Part shown: piece by piece, positions 1 through 64,000 of the stretch
Layout of the letters: each line of letters begins with the position of its first letter
Position numbering within the stretch: the first letter of the stretch is position 1
NCBI RefSeq assembly: GCF_018476525.1
Contig: NZ_JAHCST010000010.1
Location: 1-64,000, forward strand
DNA: 64,000 nt
Source of the DNA: Acrocarpospora catenulata
GTDB lineage: Bacteria; Actinomycetota; Actinomycetes; Streptosporangiales; Streptosporangiaceae
Direction: 5' to 3'
Position numbers and translations under genes: made by a program
The notes under the pieces: generated by a model
What the model was told of the DNA's origin: nothing
Seen by the model: the letters and a program-made list of their open reading frames with translations, nothing else
The model's database searches: none

Positions 1-19
1 CCGGGCGTCCGGCGCCCGG
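1..19. terminator. GC-rich hairpin at window edge
   Basis: CCGGGCG and CGCCCGG form a perfect 7-bp stem around a 5-nt loop, followed by a run of 12 C. It probably ends a gene lying left of the window. The stem is seen; the terminator role is inferred. Confidence 0.4.
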
Positions 20-87
20 GCCCCCCCCCCCCACCTCTCAGCAAATCGGGGCCGGACGGCCCCGCCCCCCATACATGGAGTACACGC

Positions 88-714
88 ATGAGAAGAACCA
101 CCCAGATACTGGCCGTATCGGTGCTGAGCCTGGCGCTGGCCGGTATGGCCGCTCCCGCGATGGCGGCCGACGACCCGCCCAGCGACGGCATCGACATCTC
201 GGTCAACATCGCGCCCATCCGTGTTCCGGGTGAGGTGTCGATGACCGTGGCCGACAACAACGGGGTGACCCTGACGGAGAACGGTTCGGACGCCGCCGCC
301 CGCCAGTTCACCGGCACCTTGCCGACGGTCACCGTGACCGACACCCGCCTCCCGGACGAGATCCCCGCCGGTGACTTCTGGGCGGTCGTCGGCCAGTCCA
401 GCCAGTTCACCGCGACCGGCGACCCGGCCAAGACCATCGGCCCGGAGTACCTGGGCTGGGCTCCGCACCTGCTGTCCGGTTCCTCCACCGGCGCGGTGGC
501 GGCCGGTGAGCCGGTCTCCAGCGTCGTCTCCGACGGCACCGGTGCCCCCGCCGTCGGTCTGCAGGGCCAGGAACTGCTGATCTCCACCGCCAACTCGGCT
601 GACGAGATCGGCACCCACCAGGTCAACGCCGACCTCGCCCTGCGGACCCCGGTCGACGTGGCCGCGGGTGAGTACCACTCGACCCTGACGCTCTCGCTGT
701 TCAACCAGTCCTGA
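88..714 (+). CDS. secreted protein, 208 aa, WxL-like surface domain
   Basis: Residues 1-27 are a classical Sec signal peptide (MRRTTQ, hydrophobic core, APAMAA then acidic DD). The mature part is rich in T, V, D and G with regular beta-strand patterning and ends in EYHSTLTLSLFNQS, which resembles the last strand of actinobacterial WxL-like or fimbrial-adhesin-like surface domains. There is no transmembrane anchor or LPXTG. A GGAG sequence 9 nt before the ATG supports the start. The next gene also encodes an exported protein, but a strong hairpin lies between them, so they may be separate transcripts. No enzymatic motif is visible; a structural cell-surface role is inference. Confidence 0.7.
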   Translation: MRRTTQILAVSVLSLALAGMAAPAMAADDPPSDGIDISVNIAPIRVPGEVSMTVADNNGVTLTENGSDAAARQFTGTLPTVTVTDTRLPDEIPAGDFWAVVGQSSQFTATGDPAKTIGPEYLGWAPHLLSGSSTGAVAAGEPVSSVVSDGTGAPAVGLQGQELLISTANSADEIGTHQVNADLALRTPVDVAAGEYHSTLTLSLFNQS

Positions 715-741
715 CCCGGGAGGGGCGGGACGCCACCGGCT

Positions 742-772
742 GTCCGGGACGTGTCTGGTACACGTCCCGGAC
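742..772 (+). terminator. rho-independent-like hairpin
   Basis: Perfect 13-bp arms GTCCGGGACGTGT and ACACGTCCCGGAC with a 5-nt loop lie directly after the secreted-protein gene. There is no clear U tract, as is common in actinobacteria. Confidence 0.7.
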
Positions 773-842
773 GCCCGATGACGAGACAGAAGACACCTTC
801 TGCTGACTGGGCACTGCCGTGGCCCGAAGGGAATGACGATTC

Positions 843-1427
843 ATGAACAAGGCACTGAGATATGCCGTCACCTTCGTGCTGGCCGGGCTCGTGCTGCTGC
901 TCGGCGCGCCGGCGGCCTCCGCCGACGAGAAGCCGATCAAGCTGGAGGTGGTCGGCGACGGCGACCACAACGTCAACGTGCTGGTCACCTGGAAGAAGGA
1001 CGGCAACCCGGTTACAGACGTCGTCGCGGCGACGCTGGTCGCGACCGCCACCGACGGCCGCACCTTCGGCCCCGTCCAGCTGATGTCCGCACCCGAGGGC
1101 CAGAACCTCTACAACGCCGCCGAGCCGCTGCCGACCGGCGAGTGGAAGGTCACCGTGACCGCCACCAAGCCCGCCAAGGCGACCAAAACGGCGAACGTCG
1201 TCGCACAGGACGTCGCCACCGCGCCCGAGGCGGCGCCCGGCCCGTCGGGGGACACGACCGGGAGCACCTCCGGACTGGACAGGGCGGCGGCGACCGACGC
1301 CACAGTGGAGAGTGAGAGCCCGATCGATCTGCTGTTCGTGGCCGGTGGCATCGCCTTCGCGGTGGGGATCGTCCTGGTGGCCTGGGTCGGCCTCGTCAGC
1401 CGCAACCGCCGGGAGGCCGGCCGCTGA
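843..1427 (+). CDS. membrane-anchored extracytoplasmic protein, 194 aa
   Basis: An N-terminal signal peptide (about residues 1-27, ending AAS-ADE) is followed by a beta-rich extracellular domain. It contains paired phrases such as VLVTWKKDGNPV and GEWKVTVTATKP that recall YtkA/CopC-like immunoglobulin folds. A low-complexity A/P/S/T linker then leads to one C-terminal transmembrane helix (about residues 160-183) and a basic tail RNRREAGR. The topology is therefore outside domain, one membrane pass, short cytoplasmic tail. GAAGGGAATG upstream serves as ribosome binding site. No metal-binding His/Met cluster is visible, so a copper role cannot be claimed. Confidence 0.7.
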   Translation: MNKALRYAVTFVLAGLVLLLGAPAASADEKPIKLEVVGDGDHNVNVLVTWKKDGNPVTDVVAATLVATATDGRTFGPVQLMSAPEGQNLYNAAEPLPTGEWKVTVTATKPAKATKTANVVAQDVATAPEAAPGPSGDTTGSTSGLDRAAATDATVESESPIDLLFVAGGIAFAVGIVLVAWVGLVSRNRREAGR

Positions 1428-1463
1428 GACGTCCGAATGTTCCACCAGTGCGGCAGGCCCGGT

Positions 1464-1871
1464 TCATCCCACGGTGGTCGTGAACATGCCGGTCCGCTGG
1501 ATCTTATGGCGTAGCTTCAGGCCGGCGTCCAGCAGGGCGCCCAGGATGATCAGCACGATGGCGGCCTTGGCCCTCTCGTCGGCCGGGCGTTCCTCCCCGC
1601 CCTTCAGCAGAAGATCCATGGTGTCATTCAGACCACGCCAGGCCCCGGTGAGCCGCTCGTACAGCTCCCGGCCGCCCTCGCTGAGCACGTAGTAACGGCG
1701 CGGCGCACCCCCGTCGGTGCGCCACTCGTTGGTCAGCACGCCCTGTGCCTCCAGCCGCCGCAGCAGGGGATAGAGGGTGCCCTCCTCGATCGGCATGCCG
1801 CTCTCCGACAGCGACTGGCGCAGCTCGTACCCGTACCGCGAGGTGTGCAGCTGCGACAGCGCGGCCGGCAC
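1464..1871 (-). CDS. PadR-family transcriptional regulator
   Basis: The sequence contains the PadR winged-helix hallmark: RYGYELRQSLSESGMPIEEG, then TLYPLLRRLEAQGVL and the wing GGAPRRYYVLSEGGRELYE, followed by a C-terminal helical part. It would act as a homodimeric repressor. The usual first helix (LxxxVLxAL) is short: translation starts at a GTG, and only about eleven further sense codons (CRAVPRQSGVV) precede it before an in-frame stop. The N-terminus is thus shorter than usual for PadR proteins. It is transcribed away from the NACHT gene, so the short intergenic region may carry its operator. Confidence 0.8.
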   Translation of the reverse strand: MPAALSQLHTSRYGYELRQSLSESGMPIEEGTLYPLLRRLEAQGVLTNEWRTDGGAPRRYYVLSEGGRELYERLTGAWRGLNDTMDLLLKGGEERPADERAKAAIVLIILGALLDAGLKLRHKIQRTGMFTTTVG

Positions 1872-1918
1872 GACGACCCCACTTTGCCTGGGGACAGCTC
1901 GGCATTACTCCACCGCGC

Positions 1919-1934
1919 GATATTTAGGGATATC
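1919..1934. promoter_or_regulatory. candidate operator palindrome
   Basis: GATAT-TTAGGG-ATATC is an inverted repeat with perfect 5-bp arms, AT-rich against a GC-rich background, in the divergent region between the PadR gene and the NACHT gene. PadR proteins often bind such elements; the assignment is inferred. Confidence 0.35.
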
Positions 1935-2046
1935 CCGGTGTTGGGTGGTGCCATTTGTCAATTAGCTAGGAATGTAGCTTGTGGCGGGCGATGGTGGGCT
2001 GATTGCATTGTCTGGGGATTTGCGGAGATCAAGCCAAGGGGTAGGC

Positions 2047-4419
2047 ATGGGCCAGAAGGTCCGGCGGCGCCGCAGTGGGCTTTTCCTCACCATCTTCGTT
2101 CTCGTGTGGGGAGCCGTCCTTATTCTCTCCGTCCTGATCTTCTTTGTGAACAAAGATCAGTCGGGAACGTGGGCGGCCATCCTGGGGGTGCTGACCGCCG
2201 TCGGTGGGGTGCTCGCCGGGCAGGTGGAGCGTTTCACCGCGCGGGCGGCCGGCAAACGGGGGAGGAGCACGCGGCGGAACCGCGAGTCCGGCTGGCTGGG
2301 GAACGTGGCCGAGCAGCTCGCCGAGGCGGTGCGGGAACAGTGGGAGACGGAGGCGGGGCTCCGGCGGCTGGACGATCCCTGGCCGCTGAACGTCAGCTGG
2401 CTGAAGGAAGAGGAGCTGACCGACCCGACGTACGCGCTGCCCCGCCCCCGCGGCAGGGGAACGTCGATCGAGCGGCTGGAGGTGCCGCTTGAGGGCGACC
2501 TGACGCGGGTGGCGGACTTCTTCGAGAGCCTCCCGAGCAGGCGACTGGTGATTCTCGGGCCGCTGGGTTCGGGAAAGTCGGTTCTCGCGCTCACGCTCCT
2601 GCTGGATCTGCTGGAACGCTGGGAACCAGGCCAGCCGGTGCCGGTTCTCTTCCCGCTGAATACCTGGAATCCCGACACCGCCACCTTCCCCGAGTGGCTG
2701 GTCAAGCAACTCGCGGAGGGCTATCAGCTGGTATCGCCGTTGCAGCGGGACGCCCGGGAGATCGCGCGCGGGCTCCTCCGCGACAACATGATCCTTCCCG
2801 TTCTGGACGGCCTGGACGAACTCGCCGAGCCCGCTCGGCCACGGGCGATCATCGACATCAACGACTGGCTGGGGCGGGACCGTCCGGTCATTGTGACCAG
2901 CCGGCTGAACGAGTACTACACCACCGTCACCAGAGGCGATGTCGTCACCGGCGGGGCGGCGGTCATGCTTCAGCCGCTGACCGGGGACATGGTGGAGGAG
3001 TATCTCAGGGCGGCCACGGCGGGGCCGCGCATACGACGCTGGACTCCGGTTTTCGACGAGATGCGCGCCAACCCGAACGGTCCGGTGGCGACGACACTGC
3101 GGTCACCGCTCATGGTCGCGCTGGCCCGCACCATCTACAGCGATCAGCCGGGTGACGCGGCGGTGCTGCTGAGTTCGCGGTTCGATTCGGTGGAACGGGT
3201 GGAGGAGCACCTGCTGAGTGAGCTGATCCGGGCCACCTATCCGGACGAACGACGCGATCCACCGGCGGAGGACGTCCAGGACTGGCTGACGTTCCTGGCC
3301 CGTGAACTCAGCGGGCGAGGCCGTCTGGGGATCGCGTGGTGGCAGTTGGAGACGGCGGCTCCGCCGGTCGCCGTGCACGCGCTGGCCGCCGCGGGCGGGG
3401 CGTGTGTCGTCGGCTTCATCTTCGGCCCGATCGCGGCCCTGGTCTTCGCCGCCGTCGTGCTCGTGCTGGGCGGCAATCCGCAGCTGGAACGGTGGAGCGT
3501 CGAAGGGCTGCTGCGGAAACCGGTCGCCGCGCTGTTCCGGTCCGATTCGGGGGCACCGCGCGGCGGATTCCTCGCGGCTCTGATGGGGATCGACGAACGG
3601 GCGTCCCTGGAGCATCGGCTGGGGCTGGCCGTGGGCCGGTTGGTGGCGTTGGCCGCGGGCCTGACCCAGGGATTCCTCAGTTATCAGACAGGCGGGCTGT
3701 ATGTCGCGGTGGCCGAGGGCGTCGGTCTTGGCTTGGCGGTCGGCCTCGCTGACGGATATTTCACGATTACGACGCGGGCGGTGCCCAGCGAGGTCAAGTT
3801 CGCCTCCCGGCGGGGTGTGGCGGCGTTCCTGCGCCACGTCGCCATCGGCTTCACCATCGGAGCCGGGATCGGGGTGACGGCCTGGGCGATCTCGTCCTCC
3901 TGGTTCGGCGTGCTGGTCGGCGTCATCGTCGGGCTCGCGTTCGGGCTCATCGACGGACTGAACATGTGGCTGGACGTGTCGACCGATGTCACCCGCGCGC
4001 TGAGCCCGCGCTCGACCCGGCGCGCCGAACGGCTCGCGGCCCTGGCGCGCAGCCTGACCCTCGGCACCACGCTGGCCGTTACCACCGGCATCGCCTACAC
4101 CTTCGCGTACGGCCTCGAGGCCGCCGTCGTCCCCGCCCTGATTTTCGGAGTCGGGTACGCGCTGGCCGACCACCACATGGGAATCGCCACCTCGGTATGG
4201 GGGCGATTCGTGATGGCGAAAGTCTGGCTGGCGCTCCGCGGCCGGCTGCCGTGGCGATTCATGGACTTCCTCGACGACACACACCGGCGTGGGCTGCTGC
4301 GGCGCGCCGGAGCGGTTTACCAGTTCCGCCATGTACGGTTCCAGGAACATCTGGCCAGGCGAAACGATCAGCGACTGGTGGAGGCGACGGGGGTGCCAGG
4401 TGGACCGCACGCGAAATGA
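2047..4419 (+). CDS. NACHT-domain NTPase with N- and C-terminal membrane segments
   Basis: The 790-aa product has two N-terminal transmembrane helices (about residues 11-34 and 42-58), a STAND-type NTPase core with P-loop GPLGSGKS at residues 171-178 and NACHT Walker B ILPVLDGLDEL ending near 258, and then a long hydrophobic region (about 420-690) with many membrane passes. The C-terminus carries FRHVRFQEHLA, which resembles the FRH..LQDHLA ending of many actinobacterial NACHT membrane proteins. I chose the ATG preceded by AAGGGG over an upstream GTG with no ribosome binding site. Bacterial NACHT proteins include anti-phage sensors, but defence here is inference. The next gene overlaps by 20 nt, suggesting coupled translation. 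Confidence 0.85.
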   Translation: MGQKVRRRRSGLFLTIFVLVWGAVLILSVLIFFVNKDQSGTWAAILGVLTAVGGVLAGQVERFTARAAGKRGRSTRRNRESGWLGNVAEQLAEAVREQWETEAGLRRLDDPWPLNVSWLKEEELTDPTYALPRPRGRGTSIERLEVPLEGDLTRVADFFESLPSRRLVILGPLGSGKSVLALTLLLDLLERWEPGQPVPVLFPLNTWNPDTATFPEWLVKQLAEGYQLVSPLQRDAREIARGLLRDNMILPVLDGLDELAEPARPRAIIDINDWLGRDRPVIVTSRLNEYYTTVTRGDVVTGGAAVMLQPLTGDMVEEYLRAATAGPRIRRWTPVFDEMRANPNGPVATTLRSPLMVALARTIYSDQPGDAAVLLSSRFDSVERVEEHLLSELIRATYPDERRDPPAEDVQDWLTFLARELSGRGRLGIAWWQLETAAPPVAVHALAAAGGACVVGFIFGPIAALVFAAVVLVLGGNPQLERWSVEGLLRKPVAALFRSDSGAPRGGFLAALMGIDERASLEHRLGLAVGRLVALAAGLTQGFLSYQTGGLYVAVAEGVGLGLAVGLADGYFTITTRAVPSEVKFASRRGVAAFLRHVAIGFTIGAGIGVTAWAISSSWFGVLVGVIVGLAFGLIDGLNMWLDVSTDVTRALSPRSTRRAERLAALARSLTLGTTLAVTTGIAYTFAYGLEAAVVPALIFGVGYALADHHMGIATSVWGRFVMAKVWLALRGRLPWRFMDFLDDTHRRGLLRRAGAVYQFRHVRFQEHLARRNDQRLVEATGVPGGPHAK

Positions 4420-5629
4420 CTGGCGGCGGAAAACCGCCGACGAAGTAATCCGGGCCTATGCGGATATTCCCCGTCTGCCCACCTCGCCAGGCGAACACCA
4501 GGTCGCTGAAGCGCTCGCCGAACGACTCGGGGGCCTCGGCTGCGATTCCGCCGTCGAACGTGAACGCGCGACGGCATCGTACGCGCTGCCGATCGGCGCG
4601 CTCTGCGTGGCCGGTCTGGCGGCCGGTGTCGTGTCCGGGCGTTGGGGGAGACGCCCGGCCGTGCGCTGGGTAGCCGGAGCCGCCGCGGCGGCCGTGGCCG
4701 CGATGATCGCGGACGATGTCGCCGGTGGCGCCCGGTGGTTCCGGCGGGCGGTGATTCCCCATCGGCGCGCCCACAACGTGGTCGCCTCCGGTGGCGACCG
4801 ATCGGCGGCACGTACTGTGGTCGTGCTCGCCCACCACGACGCGGCCCCCTCGGGGGTGATCTTCGACCAACGTGTGATGCGCTGGATCATCCGTCGTTTT
4901 CCCCGGCTCATCGCGGCGGTGCACACCAACCCGCCCATCTGGTGGCCGGTCATTCTGGGCCCAGCGCTGATCGCGGCCGGTGCCCTGCGCGACAGCCGGG
5001 GCCTGCGGCGGGCGGGCTTGGTCCTGACCGCGACCAACCTGGCGGTGCTGATCGATATCGCCCGCCGCCCGGCCGTCCCCGGAGCCAACGACAACCTCTC
5101 CGGCGTAGCGGCCCTGGTCTGCGTCGCCGAGTCCCTGCACCGAACCCCGATCACCGGGCTCCGGGTCGTCTTCGTCTCCGCCGGAGCGGAGGAGGCCCTC
5201 CAGGAGGGTATCCGCGCCTTCGCTCGGCGGCATTTCGCCACCCTGGACCCCGACACGTGCTTCATCAATCTCGAAAGCCTCGGATCAGGGCACCTGGCTC
5301 TCCTGGAAGGCGAAGGTCCTGTCAGGATGCGCGATTACGCGGAGCCTTTCCGGAGTTTCGTCGCCAAGTGCGCACAGGACATCGACGTATCACTCACCCG
5401 CGGATTACGGTCCCGAAACAGCACCGACAGTGAAGTCCCCCGCCGGCACGGATTCCCTGTCGCCACCATCGTCTCGCTGGACCCTAATCGACTTATCACC
5501 CATTATCACCTCGAATCCGACATTCCAGACAATGTCGATCTGGCCAGCGTGGTCGCAGCCGCCGAACTGGCAGAACACGTCATCCGCGAACTAGCCCAAG
5601 AACACAAACAACCCCCCACTCGCCATTAG
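4400..5629 (+). CDS. M28-family metallopeptidase with membrane segments
   Basis: The 409-aa product matches the aminopeptidase Y/M28 pattern. VVVLAHHDAAPSG gives the first zinc ligand pair, GANDNLSGVAAL carries the bridging Asp, GAEEALQEG holds the catalytic Glu-Glu, INLESLGSG provides a ligand, and HYHLESDIPDN supplies the last His. Two hydrophobic segments near residues 55-72 and 85-100 and one near 180-195 suggest membrane attachment. The GTG start lies inside the end of the NACHT gene, so the two are probably translationally coupled. The pairing of a NACHT protein with an M28 peptidase is noted; a joint function is not demonstrated. Confidence 0.8.
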   Translation: MDRTRNDWRRKTADEVIRAYADIPRLPTSPGEHQVAEALAERLGGLGCDSAVERERATASYALPIGALCVAGLAAGVVSGRWGRRPAVRWVAGAAAAAVAAMIADDVAGGARWFRRAVIPHRRAHNVVASGGDRSAARTVVVLAHHDAAPSGVIFDQRVMRWIIRRFPRLIAAVHTNPPIWWPVILGPALIAAGALRDSRGLRRAGLVLTATNLAVLIDIARRPAVPGANDNLSGVAALVCVAESLHRTPITGLRVVFVSAGAEEALQEGIRAFARRHFATLDPDTCFINLESLGSGHLALLEGEGPVRMRDYAEPFRSFVAKCAQDIDVSLTRGLRSRNSTDSEVPRRHGFPVATIVSLDPNRLITHYHLESDIPDNVDLASVVAAAELAEHVIRELAQEHKQPPTRH

Positions 5630-5710
5630 GGCGCTGTCCCGGCACACGCTGGCGCACACGGCTCGCTCCCAGGATTGCCGCTGAACACGTTTCGCGCGTC
5701 AGGGGGAAGA

Positions 5711-7132
5711 ATGCGCAACGCTCAACGGCTGTCCGTGCCGATCGAACTGGAACGATCATCGTCCAGATCGCTTCATGAGCAGCTCGCGGAACAGCTCCGC
5801 AAGGCGATCGACATCGGCCAGTTCGCTCCCGGTATGCGGATGCCGTCCACCCGCACGATGGCCGACGTGCTGCAGGTCTCCCGCGGTGTCGTGGTCACCG
5901 CCTACGAGCTCCTGCTCGCCGAGGGACACATCACCGGCCGGAAGGGCTCCGGCACCTACGTCTCCGCCCAGGCCCGCGCAACCCTCCCTCCGGTCGCCAG
6001 GGCCGAACCCGACGAGGACCACGTCCGGATCGACATGACACCCGGACGGGCCGGCACCCAGGGCTTCCCGCTCACCGAATGGCGTTCGGCCTGGCGTCGG
6101 GCCAGCCACAGCGTGCCGTACGCGGAGGAAGCGCCCCCGCTCGGCCGGCCGGAGCTGCGCCAGGCCATCGCCCTGCACCTGCGCGACTCCCGCGGCCTGG
6201 TCCTGGACCGGCACGAGGTGATCGTCGCCAACGGCTACCCGGACGCGGTCCGCCTGCTGGTCCAGGCGATGGGCGAAAAGACGGTCATCGGCCTGGAGGA
6301 CCCGGCCGCGCCCCGGACCAGGGCCGCGCTGTCCCAGCAGGGCCCGGTGCTCCCGGTGCCGGTGGACGAGGAGGGCGTCCACCCCGGCCTGATCCCGGAC
6401 GACTGCGACCTGCTGGTCGTGACGCCCGAGCGCAACGACCCCCTCGGCGTACGGCTCGCGCCGGAGCGCCGCAGGGAGGTGGCGGCCTGGGCGGCCGAGC
6501 ATGACCGGATCGTGGTGGAACCGGCGTTCGACGGGGTGTTCGGCAGCGGCGGGAGCCCGCTGCCCAGCATCATGGCCATCGGCGACCCTGCCTCCACCGT
6601 GATGATCGGCACCTTCGATGAGGTGTTCACCCCGGCCCTGCGCCTGGCCTACGTGGTGGCCCCCCGCGACCTGGCGTACGCCATGGCCGACCGCGTCGTG
6701 GCGGGGCACGAGCAGCCGTCGGCCATCGCCCAGCAGGCCGCCGCCGAACTGCTCCGGTCGGGAACGCTGAACCGGCGGCTGAACCGGCTGTCCACCCTGT
6801 ACGCGCCCAAGCGGCAGCTGGTCCGGGCCACCCTGGGAGGCTTCGCGGAGATCACCCTGCTGGGCGCGGACAACGGCGCGCCGGCCACCCTCCTGCTCCC
6901 ACCGGATGTGCGGGCCCGGGAGATCGTGCACACTCTGCGCGCCCGCGACCTGCTGGCCACCGAACTGGCCGAGTACGGCCACCCGGACGGCCCGCGCCGC
7001 AACGGCGTGGTCCTCGGGTACGGCCACCTGGGCGACATGCCCCTGCGCCGGGCGCTCCGCGTGATCATCCGCACCCTGGACGAGCACGGCCTGGCCCGCC
7101 GCACCTCCCGCTACCAGAGGACGGTCGCCTGA
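5711..7132 (+). CDS. MocR/PdxR-type GntR regulator with degenerate aminotransferase domain
   Basis: Residues 1-80 form a GntR winged helix (SLHEQLAEQLRKAIDIGQF, MRMPSTRTMADVLQVSRGVV, ITGRKGSGTYV). Residues 110-470 form a fold-type I aminotransferase-like domain. In MocR proteins the PLP-binding lysine lies in GTFSK; here the segment reads GTFDEVFTPALRL, placing Glu304 at that position. The usual EDDYD is EPAFD. The domain therefore probably cannot form the internal aldimine and may sense another ligand. AGGGGGA precedes the chosen ATG. It may regulate the adjacent kptA, but no operator was recognised. Confidence 0.85.
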   Translation: MRNAQRLSVPIELERSSSRSLHEQLAEQLRKAIDIGQFAPGMRMPSTRTMADVLQVSRGVVVTAYELLLAEGHITGRKGSGTYVSAQARATLPPVARAEPDEDHVRIDMTPGRAGTQGFPLTEWRSAWRRASHSVPYAEEAPPLGRPELRQAIALHLRDSRGLVLDRHEVIVANGYPDAVRLLVQAMGEKTVIGLEDPAAPRTRAALSQQGPVLPVPVDEEGVHPGLIPDDCDLLVVTPERNDPLGVRLAPERRREVAAWAAEHDRIVVEPAFDGVFGSGGSPLPSIMAIGDPASTVMIGTFDEVFTPALRLAYVVAPRDLAYAMADRVVAGHEQPSAIAQQAAAELLRSGTLNRRLNRLSTLYAPKRQLVRATLGGFAEITLLGADNGAPATLLLPPDVRAREIVHTLRARDLLATELAEYGHPDGPRRNGVVLGYGHLGDMPLRRALRVIIRTLDEHGLARRTSRYQRTVA

Positions 7133-7179
7133 AAGGAATCCGATAGCCGACGGCAACGCCGTTCGCCCACCATGGTCCG

Positions 7180-7725
7180 GTGACTGACGAACGACGAACG
7201 GTACGAATCTCGAAGTACCTCTCCAAACACCTGCGCCACCAGCCGGACCGGATCGGCATCACGCTCGACCCGCAGGGCTGGGTGGCGGTGCCGGTCCTGC
7301 TGGCCGCCGCCAAGGCGCACGGCTTCCCCATCACCCCGGACGAACTCACCGAGGTGGTGGCGACCAACGACAAGCAGCGGTTCGTCCTCCAGGACGGGCG
7401 GATCCGCGCCAACCAGGGGCACACCGTACAGGTCGACCTGGGGTTGGAGCCGGTGGAACCGCCCGCGGAGCTCTTCCACGGCACGGTGGCCGCCGCGCTG
7501 CCCGCCATCCGGACGGAGGGGCTGCGGCCGATGCGCCGCCACCACGTGCACCTGTCCCCGGACCTGGAGACCGCCACCCGGGTCGGCGCGCGGCGCGGCA
7601 AGCCGATCGTCCTGGTGGTGGACACCGCCGCGATGCACGCCGCCGGGCACGTTTTCACCCGCAGCGCCAACGGCGTCTGGCTGACCGACGCCGTTCCGCC
7701 GCCCTACATCCGGTTCCCCGGCTGA
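7180..7725 (+). CDS. kptA: RNA 2'-phosphotransferase (Tpt1/KptA family)
   Basis: The 181-aa protein has the full Tpt1/KptA signature: RISKYLSKHLRHQP at the N-terminus, IRANQGHTVQVD, LFHGT, RRHHVHLS and the C-terminal NGVWLTDAVPPPYI. The family transfers an internal RNA 2'-phosphate to NAD, releasing ADP-ribose 1''-2'' cyclic phosphate. In bacteria the physiological substrate is uncertain and may be repaired RNA ends. The start is GTG. The 3' end overlaps the convergent methyltransferase gene by 22 bp, so the two transcripts would be antisense there. Confidence 0.9.
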   Translation: MTDERRTVRISKYLSKHLRHQPDRIGITLDPQGWVAVPVLLAAAKAHGFPITPDELTEVVATNDKQRFVLQDGRIRANQGHTVQVDLGLEPVEPPAELFHGTVAAALPAIRTEGLRPMRRHHVHLSPDLETATRVGARRGKPIVLVVDTAAMHAAGHVFTRSANGVWLTDAVPPPYIRFPG

Positions 7726-8522
7726 CCCAGGCGGGCCACCACGCCCAGCAGCCCGGGCTTGCCGAAGTCGGGCGTGACGGAGGTCTGCCACGACTCCACC
7801 GGCACCAACCCGGGGTCGACGGGGTCGAACCCCTCCATCAGGGCGTCGATCTGCTCGGGGGAGCGGGTGGTGATCCCGCCGGTGGTGGTCCTGGCGTAGA
7901 CCGCGCTGCCGGCGACGGCCGACGCGGCGTCGGACGGGCTGGCGTACCCGTGGGACAGGGCCAGCATGCTCCCCGGCGCCAGCGGTTCCCGGAGGGCGGC
8001 CATGATCGAGCGGGCCTCCCGGTCGCCGGGGACGAAGTGCAGGATGGCCAGCAGCAGCAGCCCGACCGGCCGATCGAAGTCGATCGCGGCCCGCACCTCG
8101 GGGTTGTCGATGATTTTGGCCGGTTCCCGCAGGTCGGCCTGGACCACGGTGGCGCGCTGGTCGTCCACCAGCAGGGCGCGGGCGTGCAGCAGCACGATGG
8201 GGTCGTTGTCGACGTACACGACCCGGGAGTCCGGGGCCGCGTCCAGGGCCACCTCGTGCACGTTCTCCCGGGTGGGCAGGCCGGCCCCGATGTCGAGGAA
8301 CTGCCGGACGCCGTGGGCGACCATGAAACGTACAGCCCGGCCGAGGAAGGCGCGGTTGGCGCGGGCGGCCTCACGGGCGGCGGGCATCAGGGCGATGATC
8401 TTCTCCGCGGCCTCCCGGTCGACCGCGAAGTTGTCGTTGCCGCCCAGATAGTAGTCGTACATGCGGGCCACGCTGGGCACCCCGGTGTCGATGCCGTCCG
8501 GCGCCTGTTCGCTCTCCCGCAT
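7704..8522 (-). CDS. SAM-dependent methyltransferase, DUF574 family
   Basis: The 272-aa product begins with the family hallmark PSVARMYDYYLGGNDNFAVDR, followed by the SAM-binding glycine motif FLDIGAGLPTRENVHEVA, the acidic loop VVYVDNDPIVLLHARAL and a Rossmann core with PVGLLLLAILHFV. DUF574 (Methyltransf_19) is strongly expanded in actinomycetes, especially Streptosporangiaceae, and its substrates are unknown. It is convergent with kptA and transcribed away from the AlkB-like gene. No partner gene indicates a substrate. Confidence 0.9.
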   Translation of the reverse strand: MRESEQAPDGIDTGVPSVARMYDYYLGGNDNFAVDREAAEKIIALMPAAREAARANRAFLGRAVRFMVAHGVRQFLDIGAGLPTRENVHEVALDAAPDSRVVYVDNDPIVLLHARALLVDDQRATVVQADLREPAKIIDNPEVRAAIDFDRPVGLLLLAILHFVPGDREARSIMAALREPLAPGSMLALSHGYASPSDAASAVAGSAVYARTTTGGITTRSPEQIDALMEGFDPVDPGLVPVESWQTSVTPDFGKPGLLGVVARLGQPGNRM

Positions 8523-8590
8523 GGTGCCTCACCTTCGGCTCGGTTGTCCGAGCATCGTAGAGGTAGCGAGATCGTTTGTACGGGAATCGG

Positions 8591-9220
8591 CTAGCGAACT
8601 CCGCGCGGCCGGAACTGGATGCTGATCCTCGGCCCGATCACCCTCGCCGACTTGGGCACCGCGTGCTCCCAGGTCCGCTGGCAGCTCCCGCCCATCACCA
8701 GCAGGTCCCCGTGGCCCAGGGTGTGCCGCAGCGCGTGACCGCCTTCGCGCGGGCGCAGCAGCAGGGCGCGCGGGGCGCCGATGGAGATGATCGCCACCAT
8801 GGTGTCCTCCGTGTTGCCCCGCCCGATCCGGTCGCCGTGCCAGGCCACGCTGTCCCGCCCGTCCCGGTAGAGGCAGAGCCCCGCGGTACGGAACGGCTCG
8901 CCGAGTTCGTCCGCGTAATGGGCGTTGAGCAGGGCCTTCGCCTCCTCCAGGACGGGGTCGGGCAGCTCCTGGTCCTCGTCGTAGAAGCAGAGCAGGCGCG
9001 GCACGTCCACCATCTGGTCGTACATGTGGCGGCGTTCGGCCCGCCACGGCACGGTGTCGTGGAGGCGTTCGAAGAGGGCGTCGGCGCCGCTGATCCAGCC
9101 GGGCCGCAGGTCGATCCAGGCCTCCTGCGCGAGCCGCGTGCGCCGCACGGTGTCGCCCAGCCGGCCGGGGCCCGGCTCGTCCCCCCAGTCGAGCAGCGAA
9201 CCCTGAAACATGGTCTCCAT
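8591..9220 (-). CDS. AlkB-like Fe(II)/2-oxoglutarate dioxygenase
   Basis: The product (about 209 aa) carries the double-stranded beta-helix metal site: WHGDRIGRG supplies the HxD pair, TWEHAVPK the distal His, and GPRISIQFRPR the two Arg that bind 2-oxoglutarate. LLRPREGG and GDLLVMGGSCQ are typical AlkB-family strands. AlkB proteins remove alkyl groups from nucleic acid bases by oxidation. Several TTG/GTG codons precede the ATG used here, so the N-terminus may be up to 11 residues longer. It lies close behind, and in the same direction as, the methyltransferase gene. Confidence 0.85.
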   Translation of the reverse strand: METMFQGSLLDWGDEPGPGRLGDTVRRTRLAQEAWIDLRPGWISGADALFERLHDTVPWRAERRHMYDQMVDVPRLLCFYDEDQELPDPVLEEAKALLNAHYADELGEPFRTAGLCLYRDGRDSVAWHGDRIGRGNTEDTMVAIISIGAPRALLLRPREGGHALRHTLGHGDLLVMGGSCQRTWEHAVPKSARVIGPRISIQFRPRGVR

Positions 9221-9307
9221 ACTCGCCACCGTATCAAACACATGTTCGATCAAGGTGCCGGGAACCTGCCCGGGCTCGGCGGTGTACGGAGGGCAGGAGG
9301 TATGCAG

Positions 9308-10027
9308 ATGAGGCGAGTATTAGTCGCTGTCCTGGTTGTGGTGGCCCTGCTGGCCGGGGCGGTCCCCGCGAACGCCGGGGGGTGGGCGGCCACCGAGCTC
9401 GATCCGCTGCCCGGGCGGATCGAGGCGGGCCACGCGTACACGGTGGGGTACTGGTTACTCCAGCACGGCAACCACCCGTACGGCGGGACTGAGGAGGAAC
9501 TGGGCAAGACCGGGCTGCGGTTCAACAACGGGAACGGCACGATGCTGGAGTTCACCGGGTCGCGGCTGGCCGAGCCCGCGCACTACGCGGTCGCGGTCAA
9601 GCTCCCGGCGGGAATCTGGCGGGTGGAGGCCATCCAGGGGTGGTTCTCGCCGTACGAGATCGGGACGCTGACCGTGCCGGGCGGCCTGGTGCTCTCGGAA
9701 CGCGACGACACGATGCGCGGCGGGCCCGAGGTCAAGGACTACTGGGGCGAGATCAAGCCGCCGGGCTACCCGTGGGACAGCACGGCCGCCGCTCAGGTGA
9801 ATGTGCCCGCGAGTTCGGCGGAGCCCGTGACGGCCCCGGCGCAGCCCGCGTCCGGCGTTCCGGCGTACCTGCTGGTGGTGGTGGCCCTGGGCGCCGGCGC
9901 GGTGACCTTCGTGGCGCAGCGCCTGCTCACCCGCCGCCGTCCCGAGCCCGAAAAGCCTTCGGAGGAGATCGGAGAGCCGGGAGAGCCGGAGACCGAGCAG
10001 GATGTGCTGGTCATCGGGGGTCGGTGA
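9308..10027 (+). CDS. exported membrane-anchored protein, 239 aa
   Basis: An AGGAGG seven nt upstream selects the second of two close ATGs. Residues 1-22 are a signal peptide (MRRVLVAVLVVVALLAGAVPANA). The extracellular part (about 23-165) contains AYTVGYWLLQHGNHPYGG and YAVAVKLPAGIWRVEAIQGW. A Pro/Ala linker leads to a transmembrane helix (about 185-205), a basic stop-transfer LLTRRRPEPEK and an acidic tail. No family is recognised. Its layout (signal, beta domain, A/P linker, C-terminal helix) is like that of the exported protein near the left end of the window, but they are not obviously homologous. Confidence 0.75.
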   Translation: MRRVLVAVLVVVALLAGAVPANAGGWAATELDPLPGRIEAGHAYTVGYWLLQHGNHPYGGTEEELGKTGLRFNNGNGTMLEFTGSRLAEPAHYAVAVKLPAGIWRVEAIQGWFSPYEIGTLTVPGGLVLSERDDTMRGGPEVKDYWGEIKPPGYPWDSTAAAQVNVPASSAEPVTAPAQPASGVPAYLLVVVALGAGAVTFVAQRLLTRRRPEPEKPSEEIGEPGEPETEQDVLVIGGR

Positions 10028-11438
10028 CGTCGTTGAGGGGAAGGAACACGCGGAACCGGGTGTCACCTGGCACGGATTCGACGCGGATATCGCCATGATG
10101 CTTCTTGACGATGATCTGGTAGGAGATGTCCAGCCCGAGCCCGGTTCCTTCCCCCACCGGCTTGGTGGTGAAGAAGGGTTCGAAGATCCGCGGCCGGACC
10201 TCCTCGGGGATGCCCGTGCCGGTGTCGGCGATCTCCACCATCAGCCGGTCGCCCGCCCCCTCGGTACGGACCGTCAGGGTGCCCGTCTCGCCCATCGCCC
10301 CGATCGCGTTGTCGATGAGGTTGGTCCACACCTGGTTGAGCCCGGCGGCGTAGGCGGGAATCGGCGGCAACCCCCGGTCGTACTCCTTCACCACCCGGAC
10401 CCCCTTGGGGATCTTGGCCCGCATCATGGTGAGCGTCGCGTCCAGCAGCTCGTGCACGTCCACCGTCCGGTACGGCGCCCGGTCCAGCTGCGAGTACTGC
10501 TTGGCCGCCGCCACCAGCTCCGAGATCCGGGTGACCGCGTCCTCGATCTCCCCCATCAACATCTCGGTGTCGATGGTGTACCCCATCCAGCGCACCGCGG
10601 GCTCCAGGTTGTCCGGCCCGATGGCCTCCGACACCTGCTCCAGCCAGTCCGCGTCGATCCCCCCGGCCACCAGCGTGGGCGCGATGTCCCAGCCGCCCGT
10701 GACGTCGCGCTCGTCCAGCCAGTCGGCGAGCTCGTCCTCGGCGTCCGAGACGGCCAGCGGGGACAGCTCCGGCGCCGACGCCGCCCGCTTCACCGCCGCC
10801 TCCTGCAGCTCCACCAGTTTGTGCAGGCGCGTCCCGTCCAGCCGCCCGTCGGCGATCATCGCCAGCTTGGACCGCATCCCGGCCACCCGCTCCCGCAGCA
10901 CCGCGGCCGCCCGCACCGCCGCCGCGGCCGGATTGTTCAGCTCGTGGGTGAGCCCGGCCGACAGTGACCCGAGCGCGATCAGCCGCTCCCGCTCCCCGAC
11001 GATGCGCTGGCTGTTGCGCATCCCGAAGAACAGGCCCTCCAGCAGGTGCATGGCCATCGGGAACCATTCCCTGATCCAGACGGCGAACAGGTCGGCGGGC
11101 ACCTCGAACACCTCGACGTCGCTGATCGCGGCCATCGTGTTCATGTACACCTGCTCGACCTGGTCGCCCAGGTACGCCTGGGTGGCCCCGCCGTAGGCGC
11201 CGCGCTGCTCGGTGCGGGACACCTCCACGTCGTCGCCGTGGATACGCCGCCGCAGCGCCACCGTCCCGTGCAGCACGACCACGAAACAGGTGGCCGGCTC
11301 GCCCTCCCCGTACACCTGGGACCCGCCGGGATACCCGACCACCCGACCGTGCTCGGCCAGCAGCGCCAGCTGGTCGTCCCGCAGCGCCTCGAACAGGAAG
11401 AGGGTCCGCAGCTCCTCCGGAGTCAGCCTGCCGCTCAT
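10011..11438 (-). CDS. sensor histidine kinase with N-terminal cyclic-nucleotide-binding-type domain
   Basis: Residues 1-130 form a cNMP-binding-like beta roll (LFLFEALRDDQLALLAEHG, VYGEGEPATCFVVVLHGTV). The kinase core has H-box GLTHELNNPAAA, N-box WTNLIDNAIGAM and G boxes DTGTGIPEE and GTGLGLDIS, with no membrane segment, so it is a soluble kinase of about 475 aa. A GGAGG sits just before the chosen ATG, which overlaps the stop codon of the upstream flavoprotein gene. Known actinobacterial pairs of this type are transcribed with the response-regulator/thioredoxin-reductase fusion found next door; it probably phosphorylates that protein. Confidence 0.9.
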   Translation of the reverse strand: MSGRLTPEELRTLFLFEALRDDQLALLAEHGRVVGYPGGSQVYGEGEPATCFVVVLHGTVALRRRIHGDDVEVSRTEQRGAYGGATQAYLGDQVEQVYMNTMAAISDVEVFEVPADLFAVWIREWFPMAMHLLEGLFFGMRNSQRIVGERERLIALGSLSAGLTHELNNPAAAAVRAAAVLRERVAGMRSKLAMIADGRLDGTRLHKLVELQEAAVKRAASAPELSPLAVSDAEDELADWLDERDVTGGWDIAPTLVAGGIDADWLEQVSEAIGPDNLEPAVRWMGYTIDTEMLMGEIEDAVTRISELVAAAKQYSQLDRAPYRTVDVHELLDATLTMMRAKIPKGVRVVKEYDRGLPPIPAYAAGLNQVWTNLIDNAIGAMGETGTLTVRTEGAGDRLMVEIADTGTGIPEEVRPRIFEPFFTTKPVGEGTGLGLDISYQIIVKKHHGDIRVESVPGDTRFRVFLPLNDVTDPR

Positions 11439-13093
11439 CACGCCTCCAGATACCGGTGAATCAACGACACCGCCATCGCACCCTCACCCACCGCCGAGGC
11501 GACCCGCTTGACCGACTCGGCCCGTACGTCCCCGGCCGCGAACACGCCGGGCATGCTGCTCTCCAGATGGTACGGATCGCGCGGCAACGTCCACCCGGGG
11601 GGTCGCCGCCCCTCGGTGAGCAGGTCGGGCCCGGTGACCACGAACCCCAGCCGGTCCCGGACGACCGCGTCGTCCAGCCACGCCGTCCGCGGCTCGGCCC
11701 CGATGAAGATGAACAGCCACGAGGTCTGCACCTCCCGGTACGCCCCGGTCCGCGCGTCCCGCAGGGTGAGCTGCCGCAGATGGTCGTCCCCGTCCGCCGC
11801 GCACACCTCGGTGTACGGGCAGACGTCGATGTTGCCGATCTGGCTGATCTGCTCGATCAGGTACTGCGACATGGACCTGCGCAGATCGGACCCGCGCACC
11901 AGCATGCACACCCGCCGGGCGTACCTGGAGAAGTGCACCGCCGCCTGTCCCGCCGAGTTGGCCCCGCCCACGATGTAGACGTCCTGGTCGGTGCAGCTCG
12001 GGGCCTCGGTGGTGGCCGAGCCGTAGAACACGCCGCGCCCGGTCAGCCCGGCCAGGCCGGGCGCCTCCAGCATGCGGTAGGAGACGCCGGTGGCCAGCAC
12101 CACGGTGTGTGCGGCGATGGTGGAGCCGTCCGCGAACCGGAGCACCCGGCTGGTGCCTCCGGCCTCCAGGCCGACCGCCTCCCGGGTGGTCAGCAGTTCG
12201 GCGCCGAACCGGAGCGCCTGCCGCCGCGCCCGCTCGGTCAGCTGGGCGCCGGAGACGCCGTCGGGGAAGCCGAGGTAGTTCTCGATCCTGCTGCTCTGTC
12301 CCGCCTGGCCGCCGGTGGCCCGCTGCTCGACCAGCACGGTGCGCAGGCCCTCGGAGGCCCCGTACACGGCCGCGCCGAGGCCGGCAGGGCCGGCGCCGAC
12401 CACCACCAGGTCGTAGAAGTCGGCGGTGGGCGTGGTGCTCATGCCGATGTTGACGGCCAGGTCGGTCTCGGTCGGGCAGGCCAGCGACTTGCCGTCGGCG
12501 GTGACCACCAGCGGCACGTCGTCGGCGGTTAGCCCCGCCGCCGACAGCAGCCGCTGCCCCTCCGGGTCGTCGGCCAGCAGCCACCGGTACGGCACCAGGT
12601 TGCGGGCCAGGAAGTCGCGGACCGCGAAGGACGGCGCCGACCAGCGGTGCCCGACCACCCGGATCTCGGTGACCGGCGCCACCGGGACCGACAGCCAGGA
12701 CTCCAGCAGCGAGTCCACCACCGGGTAGAGCTTCTCCTCCGGCGGGTTCCACGGCTTGAGCAGGTAGTGGTCGAGGTCCACCACGTTGATCGCGTCGATC
12801 GCCGCGTCGGTGTCCGCGTACGCGGTGAGCAGCACCCGGCGGGCCAGCGGGAACAGGTCCATCGCGGCTTCCAGGAACTGGATGCCGTTCATCTGCGGCA
12901 TGCGGTAGTCGGCGAGCAGGATTGCCACCTGCTCGCCGCGGAGCTTGATCTCGCGGAGCGCGTCCAGCGCGTTGTCCCCCGAATCAGCCCGGACCACCCG
13001 GTACCGGTCGCCGTACCTGCGCCGCAGGTCCCGGGAGACCGCACGGGAGACCGCCGGATCATCATCAACGGTGAGGATCGCGGGATTCGCCAT
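11438..13093 (-). CDS. response regulator fused to thioredoxin-reductase-like flavoprotein
   Basis: Residues 1-120 are a receiver domain (AILTVDDDPAVSR, phospho-acceptor Asp in LLADYRMPQMNG, conserved Lys in YLLKPW). A thioredoxin-like middle segment follows. From about residue 205 there is an FAD/NAD(P)H module with VVVGAGPAGLGAAVYGASEG, GGQAGQSSRIENYLGFP and the second nucleotide motif VYIVGGANSAGQAAVHF. The CxxC redox pair of true thioredoxin reductases is absent: the site reads GSATTEAPSC. The second Met is used as the start because related proteins begin MAxPAILTVDDD. It overlaps the partner kinase gene. Confidence 0.9.
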   Translation of the reverse strand: MANPAILTVDDDPAVSRAVSRDLRRRYGDRYRVVRADSGDNALDALREIKLRGEQVAILLADYRMPQMNGIQFLEAAMDLFPLARRVLLTAYADTDAAIDAINVVDLDHYLLKPWNPPEEKLYPVVDSLLESWLSVPVAPVTEIRVVGHRWSAPSFAVRDFLARNLVPYRWLLADDPEGQRLLSAAGLTADDVPLVVTADGKSLACPTETDLAVNIGMSTTPTADFYDLVVVGAGPAGLGAAVYGASEGLRTVLVEQRATGGQAGQSSRIENYLGFPDGVSGAQLTERARRQALRFGAELLTTREAVGLEAGGTSRVLRFADGSTIAAHTVVLATGVSYRMLEAPGLAGLTGRGVFYGSATTEAPSCTDQDVYIVGGANSAGQAAVHFSRYARRVCMLVRGSDLRRSMSQYLIEQISQIGNIDVCPYTEVCAADGDDHLRQLTLRDARTGAYREVQTSWLFIFIGAEPRTAWLDDAVVRDRLGFVVTGPDLLTEGRRPPGWTLPRDPYHLESSMPGVFAAGDVRAESVKRVASAVGEGAMAVSLIHRYLEA

Positions 13094-13103
13094 AAGACCC
13101 ATA

Positions 13104-13119
13104 TAACACGCTGGTGTTA
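13104..13119. promoter_or_regulatory. candidate CRP-family operator
   Basis: TAACAC-GCTG-GTGTTA is a perfect 6-bp-arm inverted repeat immediately upstream of the flavoprotein gene and just after the CRP-family gene on the same strand. It is a plausible binding site for that regulator; this is inference from position and symmetry. Confidence 0.4.
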
Positions 13120-13139
13120 GGTGCCGGAAAACGGCGGGT

Positions 13140-13841
13140 TCAGGGCGCCTCGCCGGCCTCCGCGGCCAGCGCGGCCGGGTCGGAGATGAGGGTGTGCTTG
13201 TAGCCGGTGACCACGATGCCCCGCTGGCGCAGCCCGGTCAGCGCGCGGTGCACGCTGGGCTCGGCCGCGCCGACCAGGGCGGCCAGTTCGACCTGGCTCA
13301 ACGGCACCTCGATGCGGATGCCCGACGGCGTGGCCCGGCCGTGCGAGCGCCCCAGCCGGTCCAGCACCCGCGCCAGCCGTACCCGTACGGACGCGCCGCC
13401 CACGTCGATCCGGTGCCTGGTCGCCATCCGGAACTTCCTGGTCACGTACCGCTGGACGGCCTGACCCAGCGGCGGATGCTGTCTCAGCAGCGCGTGGAAC
13501 GTCTCCGCGGTGTACCACCGGGTCTCCACCGGCGTGGCCGCGGTCACCGTGGCCGACCGGGGTTCCCCGTCCAGCGCGGCCAGCTCGCCGATCAGGTCCC
13601 CGGCGGTCCTGATCGACAGCAGGACCTCGCGCCCGTCGTAACTGTTCCCGAAGATCTTCGCGAAACCGCTGGTCAGGAGATAGACCTCGTCCCGCTGATC
13701 CCCTTCCTGCACCAGATGCTCTCCCGCCAGAAACGACTTCGTCGCACCGGTGGTCAGAAGCGCGTTCTGTTCAGAGCCGCCGAGCATGCCCATAAGACTC
13801 AGGGCAGGCCACCGATCGCGCTGCGCAGATGAGTGGCTCAT
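13140..13841 (-). CDS. Crp/Fnr-family transcriptional regulator
   Basis: The 233-aa protein has an N-terminal cyclic-nucleotide-type sensor roll (FLAGEHLVQEGDQRDEVYLL, GDLIGELAALDGEPRSATV) and a C-terminal helix-turn-helix (PLSQVELAALVGAAEPSVHRALTGLRQRGIV). The GELAALDGEPRSAT segment fits the phosphate-binding cassette of CRP, so cAMP or a related ligand is possible. No Cys cluster suggests an FNR-type iron-sulphur sensor. It lies upstream of, and on the same strand as, the flavoprotein and histidine kinase genes and may control them. Confidence 0.88.
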   Translation of the reverse strand: MSHSSAQRDRWPALSLMGMLGGSEQNALLTTGATKSFLAGEHLVQEGDQRDEVYLLTSGFAKIFGNSYDGREVLLSIRTAGDLIGELAALDGEPRSATVTAATPVETRWYTAETFHALLRQHPPLGQAVQRYVTRKFRMATRHRIDVGGASVRVRLARVLDRLGRSHGRATPSGIRIEVPLSQVELAALVGAAEPSVHRALTGLRQRGIVVTGYKHTLISDPAALAAEAGEAP

Positions 13842-13947
13842 AACGGTCGAATCGAATCACATTTCCCGTCACCCCCGCACGCCCCGTTATCACACTGCTA
13901 CCGGGAACGTTCCTAAAGATGATCTAGTACCGCGTTTCCCGTGGTCC

Positions 13948-15132
13948 ATGTCCTGGGAGTCATCCGGCATGGGGGAATTTTGGGGAGCTGACGGGGGGCG
14001 GATTCTCCGGTTTCCGGAGAAAGGGCTTCCTGGGGTTGTTCGGTATGTGAACGCCGAGGGGGAAATGGGGGAGATCGACGCCCTTGGGGACCTCGGCGTG
14101 ACGCAGTGGACCGAAGTGACATATGTGGCCGACAGTCCGGAACGGTTCGCGGAACTGCCGGAAATGGACGGGCTGGAACTCCAGGGCGTATAGGACAGGG
14201 ACCTTGAGTTCGTCGCGCGACAGCAGGCGGGCCTGCGAGATCTCAGCCTGACCGGGGATTTCACCGACCAGGGCCTGTACGCGCTGCGCGACATGCGCGG
14301 GCTGGAAACCCTGGAGCTGCGGTCGGACCGGATGACGGGAGACTTCCCGTTCCCGGATTCGCCGCTGATCAAGGTGAAACTGGGCGGTCAGCGGCTCGGC
14401 GACCGGGTGTTCGGGCGGCTGGCCGAACTGCCGCTGGGGGTGCTGTCCATTGAGGGGGACGCGATAGACGGAATCGGCCTCGACGCCCTGGCCATCCCGC
14501 CCGACCTGGGCTACCTGCGGCTCGCCGGGGGCCGCCTGGATCCCAGGGAACTGCGGCGGCTGGTCCGCTGCCGGAAGCTGACCGTGCTGTCGCTGGCGGG
14601 GGAGGCGGACGCGGAGACCCTGCTCGGCCTGCCGTCCCTGCGCGAGGTCGACTTCGACCGGGTGCCCAGGGCGGTCGCCGCCCGCCTGCTCTTCGCCGGG
14701 TTCGCGGTCAACGGCCTGAGCTCCCCGGCGGACCGGGCCGACGCCTACGCCCGCATGCTGGCACCGGGCGACCGGCGGCCCCGCTCCACCCGGCCGAGGA
14801 TCGCCGACCCGGCCGCCCTGCACACGCTGCTCAGGGGTGAGGCCCCGGTGATGATCGACTTCACCGAGCCGGACTCGGTGGCCTGCGAGTGGCTCGACCC
14901 CGTGCTGGACCGGGTGCTGGCCGAACACGCCGAGGAGCTGACCGGCGCCACCATCGACGTGACCCGCGCGCCCGGCGCCGCCGAGCACTTCCAGATCACC
15001 ACCGTCCCGGCCGTGCTGCTGCTCCGGGGCGGCCACGAACTCCTCCGGCTGACCGGGGCCACGATCTCTCCGGCCGCCCTCATCCGCGAGGTGGACCGGG
15101 TGGTGGGTGAGCCGTACGTGCTCTTGCCGTGA
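13948..15132 (+). pseudogene. leucine-rich plus thioredoxin-like protein gene interrupted by an amber codon
   Basis: One reading frame of 395 codons runs through this stretch with a single TAG at 14191-14193. Both sides are clearly parts of one protein: ELPEMDGLELQGV ends at the stop and DRDLEFVARQQAGLRDLSL continues the same leucine-rich pattern (GLYALRDMRGLETLEL, RLAELPLGVLSIEGDAI). The C-terminus is thioredoxin-like (PVMIDFTEPDSVACEWLDP, TTVPAVLLLRGGHELLRLTG), with the active-site WCGPC replaced by VACEW. The start is uncertain (13948 or 13969; no good ribosome binding site). It may be a recent pseudogene, a sequencing C-to-T error of a CAG codon, or a readthrough gene. Confidence 0.65.
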
Positions 15133-15160
15133 CCACAAACAGAATGGAATTCTCCTTTCC

Positions 15161-16015
15161 ATGCGTACCACGGTGAACGGCATCGAGATCGAGTACGAGG
15201 TCTTCGGAACCGGCCGCCCGCTGCTGCTGATCATGGGGCTCGGCATGCAGATGGTGGCCTGGGACGAGGAGTTCATCGAACTCCTGGTGGCCGAGGGCCA
15301 TCAGGTCGTGCGGTTCGACAACCGGGACATGGGGCTTTCGACCCATATCGGCGGGCCCGCCGACCTGCTGGCGGCCCTGTCCGGGGATCCGGCGGCGGTG
15401 CCGTACACGCTCTCGGACATGGCCGCCGACACGGCCGGGCTGCTGGACACGCTCGGCTGGGAGAGCGCGCATGTGGTCGGCGTCTCGATGGGCGGCATGA
15501 TCGCGCAGACCCTGGCCATCGAGTACCCGGGCAGGGTCCGCACCCTCACCTCGATGATGTCCACCCCGAGCGTCGCGCTGGCCCCGGCCACCGAGGCGGG
15601 CACGGCCGCCCTGCTGGGCCCGCCCGCCCGCAACCGCGAGGAGGCGATCGCCAACGCCGCAGCCGTCTGGCAGGTGCTCGGCTCACCCGGCTATGACCCC
15701 GACCCCGAGCGCGTCGCCCGGGTGGCGGGCCTCAGCTACGACCGCGGGTACGACCCGGCGGGCTCCACCCGGCAGCTCATCGCGATCATGACCGCCCCCG
15801 ACCGCACCGAGGGCCTGCGCGAGCTGACCGTGCCCGCGCTGGTCATCCACGGCGACGAGGACCCGCTGATCACGCCACCCGGGGGCGTCGCGACGGCCGA
15901 CGCCATCCCGGGCGCCAAACTGCTCACCTTCCCCGGCATGGGCCACGACCTGCCCCGGGAGCTCTGGCCGGTGTTCGTGACGGCGATCACCGAGCTGACC
16001 GGGCGGGAGCCCTGA
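15161..16015 (+). CDS. alpha/beta hydrolase
   Basis: The 284-aa protein has the alpha/beta-hydrolase order: RPLLLIMGLGMQMVAWDEEF (oxyanion region), VVRFDNRDMGLS, the nucleophile elbow VVGVSMGGMIAQ, the acid in VIHGDEDPLI and the catalytic His in GMGHDLPREL. The opening MRTTVNGIEIEYEVFGTG matches small cytosolic esterases and lipases of the TesB/EstC type. The ATG was chosen where the homologous start begins; an upstream extension overlaps the preceding leucine-rich gene. The substrate cannot be told from sequence. Confidence 0.88.
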   Translation: MRTTVNGIEIEYEVFGTGRPLLLIMGLGMQMVAWDEEFIELLVAEGHQVVRFDNRDMGLSTHIGGPADLLAALSGDPAAVPYTLSDMAADTAGLLDTLGWESAHVVGVSMGGMIAQTLAIEYPGRVRTLTSMMSTPSVALAPATEAGTAALLGPPARNREEAIANAAAVWQVLGSPGYDPDPERVARVAGLSYDRGYDPAGSTRQLIAIMTAPDRTEGLRELTVPALVIHGDEDPLITPPGGVATADAIPGAKLLTFPGMGHDLPRELWPVFVTAITELTGREP

Positions 16016-16023
16016 CCCCTGGA

Positions 16024-16395
16024 TCAGATGTCGAGCCTGTCCTCGATGCCGCGCAGCTGGTGGCGGGCCATCGCCAGGTTGGCCCGCCCCCGGTCCAGGG
16101 CGAGGTAGAGGAACAGGCCCTTGCCGCCGCGCCCCGAGATCGGCCGGATCAGGTGGTACTGACCGGTCAGCGAGATGAGGATGTCCTCGATGGCCTCCTG
16201 GATGCCGAGCGCGTCCATGGTCCGCAGCTTGGCCTTGACCACCTCGGTGTTGCCCGCCGCCGCGACCTGGAGATCCAGGTCCTTGGACCCGCCGAGTACG
16301 CCGAGCGCCATGCCGCTGTTGTAGTCGACCACGGCGGCGCCGGCCGCGCCGTCGATGGCCATCATTTCCTTGAGCGAGACGTCCATGTTCGCCAT
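16024..16395 (-). CDS. roadblock/LC7-domain protein (third of cluster)
   Basis: The protein of about 123 aa is a single roadblock/LC7 fold: MANMDVSLKEMMAIDGAAGAA, VVDYNSGMALGVLGG and the closing LFLYLALDRGRANLAMARHQL. This family (MglB-like) binds or activates small GTPases. The second Met was preferred because GGAG precedes it. It is the last gene of a four-gene operon with two other roadblock proteins and a DUF4388-like protein; no MglA/Cvn-type GTPase lies beside it. Confidence 0.8.
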   Translation of the reverse strand: MANMDVSLKEMMAIDGAAGAAVVDYNSGMALGVLGGSKDLDLQVAAAGNTEVVKAKLRTMDALGIQEAIEDILISLTGQYHLIRPISGRGGKGLFLYLALDRGRANLAMARHQLRGIEDRLDI

Positions 16396-16430
16396 GGCAT
16401 GCTCCTTCTCTGGTGTCTTCTTCTTCGGTG

Positions 16431-16799
16431 TCATTGGCTGGGAACCATGGCGGCGATCTTCGCCGCCGTCTTCCGGCCCTCGATCCGCAGCAGGCCGAGG
16501 TTGGCGCCCTCGACGGCCAGCACGGTGAGGACCAGCTTTGGGCCCGCGGCGTAACAGGCCGTGTAGCCGCGGGTGCCGGAGATCAGCGTCTCCACCAGGT
16601 CGCCGGCCTTGGTGAGGTCGGCCATCCTGCGGCTCATGGAGAGCACCGCCGAGGTAAGCGCCGCCGTCTGGTCGATGGAGCCGGACAGGTCGGTCGCGAC
16701 GAGCATGCCGTCGATCGTGCAGGCCAGCACCCCGGTGATCTCCGGGGTCCGGTCACGCAGGAGCCGCATCTCCTCGTAGATTTCGCGGCGCACATCCAT
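16431..16799 (-). CDS. roadblock/LC7-domain protein (second of cluster)
   Basis: The 122-aa product MDVRREIYEEMRLLRDRTPE to KTAAKIAAMVPSQ shows a roadblock fold with GVLACTIDGMLVATDLSG, a helix AALTSAVLSMSRRMADLTKAG and strands KLVLTVLAVEGANLGLLRIEGR. It is about 42 nt downstream of the DUF4388-like gene on the same strand. The product likely forms homo- or heterodimers with the two neighbouring roadblock proteins; the GTPase partner is unknown. Confidence 0.8.
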   Translation of the reverse strand: MDVRREIYEEMRLLRDRTPEITGVLACTIDGMLVATDLSGSIDQTAALTSAVLSMSRRMADLTKAGDLVETLISGTRGYTACYAAGPKLVLTVLAVEGANLGLLRIEGRKTAAKIAAMVPSQ

Positions 16800-16840
16800 C
16801 GAGAAAGCCTTTCCGGCCCGTCTGAGCCACGGCCGTGTGA

Positions 16841-17836
16841 TCACTGGAGCGCCTCCAGCGCGTCCCGCAGCCTGATGAGCAGATTCACGTCCGTCGGATC
16901 TCCACTGGTCGCCGGCACACCCGCCGACATGACCAGGCCCCCGTTCCCCGGCCGGTTGGTACGGCGAGGCAGCACGGCCGGGCCGCTGTCCCCGGATCCG
17001 GGAGGCTCGGCGGGTTCGCGGGGCGCGGCGGGTACGGCCGGCTGGGCGGGGTCGGCTGGCTTCGGGGGGTCGTTTGGTTTCGGGACTTCGTTTGACTTCG
17101 GAGGTTCGTTCGGCTTCCCGGCTTCGTTGGGCTTCGGGGGTTCGTTGGGCTTCGGGGCTTCGCTCGGCTTCGCGGGTTCGGGGGGTTCCAGCAGCTCCGC
17201 CGCCGCCAGTTCCCGTACGGCCAGCAGCGTCGAGTAAGCCGACCGGCCGATCCGGCGGGCCAGCTCGGCCGGCGGGGTGACGCCGTCGGAGGCCAGCACG
17301 ATCTCCCACTGGAGCGCCGAGAGCACCACGTGCCGGGCGCGGACGTGGCGGCGCGGCGTGATCGGGTGGTTGTCCAGCTCGGCCGACGCCCAGGCGCGGT
17401 CCAACCTGGCACTCCTCCGGCGGCACTCCCGGAACAGGCCGGACACGTCGAAGAACCAGTGCGGGCCCAGCCAGTGCCGGTCGCCGTCCCGGAACCTCAG
17501 CTTGGGCGCACCGGAGCCGCCGAACAGGAAGAACGAGGCGTCCAGGGTGGCCCCGAGCACACAGAACTGGAGCTCCCCCCGGGTCAGCACACCACGCCTC
17601 ACCAGCGTGTCCCCGCCGTCCCCCGTCGCCCCCTGCCGGGTGCTCTTCACCCCGCCCGCGCTGATCCTCCCCGAGGCGGCCAGCAGTTCCTCCACCCCCG
17701 GCGTCCCCGCGCACTCCACGTAGCAGACCCGCCCCCGGTCCAGGAAAACCGTCCCCGCCCGCCCCGCGCGCAGCGCCCCCGTCGCCCCGTCGGCGGCCAG
17801 GGTGGTGAGCGTGGCCTCCAGGCTCGCGTCCGCCAT
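16841..17836 (-). CDS. DUF4388/PATAN-like protein with PKPNE-repeat linker
   Basis: The 331-aa protein starts with a DUF4388-like domain (LEATLTTLAADGATGALR, GTVFLDRGRVCYVECAGTPGVEEL, LQFCVLGATLDASFFLF), followed by a winged-helix-like segment (PPAELARRIGRSAYSTLLAVRELAAAELL). About 60 residues of PKPNEP repeats form a flexible linker, and a short C-terminal helix NLLIRLRDALEAL closes it. DUF4388 proteins occur with roadblock/GTPase modules and response regulators. It lies 3 nt after the first roadblock gene. Signalling or scaffold role is inference. Confidence 0.75.
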   Translation of the reverse strand: MADASLEATLTTLAADGATGALRAGRAGTVFLDRGRVCYVECAGTPGVEELLAASGRISAGGVKSTRQGATGDGGDTLVRRGVLTRGELQFCVLGATLDASFFLFGGSGAPKLRFRDGDRHWLGPHWFFDVSGLFRECRRRSARLDRAWASAELDNHPITPRRHVRARHVVLSALQWEIVLASDGVTPPAELARRIGRSAYSTLLAVRELAAAELLEPPEPAKPSEAPKPNEPPKPNEAGKPNEPPKSNEVPKPNDPPKPADPAQPAVPAAPREPAEPPGSGDSGPAVLPRRTNRPGNGGLVMSAGVPATSGDPTDVNLLIRLRDALEALQ

Positions 17837-17839
17837 GGC

Positions 17840-18211
17840 TCACGGCGCGATCAGCTGGTGGGAGATGCTCCGCAGGCGCAACCGGGCCAGGGCCAGGTTC
17901 GCCCGCCCCCGGTCCAGCCGCAGGCACATCAGCAGCGGCCCGTCGAACGGCGTCTCCATCGGCAGGATGAGCTGGTAGCCGTGGTCGGTAGTGACGATCA
18001 CGTCCTCGATCCGGACCGTTCCATCGGGGGAGGACATCGCCAGTCCGCCCTGCGTGGCCCGATAACACTCACGCAACCCCGCCGCCGAGCCCTCCAGATC
18101 GGCCGCGCCCTGACCGGCGATCGCCGTACCGCTGGCGTGGTCAACGAGCATCGCGCAAAGCGCCCCGGGGATGGCCATCGCCTCCGCCAGACACTCCTCG
18201 ATCCCAATCAT
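17840..18211 (-). CDS. roadblock/LC7-domain protein (first of cluster)
   Basis: The product of about 123 aa starts MIGIEECLAEAMAIPGALCA; AAGGGGG lies just upstream of the ATG and beats an upstream in-frame start. LVDHASGTAIAGQGAADLEG and LLMCLRLDRGRANLALARLRL are roadblock signatures; the last segment is almost the same as in the third roadblock gene, showing that these are paralogues. It heads the operon; the region up to the divergent DUF523 gene should hold its promoter. Confidence 0.8.
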   Translation of the reverse strand: MIGIEECLAEAMAIPGALCAMLVDHASGTAIAGQGAADLEGSAAGLRECYRATQGGLAMSSPDGTVRIEDVIVTTDHGYQLILPMETPFDGPLLMCLRLDRGRANLALARLRLRSISHQLIAP

Positions 18212-18423
18212 CCGCACCCCCTTGCCGGGTCTCGACGGCCCGTCACAAGAACGAACCCGGCCAAGAGTAGAGAAAGGCCGAAATATCAACCAGCCGAATC
18301 TCTGAGTGGGGCGGGAATCGGCGGAATGATTAATCCTCCCGGGTAAGGATTTATCACCTTGGTAGAAGGTGTGAGGAAATCGTGAGGATTGTTCATTTCG
18401 GTCGGCGGGTGCGGGAGAATGGG

Positions 18424-18921
18424 ATGATGGATCGCATACTGGTCAGCGCATGCCTGCTCGGCAGCCGGGTGCGGTACGACGGCAGGGCCAAGACCAGCGA
18501 CGACGCCCAACTGGCAGCCTGGCGGGCGGAGGGCCGCCTGGTCTCGTTCTGCCCCGAGGTTTCGGGTGGCCTACCCATTCCCCGCCCTCCAGCCGAAATC
18601 GAACCCGGCGCCGACGGCTTGGCCGTGCTCGACGGCAAAGCTCGAGTCCTCACCCCCACCGGCGACAACGTGTCCCAATATTTCATTATTGGTGCCTATC
18701 GCGCACTGGACGCGGCCCGTGCCGCAAATGCCGTACTCGCCATCCTCAAAGAATCCAGCCCCTCCTGCGGCTCCCTCCACCACTACGACGGCACCTTCAC
18801 CGGCCACACCACCCCCGGCGAAGGCGTCACCACCGCCCTACTCACCCGCGAGGGCATCCCAGTCTTCTCAGAGGACCACATCCCCGACGCCGCCACCTAC
18901 CTGGCCACACTGCACAGCTAG
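18424..18921 (+). CDS. DUF523-family protein
   Basis: The 165-aa protein is DUF523 (YbbK-like): MMDRILVSACLLGSRVRYDG, LVSFCPEVSGGLPIPRPPAEI and AILKESSPSCGSLHHYDGTF. The conserved Cys residues (SACLLG, FCPE, PSCG) could bind a metal or cluster. Members occur alone or fused to DUF1722; biochemical function is unknown. A GGGAGA sequence 5 nt ahead of the first of two adjacent ATGs supports the start. It is divergent from the roadblock operon. Confidence 0.88.
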   Translation: MMDRILVSACLLGSRVRYDGRAKTSDDAQLAAWRAEGRLVSFCPEVSGGLPIPRPPAEIEPGADGLAVLDGKARVLTPTGDNVSQYFIIGAYRALDAARAANAVLAILKESSPSCGSLHHYDGTFTGHTTPGEGVTTALLTREGIPVFSEDHIPDAATYLATLHS

Positions 18922-18987
18922 CGCGGGACTGCCGCCACCAAGGCCGCGGGCGGGCAGCGCGTCGAAAGGCGGGCATGTCGCGACCAC

Positions 18988-19125
18988 TCCTCACTCCCCG
19001 GCCCAAGCCGAACGGGCCGGCCAGCCACCTGGACTACAGTCGCCGGACGGGCCGGGCAGCCACCTGGACCACTGCTCGTTCTCCGGCCCGAGCCGAACGG
19101 GTCGGCCAGCCAGGCGCCGAGGGAG
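18988..19125 (+). repeat. imperfect direct repeat, intergenic
   Basis: A phrase containing CCGGCCCAAGCCGAACGGG then CCGGCCAGCCA recurs about 95 nt later as CCGGCCCGAGCCGAACGGG and TCGGCCAGCCA, with an intermediate CAGCCACCTGGAC doublet. It is probably decayed duplicated sequence; no gene is evident. Confidence 0.4.
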
Positions 19126-19165
19126 CCGAAGCGGGCGTCTGATACCGCCACGTCACGAATGGGTG

Positions 19166-19423
19166 ATGGGCTCAGGACTTCCGGAAACCGCCTCGCTCAG
19201 CGAACAGACGGAAGCTGTAATGAACCGCCTGGCCGGCACCTGGGATCGGATAGGAGAGCTGACCGCTCAAGGCGAGGTGGCCACGTTGGTCATGCTCCGT
19301 TCGTTCGAACAGGGGCCATGCTCCGTCTCTCTCGGGCTCGTCCTTGATGGAGAAGTCATCGGGTTCCTCCACAGAGCGGGAGCCCACGTATGGATTGATG
19401 AGTACGACTGCAGCGAGGACTAG
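19166..19423 (+). CDS. hypothetical protein, 85 aa
   Basis: The small protein MGSGLPETASLSEQTEAVMN to WIDEYDCSED has a helical N-terminal half and a beta-rich, acidic C-terminal half (SVSLGLVLDGEVIGFLH, AHVWIDEYDC). The frame stays open upstream into the DUF523 shadow frame, so the start is uncertain; GTG three nt earlier is an alternative. No family is recognised. It borders a transposase remnant, so it may itself be a fragment. Confidence 0.4.
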   Translation: MGSGLPETASLSEQTEAVMNRLAGTWDRIGELTAQGEVATLVMLRSFEQGPCSVSLGLVLDGEVIGFLHRAGAHVWIDEYDCSED

Positions 19424-19598
19424 ACAGAAGACAGCCATCAGCTCTCTTGGCGGTTGAGCTGCGGAAACGCCGATCTGCGGGGGAGTGGTTCAGCTGCCCC
19501 TGATTTCCTGTAGTCCCCTTGATCACCCTCCTGACGGGCACGCCGTCTGAGCTGGCAGCGCGGATGGCCGACGTGATCCGCATGCAGAACATCGACTG

Positions 19599-19740
19599 GT
19601 GATCCTGCCACGTCTCCCCCGCATTGAGCCGTTGCCGGGCCTGGTGGCTGTGCGGACGGTTCTGGCCGAGTATGTCCAGCACTACGACCGTCACCGGCCG
19701 CACCATCCCTGCACCAATGCCCGCCAGACTCGACCTCTGA
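19599..19740 (+). pseudogene. integrase/transposase C-terminal remnant
   Basis: The 340-nt region between the small ORF and the SDR gene has no intact gene. In it LAEYVQHYDRHRPHHP is the typical C-terminal end of an rve-type integrase core as in IS3/IS481-like transposases (usually YN.HRPH). No catalytic DDE part, terminal inverted repeats or target duplication is visible. Just upstream, a frame ending ELAARMADVIRMQNIDW stop looks like another truncated gene end. The stretch is therefore a scar of past insertions. Confidence 0.55.
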
Positions 19741-19763
19741 CGCTCGGCGGCCCCGGGAGTCGG

Positions 19764-20663
19764 TTACTCCGGCAGCTCGTAGGCGCCGGCGGCGATGTCC
19801 TCGAAGAGTGTCGGGCCCGTCGGCGTCCAGGCGAGCAGTTCCTGGGTGCGGCTGCTCGACGCGGTGAGGTCCATGCCGAAGAAGCGTGCGATCCAGCCGA
19901 AGTGAGCCTCGGCGTCCTCCGGCGCGACCGATACCGTCGGGAGGCCCAGGTAGTCGCCGATGGCGGCGGCGATGTCGCGGGAGAGGAGGCCGCCTTCGGC
20001 CACCGCGTGCGTCCGCGAACCCGCCGGGGCATTCTCCAGCGCGAGCCGCACCATCTGCCCGGCGTCGGAGCGGTGCACGGCCGCCCAGCGGGCCGAGCCC
20101 TCGCCGATGTAGCCGGCCGCTCCGCGTTCCTTCGCGATCTTCGTCAGTGCCGCGGTGAAGCCGTGGTCGCCCCTTCCGTGCACGGTCGGGGCGAAGCGCA
20201 GCGCCACCGGACGGACTCCGCGGCCGGCGTACTCCAGGGCCAGGTTCTCGCTGCCGCCGCGCATCGAGTCGGCACCGCTGTGCGGTGACGGGTCGTCCTC
20301 GGTCAACGGTCGCCCGGTGACGCCCGATGCCAGCCCGGAGGCGAGCAGAAATGGCCGGTCGCTGCCTTCGAGCGTGTCGAGCATGCGCTGGACGGCGGCT
20401 CGCTCGCTGCGGCCGGCGCCGGCCTGGTCGGAGAAGTCGTGTTTGAAGGCGAGATGGATGACGCCGTCGGCGGTCGCGGCTGCCGAGGCCAGGCTGTCGA
20501 GGTCGTCGAGGCCGCCGCGGTGGGCGATGGCGCCCTTCGCCTCGAGGGCGGTGGCCGCCTCGTCGGAGCGGGCCAGTCCGACGACCTTGTGGCCGTGGGC
20601 GAGGAGTTCGTCGGTGACGGCCGAGCCGATCCAGCCGGTGGCACCGGTGACAAAGACACGCAT
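19764..20663 (-). CDS. SDR-family NAD(P)-dependent epimerase/reductase
   Basis: The 299-aa protein starts MRVFVTGATGWIGSAVTDEL, an extended-SDR nucleotide-binding motif (GATGWIG). It continues with GVIHLAFKHDFSD, the catalytic-region LLASGLASGV and VRPVALRFAPTVHGRGDHG. The usual YxxxK is not obvious (NLALEYAGRG), as in several atypical SDRs. GGAAGG ahead of the chosen ATG supports the start over a longer frame. It is divergent from a TetR gene, with two matching palindromes between them, so TetR probably represses it. Confidence 0.85.
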   Translation of the reverse strand: MRVFVTGATGWIGSAVTDELLAHGHKVVGLARSDEAATALEAKGAIAHRGGLDDLDSLASAAATADGVIHLAFKHDFSDQAGAGRSERAAVQRMLDTLEGSDRPFLLASGLASGVTGRPLTEDDPSPHSGADSMRGGSENLALEYAGRGVRPVALRFAPTVHGRGDHGFTAALTKIAKERGAAGYIGEGSARWAAVHRSDAGQMVRLALENAPAGSRTHAVAEGGLLSRDIAAAIGDYLGLPTVSVAPEDAEAHFGWIARFFGMDLTASSSRTQELLAWTPTGPTLFEDIAAGAYELPE

Positions 20664-20686
20664 GGCAGCGTTCCCTTCCAAAGCCA

Positions 20687-20701
20687 TGTCAGTAACTGAC
20701 A
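20687..20701. promoter_or_regulatory. TetR operator site 1
   Basis: TGTCAGTAACTGACA is a perfect palindrome around a central A in the SDR/TetR divergent promoter region. A second, 13-of-15 matching copy lies 31 bp away. Confidence 0.65.
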
Positions 20702-20717
20702 TCAACCTAGCATTCGA

Positions 20718-20732
20718 TGTCAGCAACTGTCA
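20718..20732. promoter_or_regulatory. TetR operator site 2
   Basis: TGTCAGCAACTGTCA differs from the first site at two positions. It overlaps a possible upstream ATG of the TetR gene, which argues for the later TetR start. Confidence 0.6.
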
Positions 20733-20749
20733 TCACTACACTTCTGGGC

Positions 20750-21307
20750 ATGGGTCGCTGGGAGCCGGACGCGCGGGGGCGGCTGATCCGCGCCGCGATG
20801 GAGCTCTTCGCCGAGCGTGGGTTCGAGGAGACCACCGCCGACGACATCGCCGAGCGCGCCCGCGTGACGGAGCGCACCTTCTTCCGGCACTTCGCCGACA
20901 AGCGCGAGGTCCTCTTCGACGGTTCCAGGACCATGGAGCAGACGGCATATGACGCGATCCTGATCGCGCCGGCCGACCACTCGCCGCTCGAGGCGGCGCT
21001 GGCCGGGATGGTCGCGAGCGCCGGTCTCCTGGCGGACCGTCGCGACCACGCCGTGCGCCGCTCCCGGATCATCGCGGCCAACCCGAGCCTGCGGGAGCGC
21101 GAGCTGCTCAAGCTCGCGGCGCTGACCGGCACGACGGCCGAGGCATTGCGCGCCCGCGGGGTCACCGACCTCACCGCCGACCTTGCCGCCCACAGCGCGG
21201 TGACGGTCTTCCACGTCGCGTTCGCGCGCTGGGTCTCGACGGAGGAGCCGCCTGACTTTGCCGCCTGCATCGCGGAGGCCGCGGCGGCGCTACGTGCCCT
21301 GAAATGA
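20750..21307 (+). CDS. TetR-family regulator
   Basis: The 185-aa product MGRWEPDARGRLIRAAMELF has the TetR helix-turn-helix at residues 20-55 (FEETTADDIAERARVTERTFFRHFADK). The remainder is an all-helical ligand-binding domain. Related proteins start MGRWEP, and the alternative ATG 33 nt upstream falls in an operator copy, so I use the later ATG. It most likely represses the divergent SDR gene and itself; the inducer is unknown. Confidence 0.88.
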   Translation: MGRWEPDARGRLIRAAMELFAERGFEETTADDIAERARVTERTFFRHFADKREVLFDGSRTMEQTAYDAILIAPADHSPLEAALAGMVASAGLLADRRDHAVRRSRIIAANPSLRERELLKLAALTGTTAEALRARGVTDLTADLAAHSAVTVFHVAFARWVSTEEPPDFAACIAEAAAALRALK

Positions 21308-21488
21308 CAACCAGGACGCTGTCGTCAGGTATCTGGTCGCCTGACGGGCACCGACCTGAAGGTCGTGACCCCCGCTTTTCGACGCCCGGCCCTCCCGGCC
21401 GCGCCGTCCCGCCTGACCCGCTGGGAAACGCTTCTCGTCGCCCGGTCCAAGTACGGGTGTAAGGCGAACGACGAAGGGAGCGAGGCCA

Positions 21489-22034
21489 GTGCGCCTCAAC
21501 GAAGACCCTGCGGCCTTTGAGGCCTTCTATCGCCGCCATGTCGATGCCGTCACCCGATTCGTGGTCCGGCGGGTGAGTGACCCGCACCTGGCCGCCGACC
21601 TGACGGCGGACATCTTCCTGGCGGTCCTGGACTCGGCGCACACCTACGTGCCCGGCCGGGGCAGCGAGATCGCATGGCTGTACGGCGTCGCGCGCAACGT
21701 CGTGTCGGCCCAGCATCGCAAGGCGGCCCGGGAGTCGCGGGCGGCCGGTCGGGTCGCGGGCCGGCGGCTGATGGACGACGACGATCTCGTCAGGATGGAG
21801 GAGAAGATCGACGCCGAGCGCCGCATGCGCAGCGCTCTGGAGGCCATGGCCGGGCTTCCGGAGGGCGAACGCGCGGTGCTGGAGCTGGTGGCGATCGATC
21901 AGCTCACCGTCACCGAGGCCGCCGCGGCCCTGGGCATCCGCCAGGTCACCGCACGAGTCCGACTGCACCGGGCCAGACGTGCCCTTGAAGACGTCGCTTC
22001 GCCATCGGCTGTGTACGTGGAAGGACAGGCATGA
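21489..22034 (+). CDS. ECF-type RNA polymerase sigma factor
   Basis: The 181-aa protein has sigma region 2 (AAFEAFYRRHVDAVTRFVVR, AADLTADIFLAVL, YVPGRGSEIAWLYGVARNVV) and region 4 (RMRSALEAMAGLPEGERAVL, LTVTEAAAALGIRQVTARVR). GAAGGGAG lies upstream of the GTG start. The following gene overlaps by 4 nt and encodes a single-pass membrane protein, which could be its regulator although it lacks a zinc anti-sigma HxxxCxxC motif. Confidence 0.9.
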   Translation: MRLNEDPAAFEAFYRRHVDAVTRFVVRRVSDPHLAADLTADIFLAVLDSAHTYVPGRGSEIAWLYGVARNVVSAQHRKAARESRAAGRVAGRRLMDDDDLVRMEEKIDAERRMRSALEAMAGLPEGERAVLELVAIDQLTVTEAAAALGIRQVTARVRLHRARRALEDVASPSAVYVEGQA

Positions 22035-22702
22035 GCAATTTCGAAGAGCGCCTTCTCAGTGCACTCAAGGAAGAGATCACGACGAGAACGGCGAAGGACG
22101 ACATGACCACTGTTACACCGATCCGGCGCGGCTCCAGGCGGCGCGTCGCGGGGCTGTCCGCCGCGGTCGCGGGCGTCGCGGCGGCCGCGACCACGGTGAC
22201 GCTGCTGACCGGGATCACCGAGAGCCCGGCGTACGCAGTGACCAAGGGCTCCGACGGGGCCGTCAGCGTACGGATCAACGAGTTCAACGATCCGGAAGGG
22301 CTGGAGTCCGAACTGGCCGCCGCGGGGGTTGATGCGGTGGTCGACTACCTGCCGTTCGGCCAGACCTGCAAGGGCCCGCGCGGCGCGCACGGGTCCACGC
22401 AGGGCCAGTTCGCGGTGAGCATCGGCAGCGAAGGCGACGGAATCTCGTTCAAGATCGAGAAAGGCCAGGTCCCCGCGGGCGAGACACTCGTACTGGCCGT
22501 CACCAAGGCCGAGAACGGCGCGGACAAGCCCCCGCTCGCAACCTCCCTGGAGATCGTCAAGGGCGCCGTCGCCCCCTGCGAGGCGATCTCGATGCCCATC
22601 CCGCCGGCGGGCGGCGACGGAAAGACGGACAACGCCCCCGGCGTCCAGTCCAGGATCGACGGCGAGGACCGGGCTCCGAGCCTGAACTCCGTGACCGAGT
22701 GA
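22031..22702 (+). CDS. single-pass membrane protein co-transcribed with the sigma factor
   Basis: The 223-aa protein has a cytoplasmic N-terminus (MSNFEERLLSALKEEITTR), one transmembrane helix near residues 40-62 (VAGLSAAVAGVAAAATTVTLL) and an extracytoplasmic domain with two Cys (QTCKGPRG and VAPCEAI) that may form a disulphide. This is the usual layout of membrane proteins encoded after actinobacterial ECF sigma factors, acting as sensors or anti-sigma-like proteins. No anti-sigma domain is evident, so function is inferred from the 4-nt overlap. Confidence 0.75.
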   Translation: MSNFEERLLSALKEEITTRTAKDDMTTVTPIRRGSRRRVAGLSAAVAGVAAAATTVTLLTGITESPAYAVTKGSDGAVSVRINEFNDPEGLESELAAAGVDAVVDYLPFGQTCKGPRGAHGSTQGQFAVSIGSEGDGISFKIEKGQVPAGETLVLAVTKAENGADKPPLATSLEIVKGAVAPCEAISMPIPPAGGDGKTDNAPGVQSRIDGEDRAPSLNSVTE

Positions 22703-22741
22703 CACACCATCCCGCGTAGCCCGGCGGTCGCCGGATGCGCA

Positions 22742-22781
22742 GGCCCGGCGGCCCTCCCGAGCAGAACGGGGCCGCCGGGCC
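22742..22781 (+). terminator. strong hairpin terminator
   Basis: Perfect 13-bp arms GGCCCGGCGGCCC and GGGCCGCCGGGCC are followed by TTCGTCGTC. It closes the sigma-factor operon and isolates the RiPP operon downstream. Confidence 0.75.
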
Positions 22782-22818
22782 TTCGTCGTCTCCGGGGTCC
22801 AAGTCGCCGGGCAGCCCC

Positions 22819-22848
22819 TTGCGCATTTCGGGCGAAGCGGTCTAAGGT
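22819..22848 (+). promoter_or_regulatory. candidate promoter of the RiPP operon
   Basis: TTGCGC and TAAGGT are separated by 18 bp, resembling actinobacterial -35/-10 elements. The predicted start would fall at the left edge of the Zur-type palindrome. Assigned by eye only. Confidence 0.4.
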
Positions 22849-22858
22849 CGGCGACGGA

Positions 22859-22875
22859 ATGAAAACGGTTTTCAT
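22859..22875. promoter_or_regulatory. Zur-type box (Fur-family operator)
   Basis: ATGAAAACGGTTTTCAT is a perfect palindrome around one base; its inner 15 bp TGAAAACGGTTTTCA fits the actinobacterial Zur consensus (TGAAAAT-N-ATTTTCA type) except for one symmetrical base pair. It lies between the candidate -10 and the ribosome binding site of the precursor gene, where zinc-loaded Zur would block transcription. The palindrome is seen; Zur identity rests on known consensus. Confidence 0.75.
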
Positions 22876-22891
22876 TTCAGAAGGAGGAGTT

Positions 22892-23077
22892 GTGGAAGTC
22901 AGGTTCCAGGAGCTGACCCCGCAGGCCGTGCTGCCGGCCCTGCAGGGTCCGGGTACCAACGCGCTCGTGCACAACCCGTTCAAGTTCGAGGAACTGGCCG
23001 CTGAGCCGGTGCTCCCCGCGCTGCAGGGCCCGGGGACGAACGCGCTGGTGCACAACCCGTTCAGCTGGAGCGCCTGA
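22892..23077 (+). CDS. RiPP precursor peptide with two tandem units
   Basis: The 61-aa peptide starts at a GTG with AAGGAGGA just upstream; an ATG 33 nt earlier lies in the Zur box and has no ribosome binding site. It consists of two 27-residue units, RFQELTPQA and KFEELAAEP each followed by the identical VLPALQGPGTNALVHNPF, then a tail SWSA. Each unit looks like a short recognition segment plus core. There is no Cys; the only hydroxyl residue in each repeated core is Thr, while His and Asn could bind metal. The position before ocin-ThiF and YcaO genes marks it as their substrate. Confidence 0.85.
   Translation: MEVRFQELTPQAVLPALQGPGTNALVHNPFKFEELAAEPVLPALQGPGTNALVHNPFSWSA
22928..23062 (+). 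repeat. tandem 54-nt coding repeats with silent-only differences
   Basis: Copies at 22928-22981 and 23009-23062 encode the same 18 residues, yet 7 of 18 codons differ, all silently. This indicates selection on the peptide rather than a fresh duplication. Confidence 0.9.
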
Positions 23078-23084
23078 GCTCCGA

Positions 23085-23117
23085 GCGGGCGGTCCGTCTT
23101 CCCGGCGGGCCGCCCGC
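23085..23117 (+). terminator. attenuator-like hairpin after the precursor gene
   Basis: GCGGGCGG and CCGCCCGC pair across a 17-nt loop in the 90-nt gap before the next gene. Partial termination here would give more precursor than enzyme mRNA, a common RiPP arrangement; role inferred. Confidence 0.45.
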
Positions 23118-23167
23118 GCCCCTCCCGAGGTCCCGAGCCGTTGAGACGCAGAGCGTGAGAGAAGGAC

Positions 23168-23920
23168 ATGGAGAGCATCGCCCCAGGCCATCACCTGTAC
23201 GTCGGCCCTGACGGAACCTGGCGGTCATGTGACGAGCAGGAGCGGTTCGCGCGGATCAGCGGGCCGCCGGAGCTGCTGGCCCGGATGCGGGCGCAGGCGT
23301 ACCAGGGTGGCGCCGACCCGGAGTTGGAGCCGCTTACCGAGGTGCTGCGGGCGCGTGGTGTGGTGCGCGAGATGACCATGCCAGACCGGACGATCACGGT
23401 GTCGGTGCGGGGTGGCACGCCGGTGGCGGCGGCGGTGGCGGAGCTGCTGGCCGGGTGCGAGCGGGTGACGGTGGCGCCGCCGGAAGCGGACGCCGATGTG
23501 CTGGTGGTGTGCGCGGGCTGGCTGCCGGACAGCGAGTGGTTGCGGCTGGACGCCACCGGTGTGGTGTGGCATCGCTGCCACGTCGAGGGCACGCGGCTGG
23601 TGCTGGGGCCGATGACCGTGCCGGGGGAGACCGCGTCCTACCGGGACCTGCGAGGTCGCAGACTGGCCGCCGCCGCGCTGCCGGACGAGCTGGCCGCGTA
23701 CTGGGCCTACCTGGAGTCCGGGGAACCGCTGCCGCCGGTGACGTGGCCCAACCAGGGGGCGGTCGCGCTGGCCGCCGGGCTGCTGGTCAACGACGTGCTG
23801 ACCTGGCGGGACACCGGCCGTCCCGCCGCCGCTGATCGGCAGCTGGTGGTGGATCCGGCGACCGGCGAGGTCACCCGCCACCCGGTGCTGCCGCTGCCCC
23901 TCGTGAGCGGGTCGAAGTGA
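23168..23920 (+). CDS. ocin-ThiF-like TOMM leader-peptide-binding protein
   Basis: The 250-aa protein has an N-terminal segment (about 1-75) that could be a peptide-recognition winged helix, and a C-terminal E1/ThiF-like half. That half contains ADVLVVCAGWLPDSEWLRLD and WHRCHVEGTRLVLGPMTVPGETASYRDL, closely like the ocin-ThiF/TOMM C-protein pattern in which a substrate-binding partner activates a YcaO enzyme. No ATP-binding ThiF loop is evident, as usual for this class. An AGAAGGAC ribosome binding site precedes the ATG; the next gene overlaps by 4 nt. Confidence 0.75.
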   Translation: MESIAPGHHLYVGPDGTWRSCDEQERFARISGPPELLARMRAQAYQGGADPELEPLTEVLRARGVVREMTMPDRTITVSVRGGTPVAAAVAELLAGCERVTVAPPEADADVLVVCAGWLPDSEWLRLDATGVVWHRCHVEGTRLVLGPMTVPGETASYRDLRGRRLAAAALPDELAAYWAYLESGEPLPPVTWPNQGAVALAAGLLVNDVLTWRDTGRPAAADRQLVVDPATGEVTRHPVLPLPLVSGSK

Positions 23921-25407
23921 GCGAGTTCAACCTGCGGATCCCCGGCTGGGACGGCACCGCGCTCGCCGCCGACGCCCACCTCCCCGACCCCGCACACTGG
24001 CCGGTCCCCACCGTCGTCACCCGCACCCCGTACGGCCGGACCGGCCATCTGGCCGAAGGACGTGGCTGGACGGCGCGCGGCTTCGCCTACGTGGTGCAGG
24101 ACGTGCGGGGACGGTACGACTCCGACGGCGTCTGGGAGTGCTACCGCAACGAGCGCGGCGACGGCGCGGCGCTCGCCGACTGGATCGCCGCCCAGCCGTG
24201 GAGCGACGGCCATCTGATCGGCTACGGCGGCTCCTACAGTGGCTACACCGCGTGGGCGCTGGCGGCGGAGCGTCCTGAGCGAGTCCCGGCGCTGGTGAGC
24301 CTGGGCCCGTCGATGGCCATGCACCGGACCAAGTTCGAGGGCGGGGTGCTCCGGCTGGCCGAGCACGCCGCCTGGTGGCTGGCCAGGGCCGACGGCCGTA
24401 CCAGCAGGGACGACTTGGTCGGCGCGGTCTTCCACAACCGGCCTGAACTGCTCGCCCACCTGCCGGTGGTGGAGCTGCCCGAGGCCATGGGGGTCCGGTT
24501 ACCGGGCTTCCGCGAAGTGATCGAAGCGGGGCCGTACGCCCGGCCGGACCAGGAGATCACCGAACGAGAACTGGCCGCGCTGCCGGTCGCGGGCCTGCAC
24601 GTCGGCGGCTGGTACGACCTGCTGGCCGAGGAGACCTTCCGGCTCTGGCGACAGGTCGGCACCGCGCTGCCCCAGCGGCCACCGCAACAACTGGTGGTCG
24701 GCCCATGGGGACATGACCTGGCCTTCGCCGGCCGTACCGCCGTGGGGGACAGGGAGCATGGCCCCGAATCGCTGCTGGACCTGGGCGGCCTGGCCGTGAC
24801 CTGGATCCGGGACGTCCTGGCGGGCCGCGCCACGAGCGGCACCCGGGTGTTCCACCTCGCCGCCGACGTCTGGGAGGCGTGGCCGGAGCAGACCACCACA
24901 GACACCCTGCACGCCCACCGTGACGGAACCCTCCAGCCCGTCACCGCCATGCTCGGCGCCTTCTTCACCCACGACCCGGAGGATCCGTACCCCACGCTTC
25001 CGCCCGGAGCCGACCGCCGCACACTCGACGCGAGGCCGGACGCCCTCCGCTTCGTCACCGACCGGCAGGACGGCAGGACGGTGATCGGGGCATCGGTGGA
25101 GTTGGACGGGTCCGCGCCGGTCGCCGACGTGGACTGGGTCGTCCGGCTGGTCGAAGTCACCGCCGACGGCCGCGCCTTCGATCTGGGGCGTGGCTGCGCG
25201 CGCGGCACCGGCCCGCACCGGATCCCGTTGAGCCCGTTCGCCGTTACCCCGGGGCCGGGCTCCCGGCTGAGGCTGGAGATCAGCGGTGCTGACTTCCCCC
25301 GGCTGGCCCGCTCCCTCGGCACCGGCGCCGACCGCTACACCACCACCCGGACGGCTCCCGTCCGCCAGACCGTGCACACCGCCGCCCTGCACCTGGAGCT
25401 CTCGTGA
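23917..25407 (+). CDS. CocE/NonD (X-Pro dipeptidyl-peptidase S15-like) hydrolase
   Basis: The 496-aa protein is an S15/CocE-type serine hydrolase. VVTRTPYGRTG and VVQDVRGRYDSDGVW are family signatures, the nucleophile elbow GYGGSYSGY puts the catalytic Ser at residue 106, and VVGPWGHDLAF is the His region. A jelly-roll C-terminal domain starts near residue 330. In a RiPP operon such an enzyme may trim or hydrolyse the modified peptide. The precursor has Pro residues in LPAL, GPG and NPF, so proline-directed cleavage is attractive but unproven. It is embedded with 4-nt overlaps at both ends. Confidence 0.85.
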   Translation: MSEFNLRIPGWDGTALAADAHLPDPAHWPVPTVVTRTPYGRTGHLAEGRGWTARGFAYVVQDVRGRYDSDGVWECYRNERGDGAALADWIAAQPWSDGHLIGYGGSYSGYTAWALAAERPERVPALVSLGPSMAMHRTKFEGGVLRLAEHAAWWLARADGRTSRDDLVGAVFHNRPELLAHLPVVELPEAMGVRLPGFREVIEAGPYARPDQEITERELAALPVAGLHVGGWYDLLAEETFRLWRQVGTALPQRPPQQLVVGPWGHDLAFAGRTAVGDREHGPESLLDLGGLAVTWIRDVLAGRATSGTRVFHLAADVWEAWPEQTTTDTLHAHRDGTLQPVTAMLGAFFTHDPEDPYPTLPPGADRRTLDARPDALRFVTDRQDGRTVIGASVELDGSAPVADVDWVVRLVEVTADGRAFDLGRGCARGTGPHRIPLSPFAVTPGPGSRLRLEISGADFPRLARSLGTGADRYTTTRTAPVRQTVHTAALHLELS

Positions 25408-26750
25408 CATCTCCGGAAGACCTGCTCGTCGACCCGCGTACCGGCGTCCTGACCGCGCTGGCCCGCCAGCGGCGCAGACCCGGCCTGCCCCGGTTCTGGC
25501 TCGGGTACGGCTCCGCGGTCGCCGACACCCGCAGGCACTCGGCCTGGACCGCGGACCGGTTCGGGTTCGGCGCGGCGGCCGGAGACGCCGAGCGGGCCCG
25601 GCTGGCGGCGCTCGGCGAGGCGGTCGAACGGTACTGCGGCAACGCCGTACCGGACGGCCTGGTCACCGCGTCCTGGCGGCGGCTCGGCGGACGCGCGCTG
25701 GACCCGGAGACGATCCCGCTCTACTCGGCGGCCCAGTACGCGACACCCGGCTTCCCGTTCAGGAAGTTCACCCGTGACCTGGAGGTGGCGTGGACGCCCG
25801 CGACCGACCTGGCCACCGGGGCGGAGGTCCTGGTTCCCGCGTCGATGGTGTGGCTGGACTACTTCCACGGCCCGCGCGAACCCGAACCGGCCACCCACGC
25901 GCTCGCCTACTCCGGGATCGCGGCGGGCCACACCAGAGCGCAGGCGGAACGCTTCGCCCTGGAGGAGTTGTTCGAACGGGACGCCACCACCATCTGGTGG
26001 GCGAGCGGTGCGACCGTCCCCACGCTGGCCGACCCTGAGCGGATCACCGCCCGGCTCGGCGAACCCGCCGACGGTGAGGGACCGCGGGTCCGGCTGCTGC
26101 CGGTGCCGTCGGAGTTCGGCGTGCCCGTGCTGGCCGCGTTCCTGGAGGACACCCGGGAACGGATCGTCGCGTTCGGCAGCGCCTGCCGCGCCGACCCGGC
26201 CGAGGCGGCGGTCAAAGCCCTGGTCGAGGCGTACGGGCTGTACGCGCTGGCCCTCCAGCTCGCCGACCCGTCCGGCGAGGTCTGGCAGGCGATGGCCGGG
26301 GGCACCCTGGAGGGGCACGTGTTCCGGCCGTACCGGGCAGACCGCCGTTACCGGGACGCCTTCCGGGCCGACTACCGCGATCTGACCGACCTTCCGGCCA
26401 TCGCCCAGCTCTACCTGGACCCGGACATGCAGGGCGCACCCCTCGATCGGCTGCGCGCCGGCCCCGGCCCGCGCCTGGCCGACCTGTCCGCCGCCGACCC
26501 CGGCTCCTACCTGGACCGGCTGGCCGCCGCCGGGCTCACCGCGTACAGCGTGGACCTCACCACCTCGGATGTGCGGGCCGCGGGCCTGTGCGTGGTGCGG
26601 ATGCTGGCCCCGGGACTGGTCGGCAACGCCCCGCCCGCCTTCCCGCTGCGCGGCGGCGCACGCCTCTACCGGACCCCGCGCCTGCTCGGCCTGACCGACC
26701 GGGACCTGACCGAAGACGACCTGTTCCCCCACCCCTTACCGCTGGCCTGA
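25404..26750 (+). CDS. YcaO-family cyclodehydratase, copy 1
   Basis: The 448-aa protein has YcaO nucleotide-site signatures: ARLAALGEAVERYCGN, ERFALEELFERDATTIWW and EAAVKALVEAYGLYALAL. It ends with the proline-rich FPHPLPLA, reminiscent of the C-terminal PxPxP of azoline-forming YcaOs. The family uses ATP to phosphorylate a backbone amide, forming azolines, amidines or thioamides. Together with the ocin-ThiF-like protein it should act on the duplicated precursor. It starts inside the stop of the preceding gene. Confidence 0.88.
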   Translation: MTSPEDLLVDPRTGVLTALARQRRRPGLPRFWLGYGSAVADTRRHSAWTADRFGFGAAAGDAERARLAALGEAVERYCGNAVPDGLVTASWRRLGGRALDPETIPLYSAAQYATPGFPFRKFTRDLEVAWTPATDLATGAEVLVPASMVWLDYFHGPREPEPATHALAYSGIAAGHTRAQAERFALEELFERDATTIWWASGATVPTLADPERITARLGEPADGEGPRVRLLPVPSEFGVPVLAAFLEDTRERIVAFGSACRADPAEAAVKALVEAYGLYALALQLADPSGEVWQAMAGGTLEGHVFRPYRADRRYRDAFRADYRDLTDLPAIAQLYLDPDMQGAPLDRLRAGPGPRLADLSAADPGSYLDRLAAAGLTAYSVDLTTSDVRAAGLCVVRMLAPGLVGNAPPAFPLRGGARLYRTPRLLGLTDRDLTEDDLFPHPLPLA

Positions 26751-26751
26751 C

Positions 26752-28059
26752 ATGCATCAGAACCTGATCGACTCCCGCACCGGCATCGTGCGCCGCCTGG
26801 AGACCGCCCCGATCCCTCCGCAACTGCCCGCCTCGTTCTCTCTGGTCACTGCCGTCCTGGCCGACACGACCAGGTTCGGCCCGTGGCCGTCCGACTCGGC
26901 CGGGGCCGGGTACGCCTTCGCCGACCCGGACGCTGCCCGCGCGGCGGCGCTCGGCGAGGCGGCCGAACGGTACTGCGGCAACCTCGTCCCGCCCGGCCTG
27001 CGCACAGCCGCCTTCGCCGAACTGGACCGTCCCGCCCTCGACCCCGCCGACCTGGCCCTTTACTCGGCTGAGCAGTACGAGCGCATCCCCCTCCACCCGT
27101 TCACCCGGGACCTGCCCGTGGAGTGGACGGAGGCCACCGATCTGGTGACCGGCCAAGCTGTGCTGGTGCCTGCCGGGCTGGTATGGGTGTCGTATTTCTC
27201 AGCCGATGTCACGCCGCCGTCGCCGCGTACCAATCCGGTCATCCAGGCGGGTCTGGCCGCCGGGCCCGATCTTGCTTATGCGGCGTGGGGAGCGCTCTGC
27301 GAGATCGTCGAACGGGACGCGATGACGCTCGCCTGGCACGGCCGGGCCGGGTTGCGCGCGGTGGAACCGCCGCCCTGGCTGGCCGCCTTCGCCCGAGGCC
27401 CGCTCGACCGGCTGGATACCCGGTTCCTGTCCTTTCCCACGACGACCGGCCTTCAGGTGATCGGGGCGCTGGTCCGCGACCTCGGGACCGGCTACCTCAC
27501 GCTGGGCATGGGGGTACGGGCCGAGCAGGTGGGCGCGATGCTCAAGGCATACGGGGAGGCGTTGCAGCTCCAGTTGTTCGTCGCCGGGCTGGACGATCCG
27601 GACGGTCCGTACTGCCGGGCGGCGGCCGACCCGCGCAGCCCGCTCAAGCCGTGGCGGCCTGGCCGCGACTACGGCTCGGCGTACCGGGACGATCTGGCCG
27701 ACGTCGTCGATTACGGCTGCCACCTGCAACTCTTCCTGGACCCCGCCGTGCAGGAGCGGTTCGAGGCCGAGCTTGCCGAGGCGCTCACCGAAGGCGGCGA
27801 TCCGCCGCGCGTCCCGCCGCCCCGGGATCTGGCGGAGCTGGCCTCACGGGTCGCGCGGCCGGCTCAATCACCCGGGCCGCAGGTCCTGCTGGCCGACCTG
27901 ACCACCCCTGACGTGGCCTCGGCCGGGCTGCGCGTGGTCCGCCTGATCGCGCCGGGCACCTACGCCAACACAGCGGCCGGGCTGCCGTTCCTCGGCGGCA
28001 CCCGGCTCGCCGCCAGCCTGGCAGGACGGCCCCGCCGCGCCCTGCCCCTCCCGCACTGA
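26752..28059 (+). CDS. YcaO-family cyclodehydratase, copy 2
   Basis: The 435-aa protein is a diverged paralogue of the preceding YcaO: ARAAALGEAAERYCGN, AAWGALCEIVERDAMTLAWH and GAMLKAYGEALQLQLF correspond to the same ATP-site segments. Both also share LYSAEQY/LYSAAQY, PFTRDLPVEWTEATDLVTG-like stretches and a G-x-R-L ending. Two D-type YcaOs beside one ocin-ThiF partner suggest a heterodimer or two successive modifications. The C-terminus ALPLPH is less proline-rich than in copy 1. It begins 1 nt after the first copy's stop. Confidence 0.88.
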   Translation: MHQNLIDSRTGIVRRLETAPIPPQLPASFSLVTAVLADTTRFGPWPSDSAGAGYAFADPDAARAAALGEAAERYCGNLVPPGLRTAAFAELDRPALDPADLALYSAEQYERIPLHPFTRDLPVEWTEATDLVTGQAVLVPAGLVWVSYFSADVTPPSPRTNPVIQAGLAAGPDLAYAAWGALCEIVERDAMTLAWHGRAGLRAVEPPPWLAAFARGPLDRLDTRFLSFPTTTGLQVIGALVRDLGTGYLTLGMGVRAEQVGAMLKAYGEALQLQLFVAGLDDPDGPYCRAAADPRSPLKPWRPGRDYGSAYRDDLADVVDYGCHLQLFLDPAVQERFEAELAEALTEGGDPPRVPPPRDLAELASRVARPAQSPGPQVLLADLTTPDVASAGLRVVRLIAPGTYANTAAGLPFLGGTRLAASLAGRPRRALPLPH

Positions 28060-29097
28060 ATGAGCACCCCGTTGACCCATCTCCTTTCCGGGCGCCGCTA
28101 CCCGCTCGCCCTCGCCGCCGTGGCCGTCGCCCTGCCGCTGGGGCTGGTCGCCGCCGTCGCGCTCGGCGCGGTCGACCTGCCCGCCGCCGACGTCTGGCAG
28201 GTGATCGCCGCCCATCTGACCAACCGGGAATCCGGCGTCGACGCCATCGACGACGAGATCATCTGGGGCTCCCGGGCGCCGCGCGCCGTGCTCGCGATCG
28301 TCGCCGGGGCCGGCCTGGCCGTCGCGGGCGCGGTGCTCCAGGCGGTCGTCCGCAACCCGCTGGCCGACCCCTACGTGCTCGGCGTGACCTCCGGCGCCTC
28401 GCTCGCCGCCGTCGCCGCGATCACGCTCGGCGGGCTGGCCGGGATCGGGGTCGCCGGGGCCGCCTTCGCCGGGGCGTGCGCCTCGCTGGCCTTGGTGCTC
28501 CTGCTCGGCCGCAGGCACGGCACGCTCACCGCGACCCGCCTCGTGCTCGCCGGAGTCGCCCTGTCCTACCTGCTCCAGGGCGCGACCAGCTTCCTCCAGT
28601 TGCGCGCTCGCCCGGACGAGCTGTCGGGGCTGCTGTTCTGGCTGCTCGGCTCGGTGTCCGGGGTCGGCTGGGGTGACCTGGCCGTGCCCTGCGCGGTGGT
28701 GGCCTGCGGTACCGCCTGGCTGCTGGCGCGCGGACGGCGGCTCAACGCGCTGCTGCTTGGCGACGAGACCGCGCTGACCCTCGGGGTGCCGGTGCACCGG
28801 TTCCGGCTGGAACTGCTGGCCGTCACGGCGCTGCTGACCGGCGCGGTGATCGCGGTGGCGGGCGGGGTGGGGTTCGTCGGGCTCGTCGTGCCGCATGCCG
28901 TACGGCTGCTGACCGGGCCTGACCACCGGCGCACGCTGCCCCTGGTTGCGCTGACCGGTGGGCTCTTCCTGCTGCTTGCCGACCTGGCCGCGCGCACGCT
29001 GATGCCGCCGCTGGAACTGCCGCTTGGCGTGCTCACCGCGGCCATCGGCGCCCCCTTCTTCCTGTGGCTGCTGCGGCGCGAGTCGGCGGTGCTCTGA
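28060..29097 (+). CDS. FecCD/BtuC-type ABC transporter permease
   Basis: The 345-aa protein has about ten membrane helices and the FecCD hallmark RNPLADPYVLGVTSGASLAA, plus LLFWLLGSVSGVGW and VGFVGLVVPHAVRLLTG. This class imports metal-siderophore complexes, cobalamin or haem. Its start abuts the YcaO stop, placing import in the same transcript as peptide synthesis. No other permease is present, so a homodimer is expected. Confidence 0.9.
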   Translation: MSTPLTHLLSGRRYPLALAAVAVALPLGLVAAVALGAVDLPAADVWQVIAAHLTNRESGVDAIDDEIIWGSRAPRAVLAIVAGAGLAVAGAVLQAVVRNPLADPYVLGVTSGASLAAVAAITLGGLAGIGVAGAAFAGACASLALVLLLGRRHGTLTATRLVLAGVALSYLLQGATSFLQLRARPDELSGLLFWLLGSVSGVGWGDLAVPCAVVACGTAWLLARGRRLNALLLGDETALTLGVPVHRFRLELLAVTALLTGAVIAVAGGVGFVGLVVPHAVRLLTGPDHRRTLPLVALTGGLFLLLADLAARTLMPPLELPLGVLTAAIGAPFFLWLLRRESAVL

Positions 29098-29873
29098 TGC
29101 GGATCGTCCTGGACGGCGTCACCGTCACCGTGGACGAGACGCCGATCGTGTCCGGAGTGGACATAGAGGTGCCGCCCGGGTTGCTGGTCGGCCTGGTGGG
29201 GCCCAACGGCAGCGGCAAGTCCACCCTGCTGCGCGCGGTCTACCGGGCACTCCGGCCCACTGCGGGGGCCGTCCGGCTGGACGGGGCCGACCTGCGGACC
29301 CTGTCGGTCCGGGAGTCCGCGCGGCGTACGGCCGTCGTCGCCCAGCACTCGGGTGACGGCTTCGACTTCACCGCGTTGGAGATCGTCGCCACCGGGCGCA
29401 CCCCCCACCGCGCCGCCCCCGCCGAGGACCGGCGGATCGTCGCCGAGGCCCTGGAGCGTGTCGGGATGACCGCCCAGGCCGGACGTCTGTTCAGCACGCT
29501 CTCCGGCGGGGAGCGGCAGCGGGTCCTGCTCGCCCGCGCCCTCGCCCAGCAGGGCCGGGTGCTGGTGCTGGACGAGCCGACCAACCATCTCGACATCGGT
29601 GCTCAGCTCGACCTGCTCGAACTCGTCCGCGACCTGCGGGTGACCACGCTGGCCGCGCTGCACGACCTCAACCTGGCCGCCGCCTACTGCGACCTGCTGC
29701 ACGTCGTCCACCAGGGCCGGATCGCCGCCTCGGGGCCGCCCGCCGACGTGCTCCAGCCTGACTTCCTCGCCGAGGTGTTCGGCGTACGCGCCCACCTCGG
29801 CAGTCACCCGCTCACCGGGCGGTCCCACCTCAGCTTCGCCCCGCTCAAGAACACCGGAGAGACCCTCACATGA
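29097..29873 (+). CDS. ABC transporter ATP-binding protein, FecE/BtuD type
   Basis: The 258-aa protein has Walker A GPNGSGKST, Q-loop VVAQHSGDGFDF, signature LSGGERQRV, Walker B VLVLDEPTNHLD and H-loop LAALHDLNLAAAY. It belongs to the siderophore/cobalamin importer class. The ATG overlaps the permease stop by one base (TGATG), and the binding-protein gene overlaps its end by 4 nt. Confidence 0.92.
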   Translation: MRIVLDGVTVTVDETPIVSGVDIEVPPGLLVGLVGPNGSGKSTLLRAVYRALRPTAGAVRLDGADLRTLSVRESARRTAVVAQHSGDGFDFTALEIVATGRTPHRAAPAEDRRIVAEALERVGMTAQAGRLFSTLSGGERQRVLLARALAQQGRVLVLDEPTNHLDIGAQLDLLELVRDLRVTTLAALHDLNLAAAYCDLLHVVHQGRIAASGPPADVLQPDFLAEVFGVRAHLGSHPLTGRSHLSFAPLKNTGETLT

Positions 29874-30865
29874 TCAACAGACTCACCCTCGCTGTGCTGG
29901 CCACCCTGACCCTCGGCGTCACCGCCTGCGCCCCGAACCCCGCTTCCGTCGTGGACTCGGCCTCCGCCCCGGCCGTCCCCGCCGCCAGCGCCTTCCCCGC
30001 GCAGGTCACCAACTGCGGGCGGACCGTCCGGGTCACCGCGCCCCCGCAGCGGATCGTGTCCTTCTTCCCCTCCAACACCGAACTGCTGCTCGCACTCGGC
30101 CTGAAGGACCGGATCGCCGGGCACGTCTGGGCCAACCAGTCACCGCCCAAGCCCGCCTACGCAGCCGACTACAACCGCCTGACCGTGCTGGCCGACGGCC
30201 AGATCTCCCGGGAGAGCCTGTTCGCCGCCCGGCCCGACTTCGTCCTGGCCGACGGCGAGTACAACTTCGACGGCAAACAACTCCCCACCATCGCCGAACT
30301 GGAGAAACTCGGCGTCCCCGTGTACGTCGGCGCCGCGTTCTGCCCCGCCACCACCGGCACCGCCACCCTCGCCGACGCCACCGCCGACCTGGACGCCCTC
30401 GGCGCCCTCCTCGGCGTTCCGGACGCCGCGGCCAAGGCCCGCGCCGACGTGGACAGGACCCTCGCCGACCTGCGGCAGCGTCTTTCCGGACGTCCCGCCG
30501 TCCCCGCCGCCATGGTCCAGATCTTCGACAAGCAGCTGTACGCGCTGGCCGGCGGCCTGTACTCCGACATCCTCCGCACCTCCGGCGCGACCGACGTACT
30601 GGCCGGCATGATCCCCGAGGGCCGGAACTTCGACGCCATCTCCGCCGAGGCCGTCGCCAAGGCCGACCCCGAAGTGATCATCTACCACCACACGTCCGAG
30701 GACGACCGCGCCGCCGGCGAACAGTGGCTCCGCACCCACCTCGCCCAGACCCGCGCCGTACGGAACAACCGCCTGGTTGCCACGCCCGCCGCCGACTACG
30801 CCGAACTACGGGCAATCGACGGCGTACGCACTCTTGCCCGGGCCCTCCACCCTGAAGCGTTCTGA
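29870..30865 (+). CDS. FecB/BtuF-type substrate-binding lipoprotein
   Basis: The 331-aa protein has a lipobox TLGVTAC with Cys20 as lipidation site, a Ser/Ala/Pro linker, then a periplasmic-binding fold with a helical backbone: TVRVTAPPQRIVSFFPSNTE, ESLFAARPDFVLADG, DILRTSGATDVLAG, AKADPEVIIYHH. It would capture the imported metal-peptide complex or another chelate at the cell surface. It lacks the His-rich loop of ZnuA proteins, so free zinc is a less likely ligand. Confidence 0.88.
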   Translation: MINRLTLAVLATLTLGVTACAPNPASVVDSASAPAVPAASAFPAQVTNCGRTVRVTAPPQRIVSFFPSNTELLLALGLKDRIAGHVWANQSPPKPAYAADYNRLTVLADGQISRESLFAARPDFVLADGEYNFDGKQLPTIAELEKLGVPVYVGAAFCPATTGTATLADATADLDALGALLGVPDAAAKARADVDRTLADLRQRLSGRPAVPAAMVQIFDKQLYALAGGLYSDILRTSGATDVLAGMIPEGRNFDAISAEAVAKADPEVIIYHHTSEDDRAAGEQWLRTHLAQTRAVRNNRLVATPAADYAELRAIDGVRTLARALHPEAF

Positions 30866-30958
30866 GGTTCTGATGCGGACTCTCGCTCGGGCCTTTTGCC
30901 GTTGCCCGGGGCTCTGAGGTTCGGCCTCGCTCGGGCCGCCACCCCGAAACGTTCTGAT
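30846..30958 (+). repeat. degenerate duplication of the binding-protein gene 3' end
   Basis: CCACCCTGAAGCGTTCTGA at the gene end recurs about 95 nt later as CCACCCCGAAACGTTCTGA, with CTCGCTCGGGCC twice between. It fills the gap before the MFS gene and does not encode anything evident. Confidence 0.5.
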
Positions 30959-30980
30959 AGGACCCTCCTGAAGGCTTGAT

Positions 30981-32189
30981 ATGGCAGAGTCTCCTCGCCC
31001 ACGGGCTTCCATGCGTCTGTTCCTGCTCGCCCGCGCCGTCTCCTGGGGCGGATCCGCCGTCACCCTGGTCGCGTTGCCCGTCCTGATCTACCAGCGCACG
31101 GGCAGCGCCGCCCTCACCGGCCTGCTCAGCGCCCTGGAGGCGGTGCCGTACCTGCTGCTGGGCCTGCCCGCCGGGGCGCTCGCCGACCGGTGGGACCGGC
31201 GGCGGACCCTGGCCGTGACCAGCTGGGCCGGGGCACTGCTGGTCGGCAGCGTGCCGCTCGCCGCGATTCTCGACCTTCTCACCACAGGCCAACTCCTGCT
31301 GGTCGCGGCGGGCACCGCGAGCGCCTTCGTCTTCTTCGACGCCGCCGCGTTCGGCGCGCTCCCCGCCCTCGCCGGACGGGACGGCGTCGCCCGCGCCACC
31401 CGCGACCTGATGACCGTCAGCACCCTGATCGGCCTGGCAGGACCCCCGGCCGCCGGGCTGCTCATCGCCACCATCGGCGCCCCGGAGGCGCTGCTACTGG
31501 ACGCGCTCAGCTTCGCCGCCGCCGCCCTCCTGCTCGCCCGCCTCACCCTGCCCGCCATCCCGCGTACGGCCCACCGCGACCTCCCGGGCGAGATCCGCGC
31601 CGGGTTCCGCTTCATCACCGGCCACCCCACCGTCGGCCCGCTGACCTGGCTGGGCATCGGCAACAGCCTGACCGAGGGCGCCGTACTCGGCCTCATCGTC
31701 GTGGTCGCGGTCCAGCGGGTGGGCCTGGACCCCCACGACACCCGACTCGGCCTCTTCTACGGCGCCGCCGCGGTCGGCACCCTGCTCGCCTCCACCGCAC
31801 TCCCCGCCCTACGCCGCCGCCTCCCGCCCTCCCTCATCACCCTGCCCGCCCTGGCCGCCAACGGGGTCTTCCTCGCCCTCTGGGCCATCACCCCGAACCT
31901 GGTCCTCTCCCTGGCCATCCTGCTGATCTGGCAGGCCGCCAACACCCTGGCCAGCCTCAACGGCATCATCGAACGCCAGGAACTGACCCCCGACGACCTC
32001 CAGGGCCGGGTCAACACCACCGCCCGCATGATCGCCTGGGGCGGCTTCCCCGCCGGCGCCGCCCTCGCAGGCCTGCTCGCCCAGCTCACCGGCCCCACCA
32101 CCGCACTGCTCACCGCCGCTGTCGCGGTGCTGCTCACCCTCGCCACCCCGGCAGCCCGTGATCTCGCGGGAACCGGGAGATCACGCTGA
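30981..32189 (+). CDS. MFS transporter, EntS-like exporter
   Basis: The 402-aa protein has about 12 membrane helices and the loop motif GALADRWDRRRTL between helices 2 and 3. The start ARAVSWGGSAVTLVALPVLI and the LTGLLSALEAVPYLLLGLPA segment match the MFS_3 group that includes enterobactin exporter EntS. It lies 115 nt behind the binding-protein gene on the same strand, so it may export the mature peptide. A hairpin (GTGATCTC / GAGATCAC) at its end could terminate the operon. Confidence 0.85.
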   Translation: MAESPRPRASMRLFLLARAVSWGGSAVTLVALPVLIYQRTGSAALTGLLSALEAVPYLLLGLPAGALADRWDRRRTLAVTSWAGALLVGSVPLAAILDLLTTGQLLLVAAGTASAFVFFDAAAFGALPALAGRDGVARATRDLMTVSTLIGLAGPPAAGLLIATIGAPEALLLDALSFAAAALLLARLTLPAIPRTAHRDLPGEIRAGFRFITGHPTVGPLTWLGIGNSLTEGAVLGLIVVVAVQRVGLDPHDTRLGLFYGAAAVGTLLASTALPALRRRLPPSLITLPALAANGVFLALWAITPNLVLSLAILLIWQAANTLASLNGIIERQELTPDDLQGRVNTTARMIAWGGFPAGAALAGLLAQLTGPTTALLTAAVAVLLTLATPAARDLAGTGRSR

Positions 32190-32195
32190 CCCTGC

Positions 32196-32687
32196 TCAAT
32201 CTCCAGGCTGCTGTGGCCAGTTTTCGGGTTCGGAGACGTACGTGCCCCTTCGGCCGACGGTGTAGACCCAGCCCTGTTCCCGGAGGAGCTTCACGGCTTC
32301 GCGTACCGTCCCTTTGACGGCCTTAAAACGCAGGGTGAGGTCGCTCTCGCTCGGTATGGGCCGGGTAGGGCGGTAGGCGCCCTCCTTGATTTCTTCCGCC
32401 AGCTTGGCCGCGATTTCGCGGAACTTGGAGTCGGGTTTGATGACCTGGCGAGGCGCGTCAGGCGGGCCGACGAACGTGCCCACGCCTCGAAGGGTGTAGA
32501 TGAGCCCGTCCCTGCGCAGCGCTTTCAGTACGTTCCGTGCGGTATCCCGGGAGATACCGAGATCGGCCTTCAAGGCATTCTCACTCGGTACCAAAGAACC
32601 AGGCGGCAGCTCTCCGGAAGTGATCCGCTCTCGGATCTCATTCGCTATCAGTTGATATCTATGCGAAGTTCCCTGTCGGTCCGGCAC
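32196..32687 (-). CDS. GntR-type regulator with two winged helices, copy A
   Basis: The 163-aa protein contains two consecutive GntR winged-helix domains and nothing else. The first covers RYQLIANEIRERITSGELPP to RGVGTFVGPP, the second KFREIAAKLAEEIKEGAYRP to GRRGTYVSEPENW. No effector-binding UTRA or FCD domain follows, so it may bind DNA through paired wings. A very similar gene lies about 100 nt upstream on the same strand. A near-palindrome lies ahead of it. Confidence 0.85.
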   Translation of the reverse strand: MPDRQGTSHRYQLIANEIRERITSGELPPGSLVPSENALKADLGISRDTARNVLKALRRDGLIYTLRGVGTFVGPPDAPRQVIKPDSKFREIAAKLAEEIKEGAYRPTRPIPSESDLTLRFKAVKGTVREAVKLLREQGWVYTVGRRGTYVSEPENWPQQPGD

Positions 32688-32731
32688 GTCGGCACCGTAG
32701 GAGAGGGCCTCCGCGCCCTCCCGATGCCATA

Positions 32732-32745
32732 CATCCAGGTGGATG
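32732..32745. promoter_or_regulatory. candidate GntR operator A
   Basis: CATCCAGGTGGATG is a near-perfect palindrome at the same position ahead of copy A as CATCCATATGGATG ahead of copy B. Confidence 0.45.
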
Positions 32746-32787
32746 AGCGGGTAGCGGCACGGGTCTACGCAGGTGATGGCTGGTCGG

Positions 32788-33273
32788 TTACTGCTCCTGC
32801 GGCCAGTCTTCAGGTGGGGAGACGAAGGTGCCCTCGTGGGCGACGGTGTAGACCCAGCCCTGTTCCCGTAGCAGTTCCATCGCCTCGCGTACCGTGCCTG
32901 TTGCGACTTCGAAACGCTGGACGAGGTGGATCTCGCTCGGCAGGGGATTCGCCGGGCGGAAGACGCCGTCCTTGATTTCTTTCGCCAGGTCGGCCGCGAT
33001 TTTGCGGAACTTGGAGTCGAGCTTGATGACCTGGCGTGGCGCGTCAGGTGGGCCGACGAATGTGCCTACGCCTCGAAGGGTGTAGATGAGCTCTTCTTCG
33101 AGCAGCAGGTTCAGTACGTTCCGAGCCGTATCCCGGGAGATGCTGAAATTGTCCGTGAGTGCATTCTCACTCGGCACCAAGGATCCGGGCGGCAGCTCTC
33201 CGGAGGCGATTTGCCCTCGGATGATCTCTGCTATCTGCTCATACAGATATGGATTTCCATGTCGGTCCGGCAC
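32788..33273 (-). CDS. GntR-type regulator with two winged helices, copy B
   Basis: The 161-aa protein is a paralogue of copy A: YLYEQIAEIIRGQIASGELPP, SENALTDNFSISRDTARNVL, RGVGTFVGPPDAPRQVIKLD and a second winged helix ending HEGTFVSPPEDWPQEQ. The GTG start is chosen by alignment with copy A (both begin at a GTG followed by PDR) and because the upstream ATG lies in the palindrome. It is divergent from lemA, so it may control that gene pair. Confidence 0.82.
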   Translation of the reverse strand: MPDRHGNPYLYEQIAEIIRGQIASGELPPGSLVPSENALTDNFSISRDTARNVLNLLLEEELIYTLRGVGTFVGPPDAPRQVIKLDSKFRKIAADLAKEIKDGVFRPANPLPSEIHLVQRFEVATGTVREAMELLREQGWVYTVAHEGTFVSPPEDWPQEQ

Positions 33274-33317
33274 GTCGGCAAAATAGGAGAGGCCCTCCAC
33301 GCCCCTGTCATGCCATA

Positions 33318-33331
33318 CATCCATATGGATG
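33318..33331. promoter_or_regulatory. candidate GntR operator B
   Basis: CATCCATATGGATG is a perfect 14-bp palindrome 45 bp upstream of GntR copy B, within the divergent region to lemA. Confidence 0.5.
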
Positions 33332-33497
33332 AGGGTTCCCCCGCCGACGTGGTTAGCCGCTGCCGTGGCCAGTCATCGGGCGGGGGCGCGCGGCAGGTGC
33401 GGGTGAACCCGGCGGTGCAAGTGCCGTGCAAGTACATGCCGGTAAAGCTGGGATCGAACGCTCTACTGTCATATGTGACTTGAGCCGAGGAGCCCCC

Positions 33498-34055
33498 ATG
33501 ATCTCCGCCATCGTCCTCACCTTCATCGCTTTCGCAGTACTCGTCGCAGTCCTGTTCGTCGCGACGTACAACGGCCTGGTCCGCAAGCGCAACGGCGTCG
33601 ACAACGCCTGGGCGCAGGTGGACGTCCAGCTGAAACGGCGCCACGACCTCGTCCCCAACCTGGTGGAGACCGTCAAGGGATATGCCGCGCACGAGCGGGG
33701 AGCGCTGGAGGCCGTGGTCGCGGCCCGAGCCCGTGCCGTCGGCGCGAGCACCCCGCAGGAGCACGCGGCGGCGGAGAACCTGCTGACCGGCGCCCTCAAG
33801 AACCTGTTCGCGCTGGCCGAGGCGTACCCGGATCTGAAGGCCAGCCGGAACTTCAGTGAACTCGCCGAGGAACTGGCGGTGACCGAGAACCGGATCGCCT
33901 ATGCCCGGCAGTACTACAACGACGCCGTCCTGACGTACAACAACGCGGTCGAGACCATTCCGGCCAACCTCGTCGCGGGGATCGCCGGGTTCAGCCGGCG
34001 CGAGTACTTCCAGGCTCCGGACGAGGAGCGCGGACCGGTACAGGTCCGGTTCTGA
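33498..34055 (+). CDS. lemA: LemA-family protein
   Basis: The 185-aa product starts MISAIVLTFIAFAVLVAVLF, one N-terminal membrane helix. It continues with NGLVRKRNGVDNAWAQVDVQ, LKRRHDLVPNLVETVKGYAAHE, ENRIAYARQYYNDAVLTYNN and FSRREYFQAPDEER, the LemA signature with its long antiparallel helices. GAGGAG upstream fixes the start. The following gene begins 2 nt later and encodes the usual DUF2207-type partner. Function of LemA is still not established. Confidence 0.92.
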   Translation: MISAIVLTFIAFAVLVAVLFVATYNGLVRKRNGVDNAWAQVDVQLKRRHDLVPNLVETVKGYAAHERGALEAVVAARARAVGASTPQEHAAAENLLTGALKNLFALAEAYPDLKASRNFSELAEELAVTENRIAYARQYYNDAVLTYNNAVETIPANLVAGIAGFSRREYFQAPDEERGPVQVRF

Positions 34056-34056
34056 C

Positions 34057-35529
34057 ATGGTTCCGTGGCTTGCCACGGCCGTCGCCATCGGCCTGTGGCT
34101 CCTGCTTCTGCTCGCGCTGGCCCACGCCACCCGCAACCCGGACGTCGCCCCCGGACCGGCCACCGCCGAACTGGCCGATGAGCCTCCCGCGGTCGTCGAC
34201 CTCATCACCGGAGGATGGCGGCTGTGTGACGAGGCGTCCTCCGCCACCCTGCTCGATCTCGCCGCCAGAGGTGTGGTCGGAATCGAGGAGGTCGGCCCCG
34301 AACTGTCCCTGGTACGGCTCCGCCGGGATCCCGGCAACCTGCGGCCGTACGAGAAACTCGTCTACGACCACGTACGTGCCCTGGCGGTCGACGGCGTGGT
34401 GGCGACCGGGGCCCTCGCCGAGGGAACCCGCGACCTCCGCCGCTGGTGGCGGAGCTTCCGGCGGAAGGTGATCGCCGATGCGCGGTCGCGGGGCCTGTCA
34501 CAGGCCCGCTGGAGCCGGGCGCAGGCCATGCTGCTCACCGCGGCGGCCGTGGTGCCCGCGGCGGCGGCCGGTATCGCTACCGCGGTCTCCGACCCTGAAT
34601 CAGACGCGGGGATGGGCGCGGCCATCGTGGTGTTCTTCCTGCTCGTCGCCCTGATGGGCCGCTTGAACGGCGAGCGCGGCACCGCGCTGGGCGCCCAACG
34701 CGCCGGGCACTGGCTGGGGGTCCGCGAACACTTCTCCGGTGGCCGCTTCGCCGAGCAGTCGGCCGCCTCGGTGACAATCTGGGGCCGCCATCTGGCGTAC
34801 GCGGCCGTGCTGGGCCTGGCGCCACGCGCGGTGGCCGGACTGCCCGTCAGCACCCCGGCCGACGATCGCCGCGCCTGGTCCGACTACGGCGGCATGTGGC
34901 ACGTCGTGAACGTCCGCTACCCGTCGCGACTCCTGTGGGGCCGTCCGGTAGGGGCCACAATCCTGCGCGGACTGGCCGCAGGCGCGTTCACCGGGTTCTG
35001 GACATGGATAGCGCTCCTTGTCGCCTCGGCCTTCGACGTCTGGCCCTCGGGGCTGGTATCGCCCGGTGCATGGACCGTCGGCCTCGCGGTGGCCGCGCTT
35101 CCCGTGACCTACGCCCTCATCGACCTTGCCACCGGGGAACGAACCGAGGGCCAGGTGGTACGGCTCCGTCAAGTCCAGACCGGTTCAGCGGGCGAAGGCA
35201 ACGCCAAGTACATCCACTGGTGCGCGATCGACGAGGGCCGCGACCGGAACATCAAAGCCTTCGGAATCCGCGAACAGGACTGGCAACAACTCACCGAAGG
35301 CGACCAAATCCGCGTCCGCCTCGGCCGCAGACTCGGCTGGATTCACGAGATCGTGAACCGCATCCCGTCCCGTCCCCGTAACACCGGTTACGACGACACC
35401 GGCGAGTACAGGGCACAGGCCCCGATGAACCTGGGAGAAGTACCCCTCTTCGACCAGCCGAACAGGCACGATCGGTGGCCCGGGAACAGCTGGGACAACC
35501 CTGGGCGCGGTCCGGCTCACCCAGCTTGA
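34057..35529 (+). CDS. DUF2207-like membrane protein
   Basis: The 490-aa protein has an N-terminal helix (residues 3-24), a cytoplasmic domain with LITGGWRLCDEASSATLLDL and LAARGVVGIEEVG as in DUF2207 proteins paired with LemA, two middle helices near 155-185, two further helices near 310-350, and a C-terminal soluble region with a beta-rich segment EGQVVRLRQVQTG. It is longer than many members because of the C-terminal extension. It sits directly after lemA, supporting a shared envelope function. Confidence 0.75.
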   Translation: MVPWLATAVAIGLWLLLLLALAHATRNPDVAPGPATAELADEPPAVVDLITGGWRLCDEASSATLLDLAARGVVGIEEVGPELSLVRLRRDPGNLRPYEKLVYDHVRALAVDGVVATGALAEGTRDLRRWWRSFRRKVIADARSRGLSQARWSRAQAMLLTAAAVVPAAAAGIATAVSDPESDAGMGAAIVVFFLLVALMGRLNGERGTALGAQRAGHWLGVREHFSGGRFAEQSAASVTIWGRHLAYAAVLGLAPRAVAGLPVSTPADDRRAWSDYGGMWHVVNVRYPSRLLWGRPVGATILRGLAAGAFTGFWTWIALLVASAFDVWPSGLVSPGAWTVGLAVAALPVTYALIDLATGERTEGQVVRLRQVQTGSAGEGNAKYIHWCAIDEGRDRNIKAFGIREQDWQQLTEGDQIRVRLGRRLGWIHEIVNRIPSRPRNTGYDDTGEYRAQAPMNLGEVPLFDQPNRHDRWPGNSWDNPGRGPAHPA

Positions 35530-35627
35530 ACCAACCAGACGATGCAGACCACCCGAACTACCCGGCAAGGAGATCCCGTCGTCCTAGTGAGCAGCAGCCA
35601 TCATGACGATTCCCACCGTGCAGGCAC

Positions 35628-36517
35628 GTTGCGACCCCTCGTAGGGGCGATGAGGACCGCGGCCTCCACCGCGCACGCCGGACACCCCGGAGGTTGCGAC
35701 CCCTCGTAGGGGCGATGAGGACTGTGGAAGCAGAAGCAGCCCGGGATGATGTACCTGTTGCGACCCCTCGTAGGGGCGATGAGGACCTGTGCGCACCGAG
35801 GCGACCCGGCCCCGGACCGTGGCGTTGCGACCCCTCGTAGGGGCGATGAGGACCGGAGGGCACGCCGGAGTACGCGCACATTGCCGCGTTGCGACCCCTC
35901 GTAGGGGCGATGAGGACGAGCACCCGGGGCTGCTGCGCCCGGGTCAACATCTGGTAGTTGCGACCCCTCGTAGGGGCGATGAGGACGCGGCACCTCACCG
36001 AGTGCCCCGTCTACGGCAGCCGGTTGCGACCCCTCGTAGGGGCGATGAGGACTGCAAGAGCAGGCGGCCGTCTGGACTCGACCGCCAACGTTGCGACCCC
36101 TCGTAGGGGCGATGAGGACAGGGCACCGGCGTCCTGCTCGGCGCCTCCGACTGCGAGGCGTTGCGACCCCTCGTAGGGGCGATGAGGACCCCCGCCACCC
36201 CGGGCAGCAGCGAGGAAGCCGTGTTGCGACCCCTCGTAGGGGCGATGAGGACCCCCACCATCCCGAGGAACTCCCCGACATGCGCAAGGTTGCGACCCCT
36301 CGTAGGGGCGATGAGGACCCGGGATCGACGACTGGATGGTGCTGTTAGCCAGGTTGCGACCCCTCGTAGGGGCGATGAGGACAGGGGCTGCGCGACCGGA
36401 TCAACGCGGTGCTCACGTACGTGTTGCGACCCCTCGTAGGGGCGATGAGGACCTGAAGGAGCAGGAGCGGGAGGCGAAGAAGCACGCGTTGCGACCCCTC
36501 GTAGGGGCGATGAGGAC
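35628..36517 (-). CRISPR. CRISPR array 1: 14 repeats, 13 spacers
   Basis: A 30-nt repeat (plus strand begins GTTGCGACCCCTCGTAGGGG and ends CGATGAGGAC) occurs 14 times without visible variation, separated by 34-40 nt spacers. In crRNA sense the repeat ends GGGGTCGCAAC, giving the 8-nt handle GTCGCAAC, and CCCCT-ACG-AGGGG forms the hairpin. The array is transcribed leftward from the leader on its right side. Uniform repeats suggest an active or recent array. Confidence 0.97.
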
Positions 36518-36664
36518 CCCAATGTAAAGACACAGGTCAGAGCAGGTCTTGTCGGCGGTTTGGGGCCAGGTTTTGCAGTGAACCTCCGGTTGTGCAGAAG
36601 ACCCGGGAGGTTTGCTGCAAAATCATGATCAAAACGGGATGGGCTGGGTCACAGGATATCGGTG
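36518..36664 (-). promoter_or_regulatory. leader of CRISPR array 1 with long inverted repeat
   Basis: About 147 nt here match, with about a dozen differences, the reverse complement of the cas2-array 3 leader. The core is an inverted repeat, arms at 36571-36587 (TTTTGCAGTGAACCTCC) and 36606-36622 (GGAGGTTTGCTGCAAAA). The far end retains the last cas2 codons (Thr-Asp-Ile-Leu), showing that the leader was copied from the cas2 junction. Confidence 0.85.
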
Positions 36665-36675
36665 AGGCTGACACG

Positions 36676-36730
36676 TCGGCATCGGAAGAGAGGTACTCCG
36701 TCGCCCACGCCGTACATCCATATAGACGAT
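36676..36730 (-). pseudogene. remnant of a third GntR-copy upstream region
   Basis: CACGTCGGCATCGGAAGAGA and CCGTACATCCATATAGACGA match the regions upstream of the two GntR copies (CACGTCGGCA...GGAGAGG, CCATACATCCATATGGATGA). The coding part is absent: the next gene is unrelated. This looks like a rearrangement scar beside the array leader. Confidence 0.55.
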
Positions 36731-36749
36731 CCATGACTAGGTGGCGTTC

Positions 36750-38000
36750 TCACCGCTGTGGCCGCTCGGGGTCTCGCAGGAACTGGTCAACCTCGGTGAG
36801 GAAGCGCGGCCAGGCCGGGTCCTGGGCGGGTAGAAGGTGATTGGCGGTGTCCAGGGGGACCAGGCGGCTGCCGGGGATCAAGGTCGCGAGCAGCCGGGAC
36901 TGGTCGAAGAGGTTGTCGGGTTCGCGGCGGCCGCAGAGGATCAAGGTTGGGCAGGTGACCTTCGGGGCCAGGGCGGTGACGTCGATGTCGGCGAACTCGT
37001 TGACGAAGCGCCAGGCGTTCTGGGGGGATGTGGAACGTTGTTGTAGTTCGTCGAAGTCGCGCCACTGTTCCTGGGTGCCCTCGGGGAGGAAGCGGGACAC
37101 GAACACCTGGCGGTAGGCGGGGTCGAGACGGCCCCAGCCGAGGCGGACCAGGTCGATGCGGGCTTCGGTGAGTTCCTGGTCCTCGGGTGTGGCGGCGCGT
37201 TTGCGGCGGCCCTGGGCGTACGTGCCGAGCAGGATCAGGTGGCTGACCCTTTCCGGATGCCGTACGGCGTAGGCGATGGCCACCGGGCCGCCCTGGGAGA
37301 TGCCGAGTAGGGGGAAACGGTCGAGCCCAGCCGCGTCAACCACCGTCGACAGGTCTTCGACCCAGTCCTGGAAGGCGAACCTGTCGATGTTCCAGTCGGA
37401 CAGGCCGCAGCCGCGCTCGTCGTAGCGGAGGAGGCGGAAGCGCTGTGACAGCTCGACCAGCCAGTGCCGCCAGACCGGGCTTTCCCAGTCGTAGTCGAGG
37501 TGGCTGAGCCAGTTGGCGGCTTTGACCAGGGGCGGGCCGGAGCCGATTGTGGCGTAGGCGAGGCGGGTGCCGTCGGTGGCGGCGCAGAACCTGATCTGCT
37601 GAGCAGGGGGCCTGGCGGATTCGGCCGAAACCACCGAATCTCCCGAAACGACCGAGCGTGCCTGGACTGCTGGATCGGCCGGGACCTTCGGTAGTTCAGT
37701 GACGTCGCCGACGAACTGGTAGCCGCGGCCGTGCACCGTACGGATGAGCCGCTGGTCGCGGCCGTTGTCGCCGATCGCCTGCCGGGCGGTCTTGACCCGG
37801 CTGGTCAGCGCCGACTCGGAGACGAAACGGCTGCCCCAGACCGTGTCCAGGAGCTCATCCTTGAGCACCACCCGGTCACGATGCCTGATGAGGGTGACGA
37901 GCAGGTCGAACACCTGCCGTTCCACCGGCTGGGCCACCCCGGCCACGCGGAGCTCGTACCTGTCGAGATCCAGCTCCCGGTCGCCGAAGCTGAAGATCAA
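36750..38000 (-). CDS. winged-helix (OmpR-type) / alpha-beta hydrolase fusion
   Basis: The 416-aa protein begins with an OmpR/PhoB-type winged helix (FGDRELDLDRYELRVAGVAQ, KDELLDTVWGSRFVSESALT, IRTVHGRGYQFVGDV). A linker follows, then an alpha/beta hydrolase (LLRYDERGCGLSDW, nucleophile elbow LLGISQGGPVAIAYA, LILCGRREPDNLFDQS, catalytic His in ANHLLPAQDP). There is no receiver domain. Such fusions in actinobacteria are presumed ligand-responsive regulators; whether the hydrolase is active or sensory is unknown. Confidence 0.85.
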   Translation of the reverse strand: MIFSFGDRELDLDRYELRVAGVAQPVERQVFDLLVTLIRHRDRVVLKDELLDTVWGSRFVSESALTSRVKTARQAIGDNGRDQRLIRTVHGRGYQFVGDVTELPKVPADPAVQARSVVSGDSVVSAESARPPAQQIRFCAATDGTRLAYATIGSGPPLVKAANWLSHLDYDWESPVWRHWLVELSQRFRLLRYDERGCGLSDWNIDRFAFQDWVEDLSTVVDAAGLDRFPLLGISQGGPVAIAYAVRHPERVSHLILLGTYAQGRRKRAATPEDQELTEARIDLVRLGWGRLDPAYRQVFVSRFLPEGTQEQWRDFDELQQRSTSPQNAWRFVNEFADIDVTALAPKVTCPTLILCGRREPDNLFDQSRLLATLIPGSRLVPLDTANHLLPAQDPAWPRFLTEVDQFLRDPERPQR

Positions 38001-38137
38001 ACGTGCTCCTCTTCCGGGCCGCCGACCACCATCCAGGTGCTCCAGGTTTTCTCCATTGTTCCTCCAAGTCCGAACCGGCCGCCACCGGCACCGTGGTGAT
38101 CCGATGCAGACCCGACAGGAGCACGACGGAGGACACC

Positions 38138-38833
38138 ATGATCAGCCTGACCGCCCAGCGTCGCGACATCGTCGCCGGCGCCCGGGCCATGGGACCGTGG
38201 CTGTTCAGCATCGCGCCCTTCGGCTTCGCGATCGGCGTCGCCGGCGCGGGAGCCGACCTACCGGTTCCGGCGGCCCTCCTCGCCGGAGTGCTGATCTTCG
38301 CCGGCAGCGCCCAGCTGGCCACGATCGACCTGTTGAGCCAAGGCGCTGCCCCGCTTGTCGTCATCGGCACCGCGCTGTTCATCAACATCCGGCTGGTGTT
38401 CTACTCCGCCGCCGTGGCGCCGCACTGGCGAGGCACCCCTTGGTGGTGGCGGCTGATCGCCGCGTACGCGCTGGTCGACCCAACCTTCGCGGTGGGCGCC
38501 GACCGGTACGAGCACCCCGGCGACCGTCGCTCCGCACACGCCCACTACCTGGGCGGCGCGGCCCTGCTCTGGATCGCCTGGTGCGCCGCCATCGCCACCG
38601 GCGCGTTCGCCGCCGCCCGCCTGCCGGGCTGGCTGCACCTGGAGTTCATCGGCCCGCTCTACCTCATCGGCGCGGTAGTGCCGAGGCTGCGATCACGCCC
38701 GGCACGCGCCGCCGCGCTCTGCGCCGCGTCGGTGGCCGCGACCACCACGGGCCTTCCCCTCCACCTCGGGGTGTCCATGGCGATCGCCGCCGGGATCGCC
38801 ATGGCGTACGCAAATGACTCAAAGGAGAAATGA
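38138..38833 (+). CDS. azlC: AzlC-family branched-chain amino acid exporter, large subunit
   Basis: The 231-aa membrane protein has the AzlC pattern: ARAMGPWLFSIAPFGFAIGV, LIFAGSAQLATIDLL, FINIRLVFYSAAVAPHW and YALVDPTFAVG. With AzlD it forms a two-component exporter for branched-chain amino acids. ACGGAGGAC precedes the ATG. The azlD start follows by 1 nt. Confidence 0.9.
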   Translation: MISLTAQRRDIVAGARAMGPWLFSIAPFGFAIGVAGAGADLPVPAALLAGVLIFAGSAQLATIDLLSQGAAPLVVIGTALFINIRLVFYSAAVAPHWRGTPWWWRLIAAYALVDPTFAVGADRYEHPGDRRSAHAHYLGGAALLWIAWCAAIATGAFAAARLPGWLHLEFIGPLYLIGAVVPRLRSRPARAAALCAASVAATTTGLPLHLGVSMAIAAGIAMAYANDSKEK

Positions 38834-38834
38834 G

Positions 38835-39158
38835 ATGACCGCACCCTGGCTTGTCATACTCGCCGTGGGGCTGGGCAGCTACGCCTTCCGGATCAGCTTC
38901 GTCATGCTCGCCGACCAGGTCATCCTGCCCGACCGCCTGGAACGGGCGACCGGCTTCGTCGCCCCAGCGGCATTCACTGCACTGGCCACCACCAGCGTGA
39001 TCGCCACCTGCGCCCAGAGCCCCCTCACCTCGGCCATACCACCCCTACTCGCCGTGACGGCGGCCGTGGCCGCCGTCACCCGCACCGGATCGCCCCGCAC
39101 CGCCCTACTGGCCGGAATGCCCGTCCTCTGGCTGGCCTCCTACCTGCTCACTGTCTGA
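38835..39158 (+). CDS. azlD: AzlD-family transporter subunit
   Basis: The 107-aa hydrophobic protein WLVILAVGLGSYAFRISFVM with about four membrane helices matches AzlD. AAAGGAG inside the end of azlC is its ribosome binding site. Its stop lies 45 nt before CRISPR array 2. Confidence 0.88.
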   Translation: MTAPWLVILAVGLGSYAFRISFVMLADQVILPDRLERATGFVAPAAFTALATTSVIATCAQSPLTSAIPPLLAVTAAVAAVTRTGSPRTALLAGMPVLWLASYLLTV

Positions 39159-39202
39159 GCCTTCGAGGGGCGAGGCGCCGCCTACCCCGCCGCGAAGTGC
39201 GC

Positions 39203-39959
39203 GTTGCGGCCCCTCGCAGGGGCGATGAGGACCACGCCTGACGCCTTTCTCGCGGCACCGATGGCGTGCGGTTGCGACCCCTCGTAGGGGTGATGAGGAC
39301 AGGGTCACCGTGCCCTTGCCCCAAAAACCTCATCAGGTTGCGACCCCTCGTAGGGACGATGAGGACCGGCGTAGCCACCTGCAAAGACACCTGGTCGTCA
39401 CTGAGGTTGCGACCCCTCGTAGGGACGATGAGGACCCGTCCGTTCCGCGCGATCGGCCATCCGCCGTAGTTGCGACCCCTCGTAGGGGCGATGAGGACGG
39501 GCGTGAGCGCTCAGGGCATGTGGCAGTTCGCCGGGTTGCGACCCCTCTCAGGGGCGATGAGGACGGGCGTGAGCGCTCAGGGCATGTGGCAGTTCGCCGG
39601 GTTGCGACCCCTCTCAGGGGCGATGAGGACCACCCCAATGGCATTCGCCCGAGCGGCAGTCTCCGCAGTGTTGCGACCCCTCTCAGGGGCGATGAGGACC
39701 GCTGGACGCGTCGGATGACGCCATGCGTCACGGTTGCGACCCCTCTCAGGGGCGATGAGGACGCGGGGAGTCCGGCCCCGGCGCGCGGCCGATGCACCGT
39801 TGCGACCCCTCTCAGGGGCGATGAGGACCTCAGAACAGGACGTGGAAGGAGACCGTCCAACAGCGTTGCGACCCCTCTCAGGGGCGATGAGGACCTGCGC
39901 TCGCCGCGCTTCGGGTAGTCCTCGATGACGTTGCGACCCCTCTCAGGGGCGATGAGGAC
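39203..39959 (-). CRISPR. CRISPR array 2: 12 repeats, 11 spacers
   Basis: The same 30-nt repeat family as array 1, transcribed leftward. The five leader-distal repeats have loop CGT or CGC and some other changes (GGGAC in repeats 3-4, GGGGT in repeat 2). The seven leader-proximal repeats all have CCCCTCTCAGGGG, so only the hairpin loop changed. Two adjacent spacers, after repeats 5 and 6, are identical. Spacers are 34-40 nt. Confidence 0.96.
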
Positions 39960-40080
39960 CCAAAGGTAAAGCCGCAGGTGAACTCAAGCAAGGTTCACGC
40001 TTTGGGCTGCCTTTTTGCAGTGAACCTCCGGTTGTGCAGAAAACCCGGGAGGTCTGCTGCAAAAAGCATGATCATCAGCT
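39960..40080 (-). promoter_or_regulatory. leader of CRISPR array 2 with long inverted repeat
   Basis: The sequence next to the array is diverged from the other leaders except for the inverted repeat, with arms at 40012-40029 and 40048-40065 (TTTTTGCAGTGAACCTCC and GGAGGTCTGCTGCAAAAA) and the loop GGTTGTGCAGAAAACCC. This marks the inverted repeat as the functional part of the leader. The remaining 167 nt to cas6 carry only the cas promoter element. Confidence 0.8.
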
Positions 40081-40206
40081 ACTCCTTGCCTCCTTGGGAG
40101 GAGCGTAGCTCGATTGTCTGCGCATGATCTCCCTCATTGAGGATCTGTGGCTACTCACCAGCCCTGACCTGCGCGAGGAGCAATCCGTTCGGGTCGTGCT
40201 TGCCGT

Positions 40207-40226
40207 CGTCCATCTGTATTGGGTGA
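40207..40226 (+). promoter_or_regulatory. promoter element of the type I-B cas operon
   Basis: CGTCCATCTGTATTGGGTGA matches 18 of 20 bases of a sequence at the same distance (about 20-30 nt) upstream of the type III-D operon. CTGTAT could be a -10 element. Confidence 0.55.
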
Positions 40227-40247
40227 AGCACGAGCACGGGAGGAAGC

Positions 40248-40976
40248 GTGAGGTTACGGATAGAGGTCACCACGGGGGCCAGTGAGCTTGCATGGGCGAA
40301 GGTGTTGGCGCCCGGCCGTGCTCTGGCGTACGACCTGCTTGCGCGGGAGGCGCCGGAATTGGGGCAGCGGCTGCACGCCCAGGGGGCGGGGCCGTACGGC
40401 ATGGTTCCGCTGGGGTATGGGGCTCCGGTGTTTCCGCAGGCCGTGCGGCGGCGTGGCGCGTACGCGGTGGGTGGGAGGGGTTGGGTTGAGCTGGGGAGCC
40501 CTCTCTTCGAGGTGATGGCCGCTTTTACACAGGGGATCAAGCAGCGGGAACTGCTCGATTGGGGCGGCGCCGCGTTCCGCGTTCTGCAGGTCAGAGTCGT
40601 CGAACCCCCGGCGTACGCATCCGGGCGAGGGCGCTTCCGTACCAGCACTCCGGTGGTTATGAAGGGGGCCGGTCAGGACCAGTCGGGCCAGCGGACCACG
40701 CGGCAAGCGTGGCTGCTGCCGACTGACCGGGAGTTCCCCGTGTTCTTTCAGCGGAATCTTCGGCGTAAGGCGGAGAGTCTGGGGCTGGATCCGGATGTGT
40801 CGCTCACGGAGATCTCCTGGGTGGGGGCCAAGCGTTCCTTCGCTGTAGCGCAGGGGGCGAAGCCGGGAGCGCCCATCGAGGTCGAGTTGGCGGGTCCTCC
40901 GGAGACCCTTCAGGCCATCTGGAGCTGGGGGCTCGGGCAGGCCAACGCCGCCGGCTTCGGCTGGGTCACGGCGTGA
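40248..40976 (+). CDS. cas6: Cas6 CRISPR RNA endoribonuclease
   Basis: The 242-aa protein begins MRLRIEVTTGASELAWAKVL and ends with the glycine-rich LGQANAAGFGWV, the RAMP G-rich loop of Cas6. The length and lead position in a type I-B operon agree. It would cut the array transcripts within the repeat to leave the GTCGCAAC handle. GGGAGGA precedes the GTG. As the only Cas6 in the window it probably serves the type III-D complex as well. The next gene overlaps by 4 nt. Confidence 0.82.
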   Translation: MRLRIEVTTGASELAWAKVLAPGRALAYDLLAREAPELGQRLHAQGAGPYGMVPLGYGAPVFPQAVRRRGAYAVGGRGWVELGSPLFEVMAAFTQGIKQRELLDWGGAAFRVLQVRVVEPPAYASGRGRFRTSTPVVMKGAGQDQSGQRTTRQAWLLPTDREFPVFFQRNLRRKAESLGLDPDVSLTEISWVGAKRSFAVAQGAKPGAPIEVELAGPPETLQAIWSWGLGQANAAGFGWVTA

Positions 40977-42391
40977 GCGAGGACGATCAGGATGAGGGGT
41001 TGCTCGTCGCGTTGAGCGCGCACCCGTTGCAGCGGGTCGGTGCGTACGCGCTGGCGGCTCTTGCCAGGACAACCACGCCGGAAGGTCTGTCCGCCGAAGG
41101 GTTCCGAGACGCCGTCGGCACAATCACGGAGCATGCGATAACGGCGGCCCTGGTCCGCGACACCAAGAGTGAGCGCGGTTTCTGGCTCAAGGCCAGCCTG
41201 TCGTTCTTCCCAAACTCAAAGATGAATCATCACACCAATGCAAGAAGGGAGGACGAGGAGATTCGCGCCGCCGTACGGCTGTGGCGTCGCGAGCCGGAGT
41301 ACGGCGCCAGGCCAGGAGTGGCGTGTGTGCTGTGCGGACGGGCAGCCGTCGGCTTCTTCGGCAAGGTCGACGTGCCGCTGGCCGAAAGCGACCTCTATCG
41401 GAACAACACCCCACGGGGACACCTGGGGATGGCGTTGTGCTGGCCGTGTTTGTGCAGCTTCTACGCCCTCCCGTACGGCTGCCGCCTCACGGGAGGCCCG
41501 TCGATCGCCCTGCACAGCTGGGACGAGCGTTTCATGGCACGGACCGTGTCACGCCGGGTGGAGCGCAACCGCCAACTGATCGCCCTCGGCCTCCCAGACT
41601 CCCGCGCCATCCGCGCGAAGGAGGTCGTGGCCCTACAGGCGCTCCGCGACCACGAGGACCGGCTGACGGCGGGCGTGGAACTGCTCGTCTTCAGCAACAA
41701 CAACCGGGGCCAGACGCTGGAGATCCAGTCCATGGACCAGCCACTCGCCGAGTGGCTGCGCCGCTCGGCACGGCAGCCGTCGCGGCGGCGTGGTTTCCCC
41801 GCGTTGCTGCGCGCTCATTCGACGCCGGACCGGCCCGGCGTCGTGAATCTCGCCCGGAACGCGTTCCGATCCCCGGAGCTGATCGCTGGGGCCTGCGCCC
41901 GCTACCTGGCCAAGCGGCTCGATCAAGGGGTGGTCGGCGCCGACGCAGCCGACCTGGCCGAGCTGTCCTTCTCCCTAGTGACCGAGGTGATGCGGATGAA
42001 CCAGAACGAGGTCGACGAGATCAGGTCGGCCGGGGCGCAGGTGGCGGCCTGGTTGGCGGCGGAGAACTCCGCGGGGAAGCTCCGCGAGTTCAACGCCACG
42101 CTCAAGGAGCAGAAGCGCATGCGGCACTGGCTGATGCGCCGCAACATCGACACCCTGCTCGCTCCGGTCCCTGGGGTGGACGGCCCGCTGATCACGGACG
42201 ACCAGTTCCGGCTGCTCTTCGATCCCGAGGTCGAGCAGGCGTGGTTTCACCGGCAGTTGCTGGTCGTGTCGGTCGTACGGCGGCTGCACGAACTGGGCTT
42301 CACACCCGCCGACCGGGCGCAGGTGGCCGCCGATCTGGCAGCCGAGGACAACGACGAGGACGTCGCGTTCATGAAAGGCGAGGAGTCGTAG
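40973..42391 (+). CDS. cas8b: Cas8b-like large subunit of type I-B Cascade
   Basis: The 472-aa protein has two CxxC pairs (CVLCGRAAVG and CWPCLCSF) forming a probable zinc finger near residues 117 and 160. The rest is mainly helical, as in Cas8b/Cst1-type proteins. Position between cas6 and cas7 supports the large-subunit role: PAM recognition and Cas3 recruitment. Sequence conservation is low in this family, so the name rests largely on context. Confidence 0.72.
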   Translation: MSEDDQDEGLLVALSAHPLQRVGAYALAALARTTTPEGLSAEGFRDAVGTITEHAITAALVRDTKSERGFWLKASLSFFPNSKMNHHTNARREDEEIRAAVRLWRREPEYGARPGVACVLCGRAAVGFFGKVDVPLAESDLYRNNTPRGHLGMALCWPCLCSFYALPYGCRLTGGPSIALHSWDERFMARTVSRRVERNRQLIALGLPDSRAIRAKEVVALQALRDHEDRLTAGVELLVFSNNNRGQTLEIQSMDQPLAEWLRRSARQPSRRRGFPALLRAHSTPDRPGVVNLARNAFRSPELIAGACARYLAKRLDQGVVGADAADLAELSFSLVTEVMRMNQNEVDEIRSAGAQVAAWLAAENSAGKLREFNATLKEQKRMRHWLMRRNIDTLLAPVPGVDGPLITDDQFRLLFDPEVEQAWFHRQLLVVSVVRRLHELGFTPADRAQVAADLAAEDNDEDVAFMKGEES

Positions 42392-43426
42392 ATGAGCTAC
42401 CTGGTGGGAAAGATCGTCCTGGATGTGGTGGCCGGGGCGCCCAACAACGGGCTGGGCGAGGACAACGTCGCCCGGGTGAAGCAGCTTCGGATCGGCCGGG
42501 ACGTCCACCCCTACGTCTCCGCCCAGGCGTTCCGCCGCTGGCTACGCGAATCGCTGCCCGCCTCCGAGCCGATGTCGCCGGTCATCCGGTCCGGTAGCGG
42601 CCAGAAGCAGCAGGCGTACACGAAGGGCCGGCCGGATCTCTACCTCGACGACGACCTGTTCGGGTACATGGTGGCCGTCAAGGGTGACAAGGCGAAGACC
42701 TGCCAAAGGGACACGGTGCTCGCCACAGGAACCTTCGTGTCGGTCGCGCCGCGTCCGCCCGTACGGGATTTCGGCACGATGAGCCGGGGTTTCGCGGCCG
42801 GTGAGAATCCGGTCCTGCACGGGCACGAGTTCTACAGCGCGGAGCTGGCCGGGGACGTGCTGCTGGACCTGCCCCGGATCGGCGTCTTCGAGATCGACGG
42901 CAGCGGCCTGAAGGTGGCGCTGCCCGAGCCCGCCGCCAAGGAGGCACGAGACGGCGGTGCCGAGCAGGTCACCTTCCGAGGCTGTACGGCGCTGCGTCTG
43001 GGCCTCGGGGAACGGCGACGTCGCGCCGCGCTGCTGCTGCGCACGCTCGCGGCGGTACGCGGTGGCGCCAAGCAGTCGATGCACTACGGCGACCGCACCC
43101 CCGCGCTGGTCCTGCTCGCTCCCCTCAAAGGCGGTGTCAACCCGTTCACCCGGGTGCTCGGGGTCCGGAGCGACCAGGTGCGATTCGATCCCACGGTCCT
43201 GCGTACCGAGATGGCCGCCTGGGCGGACGAACTGGACGGGCCGGTGCTGCTCGGCTGGGCGCCCGGTTTCCTCGGAGACCAGCGGGACCGTACCCGTTCC
43301 GAGCTGGCCGACCTGATCGAGTCCGGCAGCCTGGTCATCGATCATCCGCGGATTCTGCTCGGCGGTCTGGCGGACCAGATAGAGCGTGGTGAGCGGGACG
43401 CGTGGTTCGAGGACCCGAAGGCATGA
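42392..43426 (+). CDS. cas7: Cas7 backbone subunit (DevR/Cst2 family)
   Basis: The 344-aa protein starts MSYLVGKIVLDVVAGAPNNG and continues with DVHPYVSAQAFRRWLRESLP, typical of the Cas7/Cst2/DevR RAMP family, then RTLAAVRGGAKQSMHYGDRTP and KGGVNPFTRVLG. It would polymerise along the crRNA in Cascade. It abuts cas8b and overlaps cas5 by 4 nt. Confidence 0.9.
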   Translation: MSYLVGKIVLDVVAGAPNNGLGEDNVARVKQLRIGRDVHPYVSAQAFRRWLRESLPASEPMSPVIRSGSGQKQQAYTKGRPDLYLDDDLFGYMVAVKGDKAKTCQRDTVLATGTFVSVAPRPPVRDFGTMSRGFAAGENPVLHGHEFYSAELAGDVLLDLPRIGVFEIDGSGLKVALPEPAAKEARDGGAEQVTFRGCTALRLGLGERRRRAALLLRTLAAVRGGAKQSMHYGDRTPALVLLAPLKGGVNPFTRVLGVRSDQVRFDPTVLRTEMAAWADELDGPVLLGWAPGFLGDQRDRTRSELADLIESGSLVIDHPRILLGGLADQIERGERDAWFEDPKA

Positions 43427-44097
43427 CGACAGTCCGAGCCGCGGTGGAGGCGCTTGAAGTCACGGTCACCGCGCCGGTCGTCTCCTTTCGCAACCCCCTC
43501 TACGCCGGGGTGCAGGTGGCGCTGCCCTGCCCGCCGCCCTCCACCGTGGGCGGCATGCTGGCCGCTGCGGCCGGGGGCTGGGACAGAGTCTCTCCCGAGA
43601 CGCGATTCGCCATGGCGTTCCACGCTTCCGGCGTCGGCGTCGACCTGGAGACCTACCATCCGCTGGACGCCACCGGTAAGAAGGCGGATCCCACCCCTCG
43701 GGAACGCGAATTCCTGGCTCACGTCACGCTGACGGTGTGGCTCACCCAGGACGTGGAGCTGTGGGAGCGAAGGCTACGCAGGCCCGTCTGGCCGCTGCGC
43801 CTGGGCCGAAGCCAGGACCTGGTATGGGTCACCACCCGACGGGTGACGGTACGGCCTGGCCCCGGACGGCAGGGCGCGGCCGTACTTCCCGAGGAGACCG
43901 AAGTCCGGCCTTCAGGGGTTCTGCTGCGGTTGCCGACCGCGGTTTCGCTGGACCGGCAGCGCACCCGGTGGGACGGCTACTACTTCGACGCCTCAGGACG
44001 GAGCGACACCATCGTGGAGGCCTGCTGGGTGAACGACCAAGGCCAAGTGGTCGCCCAGTTGCCGCCGACCCATCCAGCGCGGCTGGCGGAGGGCTGA
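43423..44097 (+). CDS. cas5: Cas5 subunit of type I-B Cascade
   Basis: The 224-aa protein has the Cas5 N-terminal pattern: EVTVTAPVVSFRNPLYAGVQVALPCPPPSTVGGMLAAAAG when read in parts, including PPPSTVGGMLAAAAG, the conserved turn that defines Cas5t/Cas5h proteins, and LRLGRSQDLVWV. It caps the crRNA 5' handle. The ATG lies within the cas7 stop (ATGA). The next gene starts 1 nt after its end. Confidence 0.85.
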   Translation: MTTVRAAVEALEVTVTAPVVSFRNPLYAGVQVALPCPPPSTVGGMLAAAAGGWDRVSPETRFAMAFHASGVGVDLETYHPLDATGKKADPTPREREFLAHVTLTVWLTQDVELWERRLRRPVWPLRLGRSQDLVWVTTRRVTVRPGPGRQGAAVLPEETEVRPSGVLLRLPTAVSLDRQRTRWDGYYFDASGRSDTIVEACWVNDQGQVVAQLPPTHPARLAEG

Positions 44098-44098
44098 T

Positions 44099-46444
44099 AT
44101 GGCGCTCCGGGACACGCTCGCCAAGAGCGATCCGGTGGAGGCGCTGACAGCTCACCTGGCTGCCACGCTGGCCGGGGCGCTCGCGTTGCGGCGACGGGTG
44201 GGAACGATCACCGTGGCGGACCAGGTCACCGATGGGCTGTTCTGGTCCGCAGCCTGCCTGGCCGCGCTCTGCCATGACGCCGGAAAGATCCCTGACGGGT
44301 TCCAGGCCATGCTCAGAGGACATCTTCGAGCCTGGGGTGAGCGGCACGAGGTAGTCTCCCTGGGCTTCCTGCCCAACCTCATCACCGACGAGGATCTTCT
44401 CGCCTGGACCGCGACCGGCGTCGCCACTCACCACCGCTGCCTGGAGGGCGGCAGCAGGCCGCTCGTTCGGAAGTATGGCGGGGCGTCCGTACCGGAATGG
44501 CGAGCCAGACTCGCCCCGGTTCCCGATGACGTGGCCGCCGAACTAGCCGAATGGCTGGCCGACACGGCGAGGCGGGCGGGACTGCCGGCCGTTCATGACG
44601 TACGGGCTGACCTGGACGTGATCGGCACCGCCCGCGAGGTTTTCGACCTCTTGCTGGACCGGTGGGAGATGCCGGTGTCTCCGGACGAAGGGCTGACGGC
44701 GGTGCTCCTGCAGGGAGCGGTGACACTGGCCGACCACGTCTCCTCCGCGCACAGCGCGCTGCACGGGCACCAGCCGCTCGGGCCGGAATTCCGGCCCTTG
44801 CTGGAGGAGGCGTTCGCGAGCCGGGGCCGAGAACTGCGTCCGCATCAGATCGAGGCGGGCGAGGTCGACGGCCATCTGCTGCTGCGCGCGCCGACCGGCT
44901 CGGGCAAGACCGAGGCAGGCCTGCTCTGGGCAGCCGCGCAGACCGTGGCGATCGGCCGAGCGACCGGAGGTGTGCCGCGGGTCTTCTTCACCCTGCCCTA
45001 CCTCGCCTCCATCAACGCGATGGCCGTACGCCTCGGTGGTCTGCTTGGGGACGAGGAACTGGTGGGTGTCATGCACTCCAGGGCCGCCTCCTACCACTTG
45101 GCCGCCGCGATCTGCCCGGAGGACGAGGAGGCAGATAATGGAAACAAGGCGCGGAAAGCCGTCTCCCGGGCCGCCGCGACCCGGCTGTTCCGGGAGACCG
45201 TACGTGTGGGCACGCCGTACCAGATCCTGCGCGGGGTGCTGGCCGGACCGTCCCACGCGGGAACGCTGATCGACGCGGCGAACTCCGTGTTCGTGCTCGA
45301 CGAGTTGCACGCCTACGACACTCAACGGCTCGGCTACATCCTTGCCATGGGACGGCTGTGGGAGCGGCTTGGCGGGCGGATCGCCGTGCTCTCGGCCACG
45401 CTCCCGGATGCACTGGTGCGGCTCTTCCGGGAGACGCTGCGACGGGATGTCCACATTGCCGAGGGGAAGGCGGAGGGCCGACCGCGGCACCGGCTGTCCC
45501 TGCGCGAGCGACACCTGACCGACCCGGCCTCGGTGAGCGAGATCAGGGACAGGCTCGTGACCTCGCCCGACAGGTCGGTGCTGGTCGTGGCCAACAACGT
45601 CGCCGATGCTCAGCACCTGTTCGCCGAGCTGGCTCCGTACGCCGCATCGGCCTTCCTGCTGCATTCACGGTTCCGGCGGATGGACCGGGCAGCCCTGGAA
45701 TCGTCGATCATTGATCGATTCGGCACAGGTCAGCCCAGGCAAGGCGGATTGGTGGTGGCCACCCAGGTCGTCGAAGTGAGCCTGGACGTCGACTTCGACT
45801 GCCTGTTCACCTCCGCGGCACCCCTGGAGGCGCTGTTGCAGCGGTTCGGCCGGGTGAATCGGGTCGCCTCGCGCCCGCCTGCCGACGTCGTCGTTCATCT
45901 GCCCTCATATGTATCCCGGCGGAGGGGCGGCGGAGACCACGCCGATGGCGTCTACCCGCGGGTGCCTGTCGAACTCGGCTGGACGATCCTCACCCGGAAC
46001 GACGGGACGGAGGTGGACGAGGCGCAGGCGAGGTTGTGGCTGGACGAGGTGTACGGCACGCCGTGGGGTCAGGACTGGTTCGACGAGGTACAGAAACATC
46101 GGGAAGAGTTCGCGGACGCCTTTCTCGGGTTCGCCCATCCGTTCGCCAGCCGTGATGATCTCGCCGAGCGATTCGACGAACTCTTCGACGGCACCGAAGC
46201 CGTGCTCGCCCAGGATCAGGACGACTACGAGGCGAGCCTCAACCAGGTGCCCGGAAGCCGGGCCGCCGGGCGGCTGCTCGCCGAGCGCTATCTGATTCCG
46301 ATGCCGTACTGGGCCGCGCCGCTGTCGACGTGGGAGAAGCGTCTCGGCGTACGGGTCATCGAGGCCGACTACGACAAGCAGTTCGGACTCGGTGCGATCC
46401 GCGGACGGGCCGCCCAGGTCTACCAACCGGGAGAAGTGCTGTGA
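44099..46444 (+). CDS. cas3: Cas3 HD nuclease-helicase
   Basis: The 781-aa protein has an N-terminal HD nuclease (ACLAALCHDAGKIPDGF, then VATHHRCLEGG) and a superfamily 2 helicase. Walker A is RAPTGSGKTEAGLLW near residue 265, motif II is VFVLDELHAYD (DELH in place of DEAH), motif III is VLSATLPDALV and motif VI is LLQRFGRVNRVA. It unwinds and degrades the DNA strand displaced by Cascade. All key motifs are intact, so interference should be active. Confidence 0.95.
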   Translation: MALRDTLAKSDPVEALTAHLAATLAGALALRRRVGTITVADQVTDGLFWSAACLAALCHDAGKIPDGFQAMLRGHLRAWGERHEVVSLGFLPNLITDEDLLAWTATGVATHHRCLEGGSRPLVRKYGGASVPEWRARLAPVPDDVAAELAEWLADTARRAGLPAVHDVRADLDVIGTAREVFDLLLDRWEMPVSPDEGLTAVLLQGAVTLADHVSSAHSALHGHQPLGPEFRPLLEEAFASRGRELRPHQIEAGEVDGHLLLRAPTGSGKTEAGLLWAAAQTVAIGRATGGVPRVFFTLPYLASINAMAVRLGGLLGDEELVGVMHSRAASYHLAAAICPEDEEADNGNKARKAVSRAAATRLFRETVRVGTPYQILRGVLAGPSHAGTLIDAANSVFVLDELHAYDTQRLGYILAMGRLWERLGGRIAVLSATLPDALVRLFRETLRRDVHIAEGKAEGRPRHRLSLRERHLTDPASVSEIRDRLVTSPDRSVLVVANNVADAQHLFAELAPYAASAFLLHSRFRRMDRAALESSIIDRFGTGQPRQGGLVVATQVVEVSLDVDFDCLFTSAAPLEALLQRFGRVNRVASRPPADVVVHLPSYVSRRRGGGDHADGVYPRVPVELGWTILTRNDGTEVDEAQARLWLDEVYGTPWGQDWFDEVQKHREEFADAFLGFAHPFASRDDLAERFDELFDGTEAVLAQDQDDYEASLNQVPGSRAAGRLLAERYLIPMPYWAAPLSTWEKRLGVRVIEADYDKQFGLGAIRGRAAQVYQPGEVL

Positions 46445-46938
46445 TCAGCGCCGACGATGTGGGCGGTGTGCATATCAAGTACCTCTACCACTGCCGCCGG
46501 CAACTCTGGCTGTACGCCCGGGGGATACGTCCCGAGCAGCTCAGCGTCAGCGTCCAGTTGGGTGAGGCCGTTCACGAGACCTCCTACACCCGCAGCTCAC
46601 CGATCGACCTCGGCGCCGCGCGGCTCGACCATCTCGACGGCGCGGCCTGGGTGCACGAGGTCAAGTCGTCCTCCCGACCGAGCCGGGCGGACGAGGCCCA
46701 GGCGATGCACTACTGCTATCGGCTCATCAATGTGGGGGTCGCCGCGCAGGGCGGCATCCTGCACTATCCCAAGACCCGTCGCACCAGACGCCTGCCGTAC
46801 ACGGAGCAGGCGGCCGAGCAGGCGCGGGCCGATATCGCCGAGGTCCTGGCGGTGCTGGCCGCGCCCGACTCCCCACCCCGGCTCGCTCGATCGGCCTGCC
46901 GTGGCTGCTCCTACGCCGACTACTGCTGGAACGAATAG
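46441..46938 (+). CDS. cas4: Cas4 exonuclease of the adaptation module
   Basis: The 165-aa protein has GVHIKYLYHCRRQLWLY with the first cluster Cys, GAAWVHEVKSSSR (RecB-type nuclease EVK motif) and the C-terminal ACRGCSYADYCWNE with three more Cys for the iron-sulphur cluster. It helps Cas1-Cas2 trim and choose prespacers with the correct PAM. The GTG start overlaps the cas3 stop by 4 nt; cas1 follows directly. Confidence 0.92.
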   Translation: MISADDVGGVHIKYLYHCRRQLWLYARGIRPEQLSVSVQLGEAVHETSYTRSSPIDLGAARLDHLDGAAWVHEVKSSSRPSRADEAQAMHYCYRLINVGVAAQGGILHYPKTRRTRRLPYTEQAAEQARADIAEVLAVLAAPDSPPRLARSACRGCSYADYCWNE

Positions 46939-47919
46939 ATGCCCACCGCGTCCCGTACCTACTGGTTGACAGCGCCCTGCCGGATCCGTCGCAAAGATCA
47001 ATCACTGCGCATCGAACGGGCTGAAGGCGCTCCTGTGCACATCCCGATCACTGACGTGCGGGACATCGTCGCCTGCGAGGCCGTCGACATCAACACGTCC
47101 GTGATCAGCTTGCTCAACCAGCACCGCATCAACGTCCACTTCCTGAGCCATTACGGGGACTATGCGGGATCTCTGCTGACCTCGGAGACCAGTGTCTCGG
47201 GGCAGACCGTCATCGCTCAGGTCAGACTGGCCGAAGATCCCGGCGCCTCGCTTGGGGTCGCAAGGGCCATCGTGGCCAGTGCCGCCGCGAACATCCGTCG
47301 CGTGGTCGACCGCAAGCTCCTGGCCCGGCCGATGGCCGTTCTCGAAGCTTCGCTCGCGGATGCCTCCACCAAGGAGGAGTTGATGGGCGCCGAAGGCACC
47401 TTCCGCCGGTCGGCGTGGGCGGTGCTGGACACTCGCCTGCCCGAGTGGCTGCGCCTGGAGGGGCGGAGCCGCCGGCCTCCGCTCAACGCCGGAAACGCCT
47501 TCATCAGCTATGTCAACGGGATCGTCTACGCGCGCGTACTGTCGGCAGTCCGGCTCACCCCACTGCACTCAGGCGTCGCCTTCCTGCACAGCTCGATGGA
47601 ACGCCAGCGCCACTCACTCGTCCTGGACCTCGCCGAGGTCTTCAAGCCACTGTTCGCGGAACGGCTCCTGCTCCGGCTCGCGGGCCGGGGGCAGCTCAAA
47701 CCCGGCCACTTCGACGTGGACGTCAACCAGGCGATGCTCAGCGAATCCGGCCGCAAGCTGGTGATCCAGACCGTACGGGACGAACTGGCCGTGACGATCC
47801 AGCACCGGGGGCTGAGCCGGAACGTGGCCTACGAAGAACTGCTGTACCTGGAGGCTTTACAACTCACCCGCACCTGCCTGGAGGGCACACCGTACAAGCC
47901 GTTCCGGATCTGGTGGTGA
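46939..47919 (+). CDS. cas1: Cas1 integrase
   Basis: The 326-aa protein is a type I-B Cas1. Metal-binding residues are Glu152 (MGAEGTFRR), His217 (AFLHSSMERQRHSLVLD) and Glu233 (DLAEVFKPLF). The N-terminal beta domain contains ITDVRDIVACEAVDINTSVI and NVHFLSHYGDYAG. With Cas2 it inserts new spacers at the leader end of the arrays. Full length, no disruption. Confidence 0.95.
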   Translation: MPTASRTYWLTAPCRIRRKDQSLRIERAEGAPVHIPITDVRDIVACEAVDINTSVISLLNQHRINVHFLSHYGDYAGSLLTSETSVSGQTVIAQVRLAEDPGASLGVARAIVASAAANIRRVVDRKLLARPMAVLEASLADASTKEELMGAEGTFRRSAWAVLDTRLPEWLRLEGRSRRPPLNAGNAFISYVNGIVYARVLSAVRLTPLHSGVAFLHSSMERQRHSLVLDLAEVFKPLFAERLLLRLAGRGQLKPGHFDVDVNQAMLSESGRKLVIQTVRDELAVTIQHRGLSRNVAYEELLYLEALQLTRTCLEGTPYKPFRIWW

Positions 47920-47925
47920 CCCCGC

Positions 47926-48189
47926 ATGTACGTCGTGGTCGTCTACGACACCCTGGCCAAACGCAACGCCGCCATCCTGCGCCTCTGCCGCCAATATTTG
48001 CATCACGTACAACGAAGCGTCTTCGAAGGCGCACTGACCCCAGCCCAACTCCGCCGCTTCCGCCACCGCGTAGAAGAGGTAATCGACCAGTCCTACGACA
48101 GCGTCCTGGTCTTCACCTTCCCCCCAGGCACCAACCCACAACGCCAAGAATGGGGCATCCCCCAGCCGGCCCCCACCGATATCCTCTAA
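47926..48189 (+). CDS. cas2: Cas2 adaptation protein
   Basis: The 87-aa protein MYVVVVYDTLAKRNAAILRL has the conserved Asp in VYDT, followed by HHVQRSVFEGALTPAQLRRF and DSVLVFTF. It forms the dimer at the centre of the Cas1-Cas2 complex. The 3' end of this gene is copied beside array 1. Confidence 0.95.
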   Translation: MYVVVVYDTLAKRNAAILRLCRQYLHHVQRSVFEGALTPAQLRRFRHRVEEVIDQSYDSVLVFTFPPGTNPQRQEWGIPQPAPTDIL

Positions 48190-48320
48190 CCCAGCCCATC
48201 CCGTTTCGATCTTGATTTTGCAGCAAACCTCCCGGGTCTCCTGCACAACCGGAGGTTCACTGCAAAACCCGGCCCCAAACCACCGACAAGACCTACCCTG
48301 ACCTGCGTCTTTACACTGGG
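48190..48320 (+). promoter_or_regulatory. leader of CRISPR array 3 with long inverted repeat
   Basis: It starts right after cas2. Inverted-repeat arms are at 48216-48232 (TTTTGCAGCAAACCTCC) and 48251-48267 (GGAGGTTCACTGCAAAA), identical but for a central 2-base difference, with loop containing CGGGTCTCCTGCACAACC. The array begins 53 nt after the second arm. Confidence 0.85.
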
Positions 48321-49279
48321 GTCCTCATCACCCCTACGAGGGGTCGCAACCGCAACCCGGGTGGTGAGCCCGCGCACGATCGGGTCCTCATCACCCCTAC
48401 GAGGGGTCGCAACTAGTGGTCTCGGCCCGGGGAGTCGTCCCAAGCGGCGGTCCTCATCACCCCTACGAGGGGTCGCAACAACCAGCGGACCCCTTCGAGG
48501 CAGCTCGCGGTGAGTCCTCATCACCCCTACGAGGGGTCGCAACGGCAGCGGGTGCGGGGTGCACACGTCGGCGAACGGGTCCTCATCACCCCTACGAGGG
48601 GTCGCAACCCGGCGAGGCGACCGGCCACCGGCTCGCCCAGTAGTCCTCATCACCCCTACGAGGGGTCGCAACTCGAGCCGGTGTGGATCACGACGACGGT
48701 GACCTTCCGGTCCTCATCACCCCTACGAGGGGTCGCAACGTATGTCTTGTCACCAACCAGGACGCGGACAACCCCAGTCCTCATCACCCCTACGAGGGGT
48801 CGCAACCCGTTCATCACCTTGAGTATGGACCCAACGACTGGGAGTCCTCATCGCCCCTACGAGGGGTCGCAACGACGGGAGGCGATCGCCCGGCTGGAGC
48901 TTGCCGCTGGCGAGGTCCTCATCGCCCCTACGAGGGGTCGCAACTGGTCCTGCGTGACCTGGAGTGTGCGGCGTGCGGGAGGTCCTCATTGCCCCTACAA
49001 GGGGTCGCAACCAGATGCCGCCGATGGTGGTCTCCGGGCACTCCTCGGGTCCTCATCGTCCCTACGAGGGGTCGCAACTCGAGGTAGTCGTCGGGGTGTC
49101 CGGTCCATCCCGGCGAGCCAGTCCTCATTGCCCCTACGAGGGGTCGCAACGGTGCCACCACCATGTGGGGAGATCCGGTTGCCCTGGTCCTCATCGCCCC
49201 TACAAGCAGTCGCAACATCGTGGTCAGGAGCAGGTGAACCGTCTCCCAGGTCCTCATCGCCCCTACGACAGGTCGCAGC
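48321..49279 (+). CRISPR. CRISPR array 3: 15 repeats, 14 spacers
   Basis: Transcribed rightward from the cas2-proximal leader. Repeats 1-8 read GTCCTCATCACCCC, repeats from the ninth on read CATCGCCCC, and the last five are increasingly altered (TTGCCCC, ACAAGG, TCGTCCC, AAGCAGTCG, final CGACAGGTCGCAGC). Decay is thus graded toward the leader-distal end. Spacers are about 33-41 nt. Confidence 0.97.
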
Positions 49280-49554
49280 GCTGCATTTCGCATTTCCGAT
49301 GCGCCGCGATAGGAGCCCGACTTCAATTTCCGCGAAATCGCGGCAGAACTGGGGCAGTTCAGCCCTAAGTGACAACGACGCGGACGAGGAGTTCAGGTCG
49401 ACGGAGTTGAGGTCCATCTCGAATCGGGCCGGGTTGTCGATGCGCCGATCTTGTTTATAGATCATCACGACCAGCACGGCGGCGTTCGCCTATCGTCCAC
49501 AGCCGAACATGTCGTCGACGAGTTTGGGAAACGCTCACATCGAGCATCTTCGCG
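49280..49554. other. intergenic stretch after array 3
   Basis: No supported gene. On the minus strand a frame from about 49477 (MIYKQDRRIDNPARFEMDLN then SLRAELPQFCRDFAEIEVG) looks protein-like for about 60 residues but runs into the degenerate repeats, so it is either a small truncated gene or chance. Confidence 0.4.
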
Positions 49555-49881
49555 TCAGCCGATTACAAGGCGTTCGCCGCCGAAGTCAGCGATGATCTCC
49601 ATTCGTCCGCCGAGGGCTTTGATGTAGGCGGCAAGGGTTCTCAGTTCACTGGTATCGACTTTGGCGCGTTCGATGGCGGAGACGCGTTCCTGGCGCACGT
49701 GCATTCGCGCTGCGACCTCAGCCTGCGTCAATCCCAAACGCTTGCGCATCTCGGCCAGCCGATGGGCCCTGCTGACGCTGACGAGAGCCTGCGCGCCAGC
49801 CTCGACCTCGAGCCGATCATCAGCGTCAGGGAAGAATTCGGAAAGGAAGCTTTCGCGGTCGTATCCGTGGGTGCTGCTCAT
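49555..49881 (-). CDS. XRE-family antitoxin, HigA-like
   Basis: The 108-aa protein has a helix-turn-helix in the centre: HRLAEMRKRLGLTQAEVAARM and VRQERVSAIERAKVDTSELR, then the C-terminal TLAAYIKALGGRMEIIADFG typical of HigA-type antitoxins. AAAGGAGGA upstream sets the ATG, which overlaps the toxin stop by 4 nt. Toxin-before-antitoxin order is the HigBA arrangement. Confidence 0.85.
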   Translation of the reverse strand: MSSTHGYDRESFLSEFFPDADDRLEVEAGAQALVSVSRAHRLAEMRKRLGLTQAEVAARMHVRQERVSAIERAKVDTSELRTLAAYIKALGGRMEIIADFGGERLVIG

Positions 49882-50243
49882 GATTCCTCCTTTTCTTTCA
49901 AATAGATCGCATATCGAGCCTCGGCGACAGGGATCGACTCTCGATACCACGTGGTCCATTGTCCGGCCTTGTCGCCCGCCACGAGGAGGACCGCATTACG
50001 AGCCGGATCGAAGATAAACAAAATCCTTATCTCCGTCGTCCCAGTGGAGCCAGGACGTAGTTCTTTCAGGTTGTGCAGCTTCGAGTCCTTGATCCGATCA
50101 ACTAAGGGTCTGCCGAGACTGGGTCCTTCCTCAAGTAGTGCGGTGATCGCCTGACCCACCAGGATGGCGCTGGCACGATCGGTATGGCGAAGCTGATGGA
50201 GCCACTCCCGTACCTCTGTAACGATCTCCAGATGATAGATCAC
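49878..50243 (-). CDS. RelE/HigB-like toxin
   Basis: The 121-aa protein IVTEVREWLHQLRHTDRASA, GRPLVDRIKDSKLHNLKELR and TEIRILFIFDPARNAVLLVAGDK show the RelE/HigB (Gp49-like) fold with the conserved KELR and RILF segments; such toxins cut mRNA at the ribosome. It starts with GTG a few nt after a perfect -10 box, so the transcript may be leaderless. It lies between CRISPR arrays 3 and 4. Confidence 0.85.
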   Translation of the reverse strand: MIYHLEIVTEVREWLHQLRHTDRASAILVGQAITALLEEGPSLGRPLVDRIKDSKLHNLKELRPGSTGTTEIRILFIFDPARNAVLLVAGDKAGQWTTWYRESIPVAEARYAIYLKEKEES

Positions 50244-50249
50244 GAACCC

Positions 50250-50275
50250 ATTATATCGAGTGTAGTACCTCTACA
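50250..50275 (-). promoter_or_regulatory. promoter and operator of the toxin-antitoxin pair
   Basis: On the minus strand TATAAT (50250-50255) lies 6 nt from the toxin GTG. Just upstream TGTAG-AGGTA-CTACA (50261-50275) is a perfect inverted repeat, well placed for HigA autorepression. Confidence 0.65.
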
Positions 50276-50399
50276 TACTATGCACCTTGCGGCTCGCGCG
50301 ACTACCGCCATGAGGCGAGACTATGGCTGGCGGCGTAACGTGTCGGAGCGAGGACTTGACCAGTCCGGCTGCTCGCCACCTTCATCCCTGGCAGTCGCC

Positions 50400-50940
50400 G
50401 TCCTCATTGCCCCTGAGAGGGATCGCAACCGCGCCTCCTGAAGGCACAGCACGTCCACGGCCGGGTCCTCATCGCCCCTACGAGGGGTCGCAACAGGTAG
50501 AAGTGCCATTCGTCGCCGAACTCGGCCGTCCTCATTGCCCCTGAGAGGGGTCGCAACCGCGCCTCCTGAAGGCACAGCACGTCCACGGCCGGGTCCTCAT
50601 CGCCCCTACGAGGGGTCGCAACAGGTAGAAGTGCCATTCGTCGCCGAACTCGGCCGTCCTCATTGCCCCTGCGAGGGGTCGCAACTCTTCCAGGTGGGTG
50701 GTCTCGGTGTCCAGGTACACGGTCCTCATCGCCCCTACAAGGGGTCGCAACCGCACCTTCCACTGTGCGATCAAGGGCTCGGCTGTCCTGTCCTCATCGG
50801 CCCCTACGGGGGGTCGCAACCACCCCACGCGAGCGCGGCAGGCTTGACGGACGCCTCGTCCTCATCGCCCCTACGAGGGGTGGCAACAAGTCGACCGGCG
50901 AGACTGGCAGCTGATCTGTGGCGTCCTCATCACCACTCAT
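50400..50940 (+). CRISPR. CRISPR array 4: about 9 repeats, degenerate, no leader
   Basis: Eight full repeats and a truncated ninth (18 nt, reading GTCCTCATCACCACTCAT) of the same family, rightward sense. Loop variants GAG, ACG, GCG and ACA alternate, one repeat has an extra G, and one ends GTGGCAAC. A 128-bp block with two repeats and two spacers is repeated in tandem (50400-50527 and 50528-50655). No leader inverted repeat is present on the left, so it is probably an orphan. Confidence 0.9.
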
Positions 50941-50955
50941 CGGTCTGTCTTCTTT

Positions 50956-50975
50956 CGTCCATCTGTAGAGGGTGA
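50956..50975 (+). promoter_or_regulatory. promoter element of the type III-D operon
   Basis: CGTCCATCTGTAGAGGGTGA matches the element upstream of cas6 at 18 of 20 positions and lies directly after the truncated last repeat. Confidence 0.55.
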
Positions 50976-51003
50976 GAGCGGAAACGTGGTGAAGGGGGCC
51001 AAG

Positions 51004-52272
51004 GTGACCAGGATCTCCCGGGAGCGGGCCGGGGTGGGCAGGGTGAGGTCGCTGTTGGATGTCGTGTCGGGATGGGGGGTCGTGGCCGTTGCCGGTATTG
51101 CCGGTGCTGTGGCTGCGGGGACTCTGCCTGACGTGATCAAGGGGTGGCTGGGCGATCAGCGAGTTCTCCTGACGGGGTTGTGCCTCGTGTCGGCGCTGAT
51201 GTTCGCGGGGGTCAACCTGTGGCAGCAGCGCACCAAGGGTGTGGGAATCGTGATCTCCCTGCCGCAGAGCACCTGGCGGGGGCCGTGGAGTAGTCAGTGG
51301 ACGGCAGCCGCGGCTGACCATGCTCGCCGTAGCCACGACTCCTGCTTCGTCGTACGACGAACGGTTCCGGCGCCGAGGCCGGGTGACGACCTGGCTGGTC
51401 TGGCGAAGGTCCGCGAAAGGCGTAGGGATTCGCTGGAGTTGGCGTACGAGCTGGCCACAGCGCGGCTGACCGAGTTGTCCGAGGCGGATCCGTCTACGCC
51501 GGTGTCGCTGTACATCAATGCCTCCCTGCCTGACGCTTTTGAGCTGGGCGCGATGTTCAAGTTCAACGTGCAGCGGAAGTTGCGCGCCACCGGCGGGGGC
51601 CTTCCCGTAGTTCGCCGTGGCACGGGGGCGGCGATTGGGGATCAGGCTGCTTCTCCGGTTGAGCCGGAGAAGCGGGAAGAGGATCAGGCTGGGGAGCCAG
51701 TTGACGCGTTGGTCGAGTTGTCTCACCAGGTGGTGCTGCCGCAGCGGTCGGAGCTAGGCCGGTCGGACTTCTTTCCCTCGATCCGGATCACCAGCCACCT
51801 GAAGGAGCCGCTGAGCCCGGCCGAGACGTCACGAGCTGCGGGATTGGCGAAGGTGATCGAGGAGCCGGACTTCGAGGGGGCGCCCGATGGCACGGCGGTG
51901 GCCATTGTCGTGCACCTGGCGCACCTTCCGTTGATGGTCGACCAGGCGCTGCGGGCCGCACGTGATGGCTGCGCCGACACCGATGGACGTTGGGAGCGGT
52001 GCCGGGCGGCGCTGGTCATCGATGGCGAGCCGGCCAACCTTCCGGAGACGACGGCCGACTTCGAACTGGCCGTGCGGCATGTCCACGCAGCGTGGCGCAG
52101 CTGGATCGGGGCGCGGCCGCAGTACGCGAACCTGCGTCCTCGGCTGTTCATCGCAGCCCCGGCGAGTGTCGCCTTCGCGCTGGGCTGGCTGATCGGCCAG
52201 TCGGTGAAGGCCGTCCCCCATCCGTACCAGACATCTACTGAAAAGGCAGGCGAGCCATGTATCTCGTCGTGA
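51004..52272 (+). CDS. two-TM SAVED-domain protein, CRISPR-associated effector
   Basis: The protein has about 422 aa. The first 75 residues contain two membrane helices (WGVVAVAGIAGAVAAGTL and LLTGLCLVSALMFAGVNLW). The rest is soluble and ends with PRLFIAAPASVAFALGWLIG and VPHPYQ, characteristic of SAVED domains, which bind cyclic oligonucleotides. No protease or nuclease domain is seen, so the membrane part may be the effector. AAGGGGG selects the GTG used; another GTG lies 18 nt upstream. The gene overlaps cas10 by 16 nt, tying it to Cas10 signalling. Confidence 0.75.
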   Translation: MTRISRERAGVGRVRSLLDVVSGWGVVAVAGIAGAVAAGTLPDVIKGWLGDQRVLLTGLCLVSALMFAGVNLWQQRTKGVGIVISLPQSTWRGPWSSQWTAAAADHARRSHDSCFVVRRTVPAPRPGDDLAGLAKVRERRRDSLELAYELATARLTELSEADPSTPVSLYINASLPDAFELGAMFKFNVQRKLRATGGGLPVVRRGTGAAIGDQAASPVEPEKREEDQAGEPVDALVELSHQVVLPQRSELGRSDFFPSIRITSHLKEPLSPAETSRAAGLAKVIEEPDFEGAPDGTAVAIVVHLAHLPLMVDQALRAARDGCADTDGRWERCRAALVIDGEPANLPETTADFELAVRHVHAAWRSWIGARPQYANLRPRLFIAAPASVAFALGWLIGQSVKAVPHPYQTSTEKAGEPCISS

Positions 52273-53855
52273 TCAATACGGCGGGCAAGCAGCGTTACAT
52301 CTTCTCCTCGCGGAAGCGGAAGGAGATCGTCGGAGCCTCCGATCTGATTGTGCGAGTCAACGGCTCCTGGGCGGAGGATGCGCTGGCGACGACGTTTCCG
52401 GGGTTTCACGAGGAGTGGCGGCTGAAGGACGGCCACGCCGTCGAACTCATCACGGCAAGCGCGGGGATGGTCACCGCCCTGGTGAGAGAGGCGGATGCGG
52501 GACGGCGCCTCGTCACGGAGCTGACCAGGCGGGCCCTGCGCGAAGCCCCCGGGTTGGACGTCTGCGGGGTCGTCCAGGAGGTGATCGAGGGCGAGTCGCT
52601 ACCCGCGAGCCGGGAGAGGGCGGGCAAGGCGCTGGCCGCCCTGCAGGAGGGCAGGCCGGGACCGCAGGCAAGGTTTCTCCGGCTGCCGCTGGTGGCGGAC
52701 TGCCAGTCGACGGGCCTGCCGGCTTCCGGGCTGCGCCGGGAGGCGCCCGATGAGCCGCTGGTCACGAGGTCAGCGGCTTCGGTGGCGAAGCTGGCCCATT
52801 TCCCGGCCGCGCTGAAACGGCTGGCAGAGGTCGCGCTGACAACACCCCAGACCATGTCGAAGATCGTCGATTCCCTGGGGTTGAGGGCCGACTGGGTGGC
52901 TGTGGTGCACGCGGACGGGAACGGCTTCGGTCAGCTTTTCCGCGAGATCGGTAAGGGCGGCCTCGATGGGGCCGTCTCTCCGCGTGGAGAGGTAGATGCC
53001 ACCTATTTGGAGGAGTTGCGCGCACTGTCGCGCGGCGTGGACAGGTGCGCGCTGAAGGCGTTCCATCTGGCACTCGACCGGCTGGCCGCTGAACAGAGCC
53101 GCTGGAATGTCGAAGGCAGGCCGCTGGTGCTCCCGCTCGTGCTCGGCGGCGACGATCTGACCGTGCTTTGCCACGGTGAGGTTGCGTTGTCGTTCACCCG
53201 TCATTATCTGGAGGAGTTCGAGCGGGAGACCGAGCATGACTCCACGTTGCGTCCCGCGTTGGACAGAGCGGGCCTGCCGAGGCTGACAGCGGCTGCGGGA
53301 GTGGCGATCGTCAAGCGGAACTATCCGTTCCGGTTCGCTTACGACCTGGCCGAGGAGCTGATCACGTCTGAGGCCAAACAGGTCAAGGAGTGGACATCCG
53401 CTATGGCGTTCGCCGTATTGATGGAAAGCTCCGCTCCCGACCTGACCCGGTTCCGGAAATCGATCATGGCGTCAGGAGGAGCGGCTGCCAGTGCCTCGCC
53501 GTACATCGTGGGAGCGGGGAGTGAAGATCCGCGAGCGAAGGGGAGACGGTGGAGCGACCTGGAGGGGCGTGTCGCCGCGCTTGGGCGTAAGGACGCCCGC
53601 TCAGGCGAGCCGCTCGTGCCGAGCGGTGCCGCGCACGACCTGCGGGAGGGCCTGTGTCTCGGGGTGGATGTCGCAAACGCCCGGCTGGGCTTGCTCCGGA
53701 CCCGGTTCGCGGGGGATCTGAATCGTCTGCGCGCACTGGACGAACTGGGCGACGACTCCGGGCGACTTGTGTGGGATCACGAGGGGACGTTGGTGACCGG
53801 CCTGGTCGACGCCATGGCCGCCGCGCCTTTCATCACCGGTGGGGGAGTCAGGTGA
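52257..53855 (+). CDS. cas10: Cas10 (type III-D-like, HD-less) with intact cyclase motif
   Basis: The 532-aa protein starts MYLVVINTAGKQRYIFSSRK, has a first palm segment VAVVHADGNGFGQLF and the second palm motif LVLGGDDLTVL with GGDD at residues 297-300, then a helical C-terminal domain. There is no N-terminal HD nuclease, and at 532 aa it is short for Cas10. Lack of HD is a known trait of subtype III-D. With GGDD intact it should make cyclic oligoadenylates when target RNA is bound, signalling to the SAVED protein. Confidence 0.85.
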   Translation: MYLVVINTAGKQRYIFSSRKRKEIVGASDLIVRVNGSWAEDALATTFPGFHEEWRLKDGHAVELITASAGMVTALVREADAGRRLVTELTRRALREAPGLDVCGVVQEVIEGESLPASRERAGKALAALQEGRPGPQARFLRLPLVADCQSTGLPASGLRREAPDEPLVTRSAASVAKLAHFPAALKRLAEVALTTPQTMSKIVDSLGLRADWVAVVHADGNGFGQLFREIGKGGLDGAVSPRGEVDATYLEELRALSRGVDRCALKAFHLALDRLAAEQSRWNVEGRPLVLPLVLGGDDLTVLCHGEVALSFTRHYLEEFERETEHDSTLRPALDRAGLPRLTAAAGVAIVKRNYPFRFAYDLAEELITSEAKQVKEWTSAMAFAVLMESSAPDLTRFRKSIMASGGAAASASPYIVGAGSEDPRAKGRRWSDLEGRVAALGRKDARSGEPLVPSGAAHDLREGLCLGVDVANARLGLLRTRFAGDLNRLRALDELGDDSGRLVWDHEGTLVTGLVDAMAAAPFITGGGVR

Positions 53856-56185
53856 ACATCGAACTGAACCTGCTCATGCTGAGCGATTGGCGGATCGGAA
53901 CGGGCACCGGAATCAGGGGGTACGCCGACCGCCTCGTGCAGCGTGACGCGGCTCGTGAGCCGACCGCGCCGGACGCGCCGATCGTTCCGGCCAAGACGCT
54001 CATCGGGGTCTGGCGGGACTCCTGCGAGGTGGTGGCGCACGCGCTGGACGCCGGTCCTTCTGGGGCGTGGCACGACTGGCTGGAATTCCTGTTCGGCGGG
54101 CAGTACAGAGCGGGCGAGGAGCCGGTGCGGCCGGCCGCGCTTGCCCTCGACGGTCCGCTTCGGCTGCCCCAGCGTCTCACAGACCTGCTGCGCGGACAGC
54201 CCCGTGTGGCGTGGGCGGCGACATTCCGCAAGCCGGGCGTGGCGATCGACCCCGTCACGGGGACCGCGGAAACCGAGAAGCTGCGATTCGAGGAGATGGC
54301 CAGGGCGGGTGTCACGCTCACCGGCAACGCCTCTCTGCGGGGCTTCGACGAGATGGAACCCGCGCAACAGGAGGTCGCGCTCGCGTTCCTCACAGCCGGG
54401 GCGCGGCTGCTGGAGCGGATCGGCGGCAAGCGGCGCAGAGGGGCGGGCAGATGCCGGCTGGAACTTCGCGCTGTCGTCCCGGACTTCGCCGTGCTGGTCC
54501 AGAGGCCGATTCCTGTGCCGCCGGGCGGTTCGCCGTACGCGGTGGAGGACCGGCCCACGCCGGTGACGGCGGCAGGCGGGCGTGGATGGGAGCGGGTCGA
54601 ACTCGTTTTCACCGTCCAGGAACCGGTTCTGGCCGGAGCCGTCGTCCAGGGGAACCTGACGCAGGGACAGGGGCATCTGCCCGGGTGGTGTCTCATGCCG
54701 GAGGTCGCCCGACGGCTGGGCGGCCCGGCGCACGCTCTCGTCCGTACCGGCGACCTGGTGGTCACGGCCGCCACGCCGCTGTCGCCGGGTAAGGCGCGTA
54801 CGTCGCCGGTGCCGAGGGTTCTCGTGCACAAGAAGAACGACAAGAAGGCCGTCATCGGCAATCGAATGGCCGGAGACCAGGCGGAGGGCAAGCCCTACCG
54901 GGACGGTTACGTGGTGGTGGATGGCGAGGAGTTGGGCGCCGTGGTGGCTCCCGCCTTCACACTGCGCATGCACAACACGGTCGGAGACGGCGAGCAGCGA
55001 CCGACTCAGGAGGTCGGCGGGGTCTACACCTACAAGGCGCTGGCCGCCGGGACGATGCTCCGCGCGGAGGTGCGGGTGCGGACTGGAGCGCTGCCGCCGG
55101 ACTGGGAGAAGGGGTTATGCGGGACTTGGCGGATCGGCCGTTCCGCCAAGGACGACTATGGGCGGGTGCGGGTCGAGGCACGGCCGGTCGTCCCGGCCGT
55201 GGCCGCCGGCCAGCGGACACCCGGTCTGCTCCGGGTGTGGCTGCTCTCCGACCTACTGGTGCGCGACCGCCGGCTGCGTCCGAGCACCGACCCCGCCGAC
55301 GTCGCCCGCGCCTTGGCGCAGGCGCTCACGCGAGCGGGCGCACCGCACCTGCGCCTCACCCAAGTAGTGGGCAATCCGGACGACGTGGCGGCTACCGTCA
55401 CCGCGATGGGCACCGGCCGCACCGAGAGCTGGCATCGCGGCTGGGGCCTGCCCCGCCCAACCCTGTACGGCCTGGCCGCCGGAACCTGCCTGACCTTCAC
55501 CGTCGAGGGCGGCCAGGTGACCGCCGAAGTCCTGGACGAGTTGCGCGCCGCCGGAATAGGGGAACGCCGGGCAGAAGGATTCGGGCAAATCGAGATCGAC
55601 CATGAGCTCCTCTTTCGAAGCTTCGAGGGGCGAACGCCGACCCTCGCGGATTCCCAGGATCGAGACGCCGCGCGGGTTGAGCCGCTCGCACCGGGAGAGA
55701 GGGGCCACACTGAGGGCAGGATCTTCGAGCGGGCGGCCTGGCGCGCCGAAGTGCACCGCGTTTGCGAGCTCATCATGGCCGATCCGGTCAGGCGGGGCCG
55801 TTTCCTGCCGGAGGAGGTGACCTCGTCACAGCTCAACGGGCTCCGGGATGTGGTCAGGGAACCCTCGATGGATCTGGCCAGAAACCGGCTGACCTGGCTC
55901 ACCAAATCCAACGCCGGGCGTCGTTCGTGGCCGGAGGAGAAGGTGGCACTGCTCTTCCGGCTTCTCGAAGACCCCGACGAGGTCTGGACGCAATTCAGCC
56001 TGAACGAGGACGAACTCACCGTGACACTCGATGGGGCGGCCATTCTCCGGACCGAGCTCCACGACGAGGCCGTACGCGTGCTCATCACGGCATGCGTGGC
56101 CGCGCAGGTCCGCCACACGGCGACGCGGACGGGCGATGTGGAGACGGCGCGGACGCCCGTGCCTGCGGAGGGGAGGACACGATGA
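53852..56185 (+). CDS. csx10: Csx10-like RAMP protein (Cas5-type subunit of type III-D)
   Basis: The 777-aa protein starts NIELNLLMLSDWRIGTGTG, a RAMP first strand with the glycine turn, and IVPAKTLIGVWRDSCEVVAHAL, the conserved helix of type III RAMPs. A second RAMP-like unit has ELVFTVQEPVLAGAVVQGN and GVYTYKALAAGTMLRAEV, and GIGERRAEGFGQIEI is a G-rich loop. A helical C-terminal extension (about 620-777) is extra. Size and position beside an HD-less Cas10 suggest Csx10, the III-D Cas5. The GTG overlaps the cas10 stop by 4 nt. Confidence 0.7.
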   Translation: MNIELNLLMLSDWRIGTGTGIRGYADRLVQRDAAREPTAPDAPIVPAKTLIGVWRDSCEVVAHALDAGPSGAWHDWLEFLFGGQYRAGEEPVRPAALALDGPLRLPQRLTDLLRGQPRVAWAATFRKPGVAIDPVTGTAETEKLRFEEMARAGVTLTGNASLRGFDEMEPAQQEVALAFLTAGARLLERIGGKRRRGAGRCRLELRAVVPDFAVLVQRPIPVPPGGSPYAVEDRPTPVTAAGGRGWERVELVFTVQEPVLAGAVVQGNLTQGQGHLPGWCLMPEVARRLGGPAHALVRTGDLVVTAATPLSPGKARTSPVPRVLVHKKNDKKAVIGNRMAGDQAEGKPYRDGYVVVDGEELGAVVAPAFTLRMHNTVGDGEQRPTQEVGGVYTYKALAAGTMLRAEVRVRTGALPPDWEKGLCGTWRIGRSAKDDYGRVRVEARPVVPAVAAGQRTPGLLRVWLLSDLLVRDRRLRPSTDPADVARALAQALTRAGAPHLRLTQVVGNPDDVAATVTAMGTGRTESWHRGWGLPRPTLYGLAAGTCLTFTVEGGQVTAEVLDELRAAGIGERRAEGFGQIEIDHELLFRSFEGRTPTLADSQDRDAARVEPLAPGERGHTEGRIFERAAWRAEVHRVCELIMADPVRRGRFLPEEVTSSQLNGLRDVVREPSMDLARNRLTWLTKSNAGRRSWPEEKVALLFRLLEDPDEVWTQFSLNEDELTVTLDGAAILRTELHDEAVRVLITACVAAQVRHTATRTGDVETARTPVPAEGRTR

Positions 56186-57840
56186 TCGCCAGAGTGGGCC
56201 GCCGCGTGACGAGCAGAATCCGCGCCCGAGGCTGGCTGCGCACGGAGTCGCCGCTGCACGTCGGCGGGCTCGGTGGCGATCCCGCCGAACCGCTGCCAAT
56301 CGCCGTCGACGGCCTCGGCAGAGTGTACGTGCCCGGCACGACGCTCGCCGGGGTCCTGCGGAACTGGTGCCGGGGCAGAGAACAGGAACCGAAGAGCCTC
56401 AGCGACCTGTGGGGCTACACACCGGACCAGGGGGACGGGGGCAGGGCGAGCCGGGTCTTCGTCGCGGATGCCCTGGCCGCCACCACCTGCCGCCTGGACG
56501 AGCACGGCCTGCCGGCCACACCGCTTGACCCCGCGCTGCTGGAGTTCCGGCCCTTCGTCGGCATCGACCGGTCGACCGGAACCGCGGCTCCCGAGTTCCT
56601 GTACGGCCGGGCCGTGGTACCTGCGGGCTGCTACCTGCGACTGGAGATCGACATCGAATCAACCGAGGCGGGAGAACTGGGGGCGGACCTGGACCAGGCG
56701 CGCATGGTCGCTATTCTGGCCGCACTCGGCCGAGGCGAGATCAGGCTCGGGGCCGCCACCAGCCGTGGGTTCGGTTCGGTCCGGCTGCTCGACGACCCCC
56801 TGGATGTGGTGGTGGACCGGCTCGACACGCCTGAGGGCCTGCTCGCGGTGCTTCGCGACGACCCGATGCGACGCCGCTCGGTAACGTCCCTCCGATCCAA
56901 GGACACCGGGCTGCCGGAGCGGCGTGAAGTCCTGGAGGTGTCGATCGACTGGCGACCGCTGTCGCCGGTGATGGTCCGTGGCACGTCGAGTGGGCTGATC
57001 GTCGACACGCTGCCCCTCACCACCCGGGTGGACCGTCGCCACCTCACCCTTGTCCTACCGGGGTCGTCCCTCAAGGGAGCCCTGCGCGGCCATGCCGAAT
57101 TCGTGGAACTCACCGCCCGTGGGCTCCCCGCCGGTGTGCCGTCGGACGCCACCCAGGGCGGATGCGCGGCCGAAGGGCTCCCAGATGAGCGGACCGGAAC
57201 CGCGGTCGGTTCCCCGGCTGCGTACAGTGCCGCGTTCCGGGCGCAGTTGGACCGGCTGCCCGCCGTACGGGCACTGTTCGGCGCGGTCCGCGACGACGAC
57301 GCCGAACGGCGCGCCGGTGCGCTGCGCGTCGAGGAGTGCCAGGCCGAGGTCACGATCCCCGAAACGTTGTGGCGGTCGGTGACCGGTGCCGACACCCCTC
57401 CCGTCGGTGACGAGGACGGCGAGCGGAAAGGGCTGTCAGAGGGGCTGCTGGACCGGCTGGAGGGACTTGGCCTGTCCCAGGCCGACCACGTCGCCCTCGA
57501 CAGGTGGACCGGTGGCGCCGCAGACGGCAGGTTGTTCCACGTGCTCGAACCGCATGCGGTCGACTGGGCGCCGATCCGGCTCAGCGTTGATCTCACCCGG
57601 CTCGGCGACGACCGCGATCACGCCCTCGCGTTGCTGTTTCTCACACTGCGCGATCTGTCCGCCGGACGCATCCCGCTTGGCGCGCTCGTCAACCGTGGCT
57701 TCGGCGACATCGAGGTCAAGGAAATCACTCTGACCGGCGGGGGCTGGACGGAACCGATCAGCTTGCCCGAGGTGCTGGCGAGCCGGGAGATCGAACCCAT
57801 CGCTCAGGCGTGGACCGACTACGTGACTCGGGAGGCGTGA
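56182..57840 (+). CDS. type III RAMP with two Cas7 (Csm3-like) domains
   Basis: The 552-aa protein contains two Cas7-like units. Unit 1 has RARGWLRTESPLHVGGLGGD, VPGTTLAGVLRNWCRG, FVGIDRSTGTAAPEFLYGR and G-rich ATSRGFGSVRL. Unit 2 has IDWRPLSPVMVRGTSSGLIV, LPGSSLKGALRGHAEF and NRGFGDIEV. The G-x-S/T-L-x-G-x-L-R motif in each is typical of Csm3. Csm3-type subunits cut target RNA via an acidic loop; GIDRSTG in unit 1 may hold the Asp. Overlaps neighbours by 4 and 1 nt. Confidence 0.8.
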   Translation: MIARVGRRVTSRIRARGWLRTESPLHVGGLGGDPAEPLPIAVDGLGRVYVPGTTLAGVLRNWCRGREQEPKSLSDLWGYTPDQGDGGRASRVFVADALAATTCRLDEHGLPATPLDPALLEFRPFVGIDRSTGTAAPEFLYGRAVVPAGCYLRLEIDIESTEAGELGADLDQARMVAILAALGRGEIRLGAATSRGFGSVRLLDDPLDVVVDRLDTPEGLLAVLRDDPMRRRSVTSLRSKDTGLPERREVLEVSIDWRPLSPVMVRGTSSGLIVDTLPLTTRVDRRHLTLVLPGSSLKGALRGHAEFVELTARGLPAGVPSDATQGGCAAEGLPDERTGTAVGSPAAYSAAFRAQLDRLPAVRALFGAVRDDDAERRAGALRVEECQAEVTIPETLWRSVTGADTPPVGDEDGERKGLSEGLLDRLEGLGLSQADHVALDRWTGGAADGRLFHVLEPHAVDWAPIRLSVDLTRLGDDRDHALALLFLTLRDLSAGRIPLGALVNRGFGDIEVKEITLTGGGWTEPISLPEVLASREIEPIAQAWTDYVTREA

Positions 57841-58411
57841 TGACGAACCCACAGGAAACCACGCCGAGAACGCTGTACGGCGCCGCGATCTCCGGCATCA
57901 CCCTGGCGGAGGCGCTCGACCGGCTGGACGGCGGATGCGCCCTGCTCACCGCCCCCTCGGCATACAAGGTGGCCACGGTCAGCGGACGCGACTGCCTCAC
58001 CAAGGCCGGGCCCGTGGACCTTTCGGCCGTCTACGAAGCCCGAGCGTTCACCCCCGACGCGGAACTGCGCTGGGTCGAAGCCGGATACGCGGTGCTGCTC
58101 ACCGAGAACAAGAACCTGCTACCGGGCTCCTCCTGGGAACCGCTGGAGCCGATCGAGGCGATCGACACGATCGACACCCGCTACCTGGTCTGGGGCAAGG
58201 TCAAGGAGGCAGACGCCGCCTGGGCCACACTCGCCTCCAGCCGGGTCGGCACGCTCAACGTGCCCCGGTCGGCCCCTCCTGCCGTTCCGCAAGACCGAGT
58301 ACGCCTCATCACCCGCGAATACGTCACCGTGGATCGAGACCACGGCAACGCCAACGTCGCCGAAGAGCGGCTACTCAGATTCGAGCCGTACCGTCTGGAG
58401 GGTGCCGCCTG

Positions 58412-58412
<1 letters not shown>
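57840..58412 (+). CDS. csx19: Csx19-like protein (type III-D)
   Basis: The 190-aa protein contains TRYLVWGKVKEADAAWATLA, SSRVGTLNVP, RVRLITREYVTVDRDHGNAN and VAEERLLRFEPYRLEG. This order (YLxWG, R-x-G-x-L-x-P, EY, HGN, ERL) agrees with my recollection of the Csx19/TIGR03984 family found in type III-D loci. Role in the complex is unknown. It overlaps both neighbours by one base (TGATG). Confidence 0.6.
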
Positions 58413-63044
<4,632 letters not shown>

Positions 63045-63128
63045 CGTCGGGTACTGCCTTTGGCAACCTGGCCACGTTCAACAGCTGACGCTGGCGAGCT
63101 TCGAGCGATTCCATCGCTCCCCTCTGAG

Positions 63129-63147
63129 GGCCTCGAACATCGAGGCC
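63129..63147. promoter_or_regulatory. 19-bp perfect palindrome upstream of the last gene
   Basis: GGCCTCGA-ACA-TCGAGGCC lies in the 165-nt gap between the large protein gene and the last gene. It may be an operator or a short terminator hairpin. Confidence 0.4.
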
Positions 63148-63209
63148 GATTGTCGCGAGACCGCGCGCTCAGGCGCGTTCTCCTGTTATGCCTCTCGGAG
63201 GGGCCTCAC

Positions 63210-64000
63210 ATGTACCTCGCCGCTGTCGCGTCACCCCGTCAGCAGGTTGCCTTTCCGGCGTACTTCGCGCTCACCTCACCCGCGTTGCGAGACGCGGCCC
63301 GAGGCCCGCTGCGCCGGGCCCTGCACAACGGCAGGTACTGCAGCGGCGTCCAGGGTTCATGCCCATGCCACACATGCGAGCAGTGGATCGCCGATCTCGC
63401 TCAGGCCGGTTACGACAGGCTGCGCACGAGCCTCGCCGGCAACGTGCCCCAAGTCCGGAACGGAGAGCCCGTACGCGAGATGCAGACCATCGTCGAGTGG
63501 GTAACCTCGCTGGAGGCGACCACCCAAGATATCGACACGATGGCACGCCTGCTGCGGGGACGCCCGAGCGATGAAGAACCCTCAGGACTCCGCGCGGCCC
63601 GCGCCCAACTAATCCGCTACCAACTCATCAGTCTCGAAGCCCGTATAAGCCGCAAACTCGCGCAGTCCCGCGGCGCCTCGGCACGCCCCGACCGAGATCT
63701 CATGACCTCCGCCTGGGCCGCCCCCCTCCGCGAGAACCGCGTCGCGTTCAACCTGCTCGTGGACGCGATCCTGCGCCTCCGGCACGGAAGCCGCGACCTC
63801 TACGGCTTCTCACCCGAACACATCGAGCAACTCAACCTCGACCACCCCACCGCACGCCGCCTCCTCCGCCAAACCCTCGACCACCTGCACGCGCTCCGCC
63901 CCGAGTTCTACCTGGCAAACGTGTTCCAGTACCTCAGCGAGGGCGACCCCCTCCCCTGGACGGCCAACACCCCCACGAACCCAGAGGAACTCCTCATCCA
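63210..64000 (+). CDS. Cys-cluster protein, 3' end outside the window
   Basis: An open frame of 263 codons begins at an ATG preceded by GGAGGGG and runs off the right edge. After MYLAAVASPRQQVAFPAYFA it contains GRYCSGVQGSCPCHTCEQW, with four Cys (C-x6-C-x-C-x2-C) forming a likely metal site. The rest is helical and rich in Arg and Leu (QLIRYQLISLEARISRKLAQ, FNLLVDAILRLRHGSRDLYG). No family is recognised. It follows the type III-D genes on the same strand and may belong to that locus. Confidence 0.65.
   Translation, partial: MYLAAVASPRQQVAFPAYFALTSPALRDAARGPLRRALHNGRYCSGVQGSCPCHTCEQWIADLAQAGYDRLRTSLAGNVPQVRNGEPVREMQTIVEWVTSLEATTQDIDTMARLLRGRPSDEEPSGLRAARAQLIRYQLISLEARISRKLAQSRGASARPDRDLMTSAWAAPLRENRVAFNLLVDAILRLRHGSRDLYGFSPEHIEQLNLDHPTARRLLRQTLDHLHALRPEFYLANVFQYLSEGDPLPWTANTPTNPEELLI

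Follow-up and report, generated by a model that had tools for sequence, protein, structure and literature searches.

What is a Zur-type operator doing at the promoter of a ribosomal peptide operon? In Acrocarpospora catenulata such an operon occupies positions 22819-32189 of the window, by which we mean the whole 64,000-nucleotide stretch analysed (contig NZ_JAHCST010000010.1, positions 1 to 64,000). A sequence-only reading had described a perfect palindrome over the operon promoter, a set of genes for making, exporting and re-importing a peptide, and a possible new class of ribosomal zinc carrier. The palindrome is present where that reading placed it, and profile gene calls recover all of the parts, as follows.

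22819..22848, + strand: promoter-like pair TTGCGC-N18-TAAGGT; a similar pair at a similar distance from the box occurs in 12 of 18 loci of the named-genome set
22858..22876, strand not applicable: Zur-type operator, perfect 19-bp palindrome (genome pattern count and znuA-trained matrix)
22892..23077, + strand: precursor peptide of 61 residues with two motif-B repeats (NF040715)
22937..22954, + strand: predicted core 1, ALQGPG (alignment with motif A HLSATH)
23018..23035, + strand: predicted core 2, ALQGPG (same alignment)
23168..23920, + strand: AmiB-like leader-binding protein (TIGR03882, 1.2e-9)
23917..25407, + strand: S15/CocE-type hydrolase, AmiC-like (Peptidase_S15)
25404..26750, + strand: YcaO enzyme 1 (above the TIGR03604 cut-off)
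26752..28059, + strand: YcaO enzyme 2 (above the TIGR03604 cut-off)
28060..29097, + strand: FecCD-family permease (FecCD)
29064..29873, + strand: importer ABC ATPase (ABC ATPase match)
29870..30865, + strand: substrate-binding lipoprotein (Peripla_BP_2)
30981..32189, + strand: MFS exporter, EntS-like (EntS model matched, score below its cut-off)

The precursor matches NCBIfam model NF040715 (1.1e-34; 118 bits, where the cut-off is 45). Given this match and the streptamidine family published in 2021 (PMC8442711), the proposed new RiPP class is rejected. Within that family (PMC8442711) the operon falls in the motif-B branch that has two YcaO genes, and it also encodes an AmiB-like protein, a hydrolase and a FecBCDE-like importer. 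In the parts of the streptamidine paper available to us, the family comprises over 230 gene clusters with both motifs, its role was left open after tests of metals, antibiosis and a mutant, the amidine ring is demonstrated so far for motif A products only, and the main text makes no mention of Zur or a Zur box (PMC8442711). As far as the same partial source describes it, the ami gene cluster, which makes streptamidine in Streptomyces albidoflavus J1074, shares with the window the precursor family, the AmiB-like protein, the hydrolase, YcaO and the FecBCDE-like importer. The window's operon differs in having two YcaO genes, another core, no recognised amiE-type dehydrogenase, and an MFS exporter where the ami cluster has two ABC exporters.

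The sequence NALVHNPF occurs twice in the precursor and corresponds to the conserved ALV of the family repeat. HNPF was rejected as the core, since alignment with motif A places NALVxNPF in the follower and sets ALQGPG opposite HLSATH. The precursor likely starts at GTG 22892, which has GGAGG directly 5' of the start codon; ATG 22859 was discarded as the start because it falls inside the Zur box.

Among homologues of the AmiB-like protein, 13 of 15 also match TIGR03882; a profile search with the protein returned no significant match in the PDB. The nearest solved structures to YcaO enzyme 1 are LynD and TruD. In the alignment both YcaO enzymes retain the pair of ExxER-type motifs as well as a proline-rich end, features that do not separate their respective tasks. 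A Gln is kept in all ten YcaO2 sequences and is absent from 8 of 10 motif-B YcaO1 and from all four motif-A YcaO sequences. Profile and structure-relative searches identify the cluster's importer as one of metal-chelate type and also show an exporter. The solved relatives of the lipoprotein include annotated hydroxamate- and B12-binding proteins, among others, and the lipobox Cys is invariant. For the MFS protein, EntS is the best match among named exporters.

The box TGAAAACGGTTTTCA occupies 22860-22874, within the 19-bp palindrome, and starts 9 nt downstream of the promoter-like pair. No other place in the 10.29-Mb genome matches TGAAAACNGTTTTCA exactly; with up to two mismatches this pattern is found at 10 places, and the reversed control pattern at 1 (an earlier, first degenerate pattern had given three matches). 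We scored the box with a matrix trained on znuA promoters only, with no precursor promoter in training. It reaches 34.5, compared with 8.7 for the second-best site in the window and 21.0-35.7 across the 20 training boxes, and has the 7-1-7 form of the znuA operators. The training set consists of 20 of 30 ZnuA-family loci, selected for agreement with 9 or more of 10 seed letters, the other 10 being dropped; at a further 23 listed places the locus was missing or not taken into the set. Of 25 ZnuA-family loci fetched from the named genomes, 21 were scanned; 13 of these score at least 15.0, and each of 11 genomes has one or more such loci. The A. catenulata genome itself has a one-mismatch box upstream of znuA, and a Fur-family gene follows genes reading as znuC-znuB. 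The precursor box ranks beside the znuA box of its own genome and is not the low-scoring site that the sequence-only reading had named as a refuting outcome.

The genome contains three Fur-family genes, and boxes of this family look alike, so that another Fur-family regulator or another metal might be served by the palindrome. We hold this to be very unlikely, as the matrix derives from ZnuA-family promoters and the boxed neighbours of the family (znuABC, COG0523 and the L32/L36 paralogues) match published actinobacterial Zur regulons.

Assignment of the box to Zur is extended by the relatives. With the znuA-trained matrix, 38 of 42 genomes have a box above 15.4 before the precursor, whether this is of motif A or of motif B; the set is without S. 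albidoflavus J1074 and without members from the Firmicutes. The threshold of 15.4 is the 99.9% quantile of shuffles of one strand over 250 bp, and was also used for a second locus set scanned on both strands over 262 bp. Two loci of that second set pass narrowly (L132, 16.2; L138, 15.8), and in one genome (G609, loci L032 and L137) the counted box lies 193 bp upstream, beside a divergent COG0523-like gene. The other 4 of the 42 genomes fall under the threshold, and one extra precursor copy has no box. A motif-A copy in genome G043 is under the model cut-off, has an in-frame stop and lies in a stretch without a YcaO match. None of 20 other YcaO loci has a Zur box by the same matrix (none above 8.9); these controls come from the window's own family only, in genomes without a precursor match and stretches without an ALVx[NST]PF peptide, and one genome, G145, may or may not belong to the sample searched for precursors. 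By one and the same rule, zinc-starvation genes share the stretch with the cluster in 12 of the 42 genomes versus 0 of the 20 controls.

The same gene set recurs in other actinomycetes, where in nine named genera the box is found together with both the operon and the importer, most weakly in Frankia; clusters lacking both box and transporters were not seen among those examined. All eight accompanying genes are kept in 15 of 18 motif-B stretches of the named genomes and in 9 of 11 such stretches of the other genomes, the remainder being short, cut or decayed. In 9 loci an importer transcribed separately has a Zur box of its own; these nine were chosen since a second site had already been seen there, and at most of the remaining loci the importer shows no second site above 15. 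The genomes are related by descent, and as the loci are related the genome counts are not independent. Shared descent could make the boxes ancestral baggage, or they could be chance matches, with no present function. This explanation is extremely improbable: the palindrome persists while its letters differ by clade (TGAGAATGGTTCTCA in Agreia and Plantibacter, TGGAAACCGTTTCCA in Nocardia, TGAAAACGGTTTTCA here), and separate importers have separate boxes.

Judged from sequence, Zur control of the family is very likely. The Zur box is common to nearly all members examined, and therefore we place the family, with only slightly less confidence, in the zinc-starvation response. This strongly supports the regulatory half of the zinc and metallophore roles first proposed, with a box beside that of znuA and kept across the nine genera. 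The zincophore half fares less well. In the available parts of the published account, streptamidine, the motif-A product, showed no zinc binding by LC-MS and the amiD mutant no metal-starvation phenotype (PMC8442711), and the predicted core ALQGPG has neither His nor Cys, the usual zinc-binding side chains. With such a core, we regard a role as zincophore as plausible, though not proven; zinc-binding groups could come from the modifying enzymes, and we do not claim membership among zincophores.

The absence of zinc binding, the His- and Cys-free core and the signalling or developmental role suggested by the discoverers (PMC8442711, as available in part) would also suit a Zur-controlled peptide that is no zinc carrier, such as a zinc-starvation signal, a competition factor or an enzyme-directed peptide, re-imported for sensing or recycling. 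We consider this rather unlikely, as the importer and lipoprotein are of metal-chelate type with own boxes in nine loci, the exporter is nearest to EntS, and no receptor or regulator gene travels with the eight shared genes. Our favoured explanation, which we regard as reasonably probable, is a streptamidine-family RiPP system for zinc starvation, most likely for zinc acquisition. That the peptide carries zinc directly has about an even chance. More tentatively, the whole streptamidine family may be a Zur-governed system of zinc acquisition, in which a ribosomal zincophore made by YcaO enzymes is cycled through a dedicated exporter and importer. The streptamidine isolated to date might then be a shunt product, or a breakdown product, of what zinc-starved cells really make.

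In the favoured zinc-acquisition system, Zn-Zur would silence the operon from the promoter palindrome when zinc is sufficient, as suggested by the box and its place at the promoter, and would leave the palindrome when zinc runs out. The AmiB-like protein would hold the precursor. Each of its two predicted cores would become a small amidine-type peptide through the action of the two YcaO enzymes and the S15 hydrolase, by analogy with streptamidine. From their families, the MFS protein may export this peptide, and the lipoprotein and FecCD importer may take up the peptide or its complex again. The most likely purpose would be zinc acquisition, as a zincophore or a helper ligand beside ZnuABC.

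The coelibactin cluster has uptake genes, as does the window, but coelibactin is non-ribosomal, unlike the window's peptide, and EDDS is not known to be a streptamidine-type peptide. Methanobactins are ribosomal metallophores related to copper. Bottromycin and klebsazolicin are antibiotics, and we know of no Zur link for either. According to sources available in part, coelibactin is likewise made by a small-molecule gene cluster carrying Zur boxes, and [S,S]-EDDS by a Zur-controlled actinobacterial zincophore cluster; bufferins are also metal-linked ribosomal peptides, but copper-related and MNIO-made, not made by YcaO under Zur. The amidine rings of bottromycin and klebsazolicin are made by YcaO, in bottromycin likewise with two YcaO proteins (PMC8442711, in part).

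The proposed link of the Zur box to the streptamidine family, for both motifs, is new here. It gives a testable answer to the purpose of a widespread peptide family without known role, and points to a growth condition for producers, a background for phenotype (without znuABC) and a mass to seek, which for dehydrated ALQGPG is calculated as [M+H]+ 524.2827. Should the peptide carry zinc, it would be a ribosomal YcaO zincophore, a kind of molecule for which a literature search found no precedent.

The run of genes at 22819-32189, which the sequence-only reading described as a palindrome-bearing operon with two YcaO enzymes, an importer and an exporter, was confirmed in full by gene reading and family scans. 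Eight genes lie behind the precursor on the same + strand, and the whole forms a single operon-like run comprising the following features.

22819-22848, + strand: promoter-like pair TTGCGC-N18-TAAGGT, a pattern in the sequence
22858-22876: perfect palindrome AATGAAAACGGTTTTCATT, 9 nt after the promoter-like pair
22892-23077, + strand: precursor of 61 residues with a GTG start, by gene reading
In the run, + strand: TOMM leader-binding protein (TIGR03882, family scan)
In the run, + strand: S15/CocE hydrolase (family scan)
In the run, + strand: two YcaO proteins (TIGR03604, family scan)
In the run, + strand: FecCD permease and ABC ATPase (family scans)
In the run, + strand: Peripla_BP_2 lipoprotein (family scan)
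In the run, + strand: MFS protein (family scan)

Elsewhere, the window harbors two CRISPR arrays with a 30-nt repeat, present 14 times at 35628-36517 and 12 times at 39203-39952; TCTCAG variants of the repeat occur in the latter. Type I cas genes adjoin the second array at 40248-47919, with matches to Cas6, Cas5, Cas3 and Cas1; two large ORFs among them matched no Pfam family.

A family scan assigns the precursor to NCBIfam NF040715, "streptamidine-related RiPP repeat protein" (1.1e-34), and the cluster is a motif-B member of the streptamidine-type clusters. The gene family is thus already known, and the suggestion of a new class does not hold: PMC8442711 (Russell and colleagues) describes more than 230 clusters of this type. 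Their precursors show two motifs, of which motif B usually comes with two YcaO genes; streptamidine itself was isolated from a motif-A cluster. The authors guessed at metal import from FecBCDE-like genes, but they found no binding of metals, zinc included, by streptamidine and no metal-starvation phenotype of the amiD mutant, and they assigned no role.

In profile scans, NF040715 matched 5/297 genomes of the order and 8/394 of the class, the window's genome included, and NF040714 (motif A) matched 18/394 of the class. An alignment scan with the motif-B precursor returned 18 loci from Acrocarpospora, Streptosporangium, Streptomyces, Agreia, Clavibacter, Plantibacter, Nocardia, Arthrobacter and Frankia, six of them from genomes already in the order and class scans. 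The same gene set, which the sequence-only reading proposed to seek in other actinomycetes, was found there: all eight accompanying genes are present in 15 of these 18 loci (two are short contigs, one is decayed) and in 9 of 11 other motif-B stretches, one with its permease cut by the edge, while the remaining two stop before the permease. The decayed cluster, from Streptomyces lavendulae CCM 3239 (L138), has a one-repeat precursor, a borderline box and a lipoprotein match only.

We scanned the precursor promoters with a 19-bp matrix whose training set was confined to ZnuA-family promoters (20 boxes retained from 30 loci). The threshold was set at 15.4, where dinucleotide shuffles have their 99.9% quantile. 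A site above threshold precedes the precursor in 38 of 42 genomes: 9/12 motif-B genomes of the order and class scans, 12/12 further motif-B genomes of the alignment scan, and 17/18 motif-A genomes, or 18/20 motif-A copies. The site counted for G609 lies 193 bp upstream and adjoins a divergent COG0523-like gene. Four genomes fall below threshold (motif B: G349, G379 and G533, at 10.4 to 12.5; motif A: G473, at 12.3), yet all their sites reach p = 0.007 or less when 300 shuffles of the respective sequence serve as the reference. The 3.5-Mb genome G373 carries three motif-A precursor copies, two with boxes (L052, L058); the extra third (L060), near a contig end, has none in the matrix scan (p = 0.22). 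The window box scores 34.5 and the next-best site in the window 8.7; none above 8.9 was found in 376 kb from 20 other YcaO loci. The window box departs from the footprinted S. coelicolor motif TGAAAATGATTTTCA at 2 of 15 positions, and its core fits taaTGaNAANNNTTNtCANta.

A genome pattern search located TGAAAACNGTTTTCA exactly at a single place, the window box, and with one mismatch at two, one before znuA (contig C13), the other where a CooC-like ATPase gene begins (contig C97). In its own genome the box ranks with that of znuA, a comparison that the sequence-only reading had proposed. On C13, a Fur-family gene, likely zur, follows genes reading as znuC and znuB; two more Fur-family genes lie elsewhere in the genome.

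Nine loci (seven motif-A loci, Agreia and Plantibacter) were chosen since earlier matrix scans had placed a second site close to the importer; in all nine, this site immediately precedes the first importer gene. Twelve of the 42 genomes have, in the same stretch, zinc-starvation genes or genes sharing boxes with them. In A. corrugata these are znuABC and COG0523; Frankiaceae have CooC-like, NucS-shadow-family and znuABC genes, and L32, L36 and COG0523 occur elsewhere. For 11 of the 12, a site of 14 or more, some weak (14.5), is found next to a gene of this kind; the matrix scan found none of that score by the zinc-starvation-type gene of L125. Under the same rule, 0/20 control loci had such genes, with just generic ABC ATPase matches below 95 bits. 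PMC2823685 lists ZnuABC, COG0523, RpmF and RpmJ for actinobacterial Zur regulons, a list that does not include the CooC-like and NucS-shadow genes. In Frankiaceae (L068:277-1803, L071, L137), a CooC-like ATPase and a NucS-shadow-family protein (PF20704) are encoded together behind Zur-like boxes, and in the window's genome (L006, on C97) a CooC-like gene with a 133-aa neighbour is likewise placed; these genes are a possible unrecognised zinc-starvation pair. Near the peptide cluster of G582, a 101-residue His-rich protein matching no Pfam family is encoded directly behind a strong Zur-like box (L065:10225-10624).

Alignment of motif A (..LA-HLSATH-SNALVENPF) with motif B (..LP-ALQGPG-TNALVHNPF) implies that NALVxNPF is a follower and predicts A[LP]QGPG as the motif-B core, with one to at least four copies per precursor; three Frankiaceae genomes have APQDPT, with Asp. 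The predicted core contains neither His nor Cys, so zinc binding would need enzyme-made groups; of all arguments, this composition speaks most strongly against a plain zincophore. For dehydrated ALQGPG the calculated [M+H]+ is 524.2827; the same arithmetic on dehydrated HLSATH gives 647.326, which is the streptamidine value in PMC8442711. The negative results in that paper could stem from assaying a shunt product or from overlooking redundancy with ZnuABC.

The word "Zur" is absent from the main text of PMC8442711, and, among the matches listed, the open-access literature held no report tying Zur to YcaO or streptamidine clusters, or to ribosomal zincophores or metallophores. What appears to be new is the assignment to Zur, the second box at the importer and the neighbourhoods with zinc genes. 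In the working that we consider most likely, zinc-loaded Zur would sit on the promoter and block transcription until zinc loss releases it; the peptide would then be produced, leave the cell through the MFS protein and return by way of the lipoprotein and importer. Zur control with zinc-starvation timing is very probable, and the chances that the peptide carries zinc are about even.
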